Origin: Treponema sp.
Lineage (GTDB): Bacteria; Spirochaetota; Spirochaetia; Treponematales; Treponemataceae
Assembly (NCBI GenBank): GCA_024682655.1
Contig: JAIKYZ010000024.1
Coordinates: 1 to 64,000 of the forward strand
Direction: 5' to 3'
DNA length: 64,000 nt
Each line of letters opens with the position of its first letter. The stretch's first letter is position 1. Shown here in pieces: positions 1 through 64,000 of the stretch. Below the pieces are notes generated by a model that saw only the letters and a list, made by a program, of their open reading frames with translations, was not told the DNA's origin and searched no databases. Made by a program: the position numbers and the translations under genes.

Positions 1-1
1 C

Positions 2-937
<936 letters not shown>

Positions 938-965
938 TTACTACTAGTTTAATTTGAGATATAGA

Positions 966-1000
966 AAGGCCTTCTAGTTTTACTAGGAGGCCTTTTTTTT
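966..1000 (+). terminator. Rho-independent terminator of gap
   Basis: The hairpin AGGCCTtCTAGT / ACTAGgAGGCCT is followed by a run of eight T. It is nested inside a longer palindrome: AGAACAATTAAATATTTC (905-922, inside the gap coding end) pairs with GAAATATTTAATTGTTCT (1001-1018). The mRNA end would therefore be a double stem that includes the last gap codons. Confidence 0.9.
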
Positions 1001-1189
1001 GAAATATTTAATTGTTCTTTCTATTTAAGAGGGGCTCTGTTCACCGCCACAGCGCCCCTACGGTTGCAAAATTAATTTTGCAACCGACGCCGCGGGTGCA
1101 TGCTGACGCATGCCTAGGGCAAATCCCGCGGCGGGTTCGAACAATTAAGTACTTCTCAGAGAACTGCTAAGTTAGTTTTCTAACTATAA

Positions 1190-1227
1190 GAGGCGTCTTA
1201 CGATAAGTGAGGCGCCTTTTTTTATTT
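1190..1227 (+). terminator. Terminator hairpin of second gap-tail copy
   Basis: AGGCG...CGCCT with an inner TCTTA/TAAGtGA stem, followed by seven T. It lies directly after the second reiterated gap tail and has a different sequence from the first terminator. The tail CGAACAATTAAGTACTTC (1138-1155) has a matching inverted copy ending near 1254. Confidence 0.75.
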
Positions 1228-1423
1228 TAAATGAAGTACTTAATAGTACGTTCGATATAAGCGGTTCGCTGTAACGGGGCACAGCGAACCTACGGTTGCA
1301 AACTATAATTTTGCAACCGACGCCGCGGGTGCATGCTGTCGCATGCTTAGGGCAAATCCCGCGGCGGGTAAGAACAATCAAATACTTCAGCGAAAACTGC
1401 TAAGTTTAAGTTGATTTGTTAGA

Positions 1424-1465
1424 TAAAAGAGGCACTTCCCAGCAGGAGAGTGCCTTTTTTTTTTG
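1424..1465 (+). terminator. Terminator hairpin of third gap-tail copy
   Basis: AGGCACT...AGTGCCT is followed by about ten T, directly after the third gap tail. Again the hairpin sequence is unique, while the flanking tail and anti-tail (atcaaatac / gtatttgat) match each other. Confidence 0.8.
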
Positions 1466-1518
1466 TATTTGATAGTTCTTTCTATTTAAGCGGTTCGCTG
1501 TGGCGGGGCACAGCTCGC

Positions 1519-1647
1519 CTGGCAAAATCAGCGCAGCTGGTAAATGAATATAATCTGGCGGGACTTATGGCCTGGGAATATGGACAGGATATGACGGGCA
1601 GCCTTTTGAAAGAAATGTCCGGCCAACTTTTGCAAGTTTCTGATTAA
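1519..1647 (+). pseudogene. 3' remnant of a glycosyl hydrolase (GH18 chitinase-like) gene
   Basis: The last ~42 residues of ORF 1450-1647 (from LAKSAQLV) read LVNEYNLAGLMAWEYGQDMTG and LLKEM. This resembles the C-terminal barrel strand of GH18 enzymes, where a W-E-Y/I-G-x-D-xxG segment closes the active site. The upstream part of the ORF is translated repeat DNA, not protein. No promoter, ribosome site or catalytic DxxDxDxE part is present, so this is a truncated relic fused to the third gap-tail repeat. Family assignment rests on one short segment. A relic of another TIM-barrel hydrolase is possible. Confidence 0.55.
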
Positions 1648-1653
1648 GAATTA

Positions 1654-1683
1654 AAAAATCTACTCTATTCGGGTAGATTTTTC
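1654..1683 (+). terminator. Rho-independent terminator
   Basis: AAAAATCTAC tctattcgg GTAGATTTTT hairpin ending in T's, just downstream of the glycosyl hydrolase remnant. It presumably once ended that gene. Confidence 0.75.
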
Positions 1684-1697
1684 TTTAAAATTATAAG

Positions 1698-1731
1698 AAA
1701 TTCTACTCAAAATTCAAAAATTCTACTAAAT
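1698..1731 (+). promoter_or_regulatory. Direct repeats upstream of the HTH-FliM gene
   Basis: AAATTCTACT occurs twice with a 20-bp period (about 1698 and 1718), roughly 70-100 bp before the HTH-FliM start. A two-turn spacing upstream of a gene encoding an XRE-type DNA-binding domain could be an operator. This is inference; no clear -35/-10 pair was found. Confidence 0.3.
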
Positions 1732-1795
1732 TCCACTCTCCGTCGGGTGACTTGCCCCCTTCATCATGCTAGGCTTTCAATAAAGGAGAAAAATC

Positions 1796-2785
1796 ATGGA
1801 TGCAGAAAAGACTGGAAACTTAATCAACTTTCTAAGAACAAAAATGGGAATTACCCAAAAAGAACTTGCAGCCAAAATTAATGTAAGCGATAAAGCTGTG
1901 AGCAAATGGGAAAGAGGTGATGGCTGCCCAGATGTAGGAATACTGCCTGTCCTGGCAAAAACTCTCGAATGCGATGTAGATTCCCTTATAAAAGGAGAAC
2001 TTCCTTCTACCACCCCAAGAAAGGAACTTACGGAGGAAGAAGTTCAGGCTCTTCTGGCTGCTTCTGGGGGAGAGGAAATGAAAAAGGATCTGTCCCTCTT
2101 AAAAAATCCAGGCCCAAGAATTAAGATTTACGATTTTAAGCGCCCTGATTTATTCAACAAATTACAGCTAAGAAAAATTGCCAATATTTTTGAAATGCTC
2201 TGTGAAAAAGTTGCAATGGAACTGGTTGGCAACCGAAAGGATCTTTTGGGGGTAAAACTTGTTTCCGTAGACCTGCTGACAAACGAAGAGTTTATACGCT
2301 CCCTTCCAGAAAGAACTTTCTTCTATTCCTATGATTATGATAATTCTGGTTTTGCCCTTGAAATTGACCCGGAAATTGGAAAGGTTCTCCTCAAGCATGA
2401 TTTAAAAAAGTATCCCGAGCTTACTCAAACTGATGCTGACTGTCTTAATCTTTCTTATATAAATAATTTTTCTTCTATGCTGCAAGAGATGATTTATGAA
2501 AATACAAATAAAAGTATTTCTTATCAGGATTTTTCAAAAGCCCTGACGGCTTGCAGCATTCTTCCCCGCAGCCTTGGACAGACTCCAACTTCAATGTGCC
2601 TCCTTGTTACCCTGGCCCTGGAATCGGATGCTGCCTCCGGAATGATAAATATTCAGTTTAATTACACTTATTTTTTTCAAAACTCTGTAATAAGCTGGGA
2701 CTTTTTGGAGATCCAATGCAGGGACCTAAAATCTGCCAGCTTTCGGATATTAAAAATAAGCCGGTGGAAAACAATGTTTTTGTAG
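1796..2785 (+). CDS. XRE HTH domain fused to FliM-like domain (5' part of frameshifted gene)
   Basis: Residues ~7-65 are an XRE/Cro helix-turn-helix (GITQKELAAKINVSDKAVSKWERG). Then comes a FliM-like start (LTEEEVQALLAA, compare the LSQEEIDALL segment of FliM), the FliM signature IKIYDFKRPDLF, and a FliM middle domain with FALEIDPEIGKVLLKHDL and ending GMINIQF. The remainder after ~residue 293 (from SVISWDF) is out-of-frame sequence. The FliN-like rest continues in the other frame from ORF 2716-3171. The break is best placed at the seven-T run 2671-2677: one missing T would restore FFSKLCNKLGLFGDP-MQG. A ribosome site AAGGAG precedes the ATG. An HTH on a motor-switch protein is unusual. It could be a regulator that reuses the C-ring fold. 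Confidence 0.8.
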   Translation: MDAEKTGNLINFLRTKMGITQKELAAKINVSDKAVSKWERGDGCPDVGILPVLAKTLECDVDSLIKGELPSTTPRKELTEEEVQALLAASGGEEMKKDLSLLKNPGPRIKIYDFKRPDLFNKLQLRKIANIFEMLCEKVAMELVGNRKDLLGVKLVSVDLLTNEEFIRSLPERTFFYSYDYDNSGFALEIDPEIGKVLLKHDLKKYPELTQTDADCLNLSYINNFSSMLQEMIYENTNKSISYQDFSKALTACSILPRSLGQTPTSMCLLVTLALESDAASGMINIQFNYTYFFQNSVISWDFLEIQCRDLKSASFRILKISRWKTMFL

Positions 2786-3171
2786 AATTCGGCCGTTTTT
2801 CTCCAGAAGGCCTTCTTCTTGAACCTGGCTCAATTCTTTTAAGTTCAAAAAGAGCAGGGGAGCCCCTTAATGTTCTTGTGGGAAATGAATGTCGCTTTAT
2901 AGGAGAGGTTGTTGCGGTCGAGGAGAACTTTGGAGTCAGGATTATTTCTGCTTCTAATATCATTAAATATGATGAAGAACATTATCTGGCCCTTCGTCTA
3001 GGGGCCTGCTACCACGACCAGGAGGAACTTGCAAAAATACAAGAAGGAACTGTCTTAGATTTGGATAGTCTTGCGGGAGATCCAATTTCTATAATCCAGG
3101 ATGGAAAAACCGTCGCTCGCGGCGAAGTTGTAATTGTAGATGATTTTTATGGTGTAAGAATTTGTGATTAA
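2716..3171 (+). CDS. Tandem SpoA (FliN-like) domains, 3' part of frameshifted HTH-FliM gene
   Basis: Two SpoA/FliN C-ring domains in tandem. The first is about residues 18-80 (VEFGRFSPEGLLLEPGSI, AGEPLNVLVGNE, VEENFGVRI). The second is about 88-151 (LRLGACYHDQEELAKIQEGT, LAGDPISI, GEVVIVDDFYGVRI). Both match the FliN pattern of LGxxxLxxxEIL, LxxGSVI.LD, AGEPVDV, ARGEVVVVDENFGVRI. The ATG at 2716 has no ribosome site and lies inside the FliM frame, so this is better read as the C-terminal half of the gene starting at 1796 than as a separate gene. The full architecture would be HTH-FliM-SpoA-SpoA. Whether the frameshift is real, programmed or a sequencing error cannot be told from here. Confidence 0.8.
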   Translation: MQGPKICQLSDIKNKPVENNVFVEFGRFSPEGLLLEPGSILLSSKRAGEPLNVLVGNECRFIGEVVAVEENFGVRIISASNIIKYDEEHYLALRLGACYHDQEELAKIQEGTVLDLDSLAGDPISIIQDGKTVARGEVVIVDDFYGVRICD

Positions 3172-3247
3172 GTAGTGGGGCCGGGGGGGGGACCGCCAAT
3201 TAAAGCCGCCCCGATATGAAGTGCACCCAAGAAATTAGACACTTTAA

Positions 3248-4171
3248 CTAGGCTGATTTTAAGGACTGATTCCTAAATTGTAAAGGGGTCAGTCCTTTGA
3301 ATTTAACCTTAATTCTTTTTTCGTTGTACCAAGTAAGATACTCTATTAGTTCTTTCTTGAAATGATCTACAGATTCAAAATCCTGCAAATATAAAAGTTC
3401 TGATTTTAATAGTCCAAAGAAATTTTCCATTACAGAATTATCAAGACAGTTTCCTTTTCTGGACATACTTTGTCTTATTCCTTTCTTTTTCAAACGTTCC
3501 CTGTAATTGTACATCTGGTACTGCCATCCTTGATCTGAATGTAAAATCAAATTTGTACCGTCTGGTATCTTTTCAAAAGCCTTGTCTAGCATATCTGTTA
3601 TCTGTGAATAATTTGGGCTCTCTGACAAATTCCAGCTGACCAAAGATTCATCATGTAAATCTAAAATTGGTGAAAGATATAATTTCGTTCCAAAGAGATT
3701 GAACTGAGTAACATCTGTAACCCATTTCTGATTTGAAGCAGTAGTAGAAAAATCTCTTTTTTCTTTTCCATTTTCAGTTATGAGCAAAAGATTTTTTGCA
3801 ATTCTTCCAACTTGTCCTTTATATGAATTGTATCTGTGAACTCTTACCTTGCAGACTATGTGTTCTTCATGCATCAGTTTCTGAATTACTTTATGATTTA
3901 TCTTATATCCACGATTCCTAAACGCTGATGTAATACGTCTGTAACCATAACGTTCCTTGCTTTCATTAAAAATATCATGAAGAAGTTTTCGTTCTTCCTG
4001 ATATTTTTCCTGTTTAGGATGTTTTTCAGAATAATAAAAAGAACTTCTGGGTAATTTTGATAGTATTAATAAATCATGAACAGAAATTTCTGACCTTAAT
4101 TCGCTACAGGCTCTGAGTTTTCTTTCTCTTTCGCCTTTGTCTGTTCCTGTTCTTCTTGAATTAAGGCCCAT
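3248..4171 (-). CDS. IS3-family transposase OrfB (DDE integrase domain)
   Basis: Catalytic half of the transposase. An HTH_21-like segment (HDIFNESKERYGYRRI) is followed by an rve integrase core with the DDE residues in WVTDVTQF, LHSDQGWQYQ and NSVMENFFGLLKSE. It overlaps orfA by 76 bp in the -1 frame relative to orfA, so OrfAB is expected from -1 ribosomal frameshifting. The A-rich stretch GAAAGAAAAC near the end of orfA is the likely slip region. The first ~25 residues of the ORF-track translation lie in the overlap and are probably not an independent start. Full length, all key residues present. Confidence 0.93.
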   Translation of the reverse strand: MGLNSRRTGTDKGERERKLRACSELRSEISVHDLLILSKLPRSSFYYSEKHPKQEKYQEERKLLHDIFNESKERYGYRRITSAFRNRGYKINHKVIQKLMHEEHIVCKVRVHRYNSYKGQVGRIAKNLLLITENGKEKRDFSTTASNQKWVTDVTQFNLFGTKLYLSPILDLHDESLVSWNLSESPNYSQITDMLDKAFEKIPDGTNLILHSDQGWQYQMYNYRERLKKKGIRQSMSRKGNCLDNSVMENFFGLLKSELLYLQDFESVDHFKKELIEYLTWYNEKRIKVKFKGLTPLQFRNQSLKSA

Positions 4172-4620
4172 AATTTTTTTAGGTATAGATTCTCCGCTTT
4201 TAATGCAGCTAATTCTTCATCCTTTGTCCATTCTTTTCTTGGCTTGTCTGGTATTACACTTTTTGGCATTTTTGAAGGCCTTCCTCTCATATCTTTTAGA
4301 GCTGAAATGCCTCCTGTTATATATTTTCGTCGCCAGGCACCTACAGTTCCATGTTCAGCTATTCCAAATTTTATTGCTGTCTCTCTGTCAGATAGACTAT
4401 ATTCTTGTTGATAGTTTAATACTTTTAGCTTGAATTCTGAACTAAAAACTGTAGTTTTTGATTTTTTATTAATGAATCCGTTCGTGTTGTATTTCTTTAC
4501 CCATAATTTTATCAAACTGATATTAATTTCTAAATCTCTTGATAATTGCCTTACAGGTATTTCTTCTTCAAGATGTTTTTTTATAACTGACATCTTAAAA
4601 GCTTCTGTGTATTTGGACAT
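4096..4620 (-). CDS. IS3-family transposase OrfA (helix-turn-helix)
   Basis: The 174-residue DNA-binding subunit has two HTH units (residues ~5-45, HLEEEIPVRQLSRDLEINISLIKLWVKKY; and ~60-110, ETAIKFGIAEHGTVGAWRRKY) and a C-terminal Lys/Glu-rich coiled-coil heptad region, typical of the IS150 subgroup. It starts 54 bp inside the right inverted repeat end. It supplies the N-terminus of the OrfAB fusion transposase by frameshifting into orfB. Confidence 0.92.
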   Translation of the reverse strand: MSKYTEAFKMSVIKKHLEEEIPVRQLSRDLEINISLIKLWVKKYNTNGFINKKSKTTVFSSEFKLKVLNYQQEYSLSDRETAIKFGIAEHGTVGAWRRKYITGGISALKDMRGRPSKMPKSVIPDKPRKEWTKDEELAALKAENLYLKKLWALIQEEQEQTKAKEKENSEPVAN

Positions 4621-4979
4621 AAAAAATGCACCTCCAAAATTAAACTTTATGTCTAACTTTTGGGGTGCACTTCAATAATTTCCCGGGGCCACAGCAAATT
4701 AAAGCCGCCCCCGAAAATCCCGGGGGTACCGCAAATTACCACCGACCCAACAAATCCCGGGGGTAGAGCAAATTAAAGCCGCCCCAACAAATCCCGGGGG
4801 GTACTGCCAATTACCACCGCCCCAGCAAATCCCGGGGTCCACAGCCAATTACCACCGCCCCCGATAATTTCCCGGGGGTACCGCCAATTAAAGCCGCCCC
4901 AACAAATCCCCGGGGTCACAGCAAATTACCACCGCCCCCGAAAATCCCCGGGGCCACAGCCAATTACCCCCGCTAATTC

Positions 4980-5288
4980 CTAGTTCAAAAGTGCAAGAAT
5001 ATCTTCTTTTGGCTGGAAACCTACAGAAGATTTTACAATCTTTCCTTCCTTAAAAACTGCTACGAATGGGATACTCATAATTCCAAACTGACTTGCAAGA
5101 TCCTGTTCTTCATCAACGTTTACTTTTCCAACTTTGATGTCAGCTCTTTCTTCTGCAATTTCTGAAATTACTGGGCCTAACATTCTGCAAGGGCCACACC
5201 AGGTTGCCCAGAAGTCTACTAAAACTGGTTTATCTGAATTTAAAACTTCACTTTCGAAGTTTGATTTTGTAATCTTTAATTCTGCCAT
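4980..5288 (-). CDS. trxA: Thioredoxin
   Basis: A 102-residue single-domain thioredoxin, the usual family length, and a cytoplasmic dithiol reductant. The active-site WCGPC lies at residues 30-34, with the buried Asp25 (VDFWATWC) and the cis-proline in SIPFVAVF. The ATG is preceded by AGGAGG (complement of 5295-5300) at good spacing. The 5' leader is very AT-rich. It stands alone: the radical SAM gene upstream is on the same strand, 121 bp away. Its 3' end runs straight into the minisatellite, with no obvious hairpin terminator of its own. Confidence 0.97.
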   Translation of the reverse strand: MAELKITKSNFESEVLNSDKPVLVDFWATWCGPCRMLGPVISEIAEERADIKVGKVNVDEEQDLASQFGIMSIPFVAVFKEGKIVKSSVGFQPKEDILALLN

Positions 5289-5409
5289 ATTCGGCCTCCT
5301 AAGGATTTTATTTTTAGGTCTTCTTAAAAACCTTTCTCTTTGAATATAATATAAATATATATTTTATACAACATAATCTTTTGCAATAAATAATTTTTAT
5401 ATTTAACCT

Positions 5410-6351
5410 TTAGTTTTCATTCTTTTCTTCCATAATTTGGCAGACATAATCACAAAAAGAACAGATGTCGCTGCATTTTCCAGGCATTTTGATTTTCTTT
5501 TTTTTCAATATTTTCTTAAAGCCTCTTTTTCTATAATGGCCCAGTCCTTCCTGGTAGCAGATTTTTACCAGTTCATTATTTTCTGCCTTTTCCATTATTT
5601 CCTGGTAACTGTCTTCTATTCTTCCTATAAACAATTGTGGATTTTCGTTTGCAAAACCACAGCAAGGGGCAATATTTCCATCGGTATGTACGTAAAGTAT
5701 CTGGCCCGGTCCCTGACAATAATCATCTTTAAACCACTTTTTAGCCTGCCAGGCCCTTTTATCTTTAGATGGGAAAGTTTGTTCCAAGCTATAGACTTTT
5801 ATTCCAGGGGGCGTTGCGGGGGAAGTACTGCCCCCGCTTGAAGGGGTAGCGAGCGACAAAGTGCGAGCGAGGGGAAGGCTTTCCCCGCCTTTATCTAAAA
5901 CTCTCTGAATATTTATTGACTCGGGGCCAAAAAGTTCCTGGACAGCGCTTATAAAAATCTCCATTCTTTCGCTTTTTTGGCCGTGGAAAGTATCCCAGCT
6001 GAGGGCGAATTTTCCATCATAGCCGGCATCGTAAAGTTTCTGCAGTTTTTGGCAAAGATCTTCTTCCTCCTGCCACCAGTCGCCGTTTGTAACTATCTGA
6101 TCAAAAATAAAATCGTGTTCTACTGCAAATTTTGTAATTTCGATTAAAAATTCAAGGTTTAAAAAGGGTTCCCCGCCGCTAAATCCTATTCTTTGGACTG
6201 GGCTTTGGATGCAAGTGGTCAAAAAATCTTTTGCCTTTTGAATATCCAGATTTTTTGGGCTTTTACTTACAAAACAATGGCCGCAACGTAAATTACAAGC
6301 CTGAGTTACCGAAAAAATTACTTCTTCTGGAGAGAATTTTACACCTTTCAT
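5410..6351 (-). CDS. Radical SAM protein with C-terminal cysteine cluster (SPASM-like)
   Basis: The N-terminal radical SAM motif C19-x3-C23-x2-C26 (ACNLRCGHC) binds a 4Fe-4S cluster and SAM. GFSGGEPFLN is the SAM-contact glycine motif. The C-terminus has further cysteines (PCCGF; GKCSDICSFCDYVC) like the auxiliary cluster domain of SPASM/peptide-modifying enzymes. Substrate unknown; no precursor peptide gene is seen beside it. Residues ~157-185, GGESLPLARTLSLATPSS and on, are low-complexity Ser/Pro/Gly and are encoded by a GC-rich palindromic repeat inserted in frame (5804-5892). This lies in a linker between the SAM core and the C-terminal cluster and leaves all motifs intact. Confidence 0.85.
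   Translation of the reverse strand: MKGVKFSPEEVIFSVTQACNLRCGHCFVSKSPKNLDIQKAKDFLTTCIQSPVQRIGFSGGEPFLNLEFLIEITKFAVEHDFIFDQIVTNGDWWQEEEDLCQKLQKLYDAGYDGKFALSWDTFHGQKSERMEIFISAVQELFGPESINIQRVLDKGGESLPLARTLSLATPSSGGSTSPATPPGIKVYSLEQTFPSKDKRAWQAKKWFKDDYCQGPGQILYVHTDGNIAPCCGFANENPQLFIGRIEDSYQEIMEKAENNELVKICYQEGLGHYRKRGFKKILKKKKIKMPGKCSDICSFCDYVCQIMEEKNEN
5804..5892 (-). repeat. Palindromic element inserted in frame within the radical SAM gene
   Basis: Read on the minus strand, the segment forms GGGGAAA/TTCCCC and GCGGGGG/CCCCCGC hairpins flanking a GCGAGCGAC/GCGAGCGAG region. Its GC content is far above the host gene. It adds about 30 residues without a stop or frame change. Such protein-coding palindromic repeats are known from Rickettsia (RPE elements); the relation here is by analogy only. 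Confidence 0.75.
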
Positions 6352-6514
6352 ATTTTTCTATTCTATCAAAATCTTTGCAAAAAGGGGTAATAATATTTAC
6401 TCATTAAAAAGTGAAAATGAATATTTTTAAATATAAATATAATTTTTTATCAGAAAAATTGAGTTAATCTTTGATTTAAGATAGAATATCATATCGTTCA
6501 ACCTGGTATAATAA

Positions 6515-8815
6515 ATGTTTGTGTATATTAATAAAATTGTTTTTACAGTTCTATGCGCAATTATTCTGTTTTTTATTACTGGCTGTATAATTGAAGCTTT
6601 ACGAAAACAGGTTAAATTTGCAAAGTCATTATTAATACTTCTCGTAACAACCTTTTTTATTGTAGTAGTCTATCTGCTAATTCTGTATAGCAAAAAGTCC
6701 ATTGTTGCTCTGGCTCTGTTTGGAATTTATTTTGCCCTTTTAGATTATCAGATGTATGCCATTTTAAATTTTGAACATGATATGCTCTTAAAAAGAAGGG
6801 TTTCTTCAAAATATACGGGGTTTTTACACGCTTTTCAGGTTCTTGTTTTAATTGATATCAGTTTGTTTTTGTTTGGTAATTTACCCGGTCAGACTTTTTA
6901 TAGCGTTTTCCCTCTGTATTATGGCGATAAAATAAGCTGCTGGAAAATTGATTATCATCATTTTTTCTATGTTCATATTCTGATAAATTTTACTCTTGCT
7001 GTTTTAGTTTTGAATAGAATTCTTATTGATATTAAAAATACTAAAAAGATTTTCCAGCCTAAATTTATCATGCTTGAAGTTTTATTTTTCTTACAGATGC
7101 TTTTTAATATTCTTTTTGTAATTCTTTCTAACTATATTCCTTCGGTTGGTATTGATAATTCTGTTTTATTGACCGGTTTTTTGTCTATTATTGCCTTTTC
7201 TTTTACTCTTTATTCAGAAAATAAAAACCTTTTACGAAAGATGATGGCCAATTCTTCTGATTTGATTTCGGATGCCGTAATTTGTTTTGATAATCAAAAA
7301 CAGGTAATTTTTATCAATAAGCTTGGTAAATTAATTTATGAAGAAAACGATAAAGAATGGCTGGATAAATATTTTCTTAAAAAAGATGATAATGTTTTTT
7401 CTAACGAAGAATTGAGGGAGTACGGGGAATTAAGATATTTTACCAGTGAATTCCACAAGATTCGTGATGAAAAAAACAGATATTCTGGGGCCTTTATAAA
7501 ATTAGACGACAGAACAGAAATTGTAAGAAATATGCAGAAAGAAGAGTACAGGGCAAAGCACGATGAATTAACTGGTCTTTACAATCGTAATTTCTTTTTT
7601 GCAGAAATGGAAAGAATCTTAACTGAATCTCCTCAGGTTCCAAGGTATCTGGTTTGTTCAAATATTAAAAACTTTAAACTTGTAAATAATTTATTTGGTA
7701 CAAGAACCGGTGATTTGATTTTAAGAAAACAGGCGCAAATGTATTCTTTTGCAAGATATGAGGATTGTATTAAAGGCCGTATTTCCGGAGATAAATTTGC
7801 AATGCTTATTCGTAAAGAGCATTTTAATCCTCAGACAGCAATTAATAATACAAATAGGGTTTGTGAAATTCTGGAAAATACAAATTACAAGATTCAAATT
7901 AGACTTGGAATTTACGAAATTGCAAATCCTTTTGAAAATGTTCACACTATGTACGACAAGGCAAATCTTGCTATTAAAAATGCCGTTGACGATTATAATT
8001 CGACTCTGGTTTTTTATGACACTTCCCTTATGCAAAAAATGATGGCAGAAAAAAATGTAATCAGTGAATTTAAATACGCTCTTTCTTCAAAACAATTTAT
8101 TATGTTTTTACAGCCTCAAATCAACAGTAAAAACGGAAAGTGCCTTGGGGCAGAAGCTTTAGTTCGCTGGTACGAAATGGATAAAGGTTATCGCCAGCCT
8201 TCAGATTTTATTCCTATCCTGGAAAAATCCGGTTTAATTTATGAACTTGATTATTACATTTGGGAAGCCGCTGCTAAACAGATAAAACACTGGGAAGAAA
8301 TGGGCCTGGATGATTTTTATATTTCTGTAAATATTTCTCCAAAAGATTTTTATTATGCAGATATATATGAAGTTTTTACCCAGCTTGTTCAAAAATATAG
8401 AATCTCTCCTAAAAAATTAAATCTTGAGATTACTGAATCTTTTGTTTTTGATAACGATAGAATTCATAAGCAGGTTTTTACTGAATTAAAAAATTATGGT
8501 TTTAATATAGAAATGGATGATTTTGGTTCCGGTTATTCTTCTTTGAATGCCGTAAAAGAACTTGATGTTGATGTAATTAAAATTGATATGAACTTTTTAC
8601 GAAAAAGCGAAAATCAGGAAAGAGGTCGCTTAATTATTTCTGCTATTGTTCAGATGGCAAAAAAATTAAATAAGACTGTTATTACCGAAGGTGTAGAAAC
8701 TCAGGAACAGGCTGATTTTCTTAAAGAAATTGGTGTTGATAAATTTCAGGGTTTCCTTTATTCCAAGCCAATGCCGGTTTCTGATTTTGAAGAAAAATTT
8801 ATGGGGGTTAAATAA
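6515..8815 (+). CDS. Membrane PAS-GGDEF(degenerate)-EAL c-di-GMP protein, probable phosphodiesterase
   Basis: 766 residues. About seven hydrophobic segments span residues 1-230, then a PAS-like sensor (ISDAVICFDNQKQVIFINKLG), a GGDEF fold (~345-500) and an EAL domain (~515-766). The GGDEF signature is SGDKF at 424-428, so diguanylate cyclase activity is unlikely. The EAL domain keeps E547-A-L, LEITES, DDFGSGYSSL, VIKID, ITEGVET and QGFLYSKP, so c-di-GMP hydrolysis is expected. The stop codon overlaps the next start (TAATG), implying translational coupling to a paralogue. The ATG lacks a ribosome site and a TATAAT lies 2 bp before it, so the true start could be slightly downstream (GTG at 6521). 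Confidence 0.9.
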   Translation: MFVYINKIVFTVLCAIILFFITGCIIEALRKQVKFAKSLLILLVTTFFIVVVYLLILYSKKSIVALALFGIYFALLDYQMYAILNFEHDMLLKRRVSSKYTGFLHAFQVLVLIDISLFLFGNLPGQTFYSVFPLYYGDKISCWKIDYHHFFYVHILINFTLAVLVLNRILIDIKNTKKIFQPKFIMLEVLFFLQMLFNILFVILSNYIPSVGIDNSVLLTGFLSIIAFSFTLYSENKNLLRKMMANSSDLISDAVICFDNQKQVIFINKLGKLIYEENDKEWLDKYFLKKDDNVFSNEELREYGELRYFTSEFHKIRDEKNRYSGAFIKLDDRTEIVRNMQKEEYRAKHDELTGLYNRNFFFAEMERILTESPQVPRYLVCSNIKNFKLVNNLFGTRTGDLILRKQAQMYSFARYEDCIKGRISGDKFAMLIRKEHFNPQTAINNTNRVCEILENTNYKIQIRLGIYEIANPFENVHTMYDKANLAIKNAVDDYNSTLVFYDTSLMQKMMAEKNVISEFKYALSSKQFIMFLQPQINSKNGKCLGAEALVRWYEMDKGYRQPSDFIPILEKSGLIYELDYYIWEAAAKQIKHWEEMGLDDFYISVNISPKDFYYADIYEVFTQLVQKYRISPKKLNLEITESFVFDNDRIHKQVFTELKNYGFNIEMDDFGSGYSSLNAVKELDVDVIKIDMNFLRKSENQERGRLIISAIVQMAKKLNKTVITEGVETQEQADFLKEIGVDKFQGFLYSKPMPVSDFEEKFMGVK

Positions 8816-11217
8816 TGTTGAATACTAACCCTTTTAATATATTTTTTATTGTAATTTCTGGAATTATCATAGTTTTTCTTATTTTATTTCTTTTCTTTAT
8901 GTATAGAAGAAAGAATCCTTATCGTAAGATTTTAACTGCTTCCTTCATTACCGGAATTATTTCTATAATTACTTATTGCGGCTACCTGCTTTTTACAGAA
9001 TATAATTATGCCATGGGGTTTTACTCCCTATATTTGATAGTAACTAACTGGATGCAGCTTTCAATCCTTGTCTTTGCTATTGAATACACTGGGGTGGCTA
9101 AAGAATATAAGTCAATTTTTATAATTGTCTTAGCAGTTTTATGTTCAATAGATTCTTTTTCTTTGATTTCAAATGTATGGACAAATCATCTTTTCTTCCT
9201 TCATACAGAACAAGGCTATAATGGATATCTTTATAACCGTCAGGTATTTAGATTGTTTGACGGCTTTTTTATGTTTAAAGGGCCAACTATAGATATAGGG
9301 CAGCATTTACTTGTTATACTTTACAAATTCCTGGAAGTGCTGCATATGGTTTTGTCTTATCTGATGATTACCATTTCTTTTGTTTTATTTCTGGTAAAAA
9401 CTATTTCTTCTCCAACTTTGTATAAGACTCGTTACCGTGGAATTTTATATGCCTTTTTAATTGTTATATTAAATGAAATCCTTTTTGTAGTAGTATTCAT
9501 TCCTTTTGACTATATAATTATTTTTTACACAATTCTTGCGGCTTTTATTAGTAATTATTCAACTTTTTCGGTGCCTACAACTCTTTACAATAAGGCTCTT
9601 TTTACAATTAATGAATCTATTTCCGATTCTCTTATGTATTTTGATATTAATGGAGAATTTACTTTTGCTAATAAATCGGCCAAAGAAATATTTTCTGATA
9701 AGGGAGTTTTTAATATTACAAAGGTCGAAAGTTATCACGCCCAGTTGATGAGAATCCTCGGCGAAAATGACAGCCTTATTTTTACCGATAAAATGACTCT
9801 TGCGGGAAAACTTTATCATTTTGAAGTAGAAATCCATAAGGAATATCACAAATCTTATGAAGTAGGTTCTTATCTTAAGTTTGTAGATAAAACCGAAACC
9901 ATTAATCTTTACGAAAAAGAAAAATTCGAAGCCCTTCACGATGAATTAACTGGAATCTTTAACCGACAGGGTTTTATTGAAGCTGTTGATAAAGACATAA
10001 AGAAAAAAGGCATAAAAGACAGAATTCTGCTGGTTTCTAATATTAAGGATTTTAAACTCATTAATGAACTTTTTGGCGATAAGGCAGGGGATGAGGTTCT
10101 TAAAAAAGAAGCCTTAATTCTTAATCAGAAAAAAGATGATGGTTGTATTGTGGGCCGTATTGGGGACGATAAATTTGCCCTCTACTGTTACAAAGATTTT
10201 TGTGATGAAGAAGATTTAAACAGATTTGCAAGTAATATTCAGCAGATAACCGAAAGTAATGTCTACCGCATGCATGTTTATATTGGTTATTATGATCCTG
10301 ATGGCAGAAATGAATCGGCTCTTTCTATGATTGATAAAGCCACTATGGCAATTAAAGAAATTTCCGATACAAATGAATATAAAAAGAGTATTTCTTATTA
10401 TGATTCCACTTTGATGGAAAAAATCTTAAACGAAAAAAATATTGTTCAGGATTTTGAACATGCTTTAGATACAAATCAGATTCTTATGTATCTGCAGCCA
10501 ATTATTGATACAAAGACTAATTCTTTTGGGGCAGAAGCCTTATGTCGCTGGCAGCATCCTTTAAGGGGACTTATTTATCCTTTGGAATTTATTCCAATTT
10601 TAGAAAAGAACGGTTTGATTTTCCAGCTGGATGAATTTATCTGGAAGTCTGCGGCAAAAAAACTTGAAGAGTGGGCTAAAAAAGGTTGCAGTGACTGTTA
10701 TATTTCTGTAAATGTTTCTGTAAAAGACTTTTTCTACACAGATATTTACAAAACTTTCTCCCGACTGGTAGAAGATTACGATATTAATCCATCTTCCCTG
10801 CATATAGAAATTACAGAACTGGTTTTGATGTCTGATTTTGAAAAAGCTTCTGAACTTGCCGAAAAATTACAAAAAGCAGGTTTTGTTGTTGCAATCGATA
10901 ACTTTGGAAATGGATATTCCTCATTAAATATGCTCAAAGATTTTAAGGCTGATATTCTTAAAATGGATATGGTTTTCTTAAAAGATGCAGATAGTCAGGG
11001 CAAAAATAAAATCATTCTGGAAACTATTATAAATATGGCTAACTCTCTTAAAATGGATATAGTAGGTGAGGGAGTTGAAAATAAAGAGCAGTACGATACC
11101 CTTAGACAGCTAAATTGTCAGATATATCAGGGAAATTATCTTTCTGAACCTTTAACAATAGAAGATTATGAAGATAAATTTGTAAAATTCTTCTTTAAGG
11201 AAGAAGGTTTAAATTGA
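8815..11217 (+). CDS. 7TM-PAS-GGDEF(degenerate)-EAL c-di-GMP protein
   Basis: Paralogue of the preceding gene, 800 residues. The N-terminal seven-helix sensor looks like the histidine-kinase 7TM module (AIEYTGVAKEYK, WTNHLFFLHTEQGYNGYLY), then PAS (ISDSLMYFDINGEFTFANKS), GGDEF-like and EAL domains. The GGDEF signature is GDDKF (450-454), degenerate. The EAL domain keeps E574-A-L, IEITEL, GEGVEN and QGNYLSEP, but the usual DDFG is D695-N696-F-G. Loss of that second acidic residue may weaken metal binding, so it could be a c-di-GMP sensor instead of an enzyme. It starts on the last base of the upstream stop. Its 3' end is followed by three hairpins and a partial copy of its own tail. Confidence 0.9.
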   Translation: MLNTNPFNIFFIVISGIIIVFLILFLFFMYRRKNPYRKILTASFITGIISIITYCGYLLFTEYNYAMGFYSLYLIVTNWMQLSILVFAIEYTGVAKEYKSIFIIVLAVLCSIDSFSLISNVWTNHLFFLHTEQGYNGYLYNRQVFRLFDGFFMFKGPTIDIGQHLLVILYKFLEVLHMVLSYLMITISFVLFLVKTISSPTLYKTRYRGILYAFLIVILNEILFVVVFIPFDYIIIFYTILAAFISNYSTFSVPTTLYNKALFTINESISDSLMYFDINGEFTFANKSAKEIFSDKGVFNITKVESYHAQLMRILGENDSLIFTDKMTLAGKLYHFEVEIHKEYHKSYEVGSYLKFVDKTETINLYEKEKFEALHDELTGIFNRQGFIEAVDKDIKKKGIKDRILLVSNIKDFKLINELFGDKAGDEVLKKEALILNQKKDDGCIVGRIGDDKFALYCYKDFCDEEDLNRFASNIQQITESNVYRMHVYIGYYDPDGRNESALSMIDKATMAIKEISDTNEYKKSISYYDSTLMEKILNEKNIVQDFEHALDTNQILMYLQPIIDTKTNSFGAEALCRWQHPLRGLIYPLEFIPILEKNGLIFQLDEFIWKSAAKKLEEWAKKGCSDCYISVNVSVKDFFYTDIYKTFSRLVEDYDINPSSLHIEITELVLMSDFEKASELAEKLQKAGFVVAIDNFGNGYSSLNMLKDFKADILKMDMVFLKDADSQGKNKIILETIINMANSLKMDIVGEGVENKEQYDTLRQLNCQIYQGNYLSEPLTIEDYEDKFVKFFFKEEGLN

Positions 11218-11332
11218 ATGGCTAAAATATCGCCATTCAATTTAACTTAGAGTTTCTTGCGAAACTCTTATATTGTTAATCAAATATCCTCGGTTGTTGA
11301 AACAACCTGCGGTATTTGATTTTAAGGAAGAA
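11209..11332 (+). repeat. Three tandem hairpins with a partial repeat of the EAL gene's tail
   Basis: Stem 1: TTAAATTGAATGGC (11209-11222, overlapping the coding end) with GCCATTCAATTTAA. Stem 2: AGAGTTTC ttgc GAAACTCT (11249-11268). Stem 3: AATCAAATA...TATTTGATT (11278-11321) around GGTTGTT/ACAACC. TTTAAGGAAGAA, which encodes part of the gene's C-terminus, occurs at 11194-11205 and again at 11321-11332 after the hairpins, where it reads F-K-E-E-I-stop. None has a T-run, so they are not classical terminators. Confidence 0.7.
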
Positions 11333-11381
11333 ATTTAGGATATTAATTTTCAATTTTCTCAGTCATAAAAGAACATTGAAT

Positions 11382-11410
11382 TTGACCCTAAAACTTAGTA
11401 TAGTTAATTT
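11382..11410 (+). promoter_or_regulatory. Candidate promoter of pgk
   Basis: TTGACC (11382-11387), 17-bp spacer, TAATTT (11405-11410). The -10 is a weak match. A transcript would start about 50 bp before pgk, and the ribosome site AGGAG sits 6 bp before its ATG. Confidence 0.4.
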
Positions 11411-11466
11411 ATAAATTGTTAATTAAATCTGCGGAATCAATCTGTGGATACAGATAGGAGTCATTT

Positions 11467-12738
11467 ATGATTAAAACAGTAAAAGACGTTGAATTAAAGG
11501 GAAAACGCATTATTATGCGTGTAGATTTCAACGTACCAATGAAGGATGGAGTTGTACAGGACGATACTCGTATCATGGCTGCTCTCCCAACAATTAAATA
11601 TATTCTTGAACAGAATCCACGTTCTTTGGTTCTTATGAGCCACTTAGGCGATCCTAAAAAGGATGTAAAAAAGGCTAAGGAAAAGGCAGAAAAAGCTGGA
11701 AAGACTTGGACAGATGCTGATTCAGAAAAATTCATCAACGGTAAAAACCGCATGAAGCCAGTTGTAGAATACTTTGCTGCAAAACTCGGTAAAGAAGTTA
11801 CTTTCTTGCCAGATGCACTTGGACAGAAGGCTGCTATTGATGCTCTTCCTCAAGGTGCTGTTGCAATGCTCGAAAACGTTCGTTTCCACCCAGAAGAGAC
11901 TTCTAAAGTAGATGCAGAACGCGAAACAATGGCAAAAGAATTAGCTACTTATGGTGATATCTTTGTAAACGATGCCTTTGGTACAGCTCACCGTGATCAG
12001 GCTTCTACTGCTACAATCGCTAAATTTATGTCTACACAGCCGGTTGGCGGCTTCCTTATGGAAAAAGAAGTTAAATACATCCAGCCAATGGTAGAAAATC
12101 CTCCAAAACCACAGGTTGCAATTATTGGTGGTGCTAAAGTTTCTTCTAAGATTGCCGTTTTGGAATCACTTTTGAAGAATGCTTCTGCCCTCGTAATTGG
12201 TGGTGGTATGGCTTATACCTTCCTTAAAGCTCAGGGACATTCAGTAGGTATTTCTTTAGTTGAAGATGATTTTATCGATACAGCTAAAAAACTTCTTGCT
12301 GATGCTGAAGCTAAGGGAGTTAAAATCGTTCTTCCTGTTGACCATGTTGCAGCAGATAAGTTCGATGCTAACGCTACTCCAGTAGCAGTTGATGGAGTTT
12401 GCATCCCAGATAACCTTATGGCTATGGATGTTGGTCCAAAAACAATTGAACTCTACAAAGAAGTTCTTTCTACAGCTAAATCAGTTGTATGGAACGGACC
12501 AGTTGGAGTATTTGAATTTGATGCCTTTGCAAAAGGAACTGCAACAGTTGCTCAGTTAGTAGCAGATGCTACAGCTCGTGGAGCAATGACAGTAGTTGGT
12601 GGTGGTGATTCAGTTGCCGCTGTAAACAAGTTCAACCTTGCCGACAAGATGAGCCACGTTTCAACAGGTGGTGGAGCTTCCCTCGAATTCCTCGAAGGAA
12701 AAACTTTACCAGGTATAGCCATATTAGCTACAAAATAG
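11467..12738 (+). CDS. pgk: Phosphoglycerate kinase
   Basis: 423 residues, slightly longer than the ~395 typical of the family. It transfers phosphate from 1,3-bisphosphoglycerate to ADP in glycolysis. Seen: [10 protein letters not shown] near the N-terminus, SHLGDP, the substrate-binding [23 protein letters not shown] of the nucleotide domain, and the C-terminal GGGDSVAA. The extra length is a charged loop around residues 65-100 ([18 protein letters not shown]), a region seen in some bacterial PGKs. It is monocistronic: candidate promoter upstream, strong terminator downstream. Confidence 0.98.
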
Positions 12739-12758
12739 ATAACTTTATATAGTTAGTC

Positions 12759-12795
12759 AAAGGCTGTTTTCGCTAGAAAACAGCCTTTTTTATTT
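12759..12795 (+). terminator. Rho-independent terminator of pgk
   Basis: AAGGCTGTTTTC gcta GAAAACAGCCTT with a T-rich tail, 20 bp after the pgk stop codon. A perfect 12-bp stem. Confidence 0.95.
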
Positions 12796-13069
12796 TTCTT
12801 AACCTTCGCTTAAATCCCTTAAATATAATTAAATTTTATACTTTGGTTATTTTTAAAATCAAAAAAAATCAAAGAAAAAAACTCAAGTTCTTTGAAAATA
12901 ACAATTTGTTGTTGCACTTTTGTTCGCTTTATATTGGATAATGTGGAATTGGATAATGAGGGTGAAGTGTGCATTTTTTAAATCTAAGCCTTTCTTAAGC
13001 CTTCAATAAGAGTTTATCATTTATAATATTATTTACAAGGGTATTTTTATGTAGCTGGAAAGAGTAGTA
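12796..13069 (+). promoter_or_regulatory. Leader region of the surface module with direct repeats
   Basis: AT-rich, no ORF. It contains TTGCAC (12912), a direct repeat ATTGGATAATG at 12933-12943 and 12948-12958 (15-bp period), and a TATAAT at 13022-13027 about 43 bp before the first gene. No convincing -35 accompanies that -10. The direct repeat could be a regulator site; this is inference. Confidence 0.4.
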
Positions 13070-15028
13070 ATGAAAAAAAGTATTAAAAAAGTAATATTAT
13101 TTTTAGCTCTATTTTCAATTCAGGTGGGACTGTTTTCAATCGAATTATCTTTTAAATTGTCCCCTGATTTATTATTTCCTTTTCTGACAAATGGTGACGA
13201 AAAATATGGAACTTTAAGTTTTGGCGGCTTCTTCGACACCGGAGTAAATCTTTTTGATTTTCTGAATGTTGGAACTTCACTTGGTTTTTACGGTGTTCCT
13301 ATTGCATCAAAAGAAAGCCTTTTAAGTGATCAGGATCAATACATGTTCTTAGTTCCAATTGGAGCTAGTGTAGGAGCTTATTATTATCCAATTTCCCGAT
13401 TAGAAGTTGGAGCCAATTTTGCAGCCGGTTCAAGTATTGCTTACCGGGGTAGTAATCCTCAGGATAAGTTTCATTATTCGCCTTGGTATAGGGCTAGTGT
13501 AGAAACTGCTTTCCGTATTACACCAGACCTTTCTCTTGCAATGACCGGTTCCTGGTTTGACAGTCAGTATGATACTTACTTTGGCGGTAAAAATGTTTTA
13601 CAGGGCCTTTCTGCAGGAATCTCAATCAAATATAATTTTGATACAGAAAAAACTCTTGGCGCTGTTGATGCAAGTGTTCAGCAGGACGAAAGTGTTTTCC
13701 CACTTTTCTATACAATTTATAAAAACAATTATTTTGGAACAATCACCTTAAAAAATAACGAAAGTGCCGAAATCCGAGATGTTACAGTTTCCTTCAGATC
13801 AGAAGGTTATACAAATGCCGAAATCGAATGTGGAAATATTAAAATCTTAAGAAAACACAGAACAGAAGAAATCCCACTTTGCGCCGACTTTAGCGAAAAT
13901 ATTCTTCAGTTTACAGAAAATGGTAAAATCCCTGGAGAAATTGTTGTCCGCTATGAATTACTTGGCCAGAAGCGTGAATCTGTATCACAGGTAATTATTC
14001 CAGTTTACAACCGTAACCAGGTTAGATGGACAGACCCGGCTGTTATTGCTTCTTACATTTCAAGTTCTGCCCAGGAAATCCTTGAGTTCTCAAAATATCT
14101 TGTTGGGGTAGCAAGAACTTATTTGCGTTCCGGCTTAAACAGAAATATGCAGTTTGCCATGTACGTTTTTGAAGGAATCAGACTTGCAGGAATTAAATGC
14201 GAAACAGATGTTTCAAGTCCTTATGATCAGTATCACTTAGATCCTACTGCTTTGGATTATATTCAGTACCCATACCAGACCATGCTTTACAAAACTGGAG
14301 ATAAAGATGACCTTGGAATTCTTTTAATGGCTCTTTTCCAGTCGGTAGGTATTACTTCATCTTTTATTACAACAAGTGATGATTTTATTGTTCTTTTTGA
14401 TACAGGAATTAATGTTTCAAAAGCAGGTTCTTTATTTGATGGCTTAGATAGAGTTCTTGTTTTTGATAATAATATTTGGATTCCTCTTTCAATGGCTGCC
14501 TTGAACGAAGGTTTTATCAACTCCTGGTATGGAGCTGTTGTCGAAGTTCAGGAATCTAACGAAAAGGGAGAAGAAATTGGTTTTGTAAATCTTTCAGAAG
14601 CCTGGCAGTATTATCCACCAGCAGGATTTTCAAGTGGAGAAAATGTTTCACTTGCTACTTCAGAATCTCAACTTGCATCTGCTGTTGAAACTGATATTGC
14701 CCGCTACATCACAGCTGAATTTGGTCCACAGATTGCTGCTGTTCAAACAAGAATTGTGCAGGAAGGTGCTTCTGTAGATTTATATAACAAACTGGGTATG
14801 CTTTACGTTCGTGCCGGAATGTATACAAGTGCAATTCCAGTTTATCAGATGTCTGCAAAAATGGGTTCTGTAACTGCTATGAACAATCTGGGTAATATTG
14901 CATCTTTGCAGAAAAAATACGCAGAAGCTCTAGCCTGGTATCAAAAAGCCCTGGAATTAGAGCCAGATAACAAAACAGCGCTAAAAAACTTGAATCGAAT
15001 TCAAGCGGATATAGAAAATACAAAATAA
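13070..15028 (+). CDS. Beta-barrel / transglutaminase-like / TPR envelope protein, catalytically degenerate
   Basis: 652 residues. Signal peptide (~1-23, ends GLFS), then a ~180-residue beta-barrel-like region (short alternating strands, e.g. LSFGGFFDTGVNLF), an Ig-like middle (~210-320), a transglutaminase-like fold (~330-510) and TPR helices at the C-terminus (~555-650, ending YAEALAWYQKALELEPDN). The next gene is a paralogue that aligns gap-free around the active site: its GGDCDDL is TGDKDDL here (Lys412 replaces Cys) and its PGH is SDD (Asp438 replaces His). It should fold like a papain/transglutaminase-type peptidase but not catalyse. It may be a scaffold or regulator for its intact neighbour. 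First gene of a probable operon of three. Confidence 0.75.
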   Translation: MKKSIKKVILFLALFSIQVGLFSIELSFKLSPDLLFPFLTNGDEKYGTLSFGGFFDTGVNLFDFLNVGTSLGFYGVPIASKESLLSDQDQYMFLVPIGASVGAYYYPISRLEVGANFAAGSSIAYRGSNPQDKFHYSPWYRASVETAFRITPDLSLAMTGSWFDSQYDTYFGGKNVLQGLSAGISIKYNFDTEKTLGAVDASVQQDESVFPLFYTIYKNNYFGTITLKNNESAEIRDVTVSFRSEGYTNAEIECGNIKILRKHRTEEIPLCADFSENILQFTENGKIPGEIVVRYELLGQKRESVSQVIIPVYNRNQVRWTDPAVIASYISSSAQEILEFSKYLVGVARTYLRSGLNRNMQFAMYVFEGIRLAGIKCETDVSSPYDQYHLDPTALDYIQYPYQTMLYKTGDKDDLGILLMALFQSVGITSSFITTSDDFIVLFDTGINVSKAGSLFDGLDRVLVFDNNIWIPLSMAALNEGFINSWYGAVVEVQESNEKGEEIGFVNLSEAWQYYPPAGFSSGENVSLATSESQLASAVETDIARYITAEFGPQIAAVQTRIVQEGASVDLYNKLGMLYVRAGMYTSAIPVYQMSAKMGSVTAMNNLGNIASLQKKYAEALAWYQKALELEPDNKTALKNLNRIQADIENTK

Positions 15029-15058
15029 TAAAAAGTAAATATTAAAGAAGAGAAAAAA

Positions 15059-18000
15059 ATGTCAGGTAAAAAAGCAAGAAAGTTAAGAAAAAGTAAAAAA
15101 ATCTCAAAGATATCAATCGCAGCCTTAACAGGGCTTTGTATTGCTGCTGCCCCCTTATCAGCAGGCGGGGAAGTTCTGTTAGGTCTTTATCCTCATGTAA
15201 CTTTCCCAGTGTTAAAGTTTGACGATTCACTTAAAACCGGTTTTGGTGGTGGACTTGAACTTACTTACAGACCTTTTACTTATTTTGACCTTTCTCTTTT
15301 AGGAGATTATCAGTACTACCTTTTTGATACTTCCGATAGTGTTGGTAGCTTAAGTCTTTTTAGCGGAGGACTTGGAGCTGCTTATCATTTACCTCTGTCA
15401 GATAGATTAAGTCTTAATATTGGTGCTGATGTTCAGGCCTATAAAGCAAAATATCAGAAATCAGAAGATGATTATTATAATCTGCCTGGAGTAAAAGCAG
15501 GTGCTACACTTTCGCTTTCTTATAAAATTAATCCTTCTGTTGCAGTTTCATCAAAAGCAGGCGCTTCCCACTACAAGGCAGGAAATACAGGTTTAATAAC
15601 AGGATTGGATGTCCAGCCGGGAATTACCTTCAATTTTACAAAAGCCTTTATGAGACCTAAAAATCTTGATATGTCCATGAATGCTTTGGAACCAGTTTTC
15701 CCAGTTTTATATTCCTGGTACGATAACAATTCTTTTGGCTCAGTTTCAATTCAAAATAAAGAAGATGCAACTATTACAGATGTAAAAGTAAGTTTCTTCC
15801 AGCCACAGTACATGGGACAGCCTCAGGAATGTGGAAGTGTAGAAAGTCTTAAGAGGGGTGAATCTCTGGATGTAAATCTTAAGGCCTTCTTTAATGAACA
15901 AATGCTTGAGTTAATAGAAAGAACTGAATGTCAGGCAAGTGTAATCGTTGAATATAAATATCTTGGTCAAAAAAGAGAGCAATCTTTTGCCATGCTGGTT
16001 CCTGTTTATGGACGTAATAATATGTCTTGGGCAGATGACCGCTGTGCTTCAGTATTTGTTTCTTCAAAAGACCCTGCCGCCATGTGGTTTGCAAAATATA
16101 TAACTTCAGTTGTACGCGATAATGTACGTTCCGGAGTTGCCTTAAATATTCAGTATGCAATGGGAATCTTCGAAGCTTTGGACCAGTTTGGATTAAATTA
16201 TGTAATTGACCCAACTTCTGCCTTTGCCGATAACGTAGGTACCGCTTCTATTGACTTCCTTCAGTTCCCTTACCAGACCCTTATGTATCGTGGTGGTGAC
16301 TGTGACGACCTTTCAATCTTAGTTTGTTCACTTTTTGAAGCAATTGGAATTAAAACAGCCTTTATTACAATTCCTGGCCATATTTTTATGGCTTTTGATT
16401 CAGGATTAACAATTGACCAGGCAAAAAATGAATTCCTTTCTTTAGATGAACTTATTCTTGATTACGATAATAATGAAGTTTGGGTTCCTCTTGAAATCAC
16501 TCTTACAGATGAAGGTTTTAACAAAGCCTGGAAAGTTGGTGCCCGTGAGTGGAATCAGTCAGATAAAGATGGAACTGCCATGCTTTATAAAATGGAAGAT
16601 TCCTGGAAAATCTATAAACCTGTAAATGTTCCAGGAGCCAGTTCTCACTTTACACTTCCAGACGAAAAACTTGTAGGAAAACTTTTCTCACACTCTGTTG
16701 ATGAATATATCTTAAAACAGATTACTCCTCAGGTTGTTGCCTTTGAAAGTAAACTTAAAAATAATCAGTCACCAGAACTTTATAATGATTTTGGTGTACT
16801 TTATGCCCGTTACGGACTCTTTAAAAAAGCCGAAGCCCAGTTCAGAGTTGCCCGAAGACAGGATTATTTACCTGCAATTTTAAACACAGCAAATCTCTTC
16901 TATTCTATGAAGGATTTTGGACGTGCTCAAAAATGGTATGAAGAAGTTCTTACCCGCGATGAAGATAATATTCTTGCAATTTTAGGTGTTGCAAGATGTG
17001 CTTATGAAATTGGAAATTATGATGTTTGTGATAAATATTTTGAAATTGTATATAACACAAATCCACAATTAGCAGCAGAGTTTGCCTATTTGAGTGCCTT
17101 TGAAAGCAGTCAGGGCCGAAGTTTTACTTTAGCAGACCGACTTATGAATACAACCTGGCTTGAAAGTAACGATAAACTTCCACAAAATAATCAGGCTCTT
17201 GCCGTAAAAGATTCTTTAACTTCAGAGTCAGATACACTTTTGACAGTAGATTCTGCAAATCCAGTCGATGATTTAGAATTGCCAGACTTTAATCAGGCTC
17301 TTGCCGTTCTTGCACCAGATTCTGCAAATAAACGTTTTGATGACGATGATGATTTCCCACCAGACGATGGTCCTGATGGAGATGGACCAGATCCAGATGA
17401 TGATATTACTTTTGACGAACCTTTACAGGTAGAAAAATCTTATAAGGGTATTCTTTCGCAACTTGAATTTGAAGTTTTATCAACCGAAGAAATTCAGGCA
17501 ATTGCAGAAAAAACTTTTGAAGAAAATCCAGATTTGATTAAAACTCCATTACTTCAGGCTGATGCCCCAGAAAAAATTGCCCAGCTTGAAGAAGATAAAT
17601 CTTTTGAAGAAAAACTTGATTCTGCTGTCCAAAACGCCGAATCATTTGTTTATCCGGAAGAAGTTATCCAGGTTGCAGATTTAACCTTAAATACAGAAAA
17701 TCCAACAGAAAAGGCAAATCTTGAAAACGCTGAATCTTTTGTATATCCAGAAGAAGTTATTGATATTGGTGATTTGACTTTAAGTGATAAAACTCAGGGA
17801 ATTGCCACTGCCCAGCCAACCCTAGAGCCAATTGCCACCCCAACTCAGGAAATTGCCGCCGCACAGCCAACCGTAGAGCCAATTGCCACCCCTAGTCAGG
17901 AAATTGCAGTTGTAGAACAAACCGTAGAGGAAACTGCCACAACAACTCAGGAAATTGCCGCCGCACAGCCAGATTTCCAAGACTCAGATTTCTTGGCAGA

Positions 18001-19003
18001 AGAGTTAACAACAGAAGAATCTACAGATATAGAATTCAAAGTAGCTGACACCGGTCTTTCTCAAACGCCAATGCTTTCAAAGCCAGAAGAAGAAATCAAA
18101 GACCGCGCTGTCCCAAGATTTACAAAACAGCCTTCAGAAGAATGGGCTCCTCAAGAAGCTTATACTGCTGAATCAATTCCAGGTATGAGATCTTTTGAAG
18201 AAGAAATGGGTGAATATCAAAACGAAAAAGCCTTCCTCTACCAGGATGAATTAGACTTTGCCTTAAATCCAGAAGAAGATACAGAAGAACACGACCAGGA
18301 ACTTCAAGTTTCAGAGCAAATTGCAATGGCAGATTTACCAGTTGTAAATCCATTCTCAAGCTTCCTTTCAGAAGAAGCTGCTCAAAAGGTGGAAGAAATT
18401 ACAAATTACTCTTTGGAGAAAGAAGAAGCTAAAGCAGAAGAAGAAAAGTCAATAATTTTGGCTTCGGTAAAAGAAACAGAGCCAGCAGAAAAGGCCGCCA
18501 CCTCAGTTAATACTGCCGCCCCAGCTAATTCAAGCGCAGCCACAGAAAATACTGCAGCTACAGTAAACACTGCCGCCCCAGCTAATTTAAGCGCAGCCAC
18601 AGGAAATACCGCCGCCGCCACAGTTAATACTGCTGCCCCTGCTAATTCAAGCGCAGCTACAGTAAAAACTACCGCCCCAGCTGATTCTGCCTCAGTTGAT
18701 AAAAACCTGGCCCTCGCAGATAAGGCAGAGTCAGAAAATAAAGCTACTCAAAGTACAAATGATTCAGATTTAATTGAATCTAAAAATACAGAAAACAAAA
18801 CTAATACTGAAAGTTTAGTTAAAAATACAATTAAAAATGCACAAAAATCTGAAGGCGAAAGCAAGGTAAAAGAAGCAAAATCTAAAAAAATTACCTTAAT
18901 TTCAATTTTAGTGGGAGTTGTTGCGGGAGCAGTCCTAGCTTTTTCTGCTTCAAAAAAAACAAAAAAAAAGGCAAAAACAATAGAAGGTGAGAAAGATGAA
19001 TAG
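15059..19003 (+). CDS. Beta-barrel / transglutaminase-like / TPR protein with long flexible tail and C-terminal TM anchor
   Basis: 1314 residues. Basic N-region and signal peptide (to ~36), barrel-like region (~37-200), Ig-like segment, transglutaminase-like domain with Cys415 in GGDCDDLSIL and His441 in PGHIFMAF plus a downstream Asp (VWVPLE region), then TPR (~575-690). From ~760 a 500-residue low-complexity acidic/Pro/Ala/Thr region follows with internal repeats: ESFVYPEEVI twice, EIAAAQPTVEPIATP variants, NTAAPANSSAAT variants. It ends in one hydrophobic helix, SILVGVVAGAVLAF, and a Lys-rich tail. Inference: the barrel sits in the outer membrane and the flexible tether reaches an inner-membrane anchor. 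It overlaps the giant gene downstream by 8 bp. Confidence 0.8.
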   Translation: MSGKKARKLRKSKKISKISIAALTGLCIAAAPLSAGGEVLLGLYPHVTFPVLKFDDSLKTGFGGGLELTYRPFTYFDLSLLGDYQYYLFDTSDSVGSLSLFSGGLGAAYHLPLSDRLSLNIGADVQAYKAKYQKSEDDYYNLPGVKAGATLSLSYKINPSVAVSSKAGASHYKAGNTGLITGLDVQPGITFNFTKAFMRPKNLDMSMNALEPVFPVLYSWYDNNSFGSVSIQNKEDATITDVKVSFFQPQYMGQPQECGSVESLKRGESLDVNLKAFFNEQMLELIERTECQASVIVEYKYLGQKREQSFAMLVPVYGRNNMSWADDRCASVFVSSKDPAAMWFAKYITSVVRDNVRSGVALNIQYAMGIFEALDQFGLNYVIDPTSAFADNVGTASIDFLQFPYQTLMYRGGDCDDLSILVCSLFEAIGIKTAFITIPGHIFMAFDSGLTIDQAKNEFLSLDELILDYDNNEVWVPLEITLTDEGFNKAWKVGAREWNQSDKDGTAMLYKMEDSWKIYKPVNVPGASSHFTLPDEKLVGKLFSHSVDEYILKQITPQVVAFESKLKNNQSPELYNDFGVLYARYGLFKKAEAQFRVARRQDYLPAILNTANLFYSMKDFGRAQKWYEEVLTRDEDNILAILGVARCAYEIGNYDVCDKYFEIVYNTNPQLAAEFAYLSAFESSQGRSFTLADRLMNTTWLESNDKLPQNNQALAVKDSLTSESDTLLTVDSANPVDDLELPDFNQALAVLAPDSANKRFDDDDDFPPDDGPDGDGPDPDDDITFDEPLQVEKSYKGILSQLEFEVLSTEEIQAIAEKTFEENPDLIKTPLLQADAPEKIAQLEEDKSFEEKLDSAVQNAESFVYPEEVIQVADLTLNTENPTEKANLENAESFVYPEEVIDIGDLTLSDKTQGIATAQPTLEPIATPTQEIAAAQPTVEPIATPSQEIAVVEQTVEETATTTQEIAAAQPDFQDSDFLAEELTTEESTDIEFKVADTGLSQTPMLSKPEEEIKDRAVPRFTKQPSEEWAPQEAYTAESIPGMRSFEEEMGEYQNEKAFLYQDELDFALNPEEDTEEHDQELQVSEQIAMADLPVVNPFSSFLSEEAAQKVEEITNYSLEKEEAKAEEEKSIILASVKETEPAEKAATSVNTAAPANSSAATENTAATVNTAAPANLSAATGNTAAATVNTAAPANSSAATVKTTAPADSASVDKNLALADKAESENKATQSTNDSDLIESKNTENKTNTESLVKNTIKNAQKSEGESKVKEAKSKKITLISILVGVVAGAVLAFSASKKTKKKAKTIEGEKDE

Positions 19004-22000
19004 AATTGTTAAAAAATTAATTGTAAGTTTAGGTGGGATCCTCTTATTAACTTCTTTAGCAACTTCCTGTAAAAACTGGATGGCAAGCGATCAATTTTTG
19101 TCTGCCATTGAAAGTGATGTTAGCGTTGCTAATGCACAAAAGATAAACGTATATCTTCGTTATGCAAATACTAAAATGGGTACAACCGCCCCAGTTAACT
19201 CTGACTGGCTGGAAGAAAAAGTTGGTGTTTCTTTTAGTATTTCTGCAACAACCAATGATGATTACGCCTTTGTAAAATGGGCTGCCTTTAGTGTAGAAGA
19301 CTTCCCAACTTCAAAACAGTATTCAAATTTCATCTATTCTTCTTATGATGATTACAAAAAAAATTACAGTGGATATGAATATTCAAGCGAAGAGGTAAAA
19401 TTTACCGACCCTTATTCAAACTCAACTACAGTTACTGTAAATGTAGAAAGCGATAGAACAGTCTTTATTATGCCAATTGTTTCTGCCCGTCCTGTTTATG
19501 TAACTTCAAACCCAGAAGACAATGCCACTAACGTAGTAAAGAACATGACTGTTCGTATTCTTTTCTCAAAACCTCTTGATGAATCTTCTTTGACCGGTGC
19601 TTTTACAGTAAGTCAGGGACCAATCGTACTGTCAGAATCAAACAGTGATTATGTTGATATTACAGACAATTTCCAGGAACCAATTTTAAGTAAAAGTAAA
19701 AAAATGGTTACCTTACAGCAAAAAGAAGGTCCTGAATCAAATCCTCAGCTTTATTATTTTGATGCCTTCCAAAAAATTCTTATTAATATTTCAAACGAAA
19801 TTAGAGACAGCGATGGAAATGCCATGGCCGAAGGTGCAACAATCACATTTAAAACAAACGATAAGACCGATACCGTTGCTCCAAAAATCACAGTTTTAAA
19901 AGCAAGTACAATACTTGAAGACGATTCTAGTGTAGACTTCTCAAGTGCTTATGATTATGCAGATTCTGTAAATGGTGGTTCAACAAGAATTCAACCTTCT
20001 GCAATTTCTGATTTTGATGCCGCTCTTCAAACTTACTTTAAAGATGCAAACAATAAAGAAACAAGAATTGCTGCAATGTACTCACAAAGAACAACAGGTC
20101 ATGTTTACCTGGACATTGAAGCAACAGAATATACAGAAGATTCTGGTACCGCTACTGGTGATGATGCTTCTGGTTCTACAATTACAATTAATTCAACTCT
20201 TGTTGTTAATGCAGACGGAACAATTGCAGATAATGGTTCTAATAAAGAATCAATCTACACTTATTCAGATGCTTCTTCATATACCTTTATTAGTGGAAAT
20301 AATAATGCCGTTACTTCTGATGTTACTTATAAAGAAGAAGTTGACGAATTCGGTAATGTAAAATCTGTTAAGGGTATTCTTGTAGATTACGATTTGAACT
20401 TCCAGGATAAACTTAACGACGGTCAGGAAGTTCCAGACGGTCTTTATAGAATTGATATTTGGGCAGTTGATGCAAACGGTAACGATGGTTCTACACAAAA
20501 TCGTATTACTTCAATGTACGTAATTAAAGATACAACTCCACCAGATGTTACAACAGAAGCTAAAAAGGTTGAAACTTATTCAGATTCAGCACCATACGCA
20601 TATTATAATGCAGAAACTTTAGCCACCCTTAAATTTAAAGTAGGCGAAAATAAAGAAATTGTAGATTCAACAACTGAAAAACTTGCCTGCGATGTTTCAA
20701 AAATCAAATGGCTCTTTAGTACTTCTTCTACAAGTCCTAAGGCAAGTGATTCTAACTGGTCTTACATTACTCAGGATACAAGTGGTAAAGTATTCTCTAC
20801 CGCAAAAGCTCCAGAAAGTGATGGTCCTGCATCTGTTTACGTATTCTTAATGGATGATATGAATAATATTTCTCAGGCCCAGGAACTTGATTCTGTTTAT
20901 TACGATAATACAGTTCCAGAAATTGGAACAATTGAATGGATTTCTGCTTCAACATTAACAGCCGATGCTCCAATTACAGTAAACTCTACACAAAATCAAT
21001 ATATGGAAAAGGCTTTAAGAATTCCATTTACCGAAGCTTATTCAGGACTTAAACGCCTTACTCTGGAAATTAAAAACGAAAGTGGTACTTCAGTTTCTAC
21101 AAATCCAATTGCCAGCGGAGAAAATGCCACAGAAATTTACTATCTTAACTCAGATCTTCAGGAAGCCCTAAAACTTGACTGGGAATCAAAGACCGATAGC
21201 GATGGAAATACCTTTGTTGAATTACAGATTCCTTCTTCTTCAGAATTAACAAATCTTACAAGCGGATATCTTTTCATTGCAAATTTACATTTCAGCCAGA
21301 ATCTTGATGCAATTCTTAATTTAAAATTTAATCTTTATGATGCAGCCTTAAATAAGACCGCAGATATGAAAACTACTTTCTCTTATGATAATACTGCTCC
21401 ACTTGTTGAAAGTATTACACTAAATGATTTAGTAGAAAGCACTCCTTATGATGGTTCTGCTTCTAAACAATTCCTTTCTAAGAAAGGCTTTACAATTGAT
21501 TCTTCTTCAAGGATTCAAAATACCGCAAGCATTACCTTAGAAATCAAAGAAAGTGGTTCTGGTGTAAATGTAATTACTCTTAAAGATGACATTAATCTTA
21601 CAAGTAATACAATTGTTTTACTTGGCCAGGAAGAAATTGATTCAAGCCAATATCAGCTTGATACAAGTAAAAATACAATTACCTTTACAGACTTTATTGA
21701 ACCTGTTTTACAGTCAGATTCAAGCTTTGAAGTTACAATTAAAAATCTCCACTACGCAAATACTGGTTCAACAAAAAATAAAGCAAATATTCAACTTACA
21801 GACTTTATCCTAAAATCAAGTACTACAAGCGATAGCGACACCCCAGATCTTTATGTTGATAATTCAAATCCAGTTTTTGAATCAATCACAATTAAAGATT
21901 TAGATTCAACAAATACAGAAACAAATACAAAATATACAAATCAAGATACAGTAAATCTTATAGTAAAGCTTAAGTCCGAAAGTGATTCTGGTCTTAAGAC

Positions 22001-25000
22001 AATTACACTCACAAACGCCAAATTTACTGACGATTCAAAAATCTATCTTGGAAATGATGCTACAGGAACAGAAATTGCTTCTACTATTTCCAGCGATAAA
22101 ACTACATTAACTTTAACAAAGGTGGCTTCTGAAACTTCTAGTCAAACTTACTTTATTACAAACCTTAAATTTACAGATTCAAGTAACGGAAAGAAAACAA
22201 TTTCTCTTACAGCAAAAGATTTAGTTGGCTGGGAAAGTGAATCTACAAGTGCAAGTATTACATTAGATAACGTAGCTCCAGAACTTTCTGGCGATTTAAG
22301 TTGGGTAGTTACAGATGGAAAGAGCACCGCAGGAATTACAAATCAAAATATTATAAGTGGACAAAAACTGCTTGTTCCATTTACCGAAGTTACATCCGGA
22401 ATTTCTTCTATTAAATTTGTAGTTACAGATAATACAGATACTGTTTACCAGACCCCTGTGGTTTACGATAGTGCCGAAAAATACTTTACGCTAACTTATG
22501 TTAATGGTGACGATACTTCTTCTTATGGTACAACAAGTTCTTCTGAACCTGGCGATAGCTTTACTTGTAATGGCGAAAAAACTGGTACTTATGAAATTCA
22601 AAATATTGCCATTGCAGATAACGTAACCGAAGGAACTTATACAATTAAAGTAATTCTTACCGATATTGCAGAAAATGTTCAGACTGTAGAAAAAACAATT
22701 GAAATTTCAAATGATTCAACAAAACCTGTAGTTTCTAAGATTGAAATAGAAGAACTTATAAAAGCAGGAGAATTAGGAATTACAGCTGGCTCTAATTTAT
22801 CTGATACTTATTGGGTAACAAGTGATTATTTAGACTTAGATTCAGGTACAACAAAACTTTCTTTATATATCACAATAAACGAAACAAATTCTGGTCTTAA
22901 AACACTAACTCTTGGAAGTCCTTCAACAAATACTAATTATGGTAGTCCATGTCTTTCTACTAATTCTGCTATTTACTTAGTTGGAGAATCAGGCCTAACT
23001 GAAATATCTAGTTCTACTTACAGCCTTTCTTCTAACAAGAAAATAATAACCTTTACAAGTGGAAATTCAAATTTAAAGGGCGAAAATTTAAAATTTAAGA
23101 TTACTAATGTTGCTTTTAATAAGCAAGAGAATATAAATTTAATTTCTGTAAAGGCTAGCGATCTTGCTTTGAATGAATCTGAATCAGTGGATGAAGTTTA
23201 CTTAAAAGATAGTCAAACTAGTATTCAAAGTGGTACAACAGGAGGTTTCTACTTTAATACAACAAGTCCACAAATTTCTACTCTTACTTTGGTAGATAGA
23301 GAAACTACTAATGGAATTGCAGCCCAGACAGGTTATACTAACGAACAAATTGTAGACCTTAAAATGGAATTATATATGCCATCGGATTCTATGAATGGAT
23401 ATAATTCCTTTACTTTGGATGGTGCAAAATTTATAAAAGATGGTAGTGATGCAAGTATAATTACAATTGGCACTACAGAAATAACTTCAGATAGTTATGA
23501 AATTTCAGATGACTTAAAGACAATTACCTTTAAAAATTCAGATGGACCTAAAGTATTGCGTAGTTCTTCATGTAAAAATCTTACTTTTGAAAATATCTTA
23601 CTTGATTCAGACGAAAATACCTCGCAAACTATTGGCGTAACTACTAAAGATTTAAGTGGCATGGAAAGTGCTAAAAAAACATACAATATTACTCTTGATA
23701 CAGAAGAACCATTGTGGGATGGTGCCACAAAAGAAGATCCTACTAGTGGTTATGGACCTTATGTTTATGGTAATGGTGCTACAGACCTTAATTTTGTATA
23801 TCCAAGACCTACAGGTGGAACAAGTGATAAGTCTGCTATTGGGGTTCATTTTAATACTAAAAATTCTGCTGGAACATACATTCGTTATTTCTATAAATAT
23901 CCTAATAAAACTTTCCGTTTTGGTATGGATTTTACAGACAATGTTGCCTTGAGGGATAATTCTACAAGTGGATCTGAAAGTTTACTTTATATTAAATCTT
24001 CTGATTCCTCGGACTATACTAATTTAGCAGTAAATACTACAAGTACAACAAGCCTACTTAAAGTATCAGGTAGTTCAGATACAAGTAAGCAAGTTGTAGC
24101 TAATTTAGCTTCCGGTACTTATGTAGTAGCCGATAAAGCCGGTAATATTTCTAAAGAATATACCTTTAATATTGTAGAAGATTATACAAGACCAATATCT
24201 TCTGCTGGATATAACGCTATAAGATATGCTACTTTGGCCTTACCTGATGATGGTGCAAATGTTTACAGACCAGATTCTGTAACTTCAACGTCTTATGTAG
24301 ACTCTACAACTGAAGATGTAGACTCTACAACTGAAGATAATTATGACTTTAAGGATGCTGGTAAAAATTCTTGTGGCGATTCACTTTACTCATATCATTA
24401 TGTAAAAAGAGCAGGTAAGTATAAAATAGTTGTAAAATATGCAACTGGTTTAACTACTGCTGATATTCAGATAAGTGGCAACAATACCCCTTCGCGTTTT
24501 GGTGCTTTGTCTGATGATGTTGTAGGATCTACAACTAGTGCACCTCTAGATTACTATTCAGTTACTCATTGGTATGGAGTATACCCATACATAAATTCCA
24601 ATACAATAAAATACCAGCCAGCCTTCCCAAATAACACTACAACTCCAAGTGGACAGACCATTCAAAAATATTTTGGTTTTGAAGCAAATGAAACATTAGG
24701 TGATGCTGACTGGGATACTGAACATTCTACTTGGCATAAATACAAAAAAGATAGTGGTGACTATACAGATGGTGATAATCATGACACCATTGTTAGTAGA
24801 GTAAATTCTGAAGGAAATATCGAAATTGATATTCCAGATACCAACATTCCTCCATTAACACTTTTATTAAAAGATGGTTGCGGTAACTTAAACTATATGG
24901 TCCTAACTTTCTATGATGACCGTGTTACAAAGGCAAATTCTGATGGCCAAGGTGAATCCTTTACTGCATACTACGGTGTTTCTTTCTACACTGATCCAAA

Positions 25001-28000
25001 ATTAGGTAATTCATCAGATACAAGAAAAGTATTGCAAAATGTTGCCGCTTATACCGGTGGTGGTGCCTCTGAATATACTTTTGGTGATACAAGCTATAAA
25101 TGGGGAAATCAGACTTCCTCTTACACGGATGCTGATGGAAAGGGTGGAACTTCTGAACTTGGTTATTTAATGAGAGATAATGTAGAGAAGTTAACATATT
25201 ACAATCCTAGTAATAGTCACATTGGTACTAAACTTTATAAAATTGCCCTTACTGTAAATGGCGAAACAGGTAAAACTTTTGATTCTTGTGTACCTACAAC
25301 AGATACCTCAGAATATACCGCAAGGGCTAAAATTCTTTGGACTACTGAATCAGGCACACCTTCTTACAGTGATTTTTCGGGTACAAATACTTCCGATTGG
25401 TTATATTGTCAAGCATCATCCAATGGAGATGTACACTTCTTCTTTGATTATCCAACTAGTCTTACCCAAGGAACTCCTTATTATTTCTGGTACTTAGTAG
25501 AAGACCGTGTAGGTAATTATGATATTAATACAATTGTTAATGACCTAGATGATGAATATAACCGCTGGGTTTATGATGCAAAGGCACCGACTATAAAAGT
25601 AAGATATGATGGTCGTTCTCCATGGTATTATAGTTTAAGTGAAGTTGATAAATTAGTTCCTGCTAATAATGGTTATAAATCATATCAGAACGGTAAAAAT
25701 GCTTATGTTTGGGGACCAGTTTCAAGAAGAAGTAGTGCTGAATTTAATCGAATGGAAGGTAATGGACTTTTAACAAGAGACACAACCCTTGATAAAACAG
25801 GTTTCGATAGCATATTTAGTCAAGTAGAATATTCTGGCGGCACATTTAATTATGAATATCTACCAGCCTTTGATCTTGATATAACTGATACGACTGGTAT
25901 TTATGCTTATTTTTATGTTGTACTCCCACCTAGTGAAGATTTGCGCTGGCCTTCAGTTGTTTCTCCAAAAACTATTGATTCATATAATAGTGTTACATCA
26001 GATACTTCTTCTAGTCCTTGGTTTTATGGTAAGGGTGTTGAAGGTTGTTTAAGAGAAATTGGCTCTGCTATAAGTGATACAAACTATAAGGTTTATGCTT
26101 ATCGTTCATCTGGCAAATACGAGGGAACCTTTACTGGTACCAAGATTTTGCCTCAAGTACCTGTATTAAATTTAAATGAAAGTTCATCTTCAACTACAGG
26201 AAGTAGAATTGCATTATTCGTAATGGATTGGGTAGGAAATATTGATTCATGTCCTTTGGGATCTTTTGGTACTAGTGGCCCAATTTGGTTTAAAGATTCT
26301 ACTGCTCCAACTGGTTATTCATATAGTGATACTGATATACAATATCTTGATTCATATGTAGAAGGTAGTCACTATATTAAACGTGAGTATAGTGAATCTA
26401 ATGGTTATTATATAAATTATTTACGTATTGCTGGCAGTGGCAAGGATGAAAATAGCCCAAATTTGAAGATTTATATTCCAATTTCTCCATTATCAACATC
26501 TACAGATGTAGCGTCAGGATGGTATTATGACAAGTCAGGCTCTGGAATTGCAGGATTCGATTTAAGAAGATATGATGATTCTGGAAATCCTTTATTAATA
26601 GATATAGGAAATGCTTGTTGTGATGATAACGGACCTTATTTAGAACTTTCTTATAGTGATTATAGTTTTTTGACTTCTTTGGCAGAAAATGAAAAAAAAT
26701 TTATCGCTTTTAATATATATGACAATGTAGGAAATTGTAGTTATGGCAATTTCACTTCTTGCATTGATTCTACTCCACCAGATTTGTCACCAACAATTTC
26801 TCTTTCAAATAGTGATTATCTTCATAAAAAAGGTCACACCGGTAAATATACAAAATCCTTCTCTCTAAGTTCAACAGAAGAAAATGGAAAAATAGATTCA
26901 TCTAAAATTATAACTTCTTCTAAAACTCCAGAAGATGATGATTGGACTACTTACAGTGATATTTACTATGTAGACCCAACCGGTGCTTCAAGTCTTCGTA
27001 TTCAGTGTACTAATGGTGCTGAATGGGCTTCTGACACAAGAGCTCTTTATTTAAAGAAATGGTCTGGTTCAGCTTGGGATGCGGCTTCTGCTGCTTATTC
27101 TTCTTCAAGTGCAACAACTTCTCTTTCTTTAAGTTATGCATCTGAGGCATATTACCAATTCTCAATTAGTGATATGACAGGTAATACTACTTATTATCAT
27201 TTTAAGACAGTTTCAGATACAACTATGCCAGCATTTAAAGACGGTTATCCAAAAGTCGTGCCTACGAAAGGTATTGCTCAAGTAAATGGTGATACTCTCT
27301 ACTACAATCAGATTGATGTTCAAGTTTCTGGAACCGATGAAGGTAGTGGTGTAAGGTCTTGTTTATATAGGACTAACATCTCTAGAACAAATAAATTCAT
27401 TACTGACTCTAACAAGTATGATTTTACTGATTTGACATTCTCTAGTGATTTTTATACTAGTGGTTGGTATACAAAAGAGGATCCTACTACAATCCCTCTT
27501 AATCCAGAAGTTGAAGGTACAAAGGAATGCCTTTGGGTAGGAATAAGAGATGGTGTACTTTCTTATGGGGACTCTTCTTATGATTACAATTGTTTCACAC
27601 CAAAGATGTTAGCTAGTACATACAATGCAACATATATTTGTCACGATGAAACTGCCCCTACAGTAAAAGAAGGTACCTTTACTGCAAAGTATCAACCTCA
27701 TTATATAGAGTGGGATTCAGATAAGTTCAACACTACTTATGATTCAGATGCTTCTACACTTCTCATGGAAATTACTGATTCTAGAACAACTAAGGTTACC
27801 TATACCCCTGCTGCCCAAGATTCAAGTGGAATTTTAGGTTGGATAGTACAAGATAATGAAGAAAAACCAACTGTTGATTCTTCTACAGATTTGGCTGATC
27901 TTAAAACATCATTTACTTATACTTGTGGAACTGGTAATGATATTCCTCTTGATACTAGTGAAGTCGTAAAATATTATTTTGCAGTCGATTATGCAGGAAA

Positions 28001-30857
28001 TGTTTCTGACCCTATTGCTGTAACTTATAAATACTCAAATAAATATATTCCAGAAATTACTGATATTTCTTATGAGGGTATAGTTCAGGTTGATAGTGTT
28101 AACTATTACAAATCACCAGTTCTTACCTTTACTGTATCTTCTGGTGTTAAATCTACTCCTCAAAGTATTTTGATTACTTGGTCAGACTCAGATTATGAAG
28201 AATATGATTTTGATGATAATACAGTTACTGGCCCAATAAGCTCAGATGGTAAATACATTTACACTTGTAAATTAAGCAAATTACCAAGTGGTTTAAGTGG
28301 AAATACTCTTTCTGCTTGGGTTTCAAATAAATATTCATATTCTGCACAAGAAAAAGAATTAACTTATAGTGGCGTTAATAGTTATACAGAAGAAACTGAT
28401 GTACCAAATGTTACAAAAGCTGAAATTTCTGCTAATTCGGAAGAAAAAACTTATTACGATTCAGATTCAGATCCAGATAAGGCAACACTTTATTTCAATC
28501 CAGATCAAACAAGTATTTCCTTAACTGTTACAGGAATTACAGATGCTACTTCTGGTTACTATAATTCTTCTCTTGTAACAGATGAAGCAGATCTTGTAAT
28601 GCCTGAATCTGAAAGTACTGCAATTTCTATTACCGCTCCAAGTTCGGATTCTGCTGTTTACAAACTTTATGCCTGGGATAAGGTAGGAAATTATAAGTTT
28701 GTAAAAGATATAACCTTTGTAAAAGATTCTACTGCTACTGAAATTCAAAAAGTTACCCCTTCAAGTAATGTGATGACAGGTTTCTATTATAATTCAGATT
28801 CAGATGCCAAAAAGTTCTTCTGGAATGGTGAGCAATCAATCACCTTTACTTCTTATGTAAATGATTCAGATAATGATATTTCTTACTATTATTATAATGA
28901 CGATAAAGAAGATAATCGTTCTACAAGTGGAGAATTTACAATTACACCATCAGCTGAAGTAACAGAATATAATTTCTATGCAGTAGATAGAGTTGGTAAT
29001 GTAAGCCAAGCCTATACAATTACTTCGGTAAATGATACAAGTGCTCCAGAAATTCCAACTGTAACATTTGGCTCTGTAGATGATATTTATCCTGTAGATA
29101 ATAATTCTACTGCCCTTACTTCTGGAAAGGTTTACTATATTAAATCTTCTACTTATTCAGAAAATGGTATTGGAATTAATATTTCTTCTAGTGATACAGG
29201 ATCAGGACTTTCTAGTGTTGGAATTGAAGGCCAGACAGCAGCCGCAACTTACACTCTTAAACCAAGTGAACAAACAACTTACACAATAAAAGCAACTGAC
29301 AAGCTTGGTAATTCAAGTACATTCACTCTTATCATCAGTCCAGATTCAATAGGCCCTCAGCCAACCGGAACAAGTTCTCATGCTCCAAATTATGGAGGTG
29401 GAACAACACCTAAGTTTGATTCTGATGGCGATGGTGTCGCAGAAGCTGTATTAGGTGTTGTAGGAACTGATGGTTCTTATACAGCTACTGGTACAATTAA
29501 CCCAGTCTATGGTTCTGGATTAGAAAATGGTTCAGAATATTCTACCAACTTTTATGATGAAGGCTTACAATTAAATGTACCTGTTGCAAGTGATGATATT
29601 GTGGCCTTTGGTCTTGTTACTGGCCCATCATCTTCAGAAGATCCAACTAAACCTACAGAATGGACAGAAATTTCAGAGAGTAATTATTCTGAAGGTATAT
29701 TAACTGTTACTGTTCCAGAAATAACAGATGAATATTCATTTATCTTCCTTTGGATGAAAGATAGAGTAAATAATTTGTCTGTATTCAATCTTGGAAATCC
29801 TTCTAATTGCTGGAGTAACTGGTGGATTCAGAATACTCCTTCTACAAGTGCTAGTTATTCGGTAAGTGCGGGAAGTTATTCTAATAGTAATGGCACACCT
29901 GTTGCAAATGTTGCAGTTTCAATTTCTGGACTTTCGAGTGCAGGTGCTATTTCTCAAATTACACTTGAAGGTTTAAGTACAACACAATCTTATGAAGCTT
30001 ATTCACAAAGTAGTACTGCAACTTTAACTTGGGCTGTAACATCGATTGTAGTAACAACTTCAGAAACAACTTATACAGTAGATTCAACTAATGCAGTTCT
30101 AAATTGTGAAAATAATGATGGAACATTAACATTCAAAGATTCTGCTGGAAATGCTCATCCATATCTTCATACTGGTGGAATTGTTACAGTAAATCTTACT
30201 TGTTCTGGTTCTAATTCTGATTATAATTTAATTAATGCAGGTGCCTCTGCTCCAACTCCAACTCTAACTTCTGTTACAGACTTTGGTGGAAACGCTGTTA
30301 CTCCAAGTATTGCAAACGGTAGTTTAAGAAGTCGTATTGCCAGAGGTCTTACAAGCTTTACTTCAAAAGTAAAATCAAGTGTTGGCTTTACAAGTAGAAC
30401 TAGAGTAGAAAAAGTAGCTTCTAATAAGACAAGTTCTGTAAGAAAGCAGAAAACTCCTGTAAAAGTTGCAGAAGTTAAAGAGCTCCCAACTTCAACTATC
30501 CAGGATATCCCTGAATTCCAGTCAGAAGATATTAAGGCTCAGTTGAATAGAAGTTTCCAGGCTGGAACTATTGCTTTGGATCAAATTACTTCAGATAATA
30601 ACCAGGGTACATCAGATAGTCTAAAAAAGAACCAGGGTTCTATTCAAAATGTTGCACCTTTGTTCGTAGATGATGCTAATAATAAGGTTAAACTCGAAAA
30701 TAGAGTAACTTTATCTAAGGCAGATGGAATTTTGGAAGTAAGTGAACCTGTTGCTAATATCGATTGGGTATTAATTATCACAGTTTTAGTGGGTGTTGTA
30801 ATCTTTGCAATTTGTGCTGTCAGTATGATAAGAAGACTTACTAAAAAAGGTGAGTAA
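18996..30857 (+). CDS. Giant Ig-like repeat lipoprotein with C-terminal membrane helix (~3953 residues)
   Basis: The preferred start is ATG 18996: AGGTGAG lies 6-7 bp upstream, whereas the track's GTG at 18987 has no ribosome site. A lipoprotein signal ends LATS-Cys at residue 25. Early on comes a Big_5-type Ig-like domain (VYVTSNPEDNATNVVKNMTV ... TFKTND), then about 15-20 Ig-like modules each opening with D-x-T-x-P (DTTPPDV, DNTAPLV, DSTPPDL, DETAPTV and others). The C-terminus has a basic stretch (~3750-3800) and a single helix LIITVLVGVVIFAICAV followed by RRLTKKGE. The anchor shares LVGVV with the upstream gene's anchor. Probably a surface or periplasm-spanning adhesin-like protein. Function not known. 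A 21-bp exact tandem repeat lies at 24297-24338. Confidence 0.8.
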   Translation: MNRIVKKLIVSLGGILLLTSLATSCKNWMASDQFLSAIESDVSVANAQKINVYLRYANTKMGTTAPVNSDWLEEKVGVSFSISATTNDDYAFVKWAAFSVEDFPTSKQYSNFIYSSYDDYKKNYSGYEYSSEEVKFTDPYSNSTTVTVNVESDRTVFIMPIVSARPVYVTSNPEDNATNVVKNMTVRILFSKPLDESSLTGAFTVSQGPIVLSESNSDYVDITDNFQEPILSKSKKMVTLQQKEGPESNPQLYYFDAFQKILINISNEIRDSDGNAMAEGATITFKTNDKTDTVAPKITVLKASTILEDDSSVDFSSAYDYADSVNGGSTRIQPSAISDFDAALQTYFKDANNKETRIAAMYSQRTTGHVYLDIEATEYTEDSGTATGDDASGSTITINSTLVVNADGTIADNGSNKESIYTYSDASSYTFISGNNNAVTSDVTYKEEVDEFGNVKSVKGILVDYDLNFQDKLNDGQEVPDGLYRIDIWAVDANGNDGSTQNRITSMYVIKDTTPPDVTTEAKKVETYSDSAPYAYYNAETLATLKFKVGENKEIVDSTTEKLACDVSKIKWLFSTSSTSPKASDSNWSYITQDTSGKVFSTAKAPESDGPASVYVFLMDDMNNISQAQELDSVYYDNTVPEIGTIEWISASTLTADAPITVNSTQNQYMEKALRIPFTEAYSGLKRLTLEIKNESGTSVSTNPIASGENATEIYYLNSDLQEALKLDWESKTDSDGNTFVELQIPSSSELTNLTSGYLFIANLHFSQNLDAILNLKFNLYDAALNKTADMKTTFSYDNTAPLVESITLNDLVESTPYDGSASKQFLSKKGFTIDSSSRIQNTASITLEIKESGSGVNVITLKDDINLTSNTIVLLGQEEIDSSQYQLDTSKNTITFTDFIEPVLQSDSSFEVTIKNLHYANTGSTKNKANIQLTDFILKSSTTSDSDTPDLYVDNSNPVFESITIKDLDSTNTETNTKYTNQDTVNLIVKLKSESDSGLKTITLTNAKFTDDSKIYLGNDATGTEIASTISSDKTTLTLTKVASETSSQTYFITNLKFTDSSNGKKTISLTAKDLVGWESESTSASITLDNVAPELSGDLSWVVTDGKSTAGITNQNIISGQKLLVPFTEVTSGISSIKFVVTDNTDTVYQTPVVYDSAEKYFTLTYVNGDDTSSYGTTSSSEPGDSFTCNGEKTGTYEIQNIAIADNVTEGTYTIKVILTDIAENVQTVEKTIEISNDSTKPVVSKIEIEELIKAGELGITAGSNLSDTYWVTSDYLDLDSGTTKLSLYITINETNSGLKTLTLGSPSTNTNYGSPCLSTNSAIYLVGESGLTEISSSTYSLSSNKKIITFTSGNSNLKGENLKFKITNVAFNKQENINLISVKASDLALNESESVDEVYLKDSQTSIQSGTTGGFYFNTTSPQISTLTLVDRETTNGIAAQTGYTNEQIVDLKMELYMPSDSMNGYNSFTLDGAKFIKDGSDASIITIGTTEITSDSYEISDDLKTITFKNSDGPKVLRSSSCKNLTFENILLDSDENTSQTIGVTTKDLSGMESAKKTYNITLDTEEPLWDGATKEDPTSGYGPYVYGNGATDLNFVYPRPTGGTSDKSAIGVHFNTKNSAGTYIRYFYKYPNKTFRFGMDFTDNVALRDNSTSGSESLLYIKSSDSSDYTNLAVNTTSTTSLLKVSGSSDTSKQVVANLASGTYVVADKAGNISKEYTFNIVEDYTRPISSAGYNAIRYATLALPDDGANVYRPDSVTSTSYVDSTTEDVDSTTEDNYDFKDAGKNSCGDSLYSYHYVKRAGKYKIVVKYATGLTTADIQISGNNTPSRFGALSDDVVGSTTSAPLDYYSVTHWYGVYPYINSNTIKYQPAFPNNTTTPSGQTIQKYFGFEANETLGDADWDTEHSTWHKYKKDSGDYTDGDNHDTIVSRVNSEGNIEIDIPDTNIPPLTLLLKDGCGNLNYMVLTFYDDRVTKANSDGQGESFTAYYGVSFYTDPKLGNSSDTRKVLQNVAAYTGGGASEYTFGDTSYKWGNQTSSYTDADGKGGTSELGYLMRDNVEKLTYYNPSNSHIGTKLYKIALTVNGETGKTFDSCVPTTDTSEYTARAKILWTTESGTPSYSDFSGTNTSDWLYCQASSNGDVHFFFDYPTSLTQGTPYYFWYLVEDRVGNYDINTIVNDLDDEYNRWVYDAKAPTIKVRYDGRSPWYYSLSEVDKLVPANNGYKSYQNGKNAYVWGPVSRRSSAEFNRMEGNGLLTRDTTLDKTGFDSIFSQVEYSGGTFNYEYLPAFDLDITDTTGIYAYFYVVLPPSEDLRWPSVVSPKTIDSYNSVTSDTSSSPWFYGKGVEGCLREIGSAISDTNYKVYAYRSSGKYEGTFTGTKILPQVPVLNLNESSSSTTGSRIALFVMDWVGNIDSCPLGSFGTSGPIWFKDSTAPTGYSYSDTDIQYLDSYVEGSHYIKREYSESNGYYINYLRIAGSGKDENSPNLKIYIPISPLSTSTDVASGWYYDKSGSGIAGFDLRRYDDSGNPLLIDIGNACCDDNGPYLELSYSDYSFLTSLAENEKKFIAFNIYDNVGNCSYGNFTSCIDSTPPDLSPTISLSNSDYLHKKGHTGKYTKSFSLSSTEENGKIDSSKIITSSKTPEDDDWTTYSDIYYVDPTGASSLRIQCTNGAEWASDTRALYLKKWSGSAWDAASAAYSSSSATTSLSLSYASEAYYQFSISDMTGNTTYYHFKTVSDTTMPAFKDGYPKVVPTKGIAQVNGDTLYYNQIDVQVSGTDEGSGVRSCLYRTNISRTNKFITDSNKYDFTDLTFSSDFYTSGWYTKEDPTTIPLNPEVEGTKECLWVGIRDGVLSYGDSSYDYNCFTPKMLASTYNATYICHDETAPTVKEGTFTAKYQPHYIEWDSDKFNTTYDSDASTLLMEITDSRTTKVTYTPAAQDSSGILGWIVQDNEEKPTVDSSTDLADLKTSFTYTCGTGNDIPLDTSEVVKYYFAVDYAGNVSDPIAVTYKYSNKYIPEITDISYEGIVQVDSVNYYKSPVLTFTVSSGVKSTPQSILITWSDSDYEEYDFDDNTVTGPISSDGKYIYTCKLSKLPSGLSGNTLSAWVSNKYSYSAQEKELTYSGVNSYTEETDVPNVTKAEISANSEEKTYYDSDSDPDKATLYFNPDQTSISLTVTGITDATSGYYNSSLVTDEADLVMPESESTAISITAPSSDSAVYKLYAWDKVGNYKFVKDITFVKDSTATEIQKVTPSSNVMTGFYYNSDSDAKKFFWNGEQSITFTSYVNDSDNDISYYYYNDDKEDNRSTSGEFTITPSAEVTEYNFYAVDRVGNVSQAYTITSVNDTSAPEIPTVTFGSVDDIYPVDNNSTALTSGKVYYIKSSTYSENGIGINISSSDTGSGLSSVGIEGQTAAATYTLKPSEQTTYTIKATDKLGNSSTFTLIISPDSIGPQPTGTSSHAPNYGGGTTPKFDSDGDGVAEAVLGVVGTDGSYTATGTINPVYGSGLENGSEYSTNFYDEGLQLNVPVASDDIVAFGLVTGPSSSEDPTKPTEWTEISESNYSEGILTVTVPEITDEYSFIFLWMKDRVNNLSVFNLGNPSNCWSNWWIQNTPSTSASYSVSAGSYSNSNGTPVANVAVSISGLSSAGAISQITLEGLSTTQSYEAYSQSSTATLTWAVTSIVVTTSETTYTVDSTNAVLNCENNDGTLTFKDSAGNAHPYLHTGGIVTVNLTCSGSNSDYNLINAGASAPTPTLTSVTDFGGNAVTPSIANGSLRSRIARGLTSFTSKVKSSVGFTSRTRVEKVASNKTSSVRKQKTPVKVAEVKELPTSTIQDIPEFQSEDIKAQLNRSFQAGTIALDQITSDNNQGTSDSLKKNQGSIQNVAPLFVDDANNKVKLENRVTLSKADGILEVSEPVANIDWVLIITVLVGVVIFAICAVSMIRRLTKKGE
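24297..24338 (+). repeat. 21-bp perfect tandem duplication inside the giant gene
   Basis: GTAGACTCTACAACTGAAGA T is present twice in a row, encoding VDSTTED twice. In frame, so copy number could vary without breaking the gene. Confidence 0.85.
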
Positions 30858-30896
30858 TTGAATTGGTAAAAATTGTCTGAATTATATTTTTGAAGA

Positions 30897-30926
30897 TTGA
30901 CAAAATAAATCTTTTAAAAATATAAT
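30897..30926 (+). promoter_or_regulatory. Promoter of the FecR-like genes
   Basis: TTGACA (30897-30902), 18-bp spacer, TATAAT (30921-30926): both hexamers are perfect consensus. The transcript would begin near 30933 and have a ~138-nt leader with a TATTGT...ACAATA hairpin before the first start at 31071. This separates the FecR-like pair from the giant gene. Confidence 0.8.
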
Positions 30927-31070
30927 TTAGTGGTTTGGGTTTTGGAAAATCAAGAGGATTTTTCAATATAATTAAAAATAGGTTTGTATTACGTCGATAC
31001 GTATTACATAGAAATTATTTGTATTTGCATTTTAGTATTGTTAATAAAATACAATAATGGGGGTATAAAA

Positions 31071-31490
31071 ATGAAAAAATGGGGATTGTTTCTTGTTTTA
31101 GCTCTTATGGCAGCAAGTTCAGTTTTTGCTGCAGGTTTAGGTAGCTACAAGGTAGAATCAATTACTGGTAAAGTTCAGTACGAAGCTGCACCAGGAACAT
31201 GGAAGAGCATTTCTGTAGGACAGGAATTATCTGCTTCAACAGTAGTTAATACAAGTCTTAATTCAAGTCTTGTTATTAATGTAAATGGTAAGTCTGTTAC
31301 TATCAAGGCTATGCAGAAGGGAACAGTAGAAAGTCTTACTGCTGTTGCATCTACAGGTTCTTTTGGAATCAAAAAAGGTGCTACTTTAAGTAATTCTGCA
31401 AACGATAAACTTGAAGGTTCAGCAAAATCAGTTCAGACTGCTTCTTCTCGTGCTTCTGAAGCAAAAGAAGATATCGACTGGGACGAGTAA
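31071..31490 (+). CDS. FecR-like secreted protein 1
   Basis: 139 residues from ATG 31071 (MKKWGLFLVLALMAASSVFA signal peptide, GGGGG upstream). The longer track start at 30984 lies in the leader and has no ribosome site. After the signal peptide comes a FecR-type beta domain: VESITGKVQYE, W-x-SISVGQELSASTVVNTS, LVINVNGKSVTIKAMQKGT. The C-terminus QTASSRASEAKEDIDWDE is nearly identical to the next gene. In other bacteria such FecR modules are periplasmic or surface domains; in spirochaetes they often neighbour CHASE2 cyclases, as here. Role unknown. Confidence 0.75.
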   Translation: MKKWGLFLVLALMAASSVFAAGLGSYKVESITGKVQYEAAPGTWKSISVGQELSASTVVNTSLNSSLVINVNGKSVTIKAMQKGTVESLTAVASTGSFGIKKGATLSNSANDKLEGSAKSVQTASSRASEAKEDIDWDE

Positions 31491-31534
31491 TAATTAATTC
31501 AAATTAAATTAAAGAAAATTAAAGGAAAAAAGTA

Positions 31535-31957
31535 ATGAAAAAGATTTTTGCAGTTATCGCAATTTTATTAGTAGCTGCTACTGCACTTTTTGCAGAAAAA
31601 AGAGCTACAATGAAAGTAGAATCTTTAGTAGGTAAAGTAACTTACGAAGTTTCTTATGGTCAGTGGGCTGAATTAAAAGAAGGTATGGTTATTGATGCAG
31701 AATCTGTAATCAATACTGGTCTTAATTCAACTTTAACAGTTTTACTTTCTGATGGAAAAACTGTTAGTGTAAAACCTATGAAAAAGGGTAAGATTGCAGA
31801 AATTGCTTCTACATCAAATAATCAGTTGGGTGTAAAAATTGGTTCAAAAATTACTTCATCTGATTTAAATGATGCTCTTGAAAGTAGTAAAAAAGCAATT
31901 CAAACCGCTTCTTCTCGTGCTTCTGAAGCTAAAGAAGATGTTGAGTGGGAAGAATAA
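31535..31957 (+). CDS. FecR-like secreted protein 2
   Basis: 140 residues, tandem paralogue of the preceding gene, 44 bp downstream with AAAGGA before the ATG. Signal peptide (to ~20, ATALFA), then VESLVGKVTYEV, INTGLNSTLTVLLSDGKTVSVKPMKKG, and the shared C-terminal QTASSRASEAKEDVEWEE. The strictly kept acidic/aromatic tail suggests a binding function, perhaps the contact to a partner. Ends the short operon at a terminator. Confidence 0.75.
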   Translation: MKKIFAVIAILLVAATALFAEKRATMKVESLVGKVTYEVSYGQWAELKEGMVIDAESVINTGLNSTLTVLLSDGKTVSVKPMKKGKIAEIASTSNNQLGVKIGSKITSSDLNDALESSKKAIQTASSRASEAKEDVEWEE

Positions 31958-31977
31958 TATTTTGTAGCTTTCTTATA

Positions 31978-32020
31978 AAATCCTGTGTTTGGTAAAAAAT
32001 TACCTGATACAGGATTTTTT
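31978..32020 (+). terminator. Rho-independent terminator after FecR-like pair
   Basis: AAATCCTGT...ACAGGATTT with inner GGTAA/TTACC and a run of seven T. Confidence 0.9.
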
Positions 32021-32073
32021 TATTTAAATCAAAATACAAATCATTAAAAAAATTATAAAAATTAGGAGAAATT

Positions 32074-34878
32074 ATGAAAAAGTATTTTTATTTGTTTATA
32101 CCATTAATAACAGTAGTACTTTGTTCACTTTTAGCTTTTACAAGTTTAGACAATAAGATTGCAGATTTATTTCAGAGATGTTTAAAACCAACAGAACAAT
32201 CTGATTCTGTACTTATGATCAACATTGATGACATTGCCGTAGAAGAAATTGGTTCCTGGCCATTTTCCCGCGATGTTTATTCTAACGCACTTATAACTCT
32301 TAAAGAACTCGGCGCTGAAGCCGCTGTATTCGATTTAAGTTTTATCGATAAATCTCAGTCAAAGGTAGATAAAGATTACGTTCAGTATGATTTGCCTTCT
32401 TACGTTGACCAGAACTTTTCCGAAATTGATGATGCCGCTCTGCAGATTTTAGGCGGTTTTCAGGATGGTTCTTTTTCCCGCAATGATGCTAACGACCTTG
32501 CCGAATATTTTATTGCTACCAGCGATGCTTCAAAAAATCGTATTAAAACTAATATTTCTTATGCAATCAAAGATACCGACGGTATTCTTGCCAATAACCT
32601 TAAGTTCTTTGATAATTCTTTCTTAACTTTGACTTTTAATGACGATGCCCAGGTAGATGAAGATGTAGAAGAATATCTTTCATCTTATATCGCCCTTGAT
32701 AATATTAAAGTTGCCAAAAATGCAAAAATTCCTTCACCTAAAGGGATAAGTCCTGCAATTGAAGAATTCCTTGTAAAATGTAAAAAAGCAGGTTTTGTAA
32801 ATGCCGATGCCGATGACGACGGTTATTTAAGACGTCTTTTTATGGTAATGGAATACAATGGTAAATATTACGGTCAGCTTCTTTTTGTTCCAATCCTTGA
32901 ACATTTTGGAAATCCAGAAATCGAAGTTGGTAAAAATTATATCACTCTTAAGGACTGTAAATTAGATGACGGTTCTACAAAAGATATAAAAATCCCTTTG
33001 GATAAAAATGGTTCTGTAATCATCAAATATCCTCCAATTTCTTTCTATGATTACAACAATATTTCTTTTAAGAATATTTATAGAATTTCAGTTTTGGAAG
33101 AAGATTTTATTTCGGCTTTAACTCTTTTACAGGACAATGGATTTTTCTCTCTTTGGGAAGAAGAAAATCCAATCACAATGTATAACAACGCAAATTATGT
33201 TCGTGAACAGATGTACGAAGGTATAAGCGAAGATTACAATTACGAACTTTATTCTCAGTTCAAGGAAGAATTCTATAATCTTTCTAGAAAATTCCTTGAA
33301 GGAGATACTCAAGCCCAGTTTGATCAATTATACAGGGAAGATGAAGAAACAAGAGCCTATATTGACGACTGTTTTAAAAAGACAAGAGATAAATTCCAAA
33401 ATCTTTTTAAACTTAGAAATGCCGTTAAATTTAAAGTTCAAGATGCCTTCTGTATTTTTGGTACTTGTGCTACTTCAACAACTGATTTTGGTTTAATTCA
33501 ATACGAAGAAAAATATCCAAACCCAGGTGTTCACTATACAGTTGCAAATCAGCTCCTTTCTCAGGATTTTGTTGATGATTCTTCTGTTTGGATTTCTATT
33601 GCCCTTGCTTTTATTCTCTGTTTTGCTTATGTATTGCTTTCTAAAAAAATTAAATCAACCGGCCGCCAGATGATTTTTGGTTTGGGACTTGTTGTAGTTT
33701 CTACAGTTTTACTTTTACTTTTCTTTATCATAACAAGAATTTACATTGGAACTGCAATTCCTATTATTTCTCTGGCAATTTGTTTTATTGCTCAGACCGT
33801 TATTAATCTTATTCTTACTTCAAGAGATAAAAAGTTTATTCAGGGAGCCTTCAGTCAGTGTTTGTCTCCAGATGTAGTAGGACAGTTAGTTGCCCACCCA
33901 GAATCATTTAAACTTGGGGGATCTACTTATCAGATGTCGGCTATCTTTACCGATATTCAGAAATTCTCTGGCTTTAGTGAATTGCTTACTGCAGAACAGT
34001 TAGTTGCCCTCTTAAACTATTATTTAACTATGATGTCAGATATTATCATGGACGAAAGAGGTACAGTAGATAAATACGAAGGAGATGCTATTATCGCCCT
34101 TGTTGGAGCTCCTTTACAGATGGATGACCACGCTGACCGTGCCTGTGCCGCCGCAATTAAAATGAAGGCTGCCGAAGTTGAATTGAATAAAAAGATTCAG
34201 CAAATTGTTGATACTGGTGATATGCCTGAATTACTTGCAGACCCAGTTCAGAATGCTACTTTATTCGAAGCCTTTAAGATTATGGTAAGTAATAATAGAA
34301 GTATCTTTACTAGAATTGGTATTAACTCTGGAGATATCGTTGCCGGTTACATGGGTTCTGATAAAAAGAAGAACTATACTATGATGGGTAACAATGTAAA
34401 CCTTGCCAGCCGTCTTGAAGGTGTAAACAAACAGTATAGAACTGGTGGTATTCTTATTAGTGAAGCAACTCGTCAGGAATTGTCAGAAGATTTCCTTGTT
34501 CGTAGTCTTGATAGAGTACAGGTAGTTAACGTAACAACTCCAATCCGTTTGTATGAAGTTCTTGGATTTAAATCTCAGTCAAGCGAAAATCAACTCAAAT
34601 ATGTTGATTTCTGGGAAAAAGCCATGGCCTTATTCGAAAAAGGTGATTATCAGGCCGCTCTTGAAGGCTTTAAGAAACTTTCACAGGCAAAAGAATCTGA
34701 TAATGTTGCAAAATACTATATTGAATTGATTGAAAGCTTCTTTATCAAAGGTAGTTACCCAACTGTTGGTGATGACTTTGGTGTTGCATACAATACAGAA
34801 AACCCAGAAGGTATGAATCCTGATTGGGTGGGAACTAAGTACGAAATTAAAGGTACTTTCAAACTGCTGCAGAAATAA
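32074..34878 (+). CDS. CHASE2-domain class III adenylate/guanylate cyclase
   Basis: 934 residues. N-terminal helix (~5-25), a large extracytoplasmic CHASE2 sensor (~30-500; VLMINIDDIAVEEIGSWPFSR, AAVFDLSFID), three membrane helices (~508-590), then a class III cyclase domain (~620-835). Metal-binding aspartates are D627 (IFTDIQKFSGFSE) and D671 (KYEGDAIIAL); the transition-state N and R are in NNVNLASRLEG. The CHASE2 part is longer than usual, with a ~150-residue insertion. A C-terminal helical part (~845-934) resembles TPR. It likely makes cAMP in response to an envelope signal. It follows the FecR-like pair but has its own ribosome site (AGGAG) after their terminator. Confidence 0.9.
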   Translation: MKKYFYLFIPLITVVLCSLLAFTSLDNKIADLFQRCLKPTEQSDSVLMINIDDIAVEEIGSWPFSRDVYSNALITLKELGAEAAVFDLSFIDKSQSKVDKDYVQYDLPSYVDQNFSEIDDAALQILGGFQDGSFSRNDANDLAEYFIATSDASKNRIKTNISYAIKDTDGILANNLKFFDNSFLTLTFNDDAQVDEDVEEYLSSYIALDNIKVAKNAKIPSPKGISPAIEEFLVKCKKAGFVNADADDDGYLRRLFMVMEYNGKYYGQLLFVPILEHFGNPEIEVGKNYITLKDCKLDDGSTKDIKIPLDKNGSVIIKYPPISFYDYNNISFKNIYRISVLEEDFISALTLLQDNGFFSLWEEENPITMYNNANYVREQMYEGISEDYNYELYSQFKEEFYNLSRKFLEGDTQAQFDQLYREDEETRAYIDDCFKKTRDKFQNLFKLRNAVKFKVQDAFCIFGTCATSTTDFGLIQYEEKYPNPGVHYTVANQLLSQDFVDDSSVWISIALAFILCFAYVLLSKKIKSTGRQMIFGLGLVVVSTVLLLLFFIITRIYIGTAIPIISLAICFIAQTVINLILTSRDKKFIQGAFSQCLSPDVVGQLVAHPESFKLGGSTYQMSAIFTDIQKFSGFSELLTAEQLVALLNYYLTMMSDIIMDERGTVDKYEGDAIIALVGAPLQMDDHADRACAAAIKMKAAEVELNKKIQQIVDTGDMPELLADPVQNATLFEAFKIMVSNNRSIFTRIGINSGDIVAGYMGSDKKKNYTMMGNNVNLASRLEGVNKQYRTGGILISEATRQELSEDFLVRSLDRVQVVNVTTPIRLYEVLGFKSQSSENQLKYVDFWEKAMALFEKGDYQAALEGFKKLSQAKESDNVAKYYIELIESFFIKGSYPTVGDDFGVAYNTENPEGMNPDWVGTKYEIKGTFKLLQK

Positions 34879-34897
34879 AAACTGACAGCAAGTTATT

Positions 34898-34935
34898 AAC
34901 TGGCCTGCGTATATTGTGCGCAGGTCTTTTTTTTT
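34898..34935 (+). terminator. Rho-independent terminator of the cyclase gene
   Basis: CCTGCG tatattgtg CGCAGG followed by nine T, between the cyclase and the next lipoprotein gene. Confidence 0.85.
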
Positions 34936-34952
34936 GTAAAATATATAAAGTT

Positions 34953-35690
34953 ATGAAAAAGTTATTTGGTATTCTTTTTACATTGCTTCTATCTTTCTCT
35001 TTTACGTCTTGTAATTTCTGGACCGATGCCGATCTTGTAATCAGAAGAATTCGTGATCATTTAGATTTACCTTTAGATTCAACTTCTAATACCTATCAAT
35101 ATAAGTGGTATATTTTAAAATATGATGATGCCTATGTAACTGCAGGAACAAATCTTTCTATTAAATTAACTGGTATTCCTTATAAAGATTTACCAGCCTT
35201 TCATATTTATCTTGCAGAATACAAAGATCCAAACTTAACTTCTTATGCCTATGCCCAATCTGTAGAAGATGATGATTCTTATGTTGCGGCTGATTCAGAA
35301 TGGGTTACTATATCTGATGAAATTGATTTATTTTCCAGTGCAAGTCAGGGACAGGAACTTACTGCTGAACAAGATATAACTTTTAATGCAGATGTAATTG
35401 ATAATGCTAAAGTGGTTTTACTTCTTTATGTAAATCCAGAGCAGTTGTCAGATGATTATTTTGATTATTATGACGAACTTTTAGCCCAGGCCCAGGAAGA
35501 AGCTCTTGCTAAGGCTCAGGCAAAAGCAGATAAATACAATGAAAAAGAAAATCTAAGCGAAGACGACGAAGATTATCACACCTACGATGAATATTATGAT
35601 GATATTTATGAAGATTTGGTGGACGAAATTGGCGAAAAAAGACTGATTATAAACGATGTAAAATTACGCCTTGAATTAAAGTATTATTAA
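34953..35690 (+). CDS. Lipoprotein of unknown function
   Basis: The start is better placed at ATG 34953 than at the track's 34914, because MKKLFGILFTLLLSFSFTS-Cys is a complete lipoprotein signal; the earlier start runs through the terminator. The mature protein (~225 residues) has a beta-rich first half (YKWYILKYDDAYVTAGTNLSIKLTG) and an acidic, Tyr/Asp/Glu-rich helical segment (~170-220, QAQEEALAKAQAKADKYN). No family recognised. The same CNFW / CKNW start after the lipid cysteine occurs in the giant lipoprotein, but no further likeness was seen. Confidence 0.7.
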   Translation: MKKLFGILFTLLLSFSFTSCNFWTDADLVIRRIRDHLDLPLDSTSNTYQYKWYILKYDDAYVTAGTNLSIKLTGIPYKDLPAFHIYLAEYKDPNLTSYAYAQSVEDDDSYVAADSEWVTISDEIDLFSSASQGQELTAEQDITFNADVIDNAKVVLLLYVNPEQLSDDYFDYYDELLAQAQEEALAKAQAKADKYNEKENLSEDDEDYHTYDEYYDDIYEDLVDEIGEKRLIINDVKLRLELKYY

Positions 35691-35727
35691 AAGCCCAATA
35701 AAAAAACATTATCTATAATCTCTATAT

Positions 35728-35756
35728 TTTGACTTCTTCACACAAGAAGTCATTTT
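35728..35756 (+). terminator. Rho-independent terminator before tpiA
   Basis: GACTTCTT cacac AAGAAGTC followed by ATTTTT. It closes the lipoprotein gene. A TATAAT (35759-35764) immediately after may serve as -10 for tpiA. Confidence 0.75.
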
Positions 35757-35795
35757 TATTATAATTTAATTATTGAAATTTTTAAGGAGTCTTAA

Positions 35796-36545
35796 ATGGC
35801 ACGTACACATTATATCGCTGGAAACTGGAAAATGAACACAAGTAAGGCAGAAGCTGTTGCTTTGGCTAAAGACTTGGTAGAACAGTTAAAAGGTAAAACA
35901 AACAAATACATGATTGGTGTTCCATTTGTATATCTTGATGCAGTTGCTCAGGTTGTAAAAGGTTCAAATATCATTCTTGCTGCTCAGGATTGTGCTGCAA
36001 CAGATAACGGAGCTCACACAGGTGAAGTTTCTACTACAATGTTAAAAGACATTGGTTGTCAGTGTGTAATTCTTGGACACTCAGAAAGACGTCACGAAAT
36101 TGGTGAATCTGATGAATTAATCAACAAAAAAGTTCGCAAGGCTTTAAACGATGGTCTTGAAGTTGATCTTTGTATTGGTGAACTTTTAGCAGAACGCGAA
36201 GCAGGAGAAGCAGAACAGGTTTGTGCTTTCCAGCTTTCTGCAGGTTTGGCAGGGGTTACTGCTGAACAGATGAAAAAGGTAACAATTGCTTACGAACCAG
36301 TTTGGGCTATTGGTACAGGTAAAACTGCTACTCCAGAAGATGCTCAGGCAATTCATAAATTTATCCGTGGATATATTGCAAAACTTTACAATCAGAAAGT
36401 TGCAGACGAAGTTATTATCCAGTACGGTGGATCTATGAAAGCTTCTAACGCTCCAGAACTTTTGGCTCAGCCAGATATCGACGGTGGTTTGATTGGTGGA
36501 GCAAGTCTTAAAGCTGAAACATTTGTACCAATCTGTGTACTTTAA
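35796..36545 (+). CDS. tpiA: Triose-phosphate isomerase
   Basis: 249 residues, family length. It interconverts dihydroxyacetone phosphate and glyceraldehyde-3-phosphate. Catalytic Lys12 in AGNWKMN, His in ILGHSERR, Glu in AYEPVWAIGTGKTA, and the phosphate-gripping GGSMKA and GGLIGGASL loops are all present. AAGGAG precedes the ATG. The gene ends FVPICVL-stop, and that tail is reiterated downstream by a repeat. Followed by secG with its own promoter, an arrangement seen in many bacteria (tpi-secG). Confidence 0.98.
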   Translation: MARTHYIAGNWKMNTSKAEAVALAKDLVEQLKGKTNKYMIGVPFVYLDAVAQVVKGSNIILAAQDCAATDNGAHTGEVSTTMLKDIGCQCVILGHSERRHEIGESDELINKKVRKALNDGLEVDLCIGELLAEREAGEAEQVCAFQLSAGLAGVTAEQMKKVTIAYEPVWAIGTGKTATPEDAQAIHKFIRGYIAKLYNQKVADEVIIQYGGSMKASNAPELLAQPDIDGGLIGGASLKAETFVPICVL

Positions 36546-36767
36546 TTTACAATTGATAGACCCTTTTGCGGGGGCAAAAGGGCAGACGTCGTGATTGCTC
36601 ACCAGTTCGCAATCTTAGGGCAAATCGCCGCCTGTGTTCCAATCTGTGTATTATAATTTACAATTGATTGACCCCTTTGCGGGGGCAAAAGGGCAGGCGT
36701 CGTGATTGCTCACCAGTTCGCAATCCTGGGGTAGATCGCCGCCTGTGTACTTTAATTTACAATTACC
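36525..36767 (+). repeat. ~111-bp tandem element reiterating the tpiA 3' end
   Basis: The tpiA tail V-P-I-C-V-L-stop (36525) recurs at 36636 as gtt cca atc tgt gta tta taa, the same peptide with three synonymous changes, and again in short form (C-V-L-stop) near 36742. Between copies lie a CCCTTTTGC gggg GCAAAAGGG hairpin and a stem-loop with GATTGC/GCAATC inside CAGGCG/CGCCTG, carrying TAGGGCAAATC in its 3' arm. The same TAGGGCAAATC occupies the same place in the gap repeat. This fills the 344-bp gap to secG together with a weak terminator and the secG promoter. Confidence 0.88.
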
Positions 36768-36803
36768 TAAAAGGCTGTCTTTTTATTAAGATGGCCTTTA
36801 ATT
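36768..36803 (+). terminator. Probable tpiA terminator displaced by the repeat
   Basis: AAAGGC tgtctttttattaagatg GCCTTT with T-rich sequence after it. The loop is long, so it is weak. Confidence 0.5.
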
Positions 36804-36818
36804 CTTTTAAATGGCTAA

Positions 36819-36847
36819 TTGACGAAAGGCTGTATTTCCAATAAAAT
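36819..36847 (+). promoter_or_regulatory. Promoter of secG
   Basis: TTGACG (36819-36824), 17-bp spacer, TAAAAT (36842-36847), placing the transcript start about 36 bp before secG. Confidence 0.7.
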
Positions 36848-36889
36848 ATTAAAACATTTAAATTGAATATTAAAAATTGGGGTAAATAG

Positions 36890-37264
36890 ATGAGCGCAAT
36901 TGGTATTGTTCTTTTAGTATTTTTTATCATTGTTTGTGTTTTATTAGTTCTTTTAGTTGCAATTCAAGATGATGGCGAAAACGGAATGGGTGGACTTTTA
37001 GGTGGTCGTGGAACTGCTGCATTTGGTTCACATTCTGCAAGTGTTCTTACTAAGACAACATTTGTTTTGGTAATTCTTTTCTTTGTTCTTGCCTTAGGTT
37101 TAGCTTTGGTAAACAAAAAAGGTAAAGTTGCTGAAGATATCGCTGATCCTACAAGTGTTGAAGCAGAAGCTGAAGAAGAAAAATCAACAGAATGGTGGTC
37201 AGAAGCTGAAACTACAGAAGAATCTTTAGAAGCTGCTCCAGTAGCTGAAGAAAGTGCTGAGTAA
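36890..37264 (+). CDS. secG: Preprotein translocase subunit SecG
   Basis: 124 residues. Two membrane helices (~4-25 and ~55-75) frame the conserved SecG loop DDGENGMGGLLGGRGTAAFGSHSASVLTKTT. The C-terminus is an acidic Glu/Ala tail of ~40 residues, longer than in E. coli. It assists SecYE-mediated export in the inner membrane. Monocistronic with its own promoter and terminator. Confidence 0.95.
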   Translation: MSAIGIVLLVFFIIVCVLLVLLVAIQDDGENGMGGLLGGRGTAAFGSHSASVLTKTTFVLVILFFVLALGLALVNKKGKVAEDIADPTSVEAEAEEEKSTEWWSEAETTEESLEAAPVAEESAE

Positions 37265-37291
37265 TTAATAGATATTTTTATATTATCTGCA

Positions 37292-37321
37292 AACCGGAGG
37301 CTTGGACTTCCGGTTTTTTTG
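37292..37321 (+). terminator. Rho-independent terminator of secG
   Basis: AACCGGAgg cttgg acTTCCGGTT followed by seven T. Confidence 0.9.
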
Positions 37322-37358
37322 TTTAACATAAAATTATGAAATCAAATTCAAAAGTCAA

Positions 37359-37387
37359 TTGAATTTTATAACAAATGGGAATATATT
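37359..37387 (+). promoter_or_regulatory. Promoter of the EIIA/V-ATPase operon
   Basis: TTGAAT (37359-37364), 17-bp spacer, TATATT (37382-37387). It is the only good promoter before the eleven closely spaced genes that follow. Confidence 0.6.
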
Positions 37388-37417
37388 GGTTGCAAATTAA
37401 TTTTAGAGAGGTGGATT

Positions 37418-37882
37418 ATGCTTAGCGATTATATTACTTCAGATAAAATCAAAATTAATTTAGAAAGTTGCGAAAGAGATGAATGTCTTGCAGAATTACT
37501 GGAAGTTATGATTCAGCAGAGACCAGAAATCAATAGAAAAGAAGCTCTTCAGGCTTTAATCGACCGCGAAGATAAAAAATCAACAGCTATTTGCCCGGGA
37601 ATTGCGGTTCCTCATGCTATCTGCAGATCAATTAAAAAATCCTGCCTTGTTATTGGTGTTTCAAAAAATAAAATAGATTTTGGATCAACTCAAAGTGACC
37701 CCGAAGTTATGAATGTTAAAATCATTTTTGAAATCCTTTTTGAAGAAAATGATGCTGAAACTCACTTAAAAATGTTAAAAGATATAGTCCAACTCATTCA
37801 AAGCCCTAATTTTGAAAAAAATGTTATAGAGGCTCAATCTGCGGCTCAGGTTTTTGACATAATAATTAAGTCTGAAATATAA
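37418..37882 (+). CDS. PTS EIIA domain protein (fructose/nitrogen-type)
   Basis: 154 residues, a stand-alone PTS EIIA type-2 domain. The phosphorylatable histidine lies in ICPGIAVPHA. The remainder follows the family: ALIDREDKKST, KNKIDFGS, IFEILFEEND, HLKMLKDIVQLI. PtsN-like regulators of this kind sense PTS phosphorylation rather than carry sugar. It stands first in the V-ATPase operon, 24 bp before the next gene, with GAGAGG as ribosome site, which suggests that ATPase expression or activity is tied to carbon or nitrogen status. No sugar permease is nearby. Confidence 0.85.
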   Translation: MLSDYITSDKIKINLESCERDECLAELLEVMIQQRPEINRKEALQALIDREDKKSTAICPGIAVPHAICRSIKKSCLVIGVSKNKIDFGSTQSDPEVMNVKIIFEILFEENDAETHLKMLKDIVQLIQSPNFEKNVIEAQSAAQVFDIIIKSEI

Positions 37883-37906
37883 TTAAAAATGTTGGAGTAG
37901 TGTAAA

Positions 37907-38227
37907 ATGAATGAGAATAATCCCGAAAGCGATATAATTAATCATCTTTTGGAAGTTGAAAAAAATGCTTCTATCTTAATTGATGACGCTTTAAAAGAAG
38001 CAGAAAGAAATAAAGCAAAGGCTCTTTCTGAATTTAATAAAATCTACAAAGAAAAATTCGATAAAGAGATAAATGAAAAATCTCAATATTATGAAAATTT
38101 AATTCAGGAAACAAAAGATAATCATCAGAAAGAACTGAACCAATATAAAGAAATTCTTTCTTCAAAAAGTTTAAACATAGCGGCTTTTAATAAAGAAGTT
38201 GAATCTTTACTCTTTTCAAAAAATTAA
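37907..38227 (+). CDS. V-type ATPase subunit G/H-like coiled coil
   Basis: 106 residues, nearly all a charged alpha-helical coiled coil (LLEVEKNASILIDDALKEAERNKAKALSEF), with the ~100-residue length and position of NtpF/AhaH peripheral-stalk subunits. With subunit E it forms the stator of the V/A-ATPase. Sequence conservation in this family is low, so the assignment leans on length, coiled coil and operon position. Confidence 0.75.
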   Translation: MNENNPESDIINHLLEVEKNASILIDDALKEAERNKAKALSEFNKIYKEKFDKEINEKSQYYENLIQETKDNHQKELNQYKEILSSKSLNIAAFNKEVESLLFSKN

Positions 38228-38247
38228 AAAATGGAGATGGGTAAAGG

Positions 38248-39270
38248 ATGGATAAAACTGCAAGTCAGGCCTTTGTTTATGCAAAAGCCAGTGGAATTTT
38301 AGGAAAATCATTTATAAACGATAAGGTCTCTAATCTATTTGAAGTAAAATCTTTAAGTGAACTCTGGACGCTTTTATTTAAAAGTCAGGTTCCAGTCCTT
38401 CCAGAAAAACTCCTTGCAGATCAAATTGAAAAAGAAGCTTTTAAGAGATTTATAAATCAATATATAAATTTTATTTCTTCTTACGATTCATTAAAAGGAA
38501 GTCAGGAGATTCTTTTACAAGTTCTTTACATTTACGAGTCGGAAAATCTAAAAGAAATTACAGATTCCCTTTGTGCTAACGAAATTGAAATGCCTTCTAT
38601 TATTGATTTGGGAATATACAATCGCTTAAATTATTCTGCCTGGCCTGATATTAAAGCCATTACAGAAAAATCTCCTTACAAGTGGTGTAATTCTCTGCCA
38701 GATATTCACGAAAAACAAAAAATTGAATATAAGATTGACCTTCAGACCCTTGCCGATTTATGGTCTGCTCTTGAAAAAACAAAAGGGGAAGATAGAAAAG
38801 CTCTTTTTGAACTTTATGAAAATGAATATATAATTAAAAATATAGTATGGGCCTTAAGATTGAAAATCTTTTATAAAATGAGAAACGAAGAGATTTTAAA
38901 AAATCTTATTTACGTAAAAGAAGCAGGAAATCCGGAAGACCCTTTACTTGCTCCAGTTCTTAAAATTTTAAATAAAGAAGTGGATTCTTACCAGGATTGG
39001 GAAGACTGGAAATATTCAGATTTAATTAATCCTCATATTAGCGGGGAAGTATGGGCAATAGATCCAAATTGGATAGAAAAATCTAACCGCGTTAAAATGA
39101 ATAAAATGGCCCTGAGGATATTTCATCAAAATAATATGTCTACGGCTTCTTTAATTGCATGGTTTAAAATTAAAAGTTTTGAACTTTCCTGCATTAGAAC
39201 TGCGGTAGAAAGTTTTAGATTGGGAATTAATTCAAGCCAGGCCTTGGATTTACTTGGAATTAATAAATAA
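38248..39270 (+). CDS. V-type ATPase subunit C
   Basis: 340 residues, the usual size of the A/V-type C (d-like) subunit that links the central stalk to the membrane ring. Helical throughout, with the family-typical C-terminal LIAWFKIKSFELSCIRTAVESFRLGI and an N-terminal YAKASGILGKSFI. Twenty base pairs after the G-like gene, 29 bp before subunit I. Cytoplasmic. Confidence 0.85.
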   Translation: MDKTASQAFVYAKASGILGKSFINDKVSNLFEVKSLSELWTLLFKSQVPVLPEKLLADQIEKEAFKRFINQYINFISSYDSLKGSQEILLQVLYIYESENLKEITDSLCANEIEMPSIIDLGIYNRLNYSAWPDIKAITEKSPYKWCNSLPDIHEKQKIEYKIDLQTLADLWSALEKTKGEDRKALFELYENEYIIKNIVWALRLKIFYKMRNEEILKNLIYVKEAGNPEDPLLAPVLKILNKEVDSYQDWEDWKYSDLINPHISGEVWAIDPNWIEKSNRVKMNKMALRIFHQNNMSTASLIAWFKIKSFELSCIRTAVESFRLGINSSQALDLLGINK

Positions 39271-39299
39271 AAAATTAAAAAATTGAGAGGTAAGGAATT

Positions 39300-41300
39300 A
39301 TGGCAAAAACAGCTCCTATGAGATTACTTGAACTTATGGTTCTAAAAGAAGATATTTCTTCTGTAATCGAATTTATTGGAAAAAAAGAGTCTTTCCAGTT
39401 CTATACCAAAAAGAAAATTGAAAAAAAAGAAGACGATCAGGAAGCTCAATTTACCCTTGATGTTGACCGTCATCTTTACGACGAAATCAAAAATATAGCA
39501 ATTGATTTGAATATATCAAGTGATTCTATAGATATTACTTCTGCTCGTTCTCCATCCGAAGATGACAGGACTAAACTTACTCAAATCCTTGCCGCTTATA
39601 ATGACTTGGAAAACAACCTTGAAAACGCCAGGGAAGCTGCCGAAAAAGTTTCATCTGCTGTAAAAGAAGCAAATGCTTTTTCAAACCTTAAAGTTTCTTA
39701 TTCAGAATTAGATCACCTTTCTTTCTTATCTTTAAAAATTGGTCGTATTCCTGCAGAAAATTATGACCAGTTAAAAGAAAATCTAGAAGACGATGCTGTT
39801 CTTGTTCCTCTTGGTGATGATAAAAGTCATGTTTTGCTTGCTTCTTCTAAAAAAGGTCGTTTTGCCCTTGAATCAATTTTAAAAGAATATGGTTTTGTTG
39901 AACTTGAAATCCCAAAAGATTTTATGGGAGTTCCAGAAGATGTTCTTGATGGATTAAAAAGAGAAGAACGTCAGTCTTTAGATTTAATTAAAGAACTTGA
40001 ACATCAAAAGAAAAACTTTAAAGAAACTAACGAAAATGAAATCTTAAGACTTCTTGCTTCTTTAACAATCGCTGTTCAAATAGAAGATATTAAAAATAAT
40101 CTGCAGTCAACAGAGTTAGTTTATAGAATTACCGGCTGGATTCCAAAATCAGAAACCGATTCTTACATGAAAGAATTAGACGAAATTACAGAAGGTAGAA
40201 TTGCCATCCGTGAATTTGAACCTTACGAAGTTCCTGCTGTTATGTCTGGAAAAGAACAGGTTCCTGTAAAAATGAACCACGGAAAAGTAATTAAAAGTTT
40301 TGAGCGAATGATTTTTAGTTACGGTGCCCCTTTGTACGGTACAATTGATCCAACTCCATTTGTAGCAATTTTCTTTACCATTCTTTTTGGTTTTATGTTT
40401 GGAGATTTGGGCCAGGGACTTGTATTCCTTTTGGTGGGTTTTTTAATGGCTGCCAAAATAATTAAGTTTGGTGGCTGGGAAAAATTCGGCCCTGTATTTA
40501 TTGCAATTGGTATAACTTCTTCAATTATGGGTCTTTTAACCGGAGAATTTTTTAGTAACGAAACTTTACTTGAACCTTTTTCTTACTGGATTACCGGTTT
40601 ATTTGGAAATGCCCATGCTCCAATCTTAAAACTTATGCCTTCCCAGGATCCTAATTCCATTAAGGTTATGTTTGCAGTTTTTGGAGTTGCCGTTGGAATT
40701 GGTTTTATTATTAATTCAATTGGTTTACTTTTGAATTTTATAAACAATTTAATCTTAAAACGCTGGGGCGAAGCCTTCTTTGGAAAAAATGGAATGGCCG
40801 GCTTTGTTTTCTACTGGTATGTAGTGGCAACCGTTATAAGAGTAGTTGTTTTTAAACATCAGATTGCAATTTACGACTGGGTAATAATTGGACTTTCCCT
40901 TTTCCTTGCTTCTTTTGCAGAACCTTTTGAAAGAGCTTTAGCCCATGAAAAACCATTATTAAAGGATGGAGTTTTAGCTTACTTAATTGGCGGAGTAGTA
41001 GAAGTGATCGAAGTTCTTTCTGGTTATTTATCTAACACTGTAAGTTTTATTCGTGTTGGCGCCTTTGCCCTTTCTCATGCCGTTCTTGATTATATGATTA
41101 TGATTTTAACAAATCTTTGCGGTGGACCGGCAAGTGTGGGTGGAATCTTCGTTTTGATTTTTGGAAATGTAATTGTTGTAGTTCTTGAAGGTATGATTGT
41201 TGCCATTCAGGTAATTCGATTGCAGTATTATGAATTCTTTAGCAAATTCTTCCACGAAACTGGAAAAGAATTCAAACCATTTAAATTTGAACTTAAATAG
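39300..41300 (+). CDS. V-type ATPase subunit I (a-type, ion channel stator)
   Basis: 666 residues. The cytoplasmic N-terminal half (1-~350) has a coiled coil. The membrane half has about seven to eight helices (from FVAIFFTILFGFMFGDLGQGL). The channel arginine lies in NTVSFIRVGAFALSHA, equivalent to the conserved S-x-I/L-R-V motif that works against the rotor glutamate. Part of the V0 ion path, next to subunit K as expected. Confidence 0.95.
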   Translation: MAKTAPMRLLELMVLKEDISSVIEFIGKKESFQFYTKKKIEKKEDDQEAQFTLDVDRHLYDEIKNIAIDLNISSDSIDITSARSPSEDDRTKLTQILAAYNDLENNLENAREAAEKVSSAVKEANAFSNLKVSYSELDHLSFLSLKIGRIPAENYDQLKENLEDDAVLVPLGDDKSHVLLASSKKGRFALESILKEYGFVELEIPKDFMGVPEDVLDGLKREERQSLDLIKELEHQKKNFKETNENEILRLLASLTIAVQIEDIKNNLQSTELVYRITGWIPKSETDSYMKELDEITEGRIAIREFEPYEVPAVMSGKEQVPVKMNHGKVIKSFERMIFSYGAPLYGTIDPTPFVAIFFTILFGFMFGDLGQGLVFLLVGFLMAAKIIKFGGWEKFGPVFIAIGITSSIMGLLTGEFFSNETLLEPFSYWITGLFGNAHAPILKLMPSQDPNSIKVMFAVFGVAVGIGFIINSIGLLLNFINNLILKRWGEAFFGKNGMAGFVFYWYVVATVIRVVVFKHQIAIYDWVIIGLSLFLASFAEPFERALAHEKPLLKDGVLAYLIGGVVEVIEVLSGYLSNTVSFIRVGAFALSHAVLDYMIMILTNLCGGPASVGGIFVLIFGNVIVVVLEGMIVAIQVIRLQYYEFFSKFFHETGKEFKPFKFELK

Positions 41301-41339
41301 AGTTATATATATTTTTCTATATTTATAAGGAGTAAAAAT

Positions 41340-41657
41340 ATGAAAAAGAGACTTTTTGCTGTATTAGCTGTATTTGCTTTATTTGCAACTGCACTTTTTG
41401 CACAGGAAAGTGGAGAAGCAGAAGCTGCTAAAACTGTTACTGATCTTTCTGGAGCAATTAAATATATTGCTGCCGCATTAGCTGTAGGTTTAGCATGTAT
41501 TGCTGGTGGTTCTGCCGTTGGTAAAATTGGTTCTGCTGCTATGGGTGCAATGAGCGAAAATTCTGAACTTTCAGGTAAAGCTTTACCTTTCGTAGGTCTT
41601 GCCGAAGGTATTTGTCTTTGGGGAATGCTTGTTGCTGTATTGATTCTGATTATGTAG
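41340..41657 (+). CDS. V-type ATPase subunit K (c-ring proteolipid), with signal-peptide-like N-terminus
   Basis: 105 residues. The C-terminal ~70 form one proteolipid hairpin: helix with AGGSAVGKIGSAAMGA, polar loop, and helix with the ion-binding Glu89 in GLAEGICLWG. Before it stands MKKRLFAVLAVFALFATALFA-Q, which looks like a cleavable signal peptide, then an acidic linker. Only one hairpin is present, unlike the double hairpin of E. hirae NtpK. The Gln/Thr residues known to bind Na+ in that protein are not evident, so H+ versus Na+ is unresolved. GGAG ribosome site. Confidence 0.92.
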   Translation: MKKRLFAVLAVFALFATALFAQESGEAEAAKTVTDLSGAIKYIAAALAVGLACIAGGSAVGKIGSAAMGAMSENSELSGKALPFVGLAEGICLWGMLVAVLILIM

Positions 41658-41669
41658 AAAATTTAGGCA

Positions 41670-42002
41670 ATGAAGTTTTATATAATTGGATGCCGGGAAT
41701 TGGTCCTAGCCTTCAAATTAGTTGGGGTAGATGGAGTTGCCGCCGATAGCCGTGATGAAGTTCTAGAAGCTTTTAACAGGGTTACCGGGGCAGGTGGTTT
41801 TGCCGCCCTCCCAATAGAGCAGCTTCCTAATGTTTTAATTTTAACTCAAGATGCTGCTGCTCAAATTGAAGACGAAGAAATTGCCTGGCAAAAGACAGGA
41901 AAATTTCCTCTTATTGTTGAAATTCCAGGTTTGAATGGACCTGTAAAGGGTAAAAAATCTCTTTCAGATGCTATTCGCGAAGCCATTGGAGTTCAGATTT
42001 AA
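41670..42002 (+). CDS. V-type ATPase subunit F
   Basis: 110 residues with the Rossmann-like start MKFYIIGCRELVLAFKLVGVDG and the C-terminal FPLIVEIPG typical of subunit F, which binds the central stalk with subunit D. It begins 12 bp after subunit K. The ribosome site is poor (AAATTTAGGCA), consistent with coupling to the upstream gene. Confidence 0.9.
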   Translation: MKFYIIGCRELVLAFKLVGVDGVAADSRDEVLEAFNRVTGAGGFAALPIEQLPNVLILTQDAAAQIEDEEIAWQKTGKFPLIVEIPGLNGPVKGKKSLSDAIREAIGVQI

Positions 42003-42067
42003 TTATATCTTTTCTACCTTTTTCAATTTTTTGGAATTTGTGAAGAAAAGGTAAGGGTGTTTGTTAT

Positions 42068-42709
42068 ATGCAGGAATTACGTTCAACAGAAATTTTGGAT
42101 AAAGAAATTCTAGAAGATGCTCAAAAGAAAGTTCAGAAAATCTTAAAAAATTCTGAAGCTGAGTGTCGTTCTATTTTGTCTTCGGTGGATGATAAAGTTT
42201 CAAAAACAGTAAAAGAAAAGGAAGCCGCTTTGATTTCTAAATTAGAATCAATAAGAACTAATCTAAACGCTTCTTTACCACTTGAAAAAGAAAGGTTTCA
42301 GGTTTCTTTTGTTGAAAATTTAATCATCAGTAAGATTCAAGAATACTTAAAATCCTTAAGTCAGGAAAAACGTATCCAGCTTGTTTTAGAAAAAATTAAA
42401 AATAAAAAGGCTGATGCTTATCTTTCTTCTCTTTTAAAGGAAAAGACTTTTACAGCCTATGTTTATGGTTTTGATATTAAAAAAGTAGAAAAAGCCCTGG
42501 AAGAAATTCTGGGTAAAAATTTAAAGGCATCTTTGCCTACCGATTTTGGAAAATTAATTCTAGAAGATGAAATCCTTGATATAAATGAAGGAATCATCCT
42601 GGAATCTCAAGATAAAGAAGTAAGATTTAGAATGACTTTAATAGAAGTTGTTGAAGAACTTTTAAATAATAATAGGGCAGAGCTGGCAGAAACTCTGTTT
42701 ACAGCATAG
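42068..42709 (+). CDS. V-type ATPase subunit E
   Basis: 213 residues, an N-terminal charged coiled coil ([21 protein letters not shown]) followed by a globular C-terminal part ending [24 protein letters not shown], as in E subunits that pair with G-type helices in the peripheral stalk. AAGGTAAGG precedes the ATG. It ends 8 bp before subunit A. Confidence 0.88.
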
Positions 42710-42717
42710 AGGTAATT

Positions 42718-44481
42718 ATGATTGAAGGAAAAATAACTAGAATATCAGGCCCTATTGTATATGCTCAGGGGCTGGATGCCTGTGGTCTTTATGATGTAGT
42801 AAACGTTGGTAAGAGCAAATTAATTGGCGAAATTATCCGTCAAAACAAGGGCAATTCAACCATTCAGGTTTACGAGGAAGATACTGGAATGTACATTGGT
42901 GAAAAAGTTGAATGTACAGAATTACCTCTTTCTTTACGTTTGGGTCCTGGCCTTGTTGGTAACATTTATGATGGTATTCAAAGACCTCTTAAAAGAATGT
43001 ATGAAAATTCCGGTTCATTTTTACTGCCAGGAGAAAGAACTGAACCTTTAGATTCAAAAAAAGTCTGGCATTTTGAAGCAGCTGATGGAATAAAAGAAGG
43101 TTGTAAAATAAAAGCCGGTTGTCTTTTGGGAAGTGTAAAAGAAACTGAATCTATTACTCAGAAGATTATGCTCCCCACAAATCTTCGTGGTAAAATCTTA
43201 AAATCTTTTAAGGGAAGCGGCGATTACACAGTTGATGATGTAATTGGTCTTACAGACTTAGATGAAGAAATCAGACTTGCTCACTACTGGCCGGTTCGCA
43301 AACCTCGACCTTACGAAAAAAAACTTGGCGTTACAGAACCTTTAGTTACAGGTCAGAGAGTAATTGATGTTTTCTTCCCACTTTCAAAAGGTGGTACTGC
43401 GGCAATTCCAGGCGGATTTGGAACTGGAAAAACCATGACCCAGCATGCTATTGCAAAATGGTGCGATGCCGATTTAATTGTTTACATTGGTTGTGGTGAA
43501 CGTGGAAACGAAATGACAGAAGTTCTTTCTGAATTCCCAGAGTTGATTGACCCTCGTACAGGGCGTTCAATCATGGAAAGAACAATTCTTATTGCAAATA
43601 CTTCAAATATGCCGGTTGCAGCCCGTGAAGTTTCTCTTTATTCGGGAATTACTCTGGCAGAATATTTTAGAGATATGGGAATGCATGTTGCAATTATGGC
43701 AGATTCAACTTCCCGCTGGGCAGAAGCTCTCCGTGAACTTTCTGGTCGTATGGAAGAAATGCCTGCGGAAGAAGGATTCCCTGCCTACCTGCCAACAAGA
43801 CTGGCTTCTTTTTACGAAAGGGCCGGAAGAATTATTTCTTTGGAAGGACAGGAAGGTTCTGTTTCTGTAATTGGAGCAGTTTCTCCTCCAGGTGGCGACT
43901 TTTCTGAGCCTGTTACCCAGCACACAAAAAGATTTATCCGTTGTTTCTGGGCTTTGGACCGGGAATTGGCAAACGCCCGCCATTATCCTGCAATTGGCTG
44001 GATAGATTCTTATTCAGAATATGCAGATGAAGTTAGAGACTGGTGGGAATTACATAATCCCCTTTGGGCAAGTTTAAGACAGGAATCTCTGGATCTTCTA
44101 AAAGAGGAAAATAAATTACAGCAGATTGTAAGACTTATTGGACCAGATGCACTTCCAGATTCCCAGCGTTTAATTCTAAAGGTAGCCGATATGATTAAAA
44201 ATGGTTTCCTTCAGCAAAATGCTTTTGATGATATTGATAAATATTGTTCAACAGATAAACAGATTGCAATTCTGGATTTGATTTTGGAATATTATAAAAG
44301 AGCTGCGGCCTGTATAAAAAAAGGTGCTCTTTTACAAAATCTTGTAAGTCTTCCTGTTTGTGATGAAATTGTCCGTATTAAAATGGTCTACAAAAATGAA
44401 GAAATTGATAAAATCAATGAAATTCGCCAGAGATTAGACAGTCAGATTGGCGAAATCGAAAGAGTTTATTCGGTGGAGTAA
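42718..44481 (+). CDS. atpA: V-type ATPase catalytic subunit A
   Basis: 587 residues, catalytic ATPase subunit. The P-loop reads GGFGTGKT (~residues 233-240) in [20 protein letters not shown]; Walker B is in [19 protein letters not shown]. The A-type non-homologous insertion (~100-190) is present. Hydrolyses ATP in the V1 head with subunit B. Note: the gene symbol follows spirochaete use for V-ATPase and is not the F-type alpha subunit. Confidence 0.98.
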
Positions 44482-44484
44482 ATT

Positions 44485-45861
44485 ATGCATGGTACAGAAT
44501 ATAGAGGAATAAAATCAGTTGACGGACCAATTATCGTATTAAAAAAGACCGAAAGAGTTTTTTATAATGAAACTGTTTATGTTCGCGATAGAAATGGTGA
44601 AAAGAAAACTGGAAAAATTGTAGATATCTCAGATGATGCTGTTGTTGTACAGGTTTTTGGTTCTACTACAGGAATTGACCTGGACGAAGCAAGCTTTGAA
44701 TTTCTTGATACTCCACTTGAATTAAGAGTTGGAGAAGGACTTCTTGGCCGTGTATTTAATGGATTGGGAGAACCTATTGATGGTTATCCTCAGATTATTT
44801 CTTCTGAAAAAAGAAATGTAAACGGAAATCCTATAAATCCTTTTGCCAGAGTTTACCCAAGAGACTTTATTCAGACAGGAATTTCTGCAATTGACGGTAT
44901 GAATTCTTTGGTAAGAGGTCAGAAACTTCCTATTTTTTCTGGAAATGGTTTGGCTCATAATAAATTAGCAGCGCAAATTATCCGCCAGGCAAAACTTAGA
45001 AACAGCGATGAAAAATTCGTAATGGTTTTTGCCGGAATGGGTATTAAATATGACGTTGCAAAATTCTTTGTTGATACCTTTGAAAAATCCGGTGTTTTAT
45101 CAAATGTAGTAATGTTCCAGTCTCTTGCAGATGCTCCTTCAATCGAAAGAATTATTACTCCCCGCTGTGCATTAACAGCTGCAGAATATCTTGCTTTTGA
45201 AAAAGGTATGCATGTTCTTGTAGTTATGACAGATATGACTAACTATTGTGAGGCCCTTCGAGAAATATCTACTACACGCGGTGAAGTTCCGGGCCGTAAA
45301 GGTTATCCAGGCTACTTATATTCAGATTTGGCTGAACTTTACGAAAGGGCAGGAAAAATTAAAGGAAGTCAGGGGTCAATCACTCAGATTCCAATTTTAA
45401 CAATGCCTAATGATGATATTTCTCATCCAATTCCAGATTTGACCGGTTATATTACAGAAGGTCAGATTGTACTTGGACGTGAACTTTCCCAGGCCGGTAT
45501 TTATCCACCGGTAAGTGCTTTACCTTCCCTGTCTCGTCTTATGAAAGATGGAATTGGCCCTGATATGACCAGAGAGGACCATGCAAATGTTTCTTCCCAG
45601 CTTTTTGCTTCTTATTCAAAGGTAAAATCTATAAGAAACCTTGCCGCAATCATCGGTGAAGAAGAATTAAGCGAAGTAGATAGAATGTACTTAAAATTTG
45701 GCGAAAGACTGGAAAAAGAATTCTTTGGCCAGGGCGAATACGAAGACCGTACAATCGAAGAAACTCTGGACTTAGGCTGGAAAATCTTAAAAGAACTTCC
45801 ACAAGAAGAACTTACAAGAATTAAACCAGAATTGATGGAAAAGTATTATTCTGAAGAATAG
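44485..45861 (+). CDS. atpB: V-type ATPase subunit B
   Basis: 458 residues, non-catalytic nucleotide-binding subunit. The P-loop is degenerate, as in all B subunits ([19 protein letters not shown]). [21 protein letters not shown] and the arginine-bearing [10 protein letters not shown] are conserved. It starts 3 bp after subunit A's stop. Forms the A3B3 head. Confidence 0.97.
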
Positions 45862-45878
45862 GAAAAACTGGTAGAAGA

Positions 45879-46502
45879 ATGGCAAAGTTAAATATTGCTC
45901 CAACAAAATCAAATCTCCTCTCCATGAAAGAACAACTGGCAGTTTCTACAAATGGTTATGAACTTCTGGAAGAAAAAAGAGAGATTCTTGTACGCGAGCT
46001 TATGCATCTTGTAGAAAAAGTAAAAGTTCTGGAAGAGGAAATTAATAAAGTTATTTCTCAGGCATATCCGGCTTTTACAAAAATGCTTATGCTTGAAGGT
46101 AGTGACCAGATAGAAAGAATTGCTCATTCTGTAAATTATGAATTTGAAATGACAGAAAAGCATGTTAATATTGGAGGGATGAATTTTACTTCTATGGATG
46201 TAATTCTTCCTAAAAAAGAATTATTTTATTCCTTTTTGGGAACTTACGCCGACACCGATGCAACTATTGATAAATTCTTTGAATTGCTAAAGTTGCTCAC
46301 TCAGATGGCTTCTATTAGAACCATTGTCTGGCGTCTGGCTGCAGAAGTAAAGAAAACTCAAAGGCGTGTAAATGCCCTTGATAAAATGATTATTCCTCAA
46401 ACAAAGGAAACAAAAGCTTATATCGAAAGTGTTCTGGAGGAAAGAGAAAGAGAAAATGTCTTTGTCCTTAAGGCACTTAAAAAAAGAGGTACTGGCAAAT
46501 AA
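45879..46502 (+). CDS. atpD: V-type ATPase subunit D
   Basis: 207 residues, long helical central-stalk protein: N-terminal KLNIAPTKSNLLSMKEQL and C-terminal EVKKTQRRVNALDKMIIPQTKETKAYIESVLEERERENVFVLK, both strongly conserved in subunit D. It rotates inside A3B3. It ends the ATPase genes proper; a UspA gene follows after 3 bp. Confidence 0.96.
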   Translation: MAKLNIAPTKSNLLSMKEQLAVSTNGYELLEEKREILVRELMHLVEKVKVLEEEINKVISQAYPAFTKMLMLEGSDQIERIAHSVNYEFEMTEKHVNIGGMNFTSMDVILPKKELFYSFLGTYADTDATIDKFFELLKLLTQMASIRTIVWRLAAEVKKTQRRVNALDKMIIPQTKETKAYIESVLEERERENVFVLKALKKRGTGK

Positions 46503-46505
46503 AAA

Positions 46506-47003
46506 ATGGCAAAAGGTTTTATTAAGAAAGTTCTGGTTGCAATTAATGGTCGTCAGTCTTCCATTCAGGCTGCAATGTATGCAATCATGATGGCCAAAAC
46601 TTATAATATTTCCCTTAAGTTTGTTTATGTTGTTGATACAGCAACAATAAAATTCCTGTCTATGAATAAACTTCTTGTTACAGAAGAAAAAGGCGATTTT
46701 GAAGAGAAATTAAGAGAAGGTGGAAAACATTATCTTAATTATGTTTCAATGCTGGCTTCTACAAAAGGTTTAACCTGTCAGACAGAATTAAGAGAAGGCG
46801 GTGTTTTCTCAGAAATTTTAAAGGCCTCTCAGGATTTCCAGGCCGATATGATAATTCTTGGTGGAAATTCTGATGGAAAGTCAAAACATTCCTATAAAGA
46901 ACAGGTTATGTCCAAGGACGAAAATGCGGTTTTATCTCATGCAAATTGTCCTGTTCTTGTAGTTCAAAAACCAGATATCGAAAAATTATTTAAAATCTTT
47001 TAA
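46506..47003 (+). CDS. Universal stress protein (UspA family)
   Basis: 165 residues with the UspA alpha/beta fold: KKVLVAINGRQSSIQAAMYAIMMA at the start, ADMIILGGNSDGK, and the final strand ANCPVLVVQKP. The ATP-binding G-x2-G-x9-G(S/T) pattern is only partly kept (GGNSDGKSKHSYKEQ), so nucleotide binding is uncertain. Translationally linked to subunit D (3-bp gap) and so probably co-made with the ATPase; a regulator of it is possible but unproven. Confidence 0.85.
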   Translation: MAKGFIKKVLVAINGRQSSIQAAMYAIMMAKTYNISLKFVYVVDTATIKFLSMNKLLVTEEKGDFEEKLREGGKHYLNYVSMLASTKGLTCQTELREGGVFSEILKASQDFQADMIILGGNSDGKSKHSYKEQVMSKDENAVLSHANCPVLVVQKPDIEKLFKIF

Positions 47004-47015
47004 TGAGGTTCTTTT

Positions 47016-47759
47016 GTGAAAAATTGCTATAAAATATTGGGCGTTTCTTCTAGTGCTAGTCTTGCAGAAATTAAAAGAGCCTATAGGGAAAAAGTAAAAT
47101 TATTACATCCTGATTTGACCGGAGATGTAAGCCGACAGGATGAATTTAACGAAGTTGTTCAGGCTTACAGGGTACTTTCAGATTCCCGCCAGAGATCAAT
47201 ATTTGATGAAAGTTTTTTTACAAGTATTAACAGATCTGCTTCTGAATATAAAAGTTTTAATTATTATGAATGGCTTAGTAACCGGGAAGATGAAGAAAGC
47301 CGGTCTAAATTGATTTTTTATACCCTTATGCATCAAAAAGAAGACGAAGCTGTTGCTGAATTTAAAAGAATGCAGACAAATCATGCAGATTTTTCTCTAA
47401 AAAAATGGTTTACCCGCGAAGATTTTATGGATTACGGTTATATTCTGGCCGAAGAACTTGTAATTCGCGGTGAATATTATGATGCAATAATTCTTCTGGA
47501 ACAGATAATTCAGATGGAATATTCTTTTAATTATTTCCGTTTGTTTTTCCCAGAGGTATTGGATTTTACCCTTTCAATTTTAAAGAAAAATATTTTTGAT
47601 ATTATCCCCGATGAACTTGCTCTGGATGTTTACGAAAGGGCCTTAGATTTAAAATTTGGAAAAGCCGCCGATAATTTTTTCTTAAAAAGAATGGCAGAAC
47701 TTTATCAAAGAATAGGAGATTCTGCCACTGCGCAAATCTGCTTAAATGCCATCCAATAA
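47016..47759 (+). CDS. J-domain protein
   Basis: 247 residues. An N-terminal J domain (~1-65) with the DnaK-stimulating HPD at 31-33 (KLLHPDLTGD) and AYRVLSDSRQRSIFD. No Gly/Phe or zinc-finger region, so it is not DnaJ itself but a specialised co-chaperone. The rest is helical and ends with a TPR-like stretch (MAELYQRIGDSATAQICLNA). GTG start with GAGG upstream. Last gene of the V-ATPase transcript. It might help assemble the complex (inference from position only). Confidence 0.85.
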   Translation: MKNCYKILGVSSSASLAEIKRAYREKVKLLHPDLTGDVSRQDEFNEVVQAYRVLSDSRQRSIFDESFFTSINRSASEYKSFNYYEWLSNREDEESRSKLIFYTLMHQKEDEAVAEFKRMQTNHADFSLKKWFTREDFMDYGYILAEELVIRGEYYDAIILLEQIIQMEYSFNYFRLFFPEVLDFTLSILKKNIFDIIPDELALDVYERALDLKFGKAADNFFLKRMAELYQRIGDSATAQICLNAIQ

Positions 47760-47856
47760 TAGTTTAAATTAACTATTACCTGGTTAGAGAAAACTAACGT
47801 AATATATAGCATATTTTTCTTAAAAACATTAAATTAATAATAAGGAGCCCAATTGA

Positions 47857-47886
47857 ATGTTCAGTCAAGTATTGGCATTTAATTGA
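47857..47886 (+). CDS. Nine-codon leader ORF before map
   Basis: M-F-S-Q-V-L-A-F-N-stop with an excellent AAGGAG ribosome site (47842-47847) nine bases upstream. It ends 10 bp before the map start, which itself has no good ribosome site, so map may be translated by coupling. The ORF also lies within an inverted repeat, CAATTGAATG/CATTTAATTG. Not in the ORF track because of its size. Could instead be chance. Confidence 0.35.
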   Translation: MFSQVLAFN

Positions 47887-47896
47887 GATTAATAGA

Positions 47897-48670
47897 ATGA
47901 TACACTTAAAGACAAAAGAACAAATTGATGGTATTAGAAAAGCCTGTCATTTGACAGCAGATATGTTTAATGAACTTATTCCAAAAATTCATGCAGGAAT
48001 GAGTACTTGGGAAATTGATCAGCTTTTTAAGAACTATATTGAAGGTCATGGTGGAACTCCAGCCTGGTATCATGAAGATTATCCGGGTGCTGTTTGTATC
48101 AGCGTAAATGAAGAAGTAATTCACGGACTTCCTTCTAAGAAAAAGTTTATAAAAGAGGGAGACCTTGTAAGTCTTGATGTTGGAATTGATTTAAACGGTT
48201 ATATCAGCGATACAACTCACTCACTTTTAATTGGTAAAGTTGATCCAAAAGTAAAGGAACTTCAGCAGGTTACCGCAGAATGTTTAAAAGCCGGAATTGA
48301 AGCTTGCAAAGTTGGAAATAGAATTTCAGATATTGCTGATGCAGTTTATTCAATTGCCTCTGCCCATAATTATGGGGTTGTTTACGATTACTGTGGTCAT
48401 GGGGTAGGACTTGATGTTCACGAAGATCCAAATATTCCTAATTGTCCTTTCCGTGGTCCTAATCCAAGAATTAAAGCCGGAATGGTTTTGGCAATTGAAC
48501 CAATGATTAATCTTGGTACAGCAGATGTTGAAACTCTGGATGATGGCTGGACTGTTGTTACCTGTGACCGTAAAACAAGCTGCCATGAAGAACATACAGT
48601 TGCCGTTTTTGACGATCACACAGAATGTCTTACAGATTTAGACTACAATGGACAATCTGTATTAAAATAA
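47897..48670 (+). CDS. map: Type I methionine aminopeptidase
   Basis: 257 residues. Removes the initiator methionine from nascent proteins. The five metal ligands are visible: Asp in SLDVGIDLNG, Asp in YISDTTHS, His in GHGVGLDVHEDP, Glu in LAIEPM, Glu in CHEEHTVAV; the substrate His is in NEEVIHGLPS. Slightly extended C-terminus. Weak ribosome site at the ATG; the leader ORF just upstream has the strong one. Ends at a clear terminator. Confidence 0.96.
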   Translation: MIHLKTKEQIDGIRKACHLTADMFNELIPKIHAGMSTWEIDQLFKNYIEGHGGTPAWYHEDYPGAVCISVNEEVIHGLPSKKKFIKEGDLVSLDVGIDLNGYISDTTHSLLIGKVDPKVKELQQVTAECLKAGIEACKVGNRISDIADAVYSIASAHNYGVVYDYCGHGVGLDVHEDPNIPNCPFRGPNPRIKAGMVLAIEPMINLGTADVETLDDGWTVVTCDRKTSCHEEHTVAVFDDHTECLTDLDYNGQSVLK

Positions 48671-48700
48671 TCTTTTTGTAAGATATAATTAAAAGGATGA

Positions 48701-48738
48701 AACTTGAATTTACCTTTGTAGATTCAAGTTTTTTTTTA
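48701..48738 (+). terminator. Rho-independent terminator of map
   Basis: AACTTGAAT ttacctttgtag ATTCAAGTT followed by a long T-run. Confidence 0.92.
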
Positions 48739-48822
48739 TTTAGGGGTTAATACAACCCCTGAAAACGAGCGAGTCAAGGCCTTGAGCGAAGCGTGCCTTG
48801 ACCGGTCGTATTTATTATCTAA
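48735..48822 (+). repeat. Post-terminator palindromic repeat, copy 1
   Basis: AGGGGTT aatac AACCCCT, then a larger stem ATACAACC/GGTCGTAT around TCAAGGC/GCCTTGA. The first ~34 bp, starting in the terminator T-run (TTTATTTAGGGGTTAATACA and on), recur with one mismatch at the right edge of the window (63968-64000), again right after a terminator. A dispersed intergenic element. Confidence 0.8.
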
Positions 48823-48920
48823 AGGACAATTATTAAGAAATCTTAATCTTTTGTTTTTTTTGTAACCTAAGGCCCCTTTTTTTATTATATTTTAAAAAGA
48901 TGAAAATAGGAGATTTTAGA

Positions 48921-50384
48921 ATGAATAAATCAATTAAAATTCTTGGCGCAACAGCCTTACTTTTCTTGTTATCAACAAGTTTATTTGCACAGACTTCTAA
49001 AAAATCAAACTCAAGTGAATCAGCACAGGCACTTTCTGTAGTGGAATCTTTTCAAACTGTATTCCGCGACATTTCTGATATGCTCCTTCCTTCTGTTGTA
49101 GAAGTAGATGTTACAGAAACTAAAACAGTTACATACACAAATCCATTTGAAAGTTTTGGTTTCCCCTTTGGAGATTTCTTTGGTTTCCCAGAAGAAGAGG
49201 ATGAAGGAAAATCTAAAAAGAATCAGCGTGAATATGAACAAAAGGGCTTGGGTTCTGGAGTTATCGTAAGACGCGTAAACAATACTTATTATGTTCTTAC
49301 AAATAATCACGTTGCAGGTTCGGCCAGTAAAATTACAGTAAAATTAAATGATGGCCGCGAATACGAAGGTAAACTGGTAGGAACAGATGAAAGAATTGAT
49401 ATTGCTCTTGTTTCTTTTGAAGCAAAGAAAGATAAATCTATTCCAGTTGCTAATTTAGGCGATTCAGATAATGTAAAACCTGGTGATATTTGTATGGCTT
49501 TTGGTGCTCCACTGGGCTTTAGTCAGTCGGTAACTCAGGGTATTATCAGTGCGGTAAATCGTTCTGAAAGTTCAATGTCTTCAATTAGCGATTATATTCA
49601 GACAGATGCCGCAATCAACCAGGGAAACTCAGGTGGTCCACTTGTAAATATTTATGGCCAAGTTATTGGTATTAATACCTGGATTGCTTCTTCATCTGGT
49701 GGTTCTGTAGGTCTTGGTTTTGCAATTCCAATCAACAATATCAAAAAATCAATTGATTCTTTAATTGATCACGGAAAAATCATTTATGGTTGGGTAGGTG
49801 TTTCTTTAATCGAAATAAATGATGATTACAAAGAAGATCTTAAAGTTGATAATCTTGATGGTGCCTTTGCTGTAGAAGTATTTACAAATTCTCCTGCTTT
49901 CAAAGGTGGATTAAAACCTGGAGATTTTATTGTTACTATAAACGGAAAACTTGTAAATAATGTAAGTCAACTTGTAAGAGAAGTTGGAAGTCTGGAAGCC
50001 GGAACAATTGCCAAGTTTGGTGTTATTCGTGGCGGAATAAGAATCCCTGATATTTCTGTAAAAGTAGAAGAAAGGGCAAAAGATTCTGAAATCCAAAATA
50101 ATAAAATGTGGCCTGGATTTATTGCTTATCCTCTTACAGATGAAGTAAGAAAACAGTATAGTATTGATAAAAATATTAAGGGTGTAATTGCTACTAACGT
50201 TGAAGCAAAATCTCCTGCAGCCAGTCTTGGAATTGGAAAGGGAAATATTATTACTGCTGTAAACGGAGTAAAAGTTACAAATCTTTCTGAATTCTACGGT
50301 GAACTTGCTAAGGCTACTAAGGGTGTAAATTTTGACCTTTACGTTGATGGCAACACAATTCAGACAGGAACTTATATTTTTTAA
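48921..50384 (+). CDS. HtrA/DegP-type periplasmic serine protease
   Basis: The start is taken at ATG 48921 (AGGAGA upstream) rather than 48900, giving the signal peptide MNKSIKILGATALLFLLSTSLFA. The trypsin-like domain (~70-290) has the catalytic triad His in LTNNHVAGSA, Asp in RIDIALVSFE, Ser in QGNSGGPLV; two PDZ domains follow (~300-390, GAFAVEVFTNSPAFKGGLKPGD; ~400-487, KGVIATNVEAKSPAASLGIGKG). A disordered Phe/Gly/Glu-rich loop precedes the protease core. Degrades or refolds misfolded envelope proteins. Complete, ~487 residues. Confidence 0.95.
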   Translation: MNKSIKILGATALLFLLSTSLFAQTSKKSNSSESAQALSVVESFQTVFRDISDMLLPSVVEVDVTETKTVTYTNPFESFGFPFGDFFGFPEEEDEGKSKKNQREYEQKGLGSGVIVRRVNNTYYVLTNNHVAGSASKITVKLNDGREYEGKLVGTDERIDIALVSFEAKKDKSIPVANLGDSDNVKPGDICMAFGAPLGFSQSVTQGIISAVNRSESSMSSISDYIQTDAAINQGNSGGPLVNIYGQVIGINTWIASSSGGSVGLGFAIPINNIKKSIDSLIDHGKIIYGWVGVSLIEINDDYKEDLKVDNLDGAFAVEVFTNSPAFKGGLKPGDFIVTINGKLVNNVSQLVREVGSLEAGTIAKFGVIRGGIRIPDISVKVEERAKDSEIQNNKMWPGFIAYPLTDEVRKQYSIDKNIKGVIATNVEAKSPAASLGIGKGNIITAVNGVKVTNLSEFYGELAKATKGVNFDLYVDGNTIQTGTYIF

Positions 50385-50412
50385 TTAGCTTTGAAGAATA
50401 AAGAGGAAAAAA

Positions 50413-50907
50413 ATGAAAGTAGCAATCTTTTTTGGGTCTAAATCAGACAAAGATGTAATGAAAAAAGCCGCAGATGTATTAACAGAATTTGGAGTTGAAT
50501 ACAAGGCTTTTATAATCTCCGCACATCGCGCTGGCGCATTACTTCAGAAAACTATTAAAGAAGTCGAGGCTGACGGTTTTGAAGTTATTATTGCCGGGGC
50601 TGGATTAGCTGCCGCTTTACCGGGCGTAATTGCTGGAAGTACAACTTTGCCAGTTATAGGCGTTCCTCTTGAATGCATTTCTGAAAAGTCAAATGGTCTT
50701 GGAGGTATGGACGCACTTTTATCAATTGTACAGATGCCTCCTCAGATTCCTGTTGCAACTGTTGGAATTAACAGCAGTAAAAATGCCGCTTATCTGGCAC
50801 TTCAGATACTTGCAATAAAATATCCTGACTTAAAGGAAAAACTTCAGGCCTTCCGTGCTAAACTTGCAAAAGATGCCGAAGCCTCTGGACTGGATGTTAA
50901 GTTCTAA
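50413..50907 (+). CDS. purE: PurE, phosphoribosylaminoimidazole carboxylase/mutase
   Basis: 164 residues with the PurE signatures FFGSKSDKDVM at the N-terminus, SAHRA, and AGAGLAAALPGVIAGSTTLPVIGVP. It makes CAIR in purine synthesis. Treponemal PurE (T. denticola) is known as a class II enzyme that carboxylates AIR with CO2 directly; no purK is visible here, which fits, but the class is inferred. GAGG ribosome site. purL lies 1.5 kb downstream, separated by a minus-strand gene. Confidence 0.95.
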   Translation: MKVAIFFGSKSDKDVMKKAADVLTEFGVEYKAFIISAHRAGALLQKTIKEVEADGFEVIIAGAGLAAALPGVIAGSTTLPVIGVPLECISEKSNGLGGMDALLSIVQMPPQIPVATVGINSSKNAAYLALQILAIKYPDLKEKLQAFRAKLAKDAEASGLDVKF

Positions 50908-50910
50908 TAT

Positions 50911-51040
50911 AAAAAGGGGATGTCCAATAAGTAAATAATGCGGTGGTTGAGCTTGTCGAAACCACCACATATAGTGTAAATGGTCATTTCGACAAGCTCA
51001 ATGACCACAGTGCCAAATCTTATTGGACATCCCCTTTTTT
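50911..51040. terminator. Bidirectional terminator / palindromic element between purE and the HD-GYP gene
   Basis: Outer arms of 21 bp (AAAAAGGGGATGTCCAATAA G at 50911-50931 and its complement at 51019-51039) give a T-run on either strand. Inside are two hairpins, GTGGTTGAGCTTGTCGAAACCAC (50943-50965, in two halves) and GGTCATTTCGAC/CTCAATGACC, whose TGAGCTTGTCGAAA and TTTCGACAAGCTCA are inverted copies of each other. It sits between convergent genes and can stop both. Confidence 0.85.
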
Positions 51041-51071
51041 GTACAGCTTAATTATTTGGGTCGCCTTTTAT

Positions 51072-52325
51072 TTAGATTTCTATATATTGTTCTGCAATAT
51101 TTACGGGGCCGTGCATTTCGTAATGAATATCAGAATCAATCATTTCAATCATTTTACTGGCAATAAGGGCATCAAATTGAGTTCCCCGTCCTTTTACAAT
51201 TTCCTGGCGAACAACTTCTTGTGGAAGCAATTCACGGTAACTTCTGTTAGAAGTCATAGCGTCGTAAGCATCGGCAACAGAAATAATTCTAACCAGTTCA
51301 GGAATTTCTTCTCCCTTTAAGCCGTCAGGATAGCCTTTACCGTCCCAGCGTTCATGATGCCATCTTGCACCGTCAACAATATAACTTGGTAAACCACCCA
51401 ATTTCTTTAAGATTTCATATCCAATAGAAGGATGTTCTTTTAATGCATTAAATTCTTCATCAGTAAGTCTACCAATTTTATTAATGATTTCGTCTTTTAC
51501 ACCAATTTTTCCAATATCATGTAAAAGTCCCATCATGTAGATATCTTCCTGTTCTTCTTTTGATTTACCCATTCTTTTGGCAATTTCCTGAGAATATTTT
51601 GCAACTCGCAGGGAATGACCGCTTGTGTATTTGTCCCTTGCATCAATTGTAGCCGCAAGAGTTTCCATCATACCTTTAATCTGAGATTCAAGAATTATAT
51701 TTTTGTGGTTAAGTTCTTTATTTTTTTCCTGAATCTTTTCTTCAAGGTTGATATTAAAATCTACAAGGTCATTAAAAATTTTGATATAAGATTTTTCTGT
51801 TCTACTCAAACGTAATTTAATAGCCGAAGAAAAAACTATTTCAATCAAAAATAAAAGTGGAAAACGGATTCTCATTGTGGCAGAAAACTGGTAGCAATAC
51901 TGATGTAATGGAGTCCAAAGCCAGATAATCATGTAAAGAAGGATAATTGAATTAAATAACAAAAACCTTTTTGTACTTGTAATCATATAAATTGTAAAAA
52001 TTGGAAATATAGTAAGCCAGATAATTCCAAAGCCTTCATGACCGCCAACTTGTATGTACATTATTTCCAGGGCATAGGCAACGCCAAAGGCTATTACATA
52101 GAAAAAAGTTAAGTTCTGGCTGAAGTTAAGCTGAATAAAAGCAAGTAAAAATAAAAGTGAATAGACAATGCTTATATAGGTCTGAACTTTATTACCTTGA
52201 ATATAACAGACCGTCATCATTGTGGTACCTAGTAAAAAGACCAAGAATGAAACAATCTTGGCCATAAAGCATTTGTCTTGATTCTCTTTCAGATTAGGAT
52301 TTTCCTTTAATGTATTCTCTCTCAT
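51072..52325 (-). CDS. Membrane HD-GYP c-di-GMP phosphodiesterase
   Basis: 417 residues. About five to six membrane helices (~22-180), a short coiled coil (~185-215), then an HD-GYP domain (~220-410): HSLRVAKYSQ, HDIGKIGV, HPSIGYEIL, HHERWDGKGYPDGLKGEEIP, SVADAYDAMTSNRSYR. All metal-binding residues and the GYP motif are present, so hydrolysis of c-di-GMP is expected. With the two EAL proteins earlier, this window encodes three likely c-di-GMP-degrading or sensing proteins and no intact diguanylate cyclase. Divergent from purL. Confidence 0.94.
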   Translation of the reverse strand: MRENTLKENPNLKENQDKCFMAKIVSFLVFLLGTTMMTVCYIQGNKVQTYISIVYSLLFLLAFIQLNFSQNLTFFYVIAFGVAYALEIMYIQVGGHEGFGIIWLTIFPIFTIYMITSTKRFLLFNSIILLYMIIWLWTPLHQYCYQFSATMRIRFPLLFLIEIVFSSAIKLRLSRTEKSYIKIFNDLVDFNINLEEKIQEKNKELNHKNIILESQIKGMMETLAATIDARDKYTSGHSLRVAKYSQEIAKRMGKSKEEQEDIYMMGLLHDIGKIGVKDEIINKIGRLTDEEFNALKEHPSIGYEILKKLGGLPSYIVDGARWHHERWDGKGYPDGLKGEEIPELVRIISVADAYDAMTSNRSYRELLPQEVVRQEIVKGRGTQFDALIASKMIEMIDSDIHYEMHGPVNIAEQYIEI

Positions 52326-52432
52326 AGGTGAACATTATAAGTAAAAGGAAAATGTTTTTAAAGTGTAAAAGATTAATATTTTGTTAATAACTATCTTACT
52401 CCCACTAACTTCCACAGTCTTAAGAAATTTTG

Positions 52433-52445
52433 TATAATCGAAGAA
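52433..52445 (+). promoter_or_regulatory. -10 element of purL, possibly leaderless
   Basis: A perfect TATAAT at 52433-52438 lies 6 bp before the ATG at 52445, so transcription would start at or next to the start codon. No ribosome site precedes the ATG. No good -35 was found. Confidence 0.45.
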
Positions 52446-55400
52446 TGTATAGACTTTTTGTTGAGAGAAAGCCAGGTTTTGAAAACGAGGCTAAAAGTTA
52501 TTTATCACAGATTAATGGTTTTTTGGGAATTTCCAGCGTAACTGGAGTTCGTTATTTCAATCGCTATGACATTGAAAATGTAAGTGAAGAAGTTGCAAAA
52601 ATTTCGGCAACAAGAATCTTCTCTGAACCTCAAAGTGATTATGTTACTTTTGAAGAATTGCCAGCAAGTGATGATCACCAAATTGTCTGGGAATTTCTTC
52701 CAGGACAGTATGATCAGAGGGCAGATAGCGCAGAACAGTGTATATCTTTACTTAGAGCAGGACTCAAAAATGTAAAGACAAATAGCGAAGAGCCTATTGT
52801 TCGTTGTGCAAAAATTGTACGTCTTTCTGGAAATGTAACAGAAGAAGAAATTAAAAAGATTCAGTCTTATTTAATTAACCCTGTTGATTCCCGCCTTACA
52901 GATACAAGTAAACCAGAAACACTTAAAATAAAATCAGAAGAACCTGCAGATATTCCTCTTGTAGAAGGTTTTATTAAATTTGATGACAAGGAATTGGAAG
53001 CCTATCGTAATAAGATGGGACTTGCAATGGACTTTGCAGATATTAAATTCCTTCAGAATTATTTCAAAGGGGAAGGCAGAGATCCAGTTGAAACAGAAAT
53101 CAGAGTATTGGATACTTACTGGTCTGACCACTGCCGTCATACAACTTTCCTTACAGAACTTAAAGATATTAAAATCGCAGATGGTCCTTATGCTCCTCTC
53201 TTCAAAAAATCTTTAGAAAATTATAATAATATGCGTACAGATTTGTATGCAGGCCGTAAAGATAAACCTGTTTGTCTTATGGATATGGCTGTAATTGGAA
53301 TGAAATATCTCAAGAAACATGGAAAACTTGAAGATATGGAAGTTTCAGAAGAAAATAATGCCTGTTCAGTTTATATTGATGTTCACTATACTACAGACGA
53401 AAATGGAAAAGCTTTAGATAAAGATGATCCAAAGGCTACAGAACGCTGGCTCATGATGTTCAAAAACGAAACTCACAATCACCCAACAGAAATTGAACCA
53501 TTTGGTGGTGCTGCTACTTGTTTAGGTGGAGCAATTCGTGATCCACTTTCCGGCCGTTCCTGGGTTTATCAATCTATGCGTATTACCGGAGCGGCAGATC
53601 CAACTTTGCCACTTTCCGCTACAATGAAGGGAAAACTTCCACAGGTAAAACTTTGCCGAGAAGCTGCCCAGGGCTTTTCTTCTTATGGAAATCAGATCGG
53701 ACTTACAACAGGTCAGGTAGAAGAAATCTATCACCCTGGCTACGCCGCAAAACGTATGGAATTAGGAGCTGTAATTGCAGCTGCCCCAGTGGATACAGTT
53801 ATTCGCGAACGTCCAGAAGCCGGAGATATAATTATTCTTCTTGGAGGTGGTACTGGTCGCGATGGAATTGGTGGAGCCACAGGTTCCTCAAAAGTTCACA
53901 CAGAAAAATCAGTAACAACTGCCGCTGCCGAAGTTCAAAAGGGTAATGCAGTAGAAGAGCGAAAAATTCAACGTTTGTTTAGAAATAAAGAAGTCAGCCT
54001 GATGATTCGTCGCTGTAACGATTTCGGGGCTGGTGGAGTTTCTGTTGCAATCGGTGAATTGGCGCCTGGACTTGAAATTGATTTGGATAAAGTTCCAAAG
54101 AAGTACGAGGGTTTGAACGGAACTGAACTTGCAATTTCTGAATCTCAGGAACGTATGGCTGTAGTAGTTCGTAAAGCTGATGTAGATAGATTTATTAAGG
54201 CTGCTCAAAATGAAAACCTTAACGCTGTGGTTGTCGCTACAGTTACCGATACAAACCGCCTTGTAATGAAATGGCGTGGAAAGACAATTGTAGATATTGG
54301 CCGTGAATTCTTAGATGCCGCAGGTGCTCCACATCAGGCTGTAGCAAGTATTGAAAATCCTGAAGAACCTGCTAAATCTCCTTTATTAAATCCTTTGGCT
54401 TCTGTTGCAGAAGAATTAAATAAAGACGTTAAATGTCCAAATTGTGTAAAAAATCATCTTACCGATGCCTGGCTTAAAAATATGAATGATTTGGCCTGTT
54501 GTTCTCAAAGAGGTTTGGGAGAACGTTTTGATGGTTCAATTGGTTCTTCTACAGTTCTTTTCCCTTATGGAGGAAAATATCAGAATACTCCAGAAGCCGC
54601 TATGTCTGCAAAAATCCCTGTTGTAAGTCCAAGAGAAACTTCTACTGTTTCTATGATGGCTTACGGCTTTGATCCTCGTGTTGGCGAATGGTCTCCTTGG
54701 CATGGTGCAAAAACAGCAGTTCTTTCTTCACTTGCAAAAATTACTTGTATTGGTGGAAAGGCTAGAACTTCTCGTTTATCATTCCAGGAATTCTTTGGCC
54801 GCGCTCATGATGAAAAAACTTGGGGTTATCCTGCCGCTGCATTACTTGGTTCTGTTCAGGCTCAGTTAGATTCTTCTTGTGCCTCAATTGGTGGTAAAGA
54901 TTCTATGTCTGGAACTTTTGAAAATCTTAATGTTCCACACACCCTTGTTTCATTTGCTGTAACTCATGATCAGGCCCAGAATGTAACAAGTGGTTCTTTC
55001 AAGAAGGCAGGGGATGATATCTATATGATTTCTGTTCCTTACTCAGAATTACTTGACCCAGATTACGATACCTTCCTTGAAAATTCTGACCTTATTTACG
55101 ATTTGAATAAAGCTGGAAAAATTTCTGCAATGTATCCTGTAGGCCCTGGTGGTATTGCCGAAGCCCTTACAAAAATGGCAATGGGAAATATGATTGGTGC
55201 AGAGATTCAGGGAGAAAATCTAAAAGAACTCTTTATTCCTACATACGGAAATATAATTGTAGAAAGTAAAGAAGATCTTACAAAAGCAGGCTTTAAGGCT
55301 GGAACTGTAAGAAAACTTGGTAAAACTCTTGAAGAAAGAAATATCAAGATTCTAAATGCAAAACTCAAGGATATTACAAATGAATGTGTAAGTATTTCCC

Positions 55401-56410
55401 TTGAAGATGCACTTAAGACTTGGGAAGATAAACTTAAAGATGTATTCCCACCAGTTTCTGGATATCCACTTCAGAAGGAACTTCCAGATTGGGCAAAATC
55501 AGTTCATAAATCCCTCAGTCAGGTAAGAAAGGCTCCTGCTTTTGTTCAGTCAAAATCAAAGCCTAAAGTATTACTTCCTGTATTCCCTGGTACAAACTGT
55601 GAATATGATATGGCCCGTGCTTTTAATCTTGCCGGAGCAAATACAAAGATTCTTGTACTTAGAAATAAAAATCCACAGATGCTGGCCGAAAGTCTTGCTG
55701 AACTTGAAAAAGAACTCAAAGATTCTCAGATTTTAGCCCTTTCTGGTGGATTCTCTGCCGGTGATGAACCAGACGGTTCTGCTAAATTTATTGCAAATGT
55801 ATTAAAGGCTGGAAATATCAGTAATGAAGTTATGAATCTCCTTAAAAAGCGAGATGGTCTTGTACTTGGTATTTGTAACGGATTCCAGGCTCTTGTAAAA
55901 ACCGGTCTTGCAGTTTACGGTGAAATCTGCGATATGAAAGAAGATATGCCAACTTTAACTTACAATAGAATTGGCCGTCATATTTCAAGAATTGTTCGTA
56001 CAAGAATAGTTTCTGCTACTTCACCTTGGGCAATGCATCCTTCTGTAATTGACGAAAGAAATCACTTGATTGCAGTTTCACACGGAGAAGGCCGCTTTGT
56101 TGTAGATGAAGAAACCGCAAAAAAACTCTTCGAAAATGGACAGGTATTCACCCAGTATGTAGATGAATTTGGCCTTCCTGCAATTGCCGAACCAGATAAT
56201 CCAAACGGCTCTGCTTTTGCTATTGAAGGTATTACTTCTCCAGACGGAAGAGTTCTTGGTAAAATGGGACATTCAGAACGCGGTGTAGGTATGGAAGAAA
56301 ACGGTTCAAGTTTTGATTTGTTCAAGAATGTTGGAGCAAATCCAATTACAAATCCAAACGAAACAACTTGCGAAAATATCTTCGCTGCCGGAGTTTCATA
56401 CTTTAAATAA
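52445..56410 (+). CDS. purL: Phosphoribosylformylglycinamidine synthase (FGAM synthase, long form)
   Basis: 1321 residues from ATG 52445. The track's TTG at 52430 overlaps the -10 hexamer and cannot be the start. Long single-chain PurL: N-terminal PurS-like part, FGAM synthetase domain with SDHCRHTTFLTEL, MFKNETHNHPTEIEPFGGAATCLGG and SGRSWVYQSMRITGA, and a C-terminal glutamine amidotransferase with GTNCEYDMARAF, the nucleophile Cys in GICNGFQALV, and His/Glu in GKMGHSERGVG. Converts FGAR to FGAM with glutamine and ATP. Complete. Confidence 0.97.
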   Translation: MYRLFVERKPGFENEAKSYLSQINGFLGISSVTGVRYFNRYDIENVSEEVAKISATRIFSEPQSDYVTFEELPASDDHQIVWEFLPGQYDQRADSAEQCISLLRAGLKNVKTNSEEPIVRCAKIVRLSGNVTEEEIKKIQSYLINPVDSRLTDTSKPETLKIKSEEPADIPLVEGFIKFDDKELEAYRNKMGLAMDFADIKFLQNYFKGEGRDPVETEIRVLDTYWSDHCRHTTFLTELKDIKIADGPYAPLFKKSLENYNNMRTDLYAGRKDKPVCLMDMAVIGMKYLKKHGKLEDMEVSEENNACSVYIDVHYTTDENGKALDKDDPKATERWLMMFKNETHNHPTEIEPFGGAATCLGGAIRDPLSGRSWVYQSMRITGAADPTLPLSATMKGKLPQVKLCREAAQGFSSYGNQIGLTTGQVEEIYHPGYAAKRMELGAVIAAAPVDTVIRERPEAGDIIILLGGGTGRDGIGGATGSSKVHTEKSVTTAAAEVQKGNAVEERKIQRLFRNKEVSLMIRRCNDFGAGGVSVAIGELAPGLEIDLDKVPKKYEGLNGTELAISESQERMAVVVRKADVDRFIKAAQNENLNAVVVATVTDTNRLVMKWRGKTIVDIGREFLDAAGAPHQAVASIENPEEPAKSPLLNPLASVAEELNKDVKCPNCVKNHLTDAWLKNMNDLACCSQRGLGERFDGSIGSSTVLFPYGGKYQNTPEAAMSAKIPVVSPRETSTVSMMAYGFDPRVGEWSPWHGAKTAVLSSLAKITCIGGKARTSRLSFQEFFGRAHDEKTWGYPAAALLGSVQAQLDSSCASIGGKDSMSGTFENLNVPHTLVSFAVTHDQAQNVTSGSFKKAGDDIYMISVPYSELLDPDYDTFLENSDLIYDLNKAGKISAMYPVGPGGIAEALTKMAMGNMIGAEIQGENLKELFIPTYGNIIVESKEDLTKAGFKAGTVRKLGKTLEERNIKILNAKLKDITNECVSISLEDALKTWEDKLKDVFPPVSGYPLQKELPDWAKSVHKSLSQVRKAPAFVQSKSKPKVLLPVFPGTNCEYDMARAFNLAGANTKILVLRNKNPQMLAESLAELEKELKDSQILALSGGFSAGDEPDGSAKFIANVLKAGNISNEVMNLLKKRDGLVLGICNGFQALVKTGLAVYGEICDMKEDMPTLTYNRIGRHISRIVRTRIVSATSPWAMHPSVIDERNHLIAVSHGEGRFVVDEETAKKLFENGQVFTQYVDEFGLPAIAEPDNPNGSAFAIEGITSPDGRVLGKMGHSERGVGMEENGSSFDLFKNVGANPITNPNETTCENIFAAGVSYFK

Positions 56411-56429
56411 TTCTCTAAAATAAAAAAAT

Positions 56430-56467
56430 TGCCGGGAGTTTTTAAGAATCCCTTAAGAACTTCCGGC
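56430..56467 (+). other. Long hairpin after purL
   Basis: GCCGGgAGTT...TTAAG aatcc CTTAAgAACTtCCGGC is a strong stem but lacks a T-run. It could be a weak terminator or a mRNA 3'-end stabiliser. Confidence 0.55.
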
Positions 56468-56488
56468 TAAAACTTAATTGGAAAAAAA

Positions 56489-57481
56489 ATGAAAAAAAAT
56501 ACTATTTTTATTACAGGCATTTTATTAATCTCAACTTTTTTAATTTCCTGCCAGAAAAAAGAGGAAATTTCTATCAATGAATATGGCTTTTACACAAATG
56601 TAAGTCAGGCCGAAAGAATAGCCGAAGAAGAAAAGAAAGATATTATTGTAATTGTAACTATGGAAGGGGACGATGCTTACAGCGCTCCTTTTTTGGAATT
56701 TACAAAAGGCCAGGATTTTAAAGAGCAGGTTACAAATAATTATGTTGTATTAAATTTAGATTTTTCAGAAAAATCCTACAGACAGACCGTAGTTCGCCAG
56801 ACAGATTCAAAAGAAGATCAGAAAAAAGCGGCCGCCAAAGCCAGCGAAATGCAGGAAAGCCTACAGTATGCAAATCTTTTAAATGTAGAGGCAACTCCGG
56901 CTTTTTATCTTCTGACATCTCAGGAATATTTTGTAGCAGAATTCGATACCACTTACGTCCCTGCTAATACAGCCCAATTCACAGAGTTACTTTACGCTCA
57001 ACAGGACAAAAAAAATAAGGTTAAAGAGCTGGTTGCCAATATCGCTACACCAATTCCAAGTAAAATCTTAAAGGCAATAGACGAATTATATGAATACACA
57101 GAATATAATTACCGGGTTTTCCTTGCCGATTTAGTTGAAATCTATATAAAAATGGATGCAAATAATTCAACAGGACTTCTTGGAAAATATCTTTATGCCG
57201 ACGGAGAAAATACAGCCTTAAATTATCTTGCAGCCCACGATTATTCTGCAACTGTAAAAACTTATGTTGACCTTGCAAATGATAAAAGACTGGACCCTGA
57301 ATATAAACAAAAGGCCTGGTTTATGGCAGCCAATGTTTTAATATCAACAGGAAATACAGATTTATCTCAGGTAGTGCAATATTTAAATTATGCTTATGAT
57401 GCTGACCCTGACGGCGAATTAATTCCTGCAATTCAGGCTATAATAGATTCAATAATTAAATTCAGAAACACAGGATTTTGA
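56489..57481 (+). CDS. Lipoprotein with thioredoxin-like domain lacking the CxxC motif
   Basis: 330 residues. Lipoprotein signal ending LIS-Cys (residue 21). Residues ~35-170 look like a thioredoxin fold of the DUF255/thioredoxin_7 kind: QAERIAEEEKKDIIVIVTMEGDDAYSAPFLEFTKGQDFKEQVTNNYVVLNLDF, then the cis-Pro segment NVEATPAFYLL. The usual CxxC place reads GDDAYS, so no redox chemistry is expected. The C-terminal ~150 residues are helical and repeat-like (ending YDADPDGELIPAIQ). It ends 3 bp before the CNNM pair, suggesting one transcript. Confidence 0.65.
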   Translation: MKKNTIFITGILLISTFLISCQKKEEISINEYGFYTNVSQAERIAEEEKKDIIVIVTMEGDDAYSAPFLEFTKGQDFKEQVTNNYVVLNLDFSEKSYRQTVVRQTDSKEDQKKAAAKASEMQESLQYANLLNVEATPAFYLLTSQEYFVAEFDTTYVPANTAQFTELLYAQQDKKNKVKELVANIATPIPSKILKAIDELYEYTEYNYRVFLADLVEIYIKMDANNSTGLLGKYLYADGENTALNYLAAHDYSATVKTYVDLANDKRLDPEYKQKAWFMAANVLISTGNTDLSQVVQYLNYAYDADPDGELIPAIQAIIDSIIKFRNTGF

Positions 57482-57484
57482 TTA

Positions 57485-58777
57485 ATGGACGACCACCCCT
57501 CGTATATTTTAATAATTGTTTTAGTAATTTTAATAACCCTATCTATGTTGTTTTCCATTTCCGAAAGTTCAATTTTGGGAATGAATAAATTAAAGCTTAG
57601 AATTTTAAGAAAGAAAAAAGATAAAAAAGCAATCAGAATTTCTAAATTGCTTGAACATAAAGAAAAACTCATAAATACACTTTTGGTATCAAATGATCTG
57701 GTAAATATTTTTGTTTCTTCTTTGATAACCTCAGTAGCCCTTTCCCTTTTTGGAGAAGCCGGAGTAGGTTATGCAACAATTATAGCCACAGTTTTATTAC
57801 TTCTTTTTGGAGAAATTACTCCAAAGACAATTTCAACCCGCTGCCCAGATAAAATTGCTTATGCTTTGAGTGGTTTTGTAAAAGTTGTTTACATTATTAT
57901 GAGGCCTATTGTTTTTGTAGTTACTCATATTTCCAGATTTTTTCTTAGATTTGTTGGTATAAAAACAAAAAATAAAAAACCATCTTACACCGAAGAAGAT
58001 ATCATGACCTTTTTTGATTTAAGTTCCGAAACAGGATTAATCGAAGAAGACGAAAACCGAATGCTCAATAAAGTATTTAAATTTACAGATTTGGAAGCTC
58101 AGGATGTAATGGTTCCCCGTACAAAAATTCGTGCCCTCCCAGAAGATATTACTTACCGCCAAGTTGTAGAACTTTCCCAGCGTTTAGGTTTTACCCGTTT
58201 TCCAGTTTATAAAAAATCAATTGATGACATAATTGGAATACTTTATCTAAAAGATTTGCTCCAGTATAAAAATCATCCTCAGGATTTTGATATAAAAAGA
58301 ATTGTAAGACCTCCGCTATTTATTATTGGAACAAAAAAGATTTCTTCAGTTCAAAATATGTTATTCGAAAATCATCAGTCAATGGCAATTATTGTAGATG
58401 AATATTCAGGAACCGACGGCCTTATTACCGAAAAAGATATTTCCCGCCAGATTTTTTCATTACCCGGCGATAAAAGTTTACGTGGAAAAGTTTTTGAATA
58501 TGATTCCATGGAAAATAAAAATGATTTTGAAATCAACGGCCTTGTTTTACTGAGCGTTCTTAAAAAAGATTTACACATTGATTTAGATTCTAAAATAAAC
58601 GAAACAATTGGCGGATGGTTCACAGAACAGATAAATAGAATGCCTCTTGCCGGAGATTCAGTAACTTTCCAGGGCTGGACCTTTACTGTACAAAAAATTC
58701 AATCAAACCGCATAGAAAGAATAAAAATACAAAAAGTAAATTCAGATAATGAAGAAAATGATAAGGAGGAAAAATAA
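57485..58777 (+). CDS. CNNM/TlyC-like membrane protein (DUF21 + CBS pair + CorC_HlyC)
   Basis: 430 residues. DUF21 transmembrane part (~1-170, four hydrophobic segments; FGEITPKTIS is the signature), CBS pair (~205-330; MVPRTKIRALPED, GILYLKDLLQYK, IIVDEYSGTDGLIT), and a C-terminal CorC/HlyC domain (~345-420, GWFTEQINRMPLAGDSVTFQGW). The family was named after hemolysins, but members act in divalent-cation (Mg2+/Co2+) transport; the latter is more likely. Stop and next start overlap (TAATGA). Confidence 0.9.
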   Translation: MDDHPSYILIIVLVILITLSMLFSISESSILGMNKLKLRILRKKKDKKAIRISKLLEHKEKLINTLLVSNDLVNIFVSSLITSVALSLFGEAGVGYATIIATVLLLLFGEITPKTISTRCPDKIAYALSGFVKVVYIIMRPIVFVVTHISRFFLRFVGIKTKNKKPSYTEEDIMTFFDLSSETGLIEEDENRMLNKVFKFTDLEAQDVMVPRTKIRALPEDITYRQVVELSQRLGFTRFPVYKKSIDDIIGILYLKDLLQYKNHPQDFDIKRIVRPPLFIIGTKKISSVQNMLFENHQSMAIIVDEYSGTDGLITEKDISRQIFSLPGDKSLRGKVFEYDSMENKNDFEINGLVLLSVLKKDLHIDLDSKINETIGGWFTEQINRMPLAGDSVTFQGWTFTVQKIQSNRIERIKIQKVNSDNEENDKEEK

Positions 58778-60042
58778 TGAATGCACTTGCAACAATTATC
58801 CTCTTTGTGATTTTAATTCTCTGTATTGGATTTTTTACTTCTTCCGAAACCGCCTTTCTTTCTCTGTCCAAGTTAAAAATCCGCAGCATGGTAGAAAGCC
58901 GTAAGAGAAATGCAAAATTAATTTTTAATCTTAAAAATAAAATTGACCAGTTATTAACAACAGTTTTAATTGGCACAAATCTGCTTAATTCCCTGGCTTC
59001 TGCAATTGCAACCGCCTTTGCCGTAAGATTATTAAATGGCAGTTCCTATGTTAATCTTACGCCTTTTATTACCGCCTTTTTTATTACAACTTTTGGCCAG
59101 ATAATTCCAAAAACTGTAGCGGGAATTCATCCCGACAAGGTTGCTCAAAATTCCTCGGTAATTTTAAGAATACTGGAAATAATATTTTTCCCAATTGTAT
59201 GGATTTTCAGCCAGATTTCTCATTTTGTCGTACTTCTTGTAGAAAAAATAATAAAAAATGATTCAACAATAATCAGCGAAGAAGAATTACAAACTTTAAT
59301 TACAGTTGGCGAAACCGAAGGAACTTTAGAAAAGGCCGAAAGTAAAATGCTCAACCGTCTTATAAAATTCAACGATCTTACGGTGAATGATATTATGAAG
59401 CACCGTACTTTTGTAAAGATGGTTAATATAAAACTTTCCTACCAGGAATTGATTCAGGAATTTTTAGACAGCCGTTATTCCACTCTGGCAGTTTATAAAG
59501 AAAGTACAGATAATGTTGTTGGCGTAGTTCATTATCAGGATGTAATTTATTCAGACGAAAAAGAAGATTTAGGCCCCGGCTATGTAGAAAGAATCATGAC
59601 CGATGTTATTTATGTTCCGGGAACTTTTACCGTACTTGAGATTTTAAACAGGCTCAGACAGGAAGAATATAAATTTGCCGTGGTTTTAAATGAACAGGGC
59701 GAAACTGCTGGAATTATCACAATGGAAGATATTATCCGTGTAGTTTTTGACCGTATGACCAATGAAAATATTTACGAAGATATTCCGCCAGAAGATAAAA
59801 TCCAACTTGTTTCTCTTAATACTTTTTTAGTCCCAGGTGATTTACGCTTAGACGATATTAATGAGATTTTAAATATGAATCTGGAAAGTGAATCTTTTAT
59901 GACAATTGGTGGCTGGCTTTTGGAACAGTTTGGATTTTTACCTTCAATTGGCGAAGTTTTCATAAAAGACCACACAATTTTTATTGTAGAAGATATTGTT
60001 CAAAGAAGAATCACTTCAATCAGAATAAAAACAAAGGCATAA
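58777..60042 (+). CDS. CNNM/TlyC-like membrane protein, second copy
   Basis: 421 residues, tandem paralogue of the gene before it. DUF21 (signature GQIIPKTVAGIHPDKVA), CBS pair (VNDIMKHRTFVKMV, VVGVVHYQDVIYSD, VVLNEQGETAGIITMEDIIRVVF) and CorC_HlyC (GGWLLEQFGFLPSIGEVF). Start overlaps the upstream stop; AAGGAGG gives a strong ribosome site. Two adjacent diverged copies may form a heterodimer. The stop codon is one base from the stop of the convergent OMP gene. Confidence 0.9.
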   Translation: MNALATIILFVILILCIGFFTSSETAFLSLSKLKIRSMVESRKRNAKLIFNLKNKIDQLLTTVLIGTNLLNSLASAIATAFAVRLLNGSSYVNLTPFITAFFITTFGQIIPKTVAGIHPDKVAQNSSVILRILEIIFFPIVWIFSQISHFVVLLVEKIIKNDSTIISEEELQTLITVGETEGTLEKAESKMLNRLIKFNDLTVNDIMKHRTFVKMVNIKLSYQELIQEFLDSRYSTLAVYKESTDNVVGVVHYQDVIYSDEKEDLGPGYVERIMTDVIYVPGTFTVLEILNRLRQEEYKFAVVLNEQGETAGIITMEDIIRVVFDRMTNENIYEDIPPEDKIQLVSLNTFLVPGDLRLDDINEILNMNLESESFMTIGGWLLEQFGFLPSIGEVFIKDHTIFIVEDIVQRRITSIRIKTKA

Positions 60043-60043
60043 A

Positions 60044-60970
60044 TTAAAATCTTAGGCTGGCATTAAGCTGAGCATAATAAAAAATCCTATTAGTGCCGCC
60101 TTCGCAAGAATTATCTTTATACCAATTAGTGGATTTTGTAGAAGTATACCAGGTAGTTCCATAAGAATTTGGAAGATATTGAATATAAAATTTTCCACCA
60201 AATCCAAAATTTTGGGTAAAAAAGAATTCTCCGCTTACACTCGATTCATAATAAAGGCAGCTGTAGATTTTATCGTTATAAATTGCATCTTTATTTATAT
60301 GATAGTCATAGGTTTCAATGTTAGTGTTTGGCCCTATAGAAAAATTAATCAGCCCATAATATTTATCATATTTCCCAAAAATAGCGCTCAAGCTCAGAAG
60401 AATATTTTCTGTTCTCTGTTCATAAGAAATTACGTCGCCTTCAAAATATTTTACTTCCCAGTTTTCATCTTGGTAAGTTTTATAACCATCTGACCCGGTG
60501 AATTTAAAATATTCTTCATTGATAAAAAGACCCGGACAAAGAATCACATATTTTCCAATAAAAATATTTCCACTTAGTCCAATTCTGATTTTGGAAAATT
60601 TATTCATGGTATTTGTGTGGCAGGAATAATTTGTAAGTTCCTCTGGATCCGTAGATAACCAGTCGTAATCCTGAATATTTCCAGAAATACAGGAAATCCC
60701 CTGAATAAGATTAAATTCAAAGTTTACATATTTAGAAATAGTCGCTTTTATGTCAGCACCCCAATAGGGAATATTTTTTACATCCCAATCAAGGCGGCTG
60801 TAATAAATTCTTTCTCCATCGCTATTACTTTTGTAAACCGCTTCTTCTATGCTTCCGTTAATAATTCCAAATAGAGGTTGGATTTTAAAAACTATCTGTT
60901 CAAAATCAGCAGAAAAAAGATTAGAAAAAGAAAAAATTAATAAAAAAATAAAAAGTGATTTCTTATTCAT
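60044..60970 (-). CDS. Putative outer-membrane beta-barrel protein
   Basis: 308 residues. Signal peptide ~1-20 (LLIFSFSNLFS). The rest is Tyr/Asn/Gly-rich with alternating strands (ILLSLSAIFGKYDKYYGLINFSIGP; FFFTQNFGFGGKFYIQYLP) and ends in YYAQLNASLRF, an aromatic C-terminal residue as expected for the barrel assembly machinery. No known family recognised. It follows the RluA gene by 9 bp on the same strand and probably shares its transcript. Confidence 0.65.
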   Translation of the reverse strand: MNKKSLFIFLLIFSFSNLFSADFEQIVFKIQPLFGIINGSIEEAVYKSNSDGERIYYSRLDWDVKNIPYWGADIKATISKYVNFEFNLIQGISCISGNIQDYDWLSTDPEELTNYSCHTNTMNKFSKIRIGLSGNIFIGKYVILCPGLFINEEYFKFTGSDGYKTYQDENWEVKYFEGDVISYEQRTENILLSLSAIFGKYDKYYGLINFSIGPNTNIETYDYHINKDAIYNDKIYSCLYYESSVSGEFFFTQNFGFGGKFYIQYLPNSYGTTWYTSTKSTNWYKDNSCEGGTNRIFYYAQLNASLRF

Positions 60971-60979
60971 AAAAGCTAT

Positions 60980-61741
60980 TTATTCTTCTATTGGGGCTAT
61001 CGGATCTACATCAAAAATCTTTGCAATTTGTTTTCTTGTGGCTTCCATATCTTTAGGGTAGGGTGCAGTAAAAGTCATCTTTTCCCCAGAGCTAGGATGT
61101 GTAATTTCTATTTTGTAGGCGTGTAAGGCAAGTCTGGAAAGTAAAGGTCTTTCTTCATCTTCATTTCCGTTCCACTTTTTTTTGATTTCGCTAAGACGAA
61201 CAGGCTTTTGATTTCCACTGTAGAGGGGGTCGCAAACTATAGACAAACCATTAGCCGCAAGATGAACTCTGATTTGATGAGTTCTACCGGTTTTAGGTTT
61301 TGCTTCAATCCATGAATAAGGGCCGCAGGAACCAAAATTATGAAAATCAGTTATACTTGGCTTTCCGAATTTTTTATCTACAACAGTACGATGACGATTA
61401 TCTCCATCTGGCTTTAATTTTAAGTCAACATGCAAATCTTCCCATAAAGGATGGCCATAAACCAAAGCGTGATAAGTTTTATTTACCTGACGATTTTCAA
61501 ACTGCATAGAAAGATTTCTTTGAGCCTGGGCATTTCGGGCGTAAATAATAATTCCACTGGTATCTTTATCAATTCTGTGAACTGCATAGAGTTTTCCAAA
61601 TTCTTTTTCGGCAAGTAAATCCAGGCGAGGGGCATCTGGATTGTAACGGTCAGCAGCAATTAAGATTCCGCTTCTTTTATTTAAGACGATAATATCTTCA
61701 TCTGAATATAAAACTGAATAATCAAAATTTTTATTAGCCAT
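60980..61741 (-). CDS. RluA-family pseudouridine synthase
   Basis: 253 residues. Catalytic core with the invariant Asp in AVHRIDKDTSGIIIYARN, the RTHQIRVHLAANG motif and the C-terminal PLLSRLALHAYKIEITHPSSGEKM. No N-terminal S4 domain, so the target (rRNA or tRNA uridines, RluA/RluC/TruC class) cannot be named. First gene of a two-gene minus-strand unit; divergent from the porin-like gene. Confidence 0.93.
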   Translation of the reverse strand: MANKNFDYSVLYSDEDIIVLNKRSGILIAADRYNPDAPRLDLLAEKEFGKLYAVHRIDKDTSGIIIYARNAQAQRNLSMQFENRQVNKTYHALVYGHPLWEDLHVDLKLKPDGDNRHRTVVDKKFGKPSITDFHNFGSCGPYSWIEAKPKTGRTHQIRVHLAANGLSIVCDPLYSGNQKPVRLSEIKKKWNGNEDEERPLLSRLALHAYKIEITHPSSGEKMTFTAPYPKDMEATRKQIAKIFDVDPIAPIEE

Positions 61742-61881
61742 AAAAAAAATATATCAGAATTCCATTATTAAAAAAAGAGAAATAAATTTGGAATAACAGT
61801 GATTTTTTTTTAAGTAAAATAACTTTGGTTACCTCTTAAAAAATATTTAAAAGTAAATATCTAACAACTTGTTTTTTTTTC

Positions 61882-61909
61882 TTGACAACTAAAATTGGAG
61901 TGTTATCAT
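61882..61909 (+). promoter_or_regulatory. Strong promoter of the porin-like operon
   Basis: TTGACA (61882-61887), 16-bp spacer, TATCAT (61904-61909). A leader of ~65 nt follows with hairpin ACGAC aaag GTCGT inside CTTAC/GTAAG (61924-61952), and then AAGGAGGA, nine bases before the ATG: about as strong a ribosome site as exists. Confidence 0.85.
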
Positions 61910-61982
61910 TATTGTAAAAGGAGCTTACGACAAAGGTCGTTGACCTGTAAGTTTCTATAAAAAAAAAGGAGGATTTTTTCAA

Positions 61983-63233
61983 ATGAAAAAAATCGTAATG
62001 GGAATTGTAGCACTTGCTTGTGCTGCTTCTATGTTTGCCGTAGATATCGCTGCCCGTGTTGTACTCGATGGTACAATTGCTGATGGAACAATCGATATCA
62101 ATGGTGATGAAACTAAAGAAAGCACTCTTAACTTCTGGAAACTTAGTAAATATGATCAGAAAGATAGCGATGCTTTGGTAATGTCAGTTAATGGCGATAA
62201 ATCTGGAGCTCAGTTCCAGATGTGGTACAAGTATGATGGTTCTGGTTCAGCAGCCCCTTCTATTCGTTCAACAAGCCTTTGGTTCAAACCAATTGATATG
62301 CTCAAAGTAACAGTTGGTGATGTTTCTGTTGGAACATATAAAGAATCAATCGACTGGTGGAAAGCTCCAGCTGGTGAAGCTGCAAGTGCTCACGCAACAT
62401 ACACATGGTCTTCTTATGCAACTGTTGAAGGTTCTGGTATCAGCTTAGAACTTACTCCAATTGATGGATTATGGCTTAATGCTGGTATTGCTGCAGGTGC
62501 AGATAATGAATTTGCAACAATTTCATTTGATGAAACAGAAAATGAAACTTACAAGGCATGGGGTGCTGCTGCAAAATATGACTTCGCTGGACTTCTTGGT
62601 TTACCTTTAAGTGCTGCTGTTTCTTATCGTGATGCAGGAAAAGATGATGTAAAAATTGCTGCTATCGGTGCTGAATATGGTAACCGCTGGGGTGATGGTT
62701 TCTACGGATTCTTAAATGCTCGTACAAGATTCGAAAACTTTACTTACACATATACAGATACAAGTACAGCAACACCTGCTTACATTGGTACAAAACACAC
62801 ATTAACACAGGAAAATGCTCTTCAGGCTGTTATGATCGACAATATGGTTAAATATCAGGCTGGTGCTTTCCAGGTAATGGGACGTTTCCCTGTAACAATC
62901 AGAACTGTAAAAGATGTAGCTGGTCTTGCAGCTGCTAACGGATACGTAGATCCTTCATGGATGGCTTATGAAATTAAAGCTTCTTATGCATTCAGTGGAT
63001 TTGGTGTATACGGTGATGTTGAAAACGATCACGCAGTTACATTCGATGAAAACTTCCTTCCTGTTTTCTTAAACATGACAGTTAAAGCTGGTGTTACAGC
63101 AAACTTCGGTTCAGTTGCATTGGACTCAGGTGTTCAGGTTGCTCTTCCTACATTTGCTAAGAACGATGGAAAACTTGAATCAACAAGTAACATGACATGG
63201 TCTGTTCCATTCAATGTTTCAATTGGATTCTAA
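61983..63233 (+). CDS. Major porin-like outer-membrane protein
   Basis: 416 residues. Signal peptide MKKIVMGIVALACAASMFA, then a barrel-like sequence of alternating polar/hydrophobic strands with Gly/aromatic turns (FKPIDMLKVTVGDVSVGTYKES; GISLELTPIDGLWLNAGIAAGA) ending WSVPFNVSIGF with a C-terminal Phe. Consensus promoter, hairpin leader and near-perfect ribosome site indicate very high expression. No named family recognised; likely a treponemal porin. Co-transcribed with a lipoprotein 23 bp downstream. Confidence 0.75.
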   Translation: MKKIVMGIVALACAASMFAVDIAARVVLDGTIADGTIDINGDETKESTLNFWKLSKYDQKDSDALVMSVNGDKSGAQFQMWYKYDGSGSAAPSIRSTSLWFKPIDMLKVTVGDVSVGTYKESIDWWKAPAGEAASAHATYTWSSYATVEGSGISLELTPIDGLWLNAGIAAGADNEFATISFDETENETYKAWGAAAKYDFAGLLGLPLSAAVSYRDAGKDDVKIAAIGAEYGNRWGDGFYGFLNARTRFENFTYTYTDTSTATPAYIGTKHTLTQENALQAVMIDNMVKYQAGAFQVMGRFPVTIRTVKDVAGLAAANGYVDPSWMAYEIKASYAFSGFGVYGDVENDHAVTFDENFLPVFLNMTVKAGVTANFGSVALDSGVQVALPTFAKNDGKLESTSNMTWSVPFNVSIGF

Positions 63234-63256
63234 TGTAAAAAAAGGAGAAACGAACG

Positions 63257-63898
63257 ATGAAAAAGACATTTAAAATTTTAGCAGGTCTTGCACTTGCTAC
63301 AGCAATGATTTTCACCTCTTGTTCATATACAGGTGAAGATACTACAGAATTAGTTCCAGATGTAACTGGTTTTGTAAATGGAGATACAACAACTGCTTTC
63401 GGTGGATTAAAAATTTCCGATGCATATTGTGGAACATATGATGGAACTGCTGATGAACCAGCTACTGTCAAAAACGATGCTGGACAGGTAGTTCTTAATG
63501 TAGAAAATGGAATTATTGAATTAGGATTCTTTTCATGGGATAATTTCGTTATTGACTTAGGAAAAACTGTTGACCTTAGTGAAGCAAAAAAACTTAAGAT
63601 TGCTGTTTACGTTAAAGATTATACACCTGGAGATGCTATTGTTTTCGAAGTTGCTGATAAAGACAAGAATGCTGTAGGAATTAATTCTTGGACTGATGCT
63701 ACATTATTCAAAGATCTTAGCGACACTGTAAAAGAATATGTAGTTGATTTATCTACACTCTCTGATCAGGCAGGTAATGGAAAATTCGCTGGTGCTGCTG
63801 CTGATTATGATGCTTCTAAAGTTCAGTACTTTGGTATTAACCCACGTGGAGCTGCTGGACAGTTCTATATTAAATCAATCACAGTTGTAACTGAATAA
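63257..63898 (+). CDS. Lipoprotein, possible carbohydrate-binding beta-sandwich
   Basis: 213 residues. Lipoprotein signal ending MIFTS-Cys (residue 22). The mature part is all-beta: VENGIIELGFFSWDNFVIDLGKTVDLSEAKKLKIAVYVKDY and VQYFGINPRGAAGQFYIKSITVV, a pattern like galactose-binding/CBM-type jelly rolls (e.g. CIA30 or CBM families) in glycan-active lipoproteins. Family not certain. GGAG ribosome site; pairs with the porin-like gene, as in outer-membrane uptake pairs (inference). Ends at a terminator. Confidence 0.65.
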   Translation: MKKTFKILAGLALATAMIFTSCSYTGEDTTELVPDVTGFVNGDTTTAFGGLKISDAYCGTYDGTADEPATVKNDAGQVVLNVENGIIELGFFSWDNFVIDLGKTVDLSEAKKLKIAVYVKDYTPGDAIVFEVADKDKNAVGINSWTDATLFKDLSDTVKEYVVDLSTLSDQAGNGKFAGAAADYDASKVQYFGINPRGAAGQFYIKSITVVTE

Positions 63899-63930
63899 GT
63901 TCAACAATAAGTTGATTTAATTAAAAACAT

Positions 63931-63974
63931 AAGCTCGATGAAATATTATAAATATTTCGTCGGGCTTTTTTATT
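63931..63974 (+). terminator. Rho-independent terminator of the porin-lipoprotein operon
   Basis: AAGCtCGAtGAAATATT ataa ATATTTCgTCGgGCTT followed by six T. Confidence 0.9.
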
Positions 63975-64000
63975 TAGGGGTTAATACAACCCCTAAAAAC
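63968..64000 (+). repeat. Post-terminator palindromic repeat, copy 2 (cut by window edge)
   Basis: TTTATTTAGGGGTTAATACA and onward match 48736-48766 with one mismatch, including the AGGGGTT/AACCCCT hairpin (63976-63994). The remaining part of the element lies beyond the window. Confidence 0.8.

Follow-up and report, generated by a model that had tools for sequence, protein, structure and literature searches.

A three-gene module in Treponema sp. encodes what we propose, with a probability of about 0.5, to be an enzyme and pseudo-enzyme pair that is carried on outer-membrane barrels, anchored in the inner membrane and acts on its own giant envelope lipoprotein, either cutting or cross-linking it. 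The genes lie in a window of 64,000 nucleotides, the whole stretch of DNA analysed, as three consecutive ORFs: P1, P2 and the giant lipoprotein ORF (Table 1). Computational analysis established their gene order, the domain folds, the division into an active and a dead copy, the C-terminal anchors and the co-occurrence of the genes. An earlier note on this DNA had treated the three as a set and made its case depend on the order being kept elsewhere, and the order is indeed widely conserved in spirochaetes.

Table 1. Features of the module and its borders (positions in the window)
Feature	Position	Strand	Basis or remark
Intrinsic-terminator-like hairpin	12759..12788	+	13-bp stem then T run, 3' of pgk
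P1, 652 aa	13070..15028	+	signal peptide, 8-strand-type barrel, Ig-like, putative transglutaminase-fold pseudo-enzyme, TPR
P2, 1314 aa	15059..19003	+	barrel, Ig, predicted transglutaminase-fold enzyme, TPR, tether, C-terminal TM
P2 8-stranded OmpA-like beta-barrel, residues 38-192	15170..15634	+	AF2 pLDDT mostly about 85-94
P2 Ig-like beta-sandwich, residues 203-323	15665..16027	+	AF2; directly 5' of catalytic core
P2 transglutaminase-fold domain, residues 327-520	16037..16618	+	Transglut_core, triad, Foldseek
P2 putative catalytic Cys415	16301-16303	+	
P2 putative catalytic His441	16379-16381	+	
P2 putative catalytic Glu479	16493-16495	+	
P2 TPR arm, residues 536-700	16664..17158	+	AF2 and Foldseek to consensus TPRs
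P2 acidic tether, ~575 residues	17159..18883	+	alignment, composition, block search
Conserved tether block	about 18107-18244	+	PRFT..PS.EWAPE.A[YF]T..IPGMRSF.EEMG..QNEKAFL
P2 C-terminal membrane helix, then basic tail	18890..18952	+	
Giant lipoprotein, 3953 aa from ATG 18996	18996..30857	+	
Giant lipobox cysteine, LATS-C	19068..19070	+	sequence
Giant Big_5 Ig-like domain, residues 168-290	19488..19856	+	PF13205 E 1.3e-7; AF2
Giant array, ~25 Ig-like modules, each ~145 aa	19875..30056	+	boundary-motif spacing; AF2
Giant C-terminal membrane helix and basic tail RRLTKKGE	30765..30830	+	
Sigma-70-type promoter	30897..30926	+	perfect match TTGACA-18-TATAAT, before FecR-like/CHASE2-cyclase genes

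The module has pgk as its 5' neighbour, with GGDEF-EAL genes further upstream beyond pgk, and a FecR-like/CHASE2-cyclase group as its 3' neighbours. The hairpin appears to set the module apart from pgk, and the promoter match suggests that the module ends at 30857; given these two features, the three genes look like a transcription unit of their own, the terminator and the promoter being consensus matches and not proof. That the genes overlap, as the earlier note had said, was confirmed for P2 and the giant, which share 8 nt when the giant starts at ATG 18996. This ATG is most likely the start, rather than the listed GTG 18987, because the same 8-nt overlap with P2 recurs in several orthologues; the GTG itself overlaps the apparent ribosome-binding site of the giant. 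The downstream group (30984-34878) comprises two FecR-like small exported proteins and a CHASE2 adenylate/guanylate cyclase, and homologues adjoin or sit near the module in five further genomes (G028, G055, G056, G050 and G047), a possible regulatory link.

P2 opens with a signal peptide followed by a barrel, as had been read from the sequence for both P1 and P2. An AlphaFold (AF2) model of P2 residues 1-715, made from 58 homologues, has a mean pLDDT of 89.7 and shows the mature protein beginning with an 8-stranded outer-membrane barrel; Foldseek against the PDB returned OmpA, NspA and OmpW, with a best target TM-score of 0.81 (1qjp). Transglut_core (PF01841) matches 23/23 members of the core alignment (best E 4.3e-6), while the window P2 taken alone gives 14.9 bits (E 0.033) where the Pfam cut-off is 23 bits, and Foldseek with the P2 model finds transglutaminase 2 at E 1.2e-3. 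The profile match together with the triad indicates that the P2 core is a transglutaminase-superfamily domain. With that superfamily (Transglut_core, DUF553; TG2) it shares the catalytic fold, the Cys-His order and a TG2-like beta-sandwich before the core, whereas it differs in its third residue, where alignment to the W-x-P-x-[DE]-x-T segment gives Glu and not Asp, in its very low sequence identity and in being envelope-anchored. The N-terminal part of the NCBIfam model for the anti-phage protein ProA (NF058533) is also matched, over P2 residues 228-500, by 23/23 core members (best 1.4e-11). The window core scores 27 bits against a cut-off of 1500 bits for this 1903-aa model, P2 covering model positions 14-291 only, and a literature search for ProA returned nothing relevant.

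P1 has the layout of P2 minus the tether and the C-terminal helix. Across 151 aligned sequences, 83/83 P2 and 0/68 P1 have the full Cys415-His441-Glu479 triad (P2 numbering). The P2 count is favoured by the use, for some P2 loci, of a PGHI search pattern that contains the His, a bias from which the P1 counts are free. Among the 68 P1 homologues none has the His, none the Glu and only seven retain the Cys. Judged from this alignment, P1 is a dedicated and presumably catalytically dead copy, and only P2 keeps the catalytic residues. The "barrel-enzyme pair" of the earlier note thus stands as regards both barrels, with the first protein now read as a pseudo-enzyme. When the Ig and core region is analysed with FastTree, P1 and P2 fall on either side of a single branch (support 100), long branches being noted, which fits a single old duplication; given this split, the pairs would later have been copied as units. 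PADLOC gave a single match, a weak TPR match for P1.

The partnership of the genes is conserved, P1, P2 and the giant following one another not only within the genus but also in other families of the order. P1 lies 5' of P2 in 63 of the 72 loci where the contig continues, and a lipoprotein lies directly 3' in 50/55 loci whose P2 gene has room downstream. Across 59 genomes of the genus, the giant is present in 13/13 with a P2 orthologue versus 3/46 without (Fisher p 1.4e-10, relatedness ignored). Furthermore, several separate paralogous P1-P2 pairs also adjoin InlB/Big_5-type lipoproteins. The genome of the window itself holds a second P1-P2 pair (L006, G000:C117:7792-11333) that is without tether, TM or adjacent giant lipoprotein.

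Beyond the core, P2 continues into a TPR arm, which several orthologues lack, some of them being also without most of the tether. The earlier description of a flexible acidic tether holds in that the segment (residues about 700-1275) is long and contains 22% D+E. Part of it is the block PS.EWAPE.A[YF]T..IPGMRSF.EEMG, common to 7/50 P2 proteins of >900 aa, which suggests that the tether is more than filler; a search of the same genome for a second copy of the block found none. In other families the P2 C-terminus has by eye a ConA-like look, for which Pfam gave no match. Even the P2 proteins with the shortest linkers have about 140 residues, which could stretch to about 50 nm at most, between core and helix, so membrane spanning would be possible in all.

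A single hydrophobic helix followed by a basic tail does end both P2 and the giant, as had been claimed. It occurs as a C-terminal TM in 34/59 complete P2 proteins, most of these having the basic tail. The LVGVV that the two window helices have in common, earlier taken as a shared anchor, was rejected as a homologous motif: a 5-mer is shared between the two helices in 0/9 other genomes and in 3/90 mismatched pairs, and shuffles of the window pair share one in 0.46%, so that the identity is attributed to chance. What is shared is the design. An N-terminal signal with a single C-terminal helix and a basic tail was found in 26/620 distinct ORFs of at least 300 aa from all fetched loci, namely 18 P2 and eight giants and no other protein; the layout is common and specific to the module proteins. 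In one relative (L083) a SPOR domain (27.9 bits, cut-off 21) stands in place of the P2 helix, and the P2 tails of L040, L076 and L077 are similar to it, with no Pfam call. SPOR domains bind peptidoglycan, and P2 of some relatives is apparently held to the wall in this way; from this replacement the P2 end seems to be selected for fixation on the inner side. The arrangement resembles OmpA/OprF in combining an 8-stranded barrel with a periplasmic arm fixed further in, the arm ending in SPOR in L083 and probably also in L040, L076 and L077. It differs in that the arm carries the enzyme core and TPRs and ends here in an inner-membrane helix, not in OmpA_C, a peptidoglycan-binding domain for which P2 gave no match.

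The giant bears the lipid-Cys that had been pointed out, in the lipobox LATSC, and this position is invariant in 36 aligned giants; lspA and lgt are both present in the same genome, as for a bacterial lipoprotein. In Treponema ruminis (G214, L076) there is lgt and a giant with a lipobox, yet no lspA (PF01252) match, in agreement with an earlier report (PMC8049484); lspA is present in the eight other genomes tested. A conserved N-terminal domain precedes Big_5, and an AF2 model of the first 700 aa shows Ig-like beads. These beads resemble the giant adhesin SiiE, and the boundary motif of the modules occurs 14 times where 2.4 are expected. The Ig-like repeats of the earlier note are therefore borne out by Big_5 and the AF2 beads, with a count of about 25 in better agreement than its 15-20. 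Like SiiE, LigA/LigB and SbsC the giant is a long chain of Ig-like modules; unlike them it has an acylated N-terminus and a C-terminal membrane helix, together with the conserved N-terminal domain and Big_5 and a dedicated enzyme pair. Complete giants of the genus span 2696-6396 aa (n=11), and 11/11 have the C-terminal helix and basic tail, the helix sequence itself not being conserved. Anchoring of the giant by this helix, also proposed earlier, would apply here and within this genus only. The helix is absent in more distant relatives, and three outgroups (L090, L094 and L097) have the P2 helix but no giant helix, hence double anchoring is not essential. Since some 25 modules would exceed 100 nm when stretched, far more than the depth of the periplasm, the giant presumably runs along the cell or reaches outside it, which would make it periplasmic or surface-located; the surface fibre considered in the earlier note would be one possible form. 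Giant N-termini also occur at G009:C25:192584-193159 and G013:C81:1233-2177, in genomes without a P2 orthologue, G013 having a stand-alone homologue of about 970 aa.

In the mechanism that we propose, P1 and P2 would be seated in the outer membrane by their small OmpA-type barrels, with the Ig, transglutaminase-fold and TPR parts held in the periplasm. In the OmpA topology whatever follows the barrel is periplasmic, and where a single helix is followed by a basic tail, the tail faces the cytoplasm; by these analogies P2 most likely joins the outer and the inner membrane, its C-terminal helix being fixed in the latter at the end of the long acidic tether. P1 would be the dead partner and P2 the working cysteine enzyme, and we argue that an invariant triad beside an ancient dead twin points to kept chemistry with a non-catalytic partner. 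The giant would be held by the lipid at its N-terminus and, in this genus, by a second anchor, a C-terminal helix in the inner membrane; it is the constant neighbour of P2 and may well be its natural substrate. P2, steadied or regulated by P1, would either cut the giant from its inner anchor, as LapG does LapA, or cross-link it, as TG2 would, so that the module would control when and where the giant chain is fixed or released. We infer the locations of the proteins, the pairing of P1 with P2, the substrate and the type of reaction. The earlier picture of an envelope-spanning arrangement with its own processing enzyme gains from the P2 model, the positive-inside tails and the SPOR domain that replaces the helix; for the processing enzyme, the invariant triad and the gene partnership speak, with the giant as its probable substrate. 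Counting against our reading are the giants that occur in G009 with no enzyme and in G013 with no P2 orthologue, the second enzyme pair that has no adjacent giant and the sub-threshold Transglut_core score of the window P2. A stronger version, in which an outer-membrane-barrel enzyme that is also an integral inner-membrane protein works with a barrel pseudo-enzyme as a transenvelope machine to set the attachment of a doubly membrane-fixed giant, we put forward only tentatively.

The Lap system comprises the protease LapG, the giant adhesin LapA and the receptor LapD (PMC3032545, PMC4359373). Both it and the module pair a transglutaminase-fold cysteine enzyme genetically with a giant repetitive envelope protein, whereas in the module the enzyme is fused to an outer-membrane barrel, is paired with a pseudo-enzyme and brings a C-terminal anchor of its own, a lipoprotein stands in the place of the giant adhesin and no LapD-type neighbour is conserved; the module works partly like the Lap system and is not a member of it. 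A true Lap-like switch, in which a LapG-like P2 cuts a giant surface adhesin for release upon a second-messenger change signalled by the nearby cyclases or c-di-GMP enzymes, seems to us unlikely. It would agree with an enzyme of this fold adjoining a giant Ig-chain protein of surface type, with the likeness of the beads to SiiE, with a weak match of the LapG family model NF045674 in 2/23 core members at 0.005 and with the GGDEF-EAL genes upstream and the FecR-like/CHASE2 cyclase genes at or near the module in six genomes. However, in the relatives examined the upstream GGDEF-EAL genes are not kept as neighbours, and Lap membership on their account was rejected; the LapG model matches only those two members, and PF06035 gives no match. 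The giant is moreover a lipoprotein rather than a type I secreted adhesin with an N-terminal plug, and the P2 enzyme is itself membrane-anchored. Rather unlikely, in our view, is a purely structural role, in which the proteins would space and connect the outer membrane, the wall and the inner membrane or act as guides for the periplasmic flagella, and the transglutaminase fold would bind and do no cutting. Anchors at both ends, the SPOR domain as a substitute, tether lengths that permit spanning, the TPR and Ig binding folds and a P1 that retains its fold without catalysis would all suit this. Against it, the invariance of the three catalytic positions across very distant relatives argues for kept chemistry, some P2 are without TPR and most of the tether, and many relatives in the genus have no module.

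An aid to export or assembly, in which the barrel-TPR pair would act like Slam and bring the giant lipoprotein to the cell surface or fold it there, appears improbable. An outer-membrane barrel with TPRs does adjoin a dedicated surface-type lipoprotein, and there is a weak TPR_Slam match, but this TPR match is generic and several P2 orthologues have no TPRs; Slam has a 14-stranded barrel after its TPRs, whereas the P2 barrel precedes them and has 8 strands and a narrow pore, not those of a translocon. Very improbable, finally, is that the C-terminal helix and basic tail form a cleavable sorting signal, the helices being lost from the mature proteins. The layout is like that of sortase-type and CTERM-type signals, and three giants have an LPKTAN-like motif (L038, L043 and L079, which have in common DQLAM.LPKTANT about 50 residues before the helix). 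Among the 11 complete giant tails, however, no motif just before the helix is shared and LPKTAN occurs in those 3 only, and the layout is restricted to module proteins among the 620 ORFs. A general C-terminal sorting-signal family was likewise set aside, there being no other carriers and no motif.

If the proposed mechanism is right, one polypeptide physically joins the outer and inner membranes by a barrel and a helix, an arrangement for which we know of no described system. Spirochaetes would then devote a pair of enzyme and pseudo-enzyme to giant envelope proteins, and the organisation of periplasm and surface in the treponemes that abound in rumen and gut would become easier to put to the test. 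In P1 and P2 nature would also provide a clear example of an active enzyme kept beside an inactive twin of ancient origin.

A literature search, with most subscription journals outside its scope, found no paper describing the module, and collections of phage and plasmid records gave no match, so that a phage or plasmid origin of the enzyme was set aside. The distribution is patchy: homologues were found in 12/120 Spirochaetota genomes drawn evenly, and many relatives in the genus are without the module altogether. It occurs mostly in rumen and gut treponemes, and named species such as Treponema bryantii, T. ruminis and T. zioleckii carry it. An order-level P2 relative is present in a metagenome bin (L113, DYPP01000076.1) whose label, Treponema denticola, looks doubtful. 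In another genome a P2-like Ig/transglutaminase segment (L150, G077:C6:24000-24626) lies within an open frame of 8256 aa.
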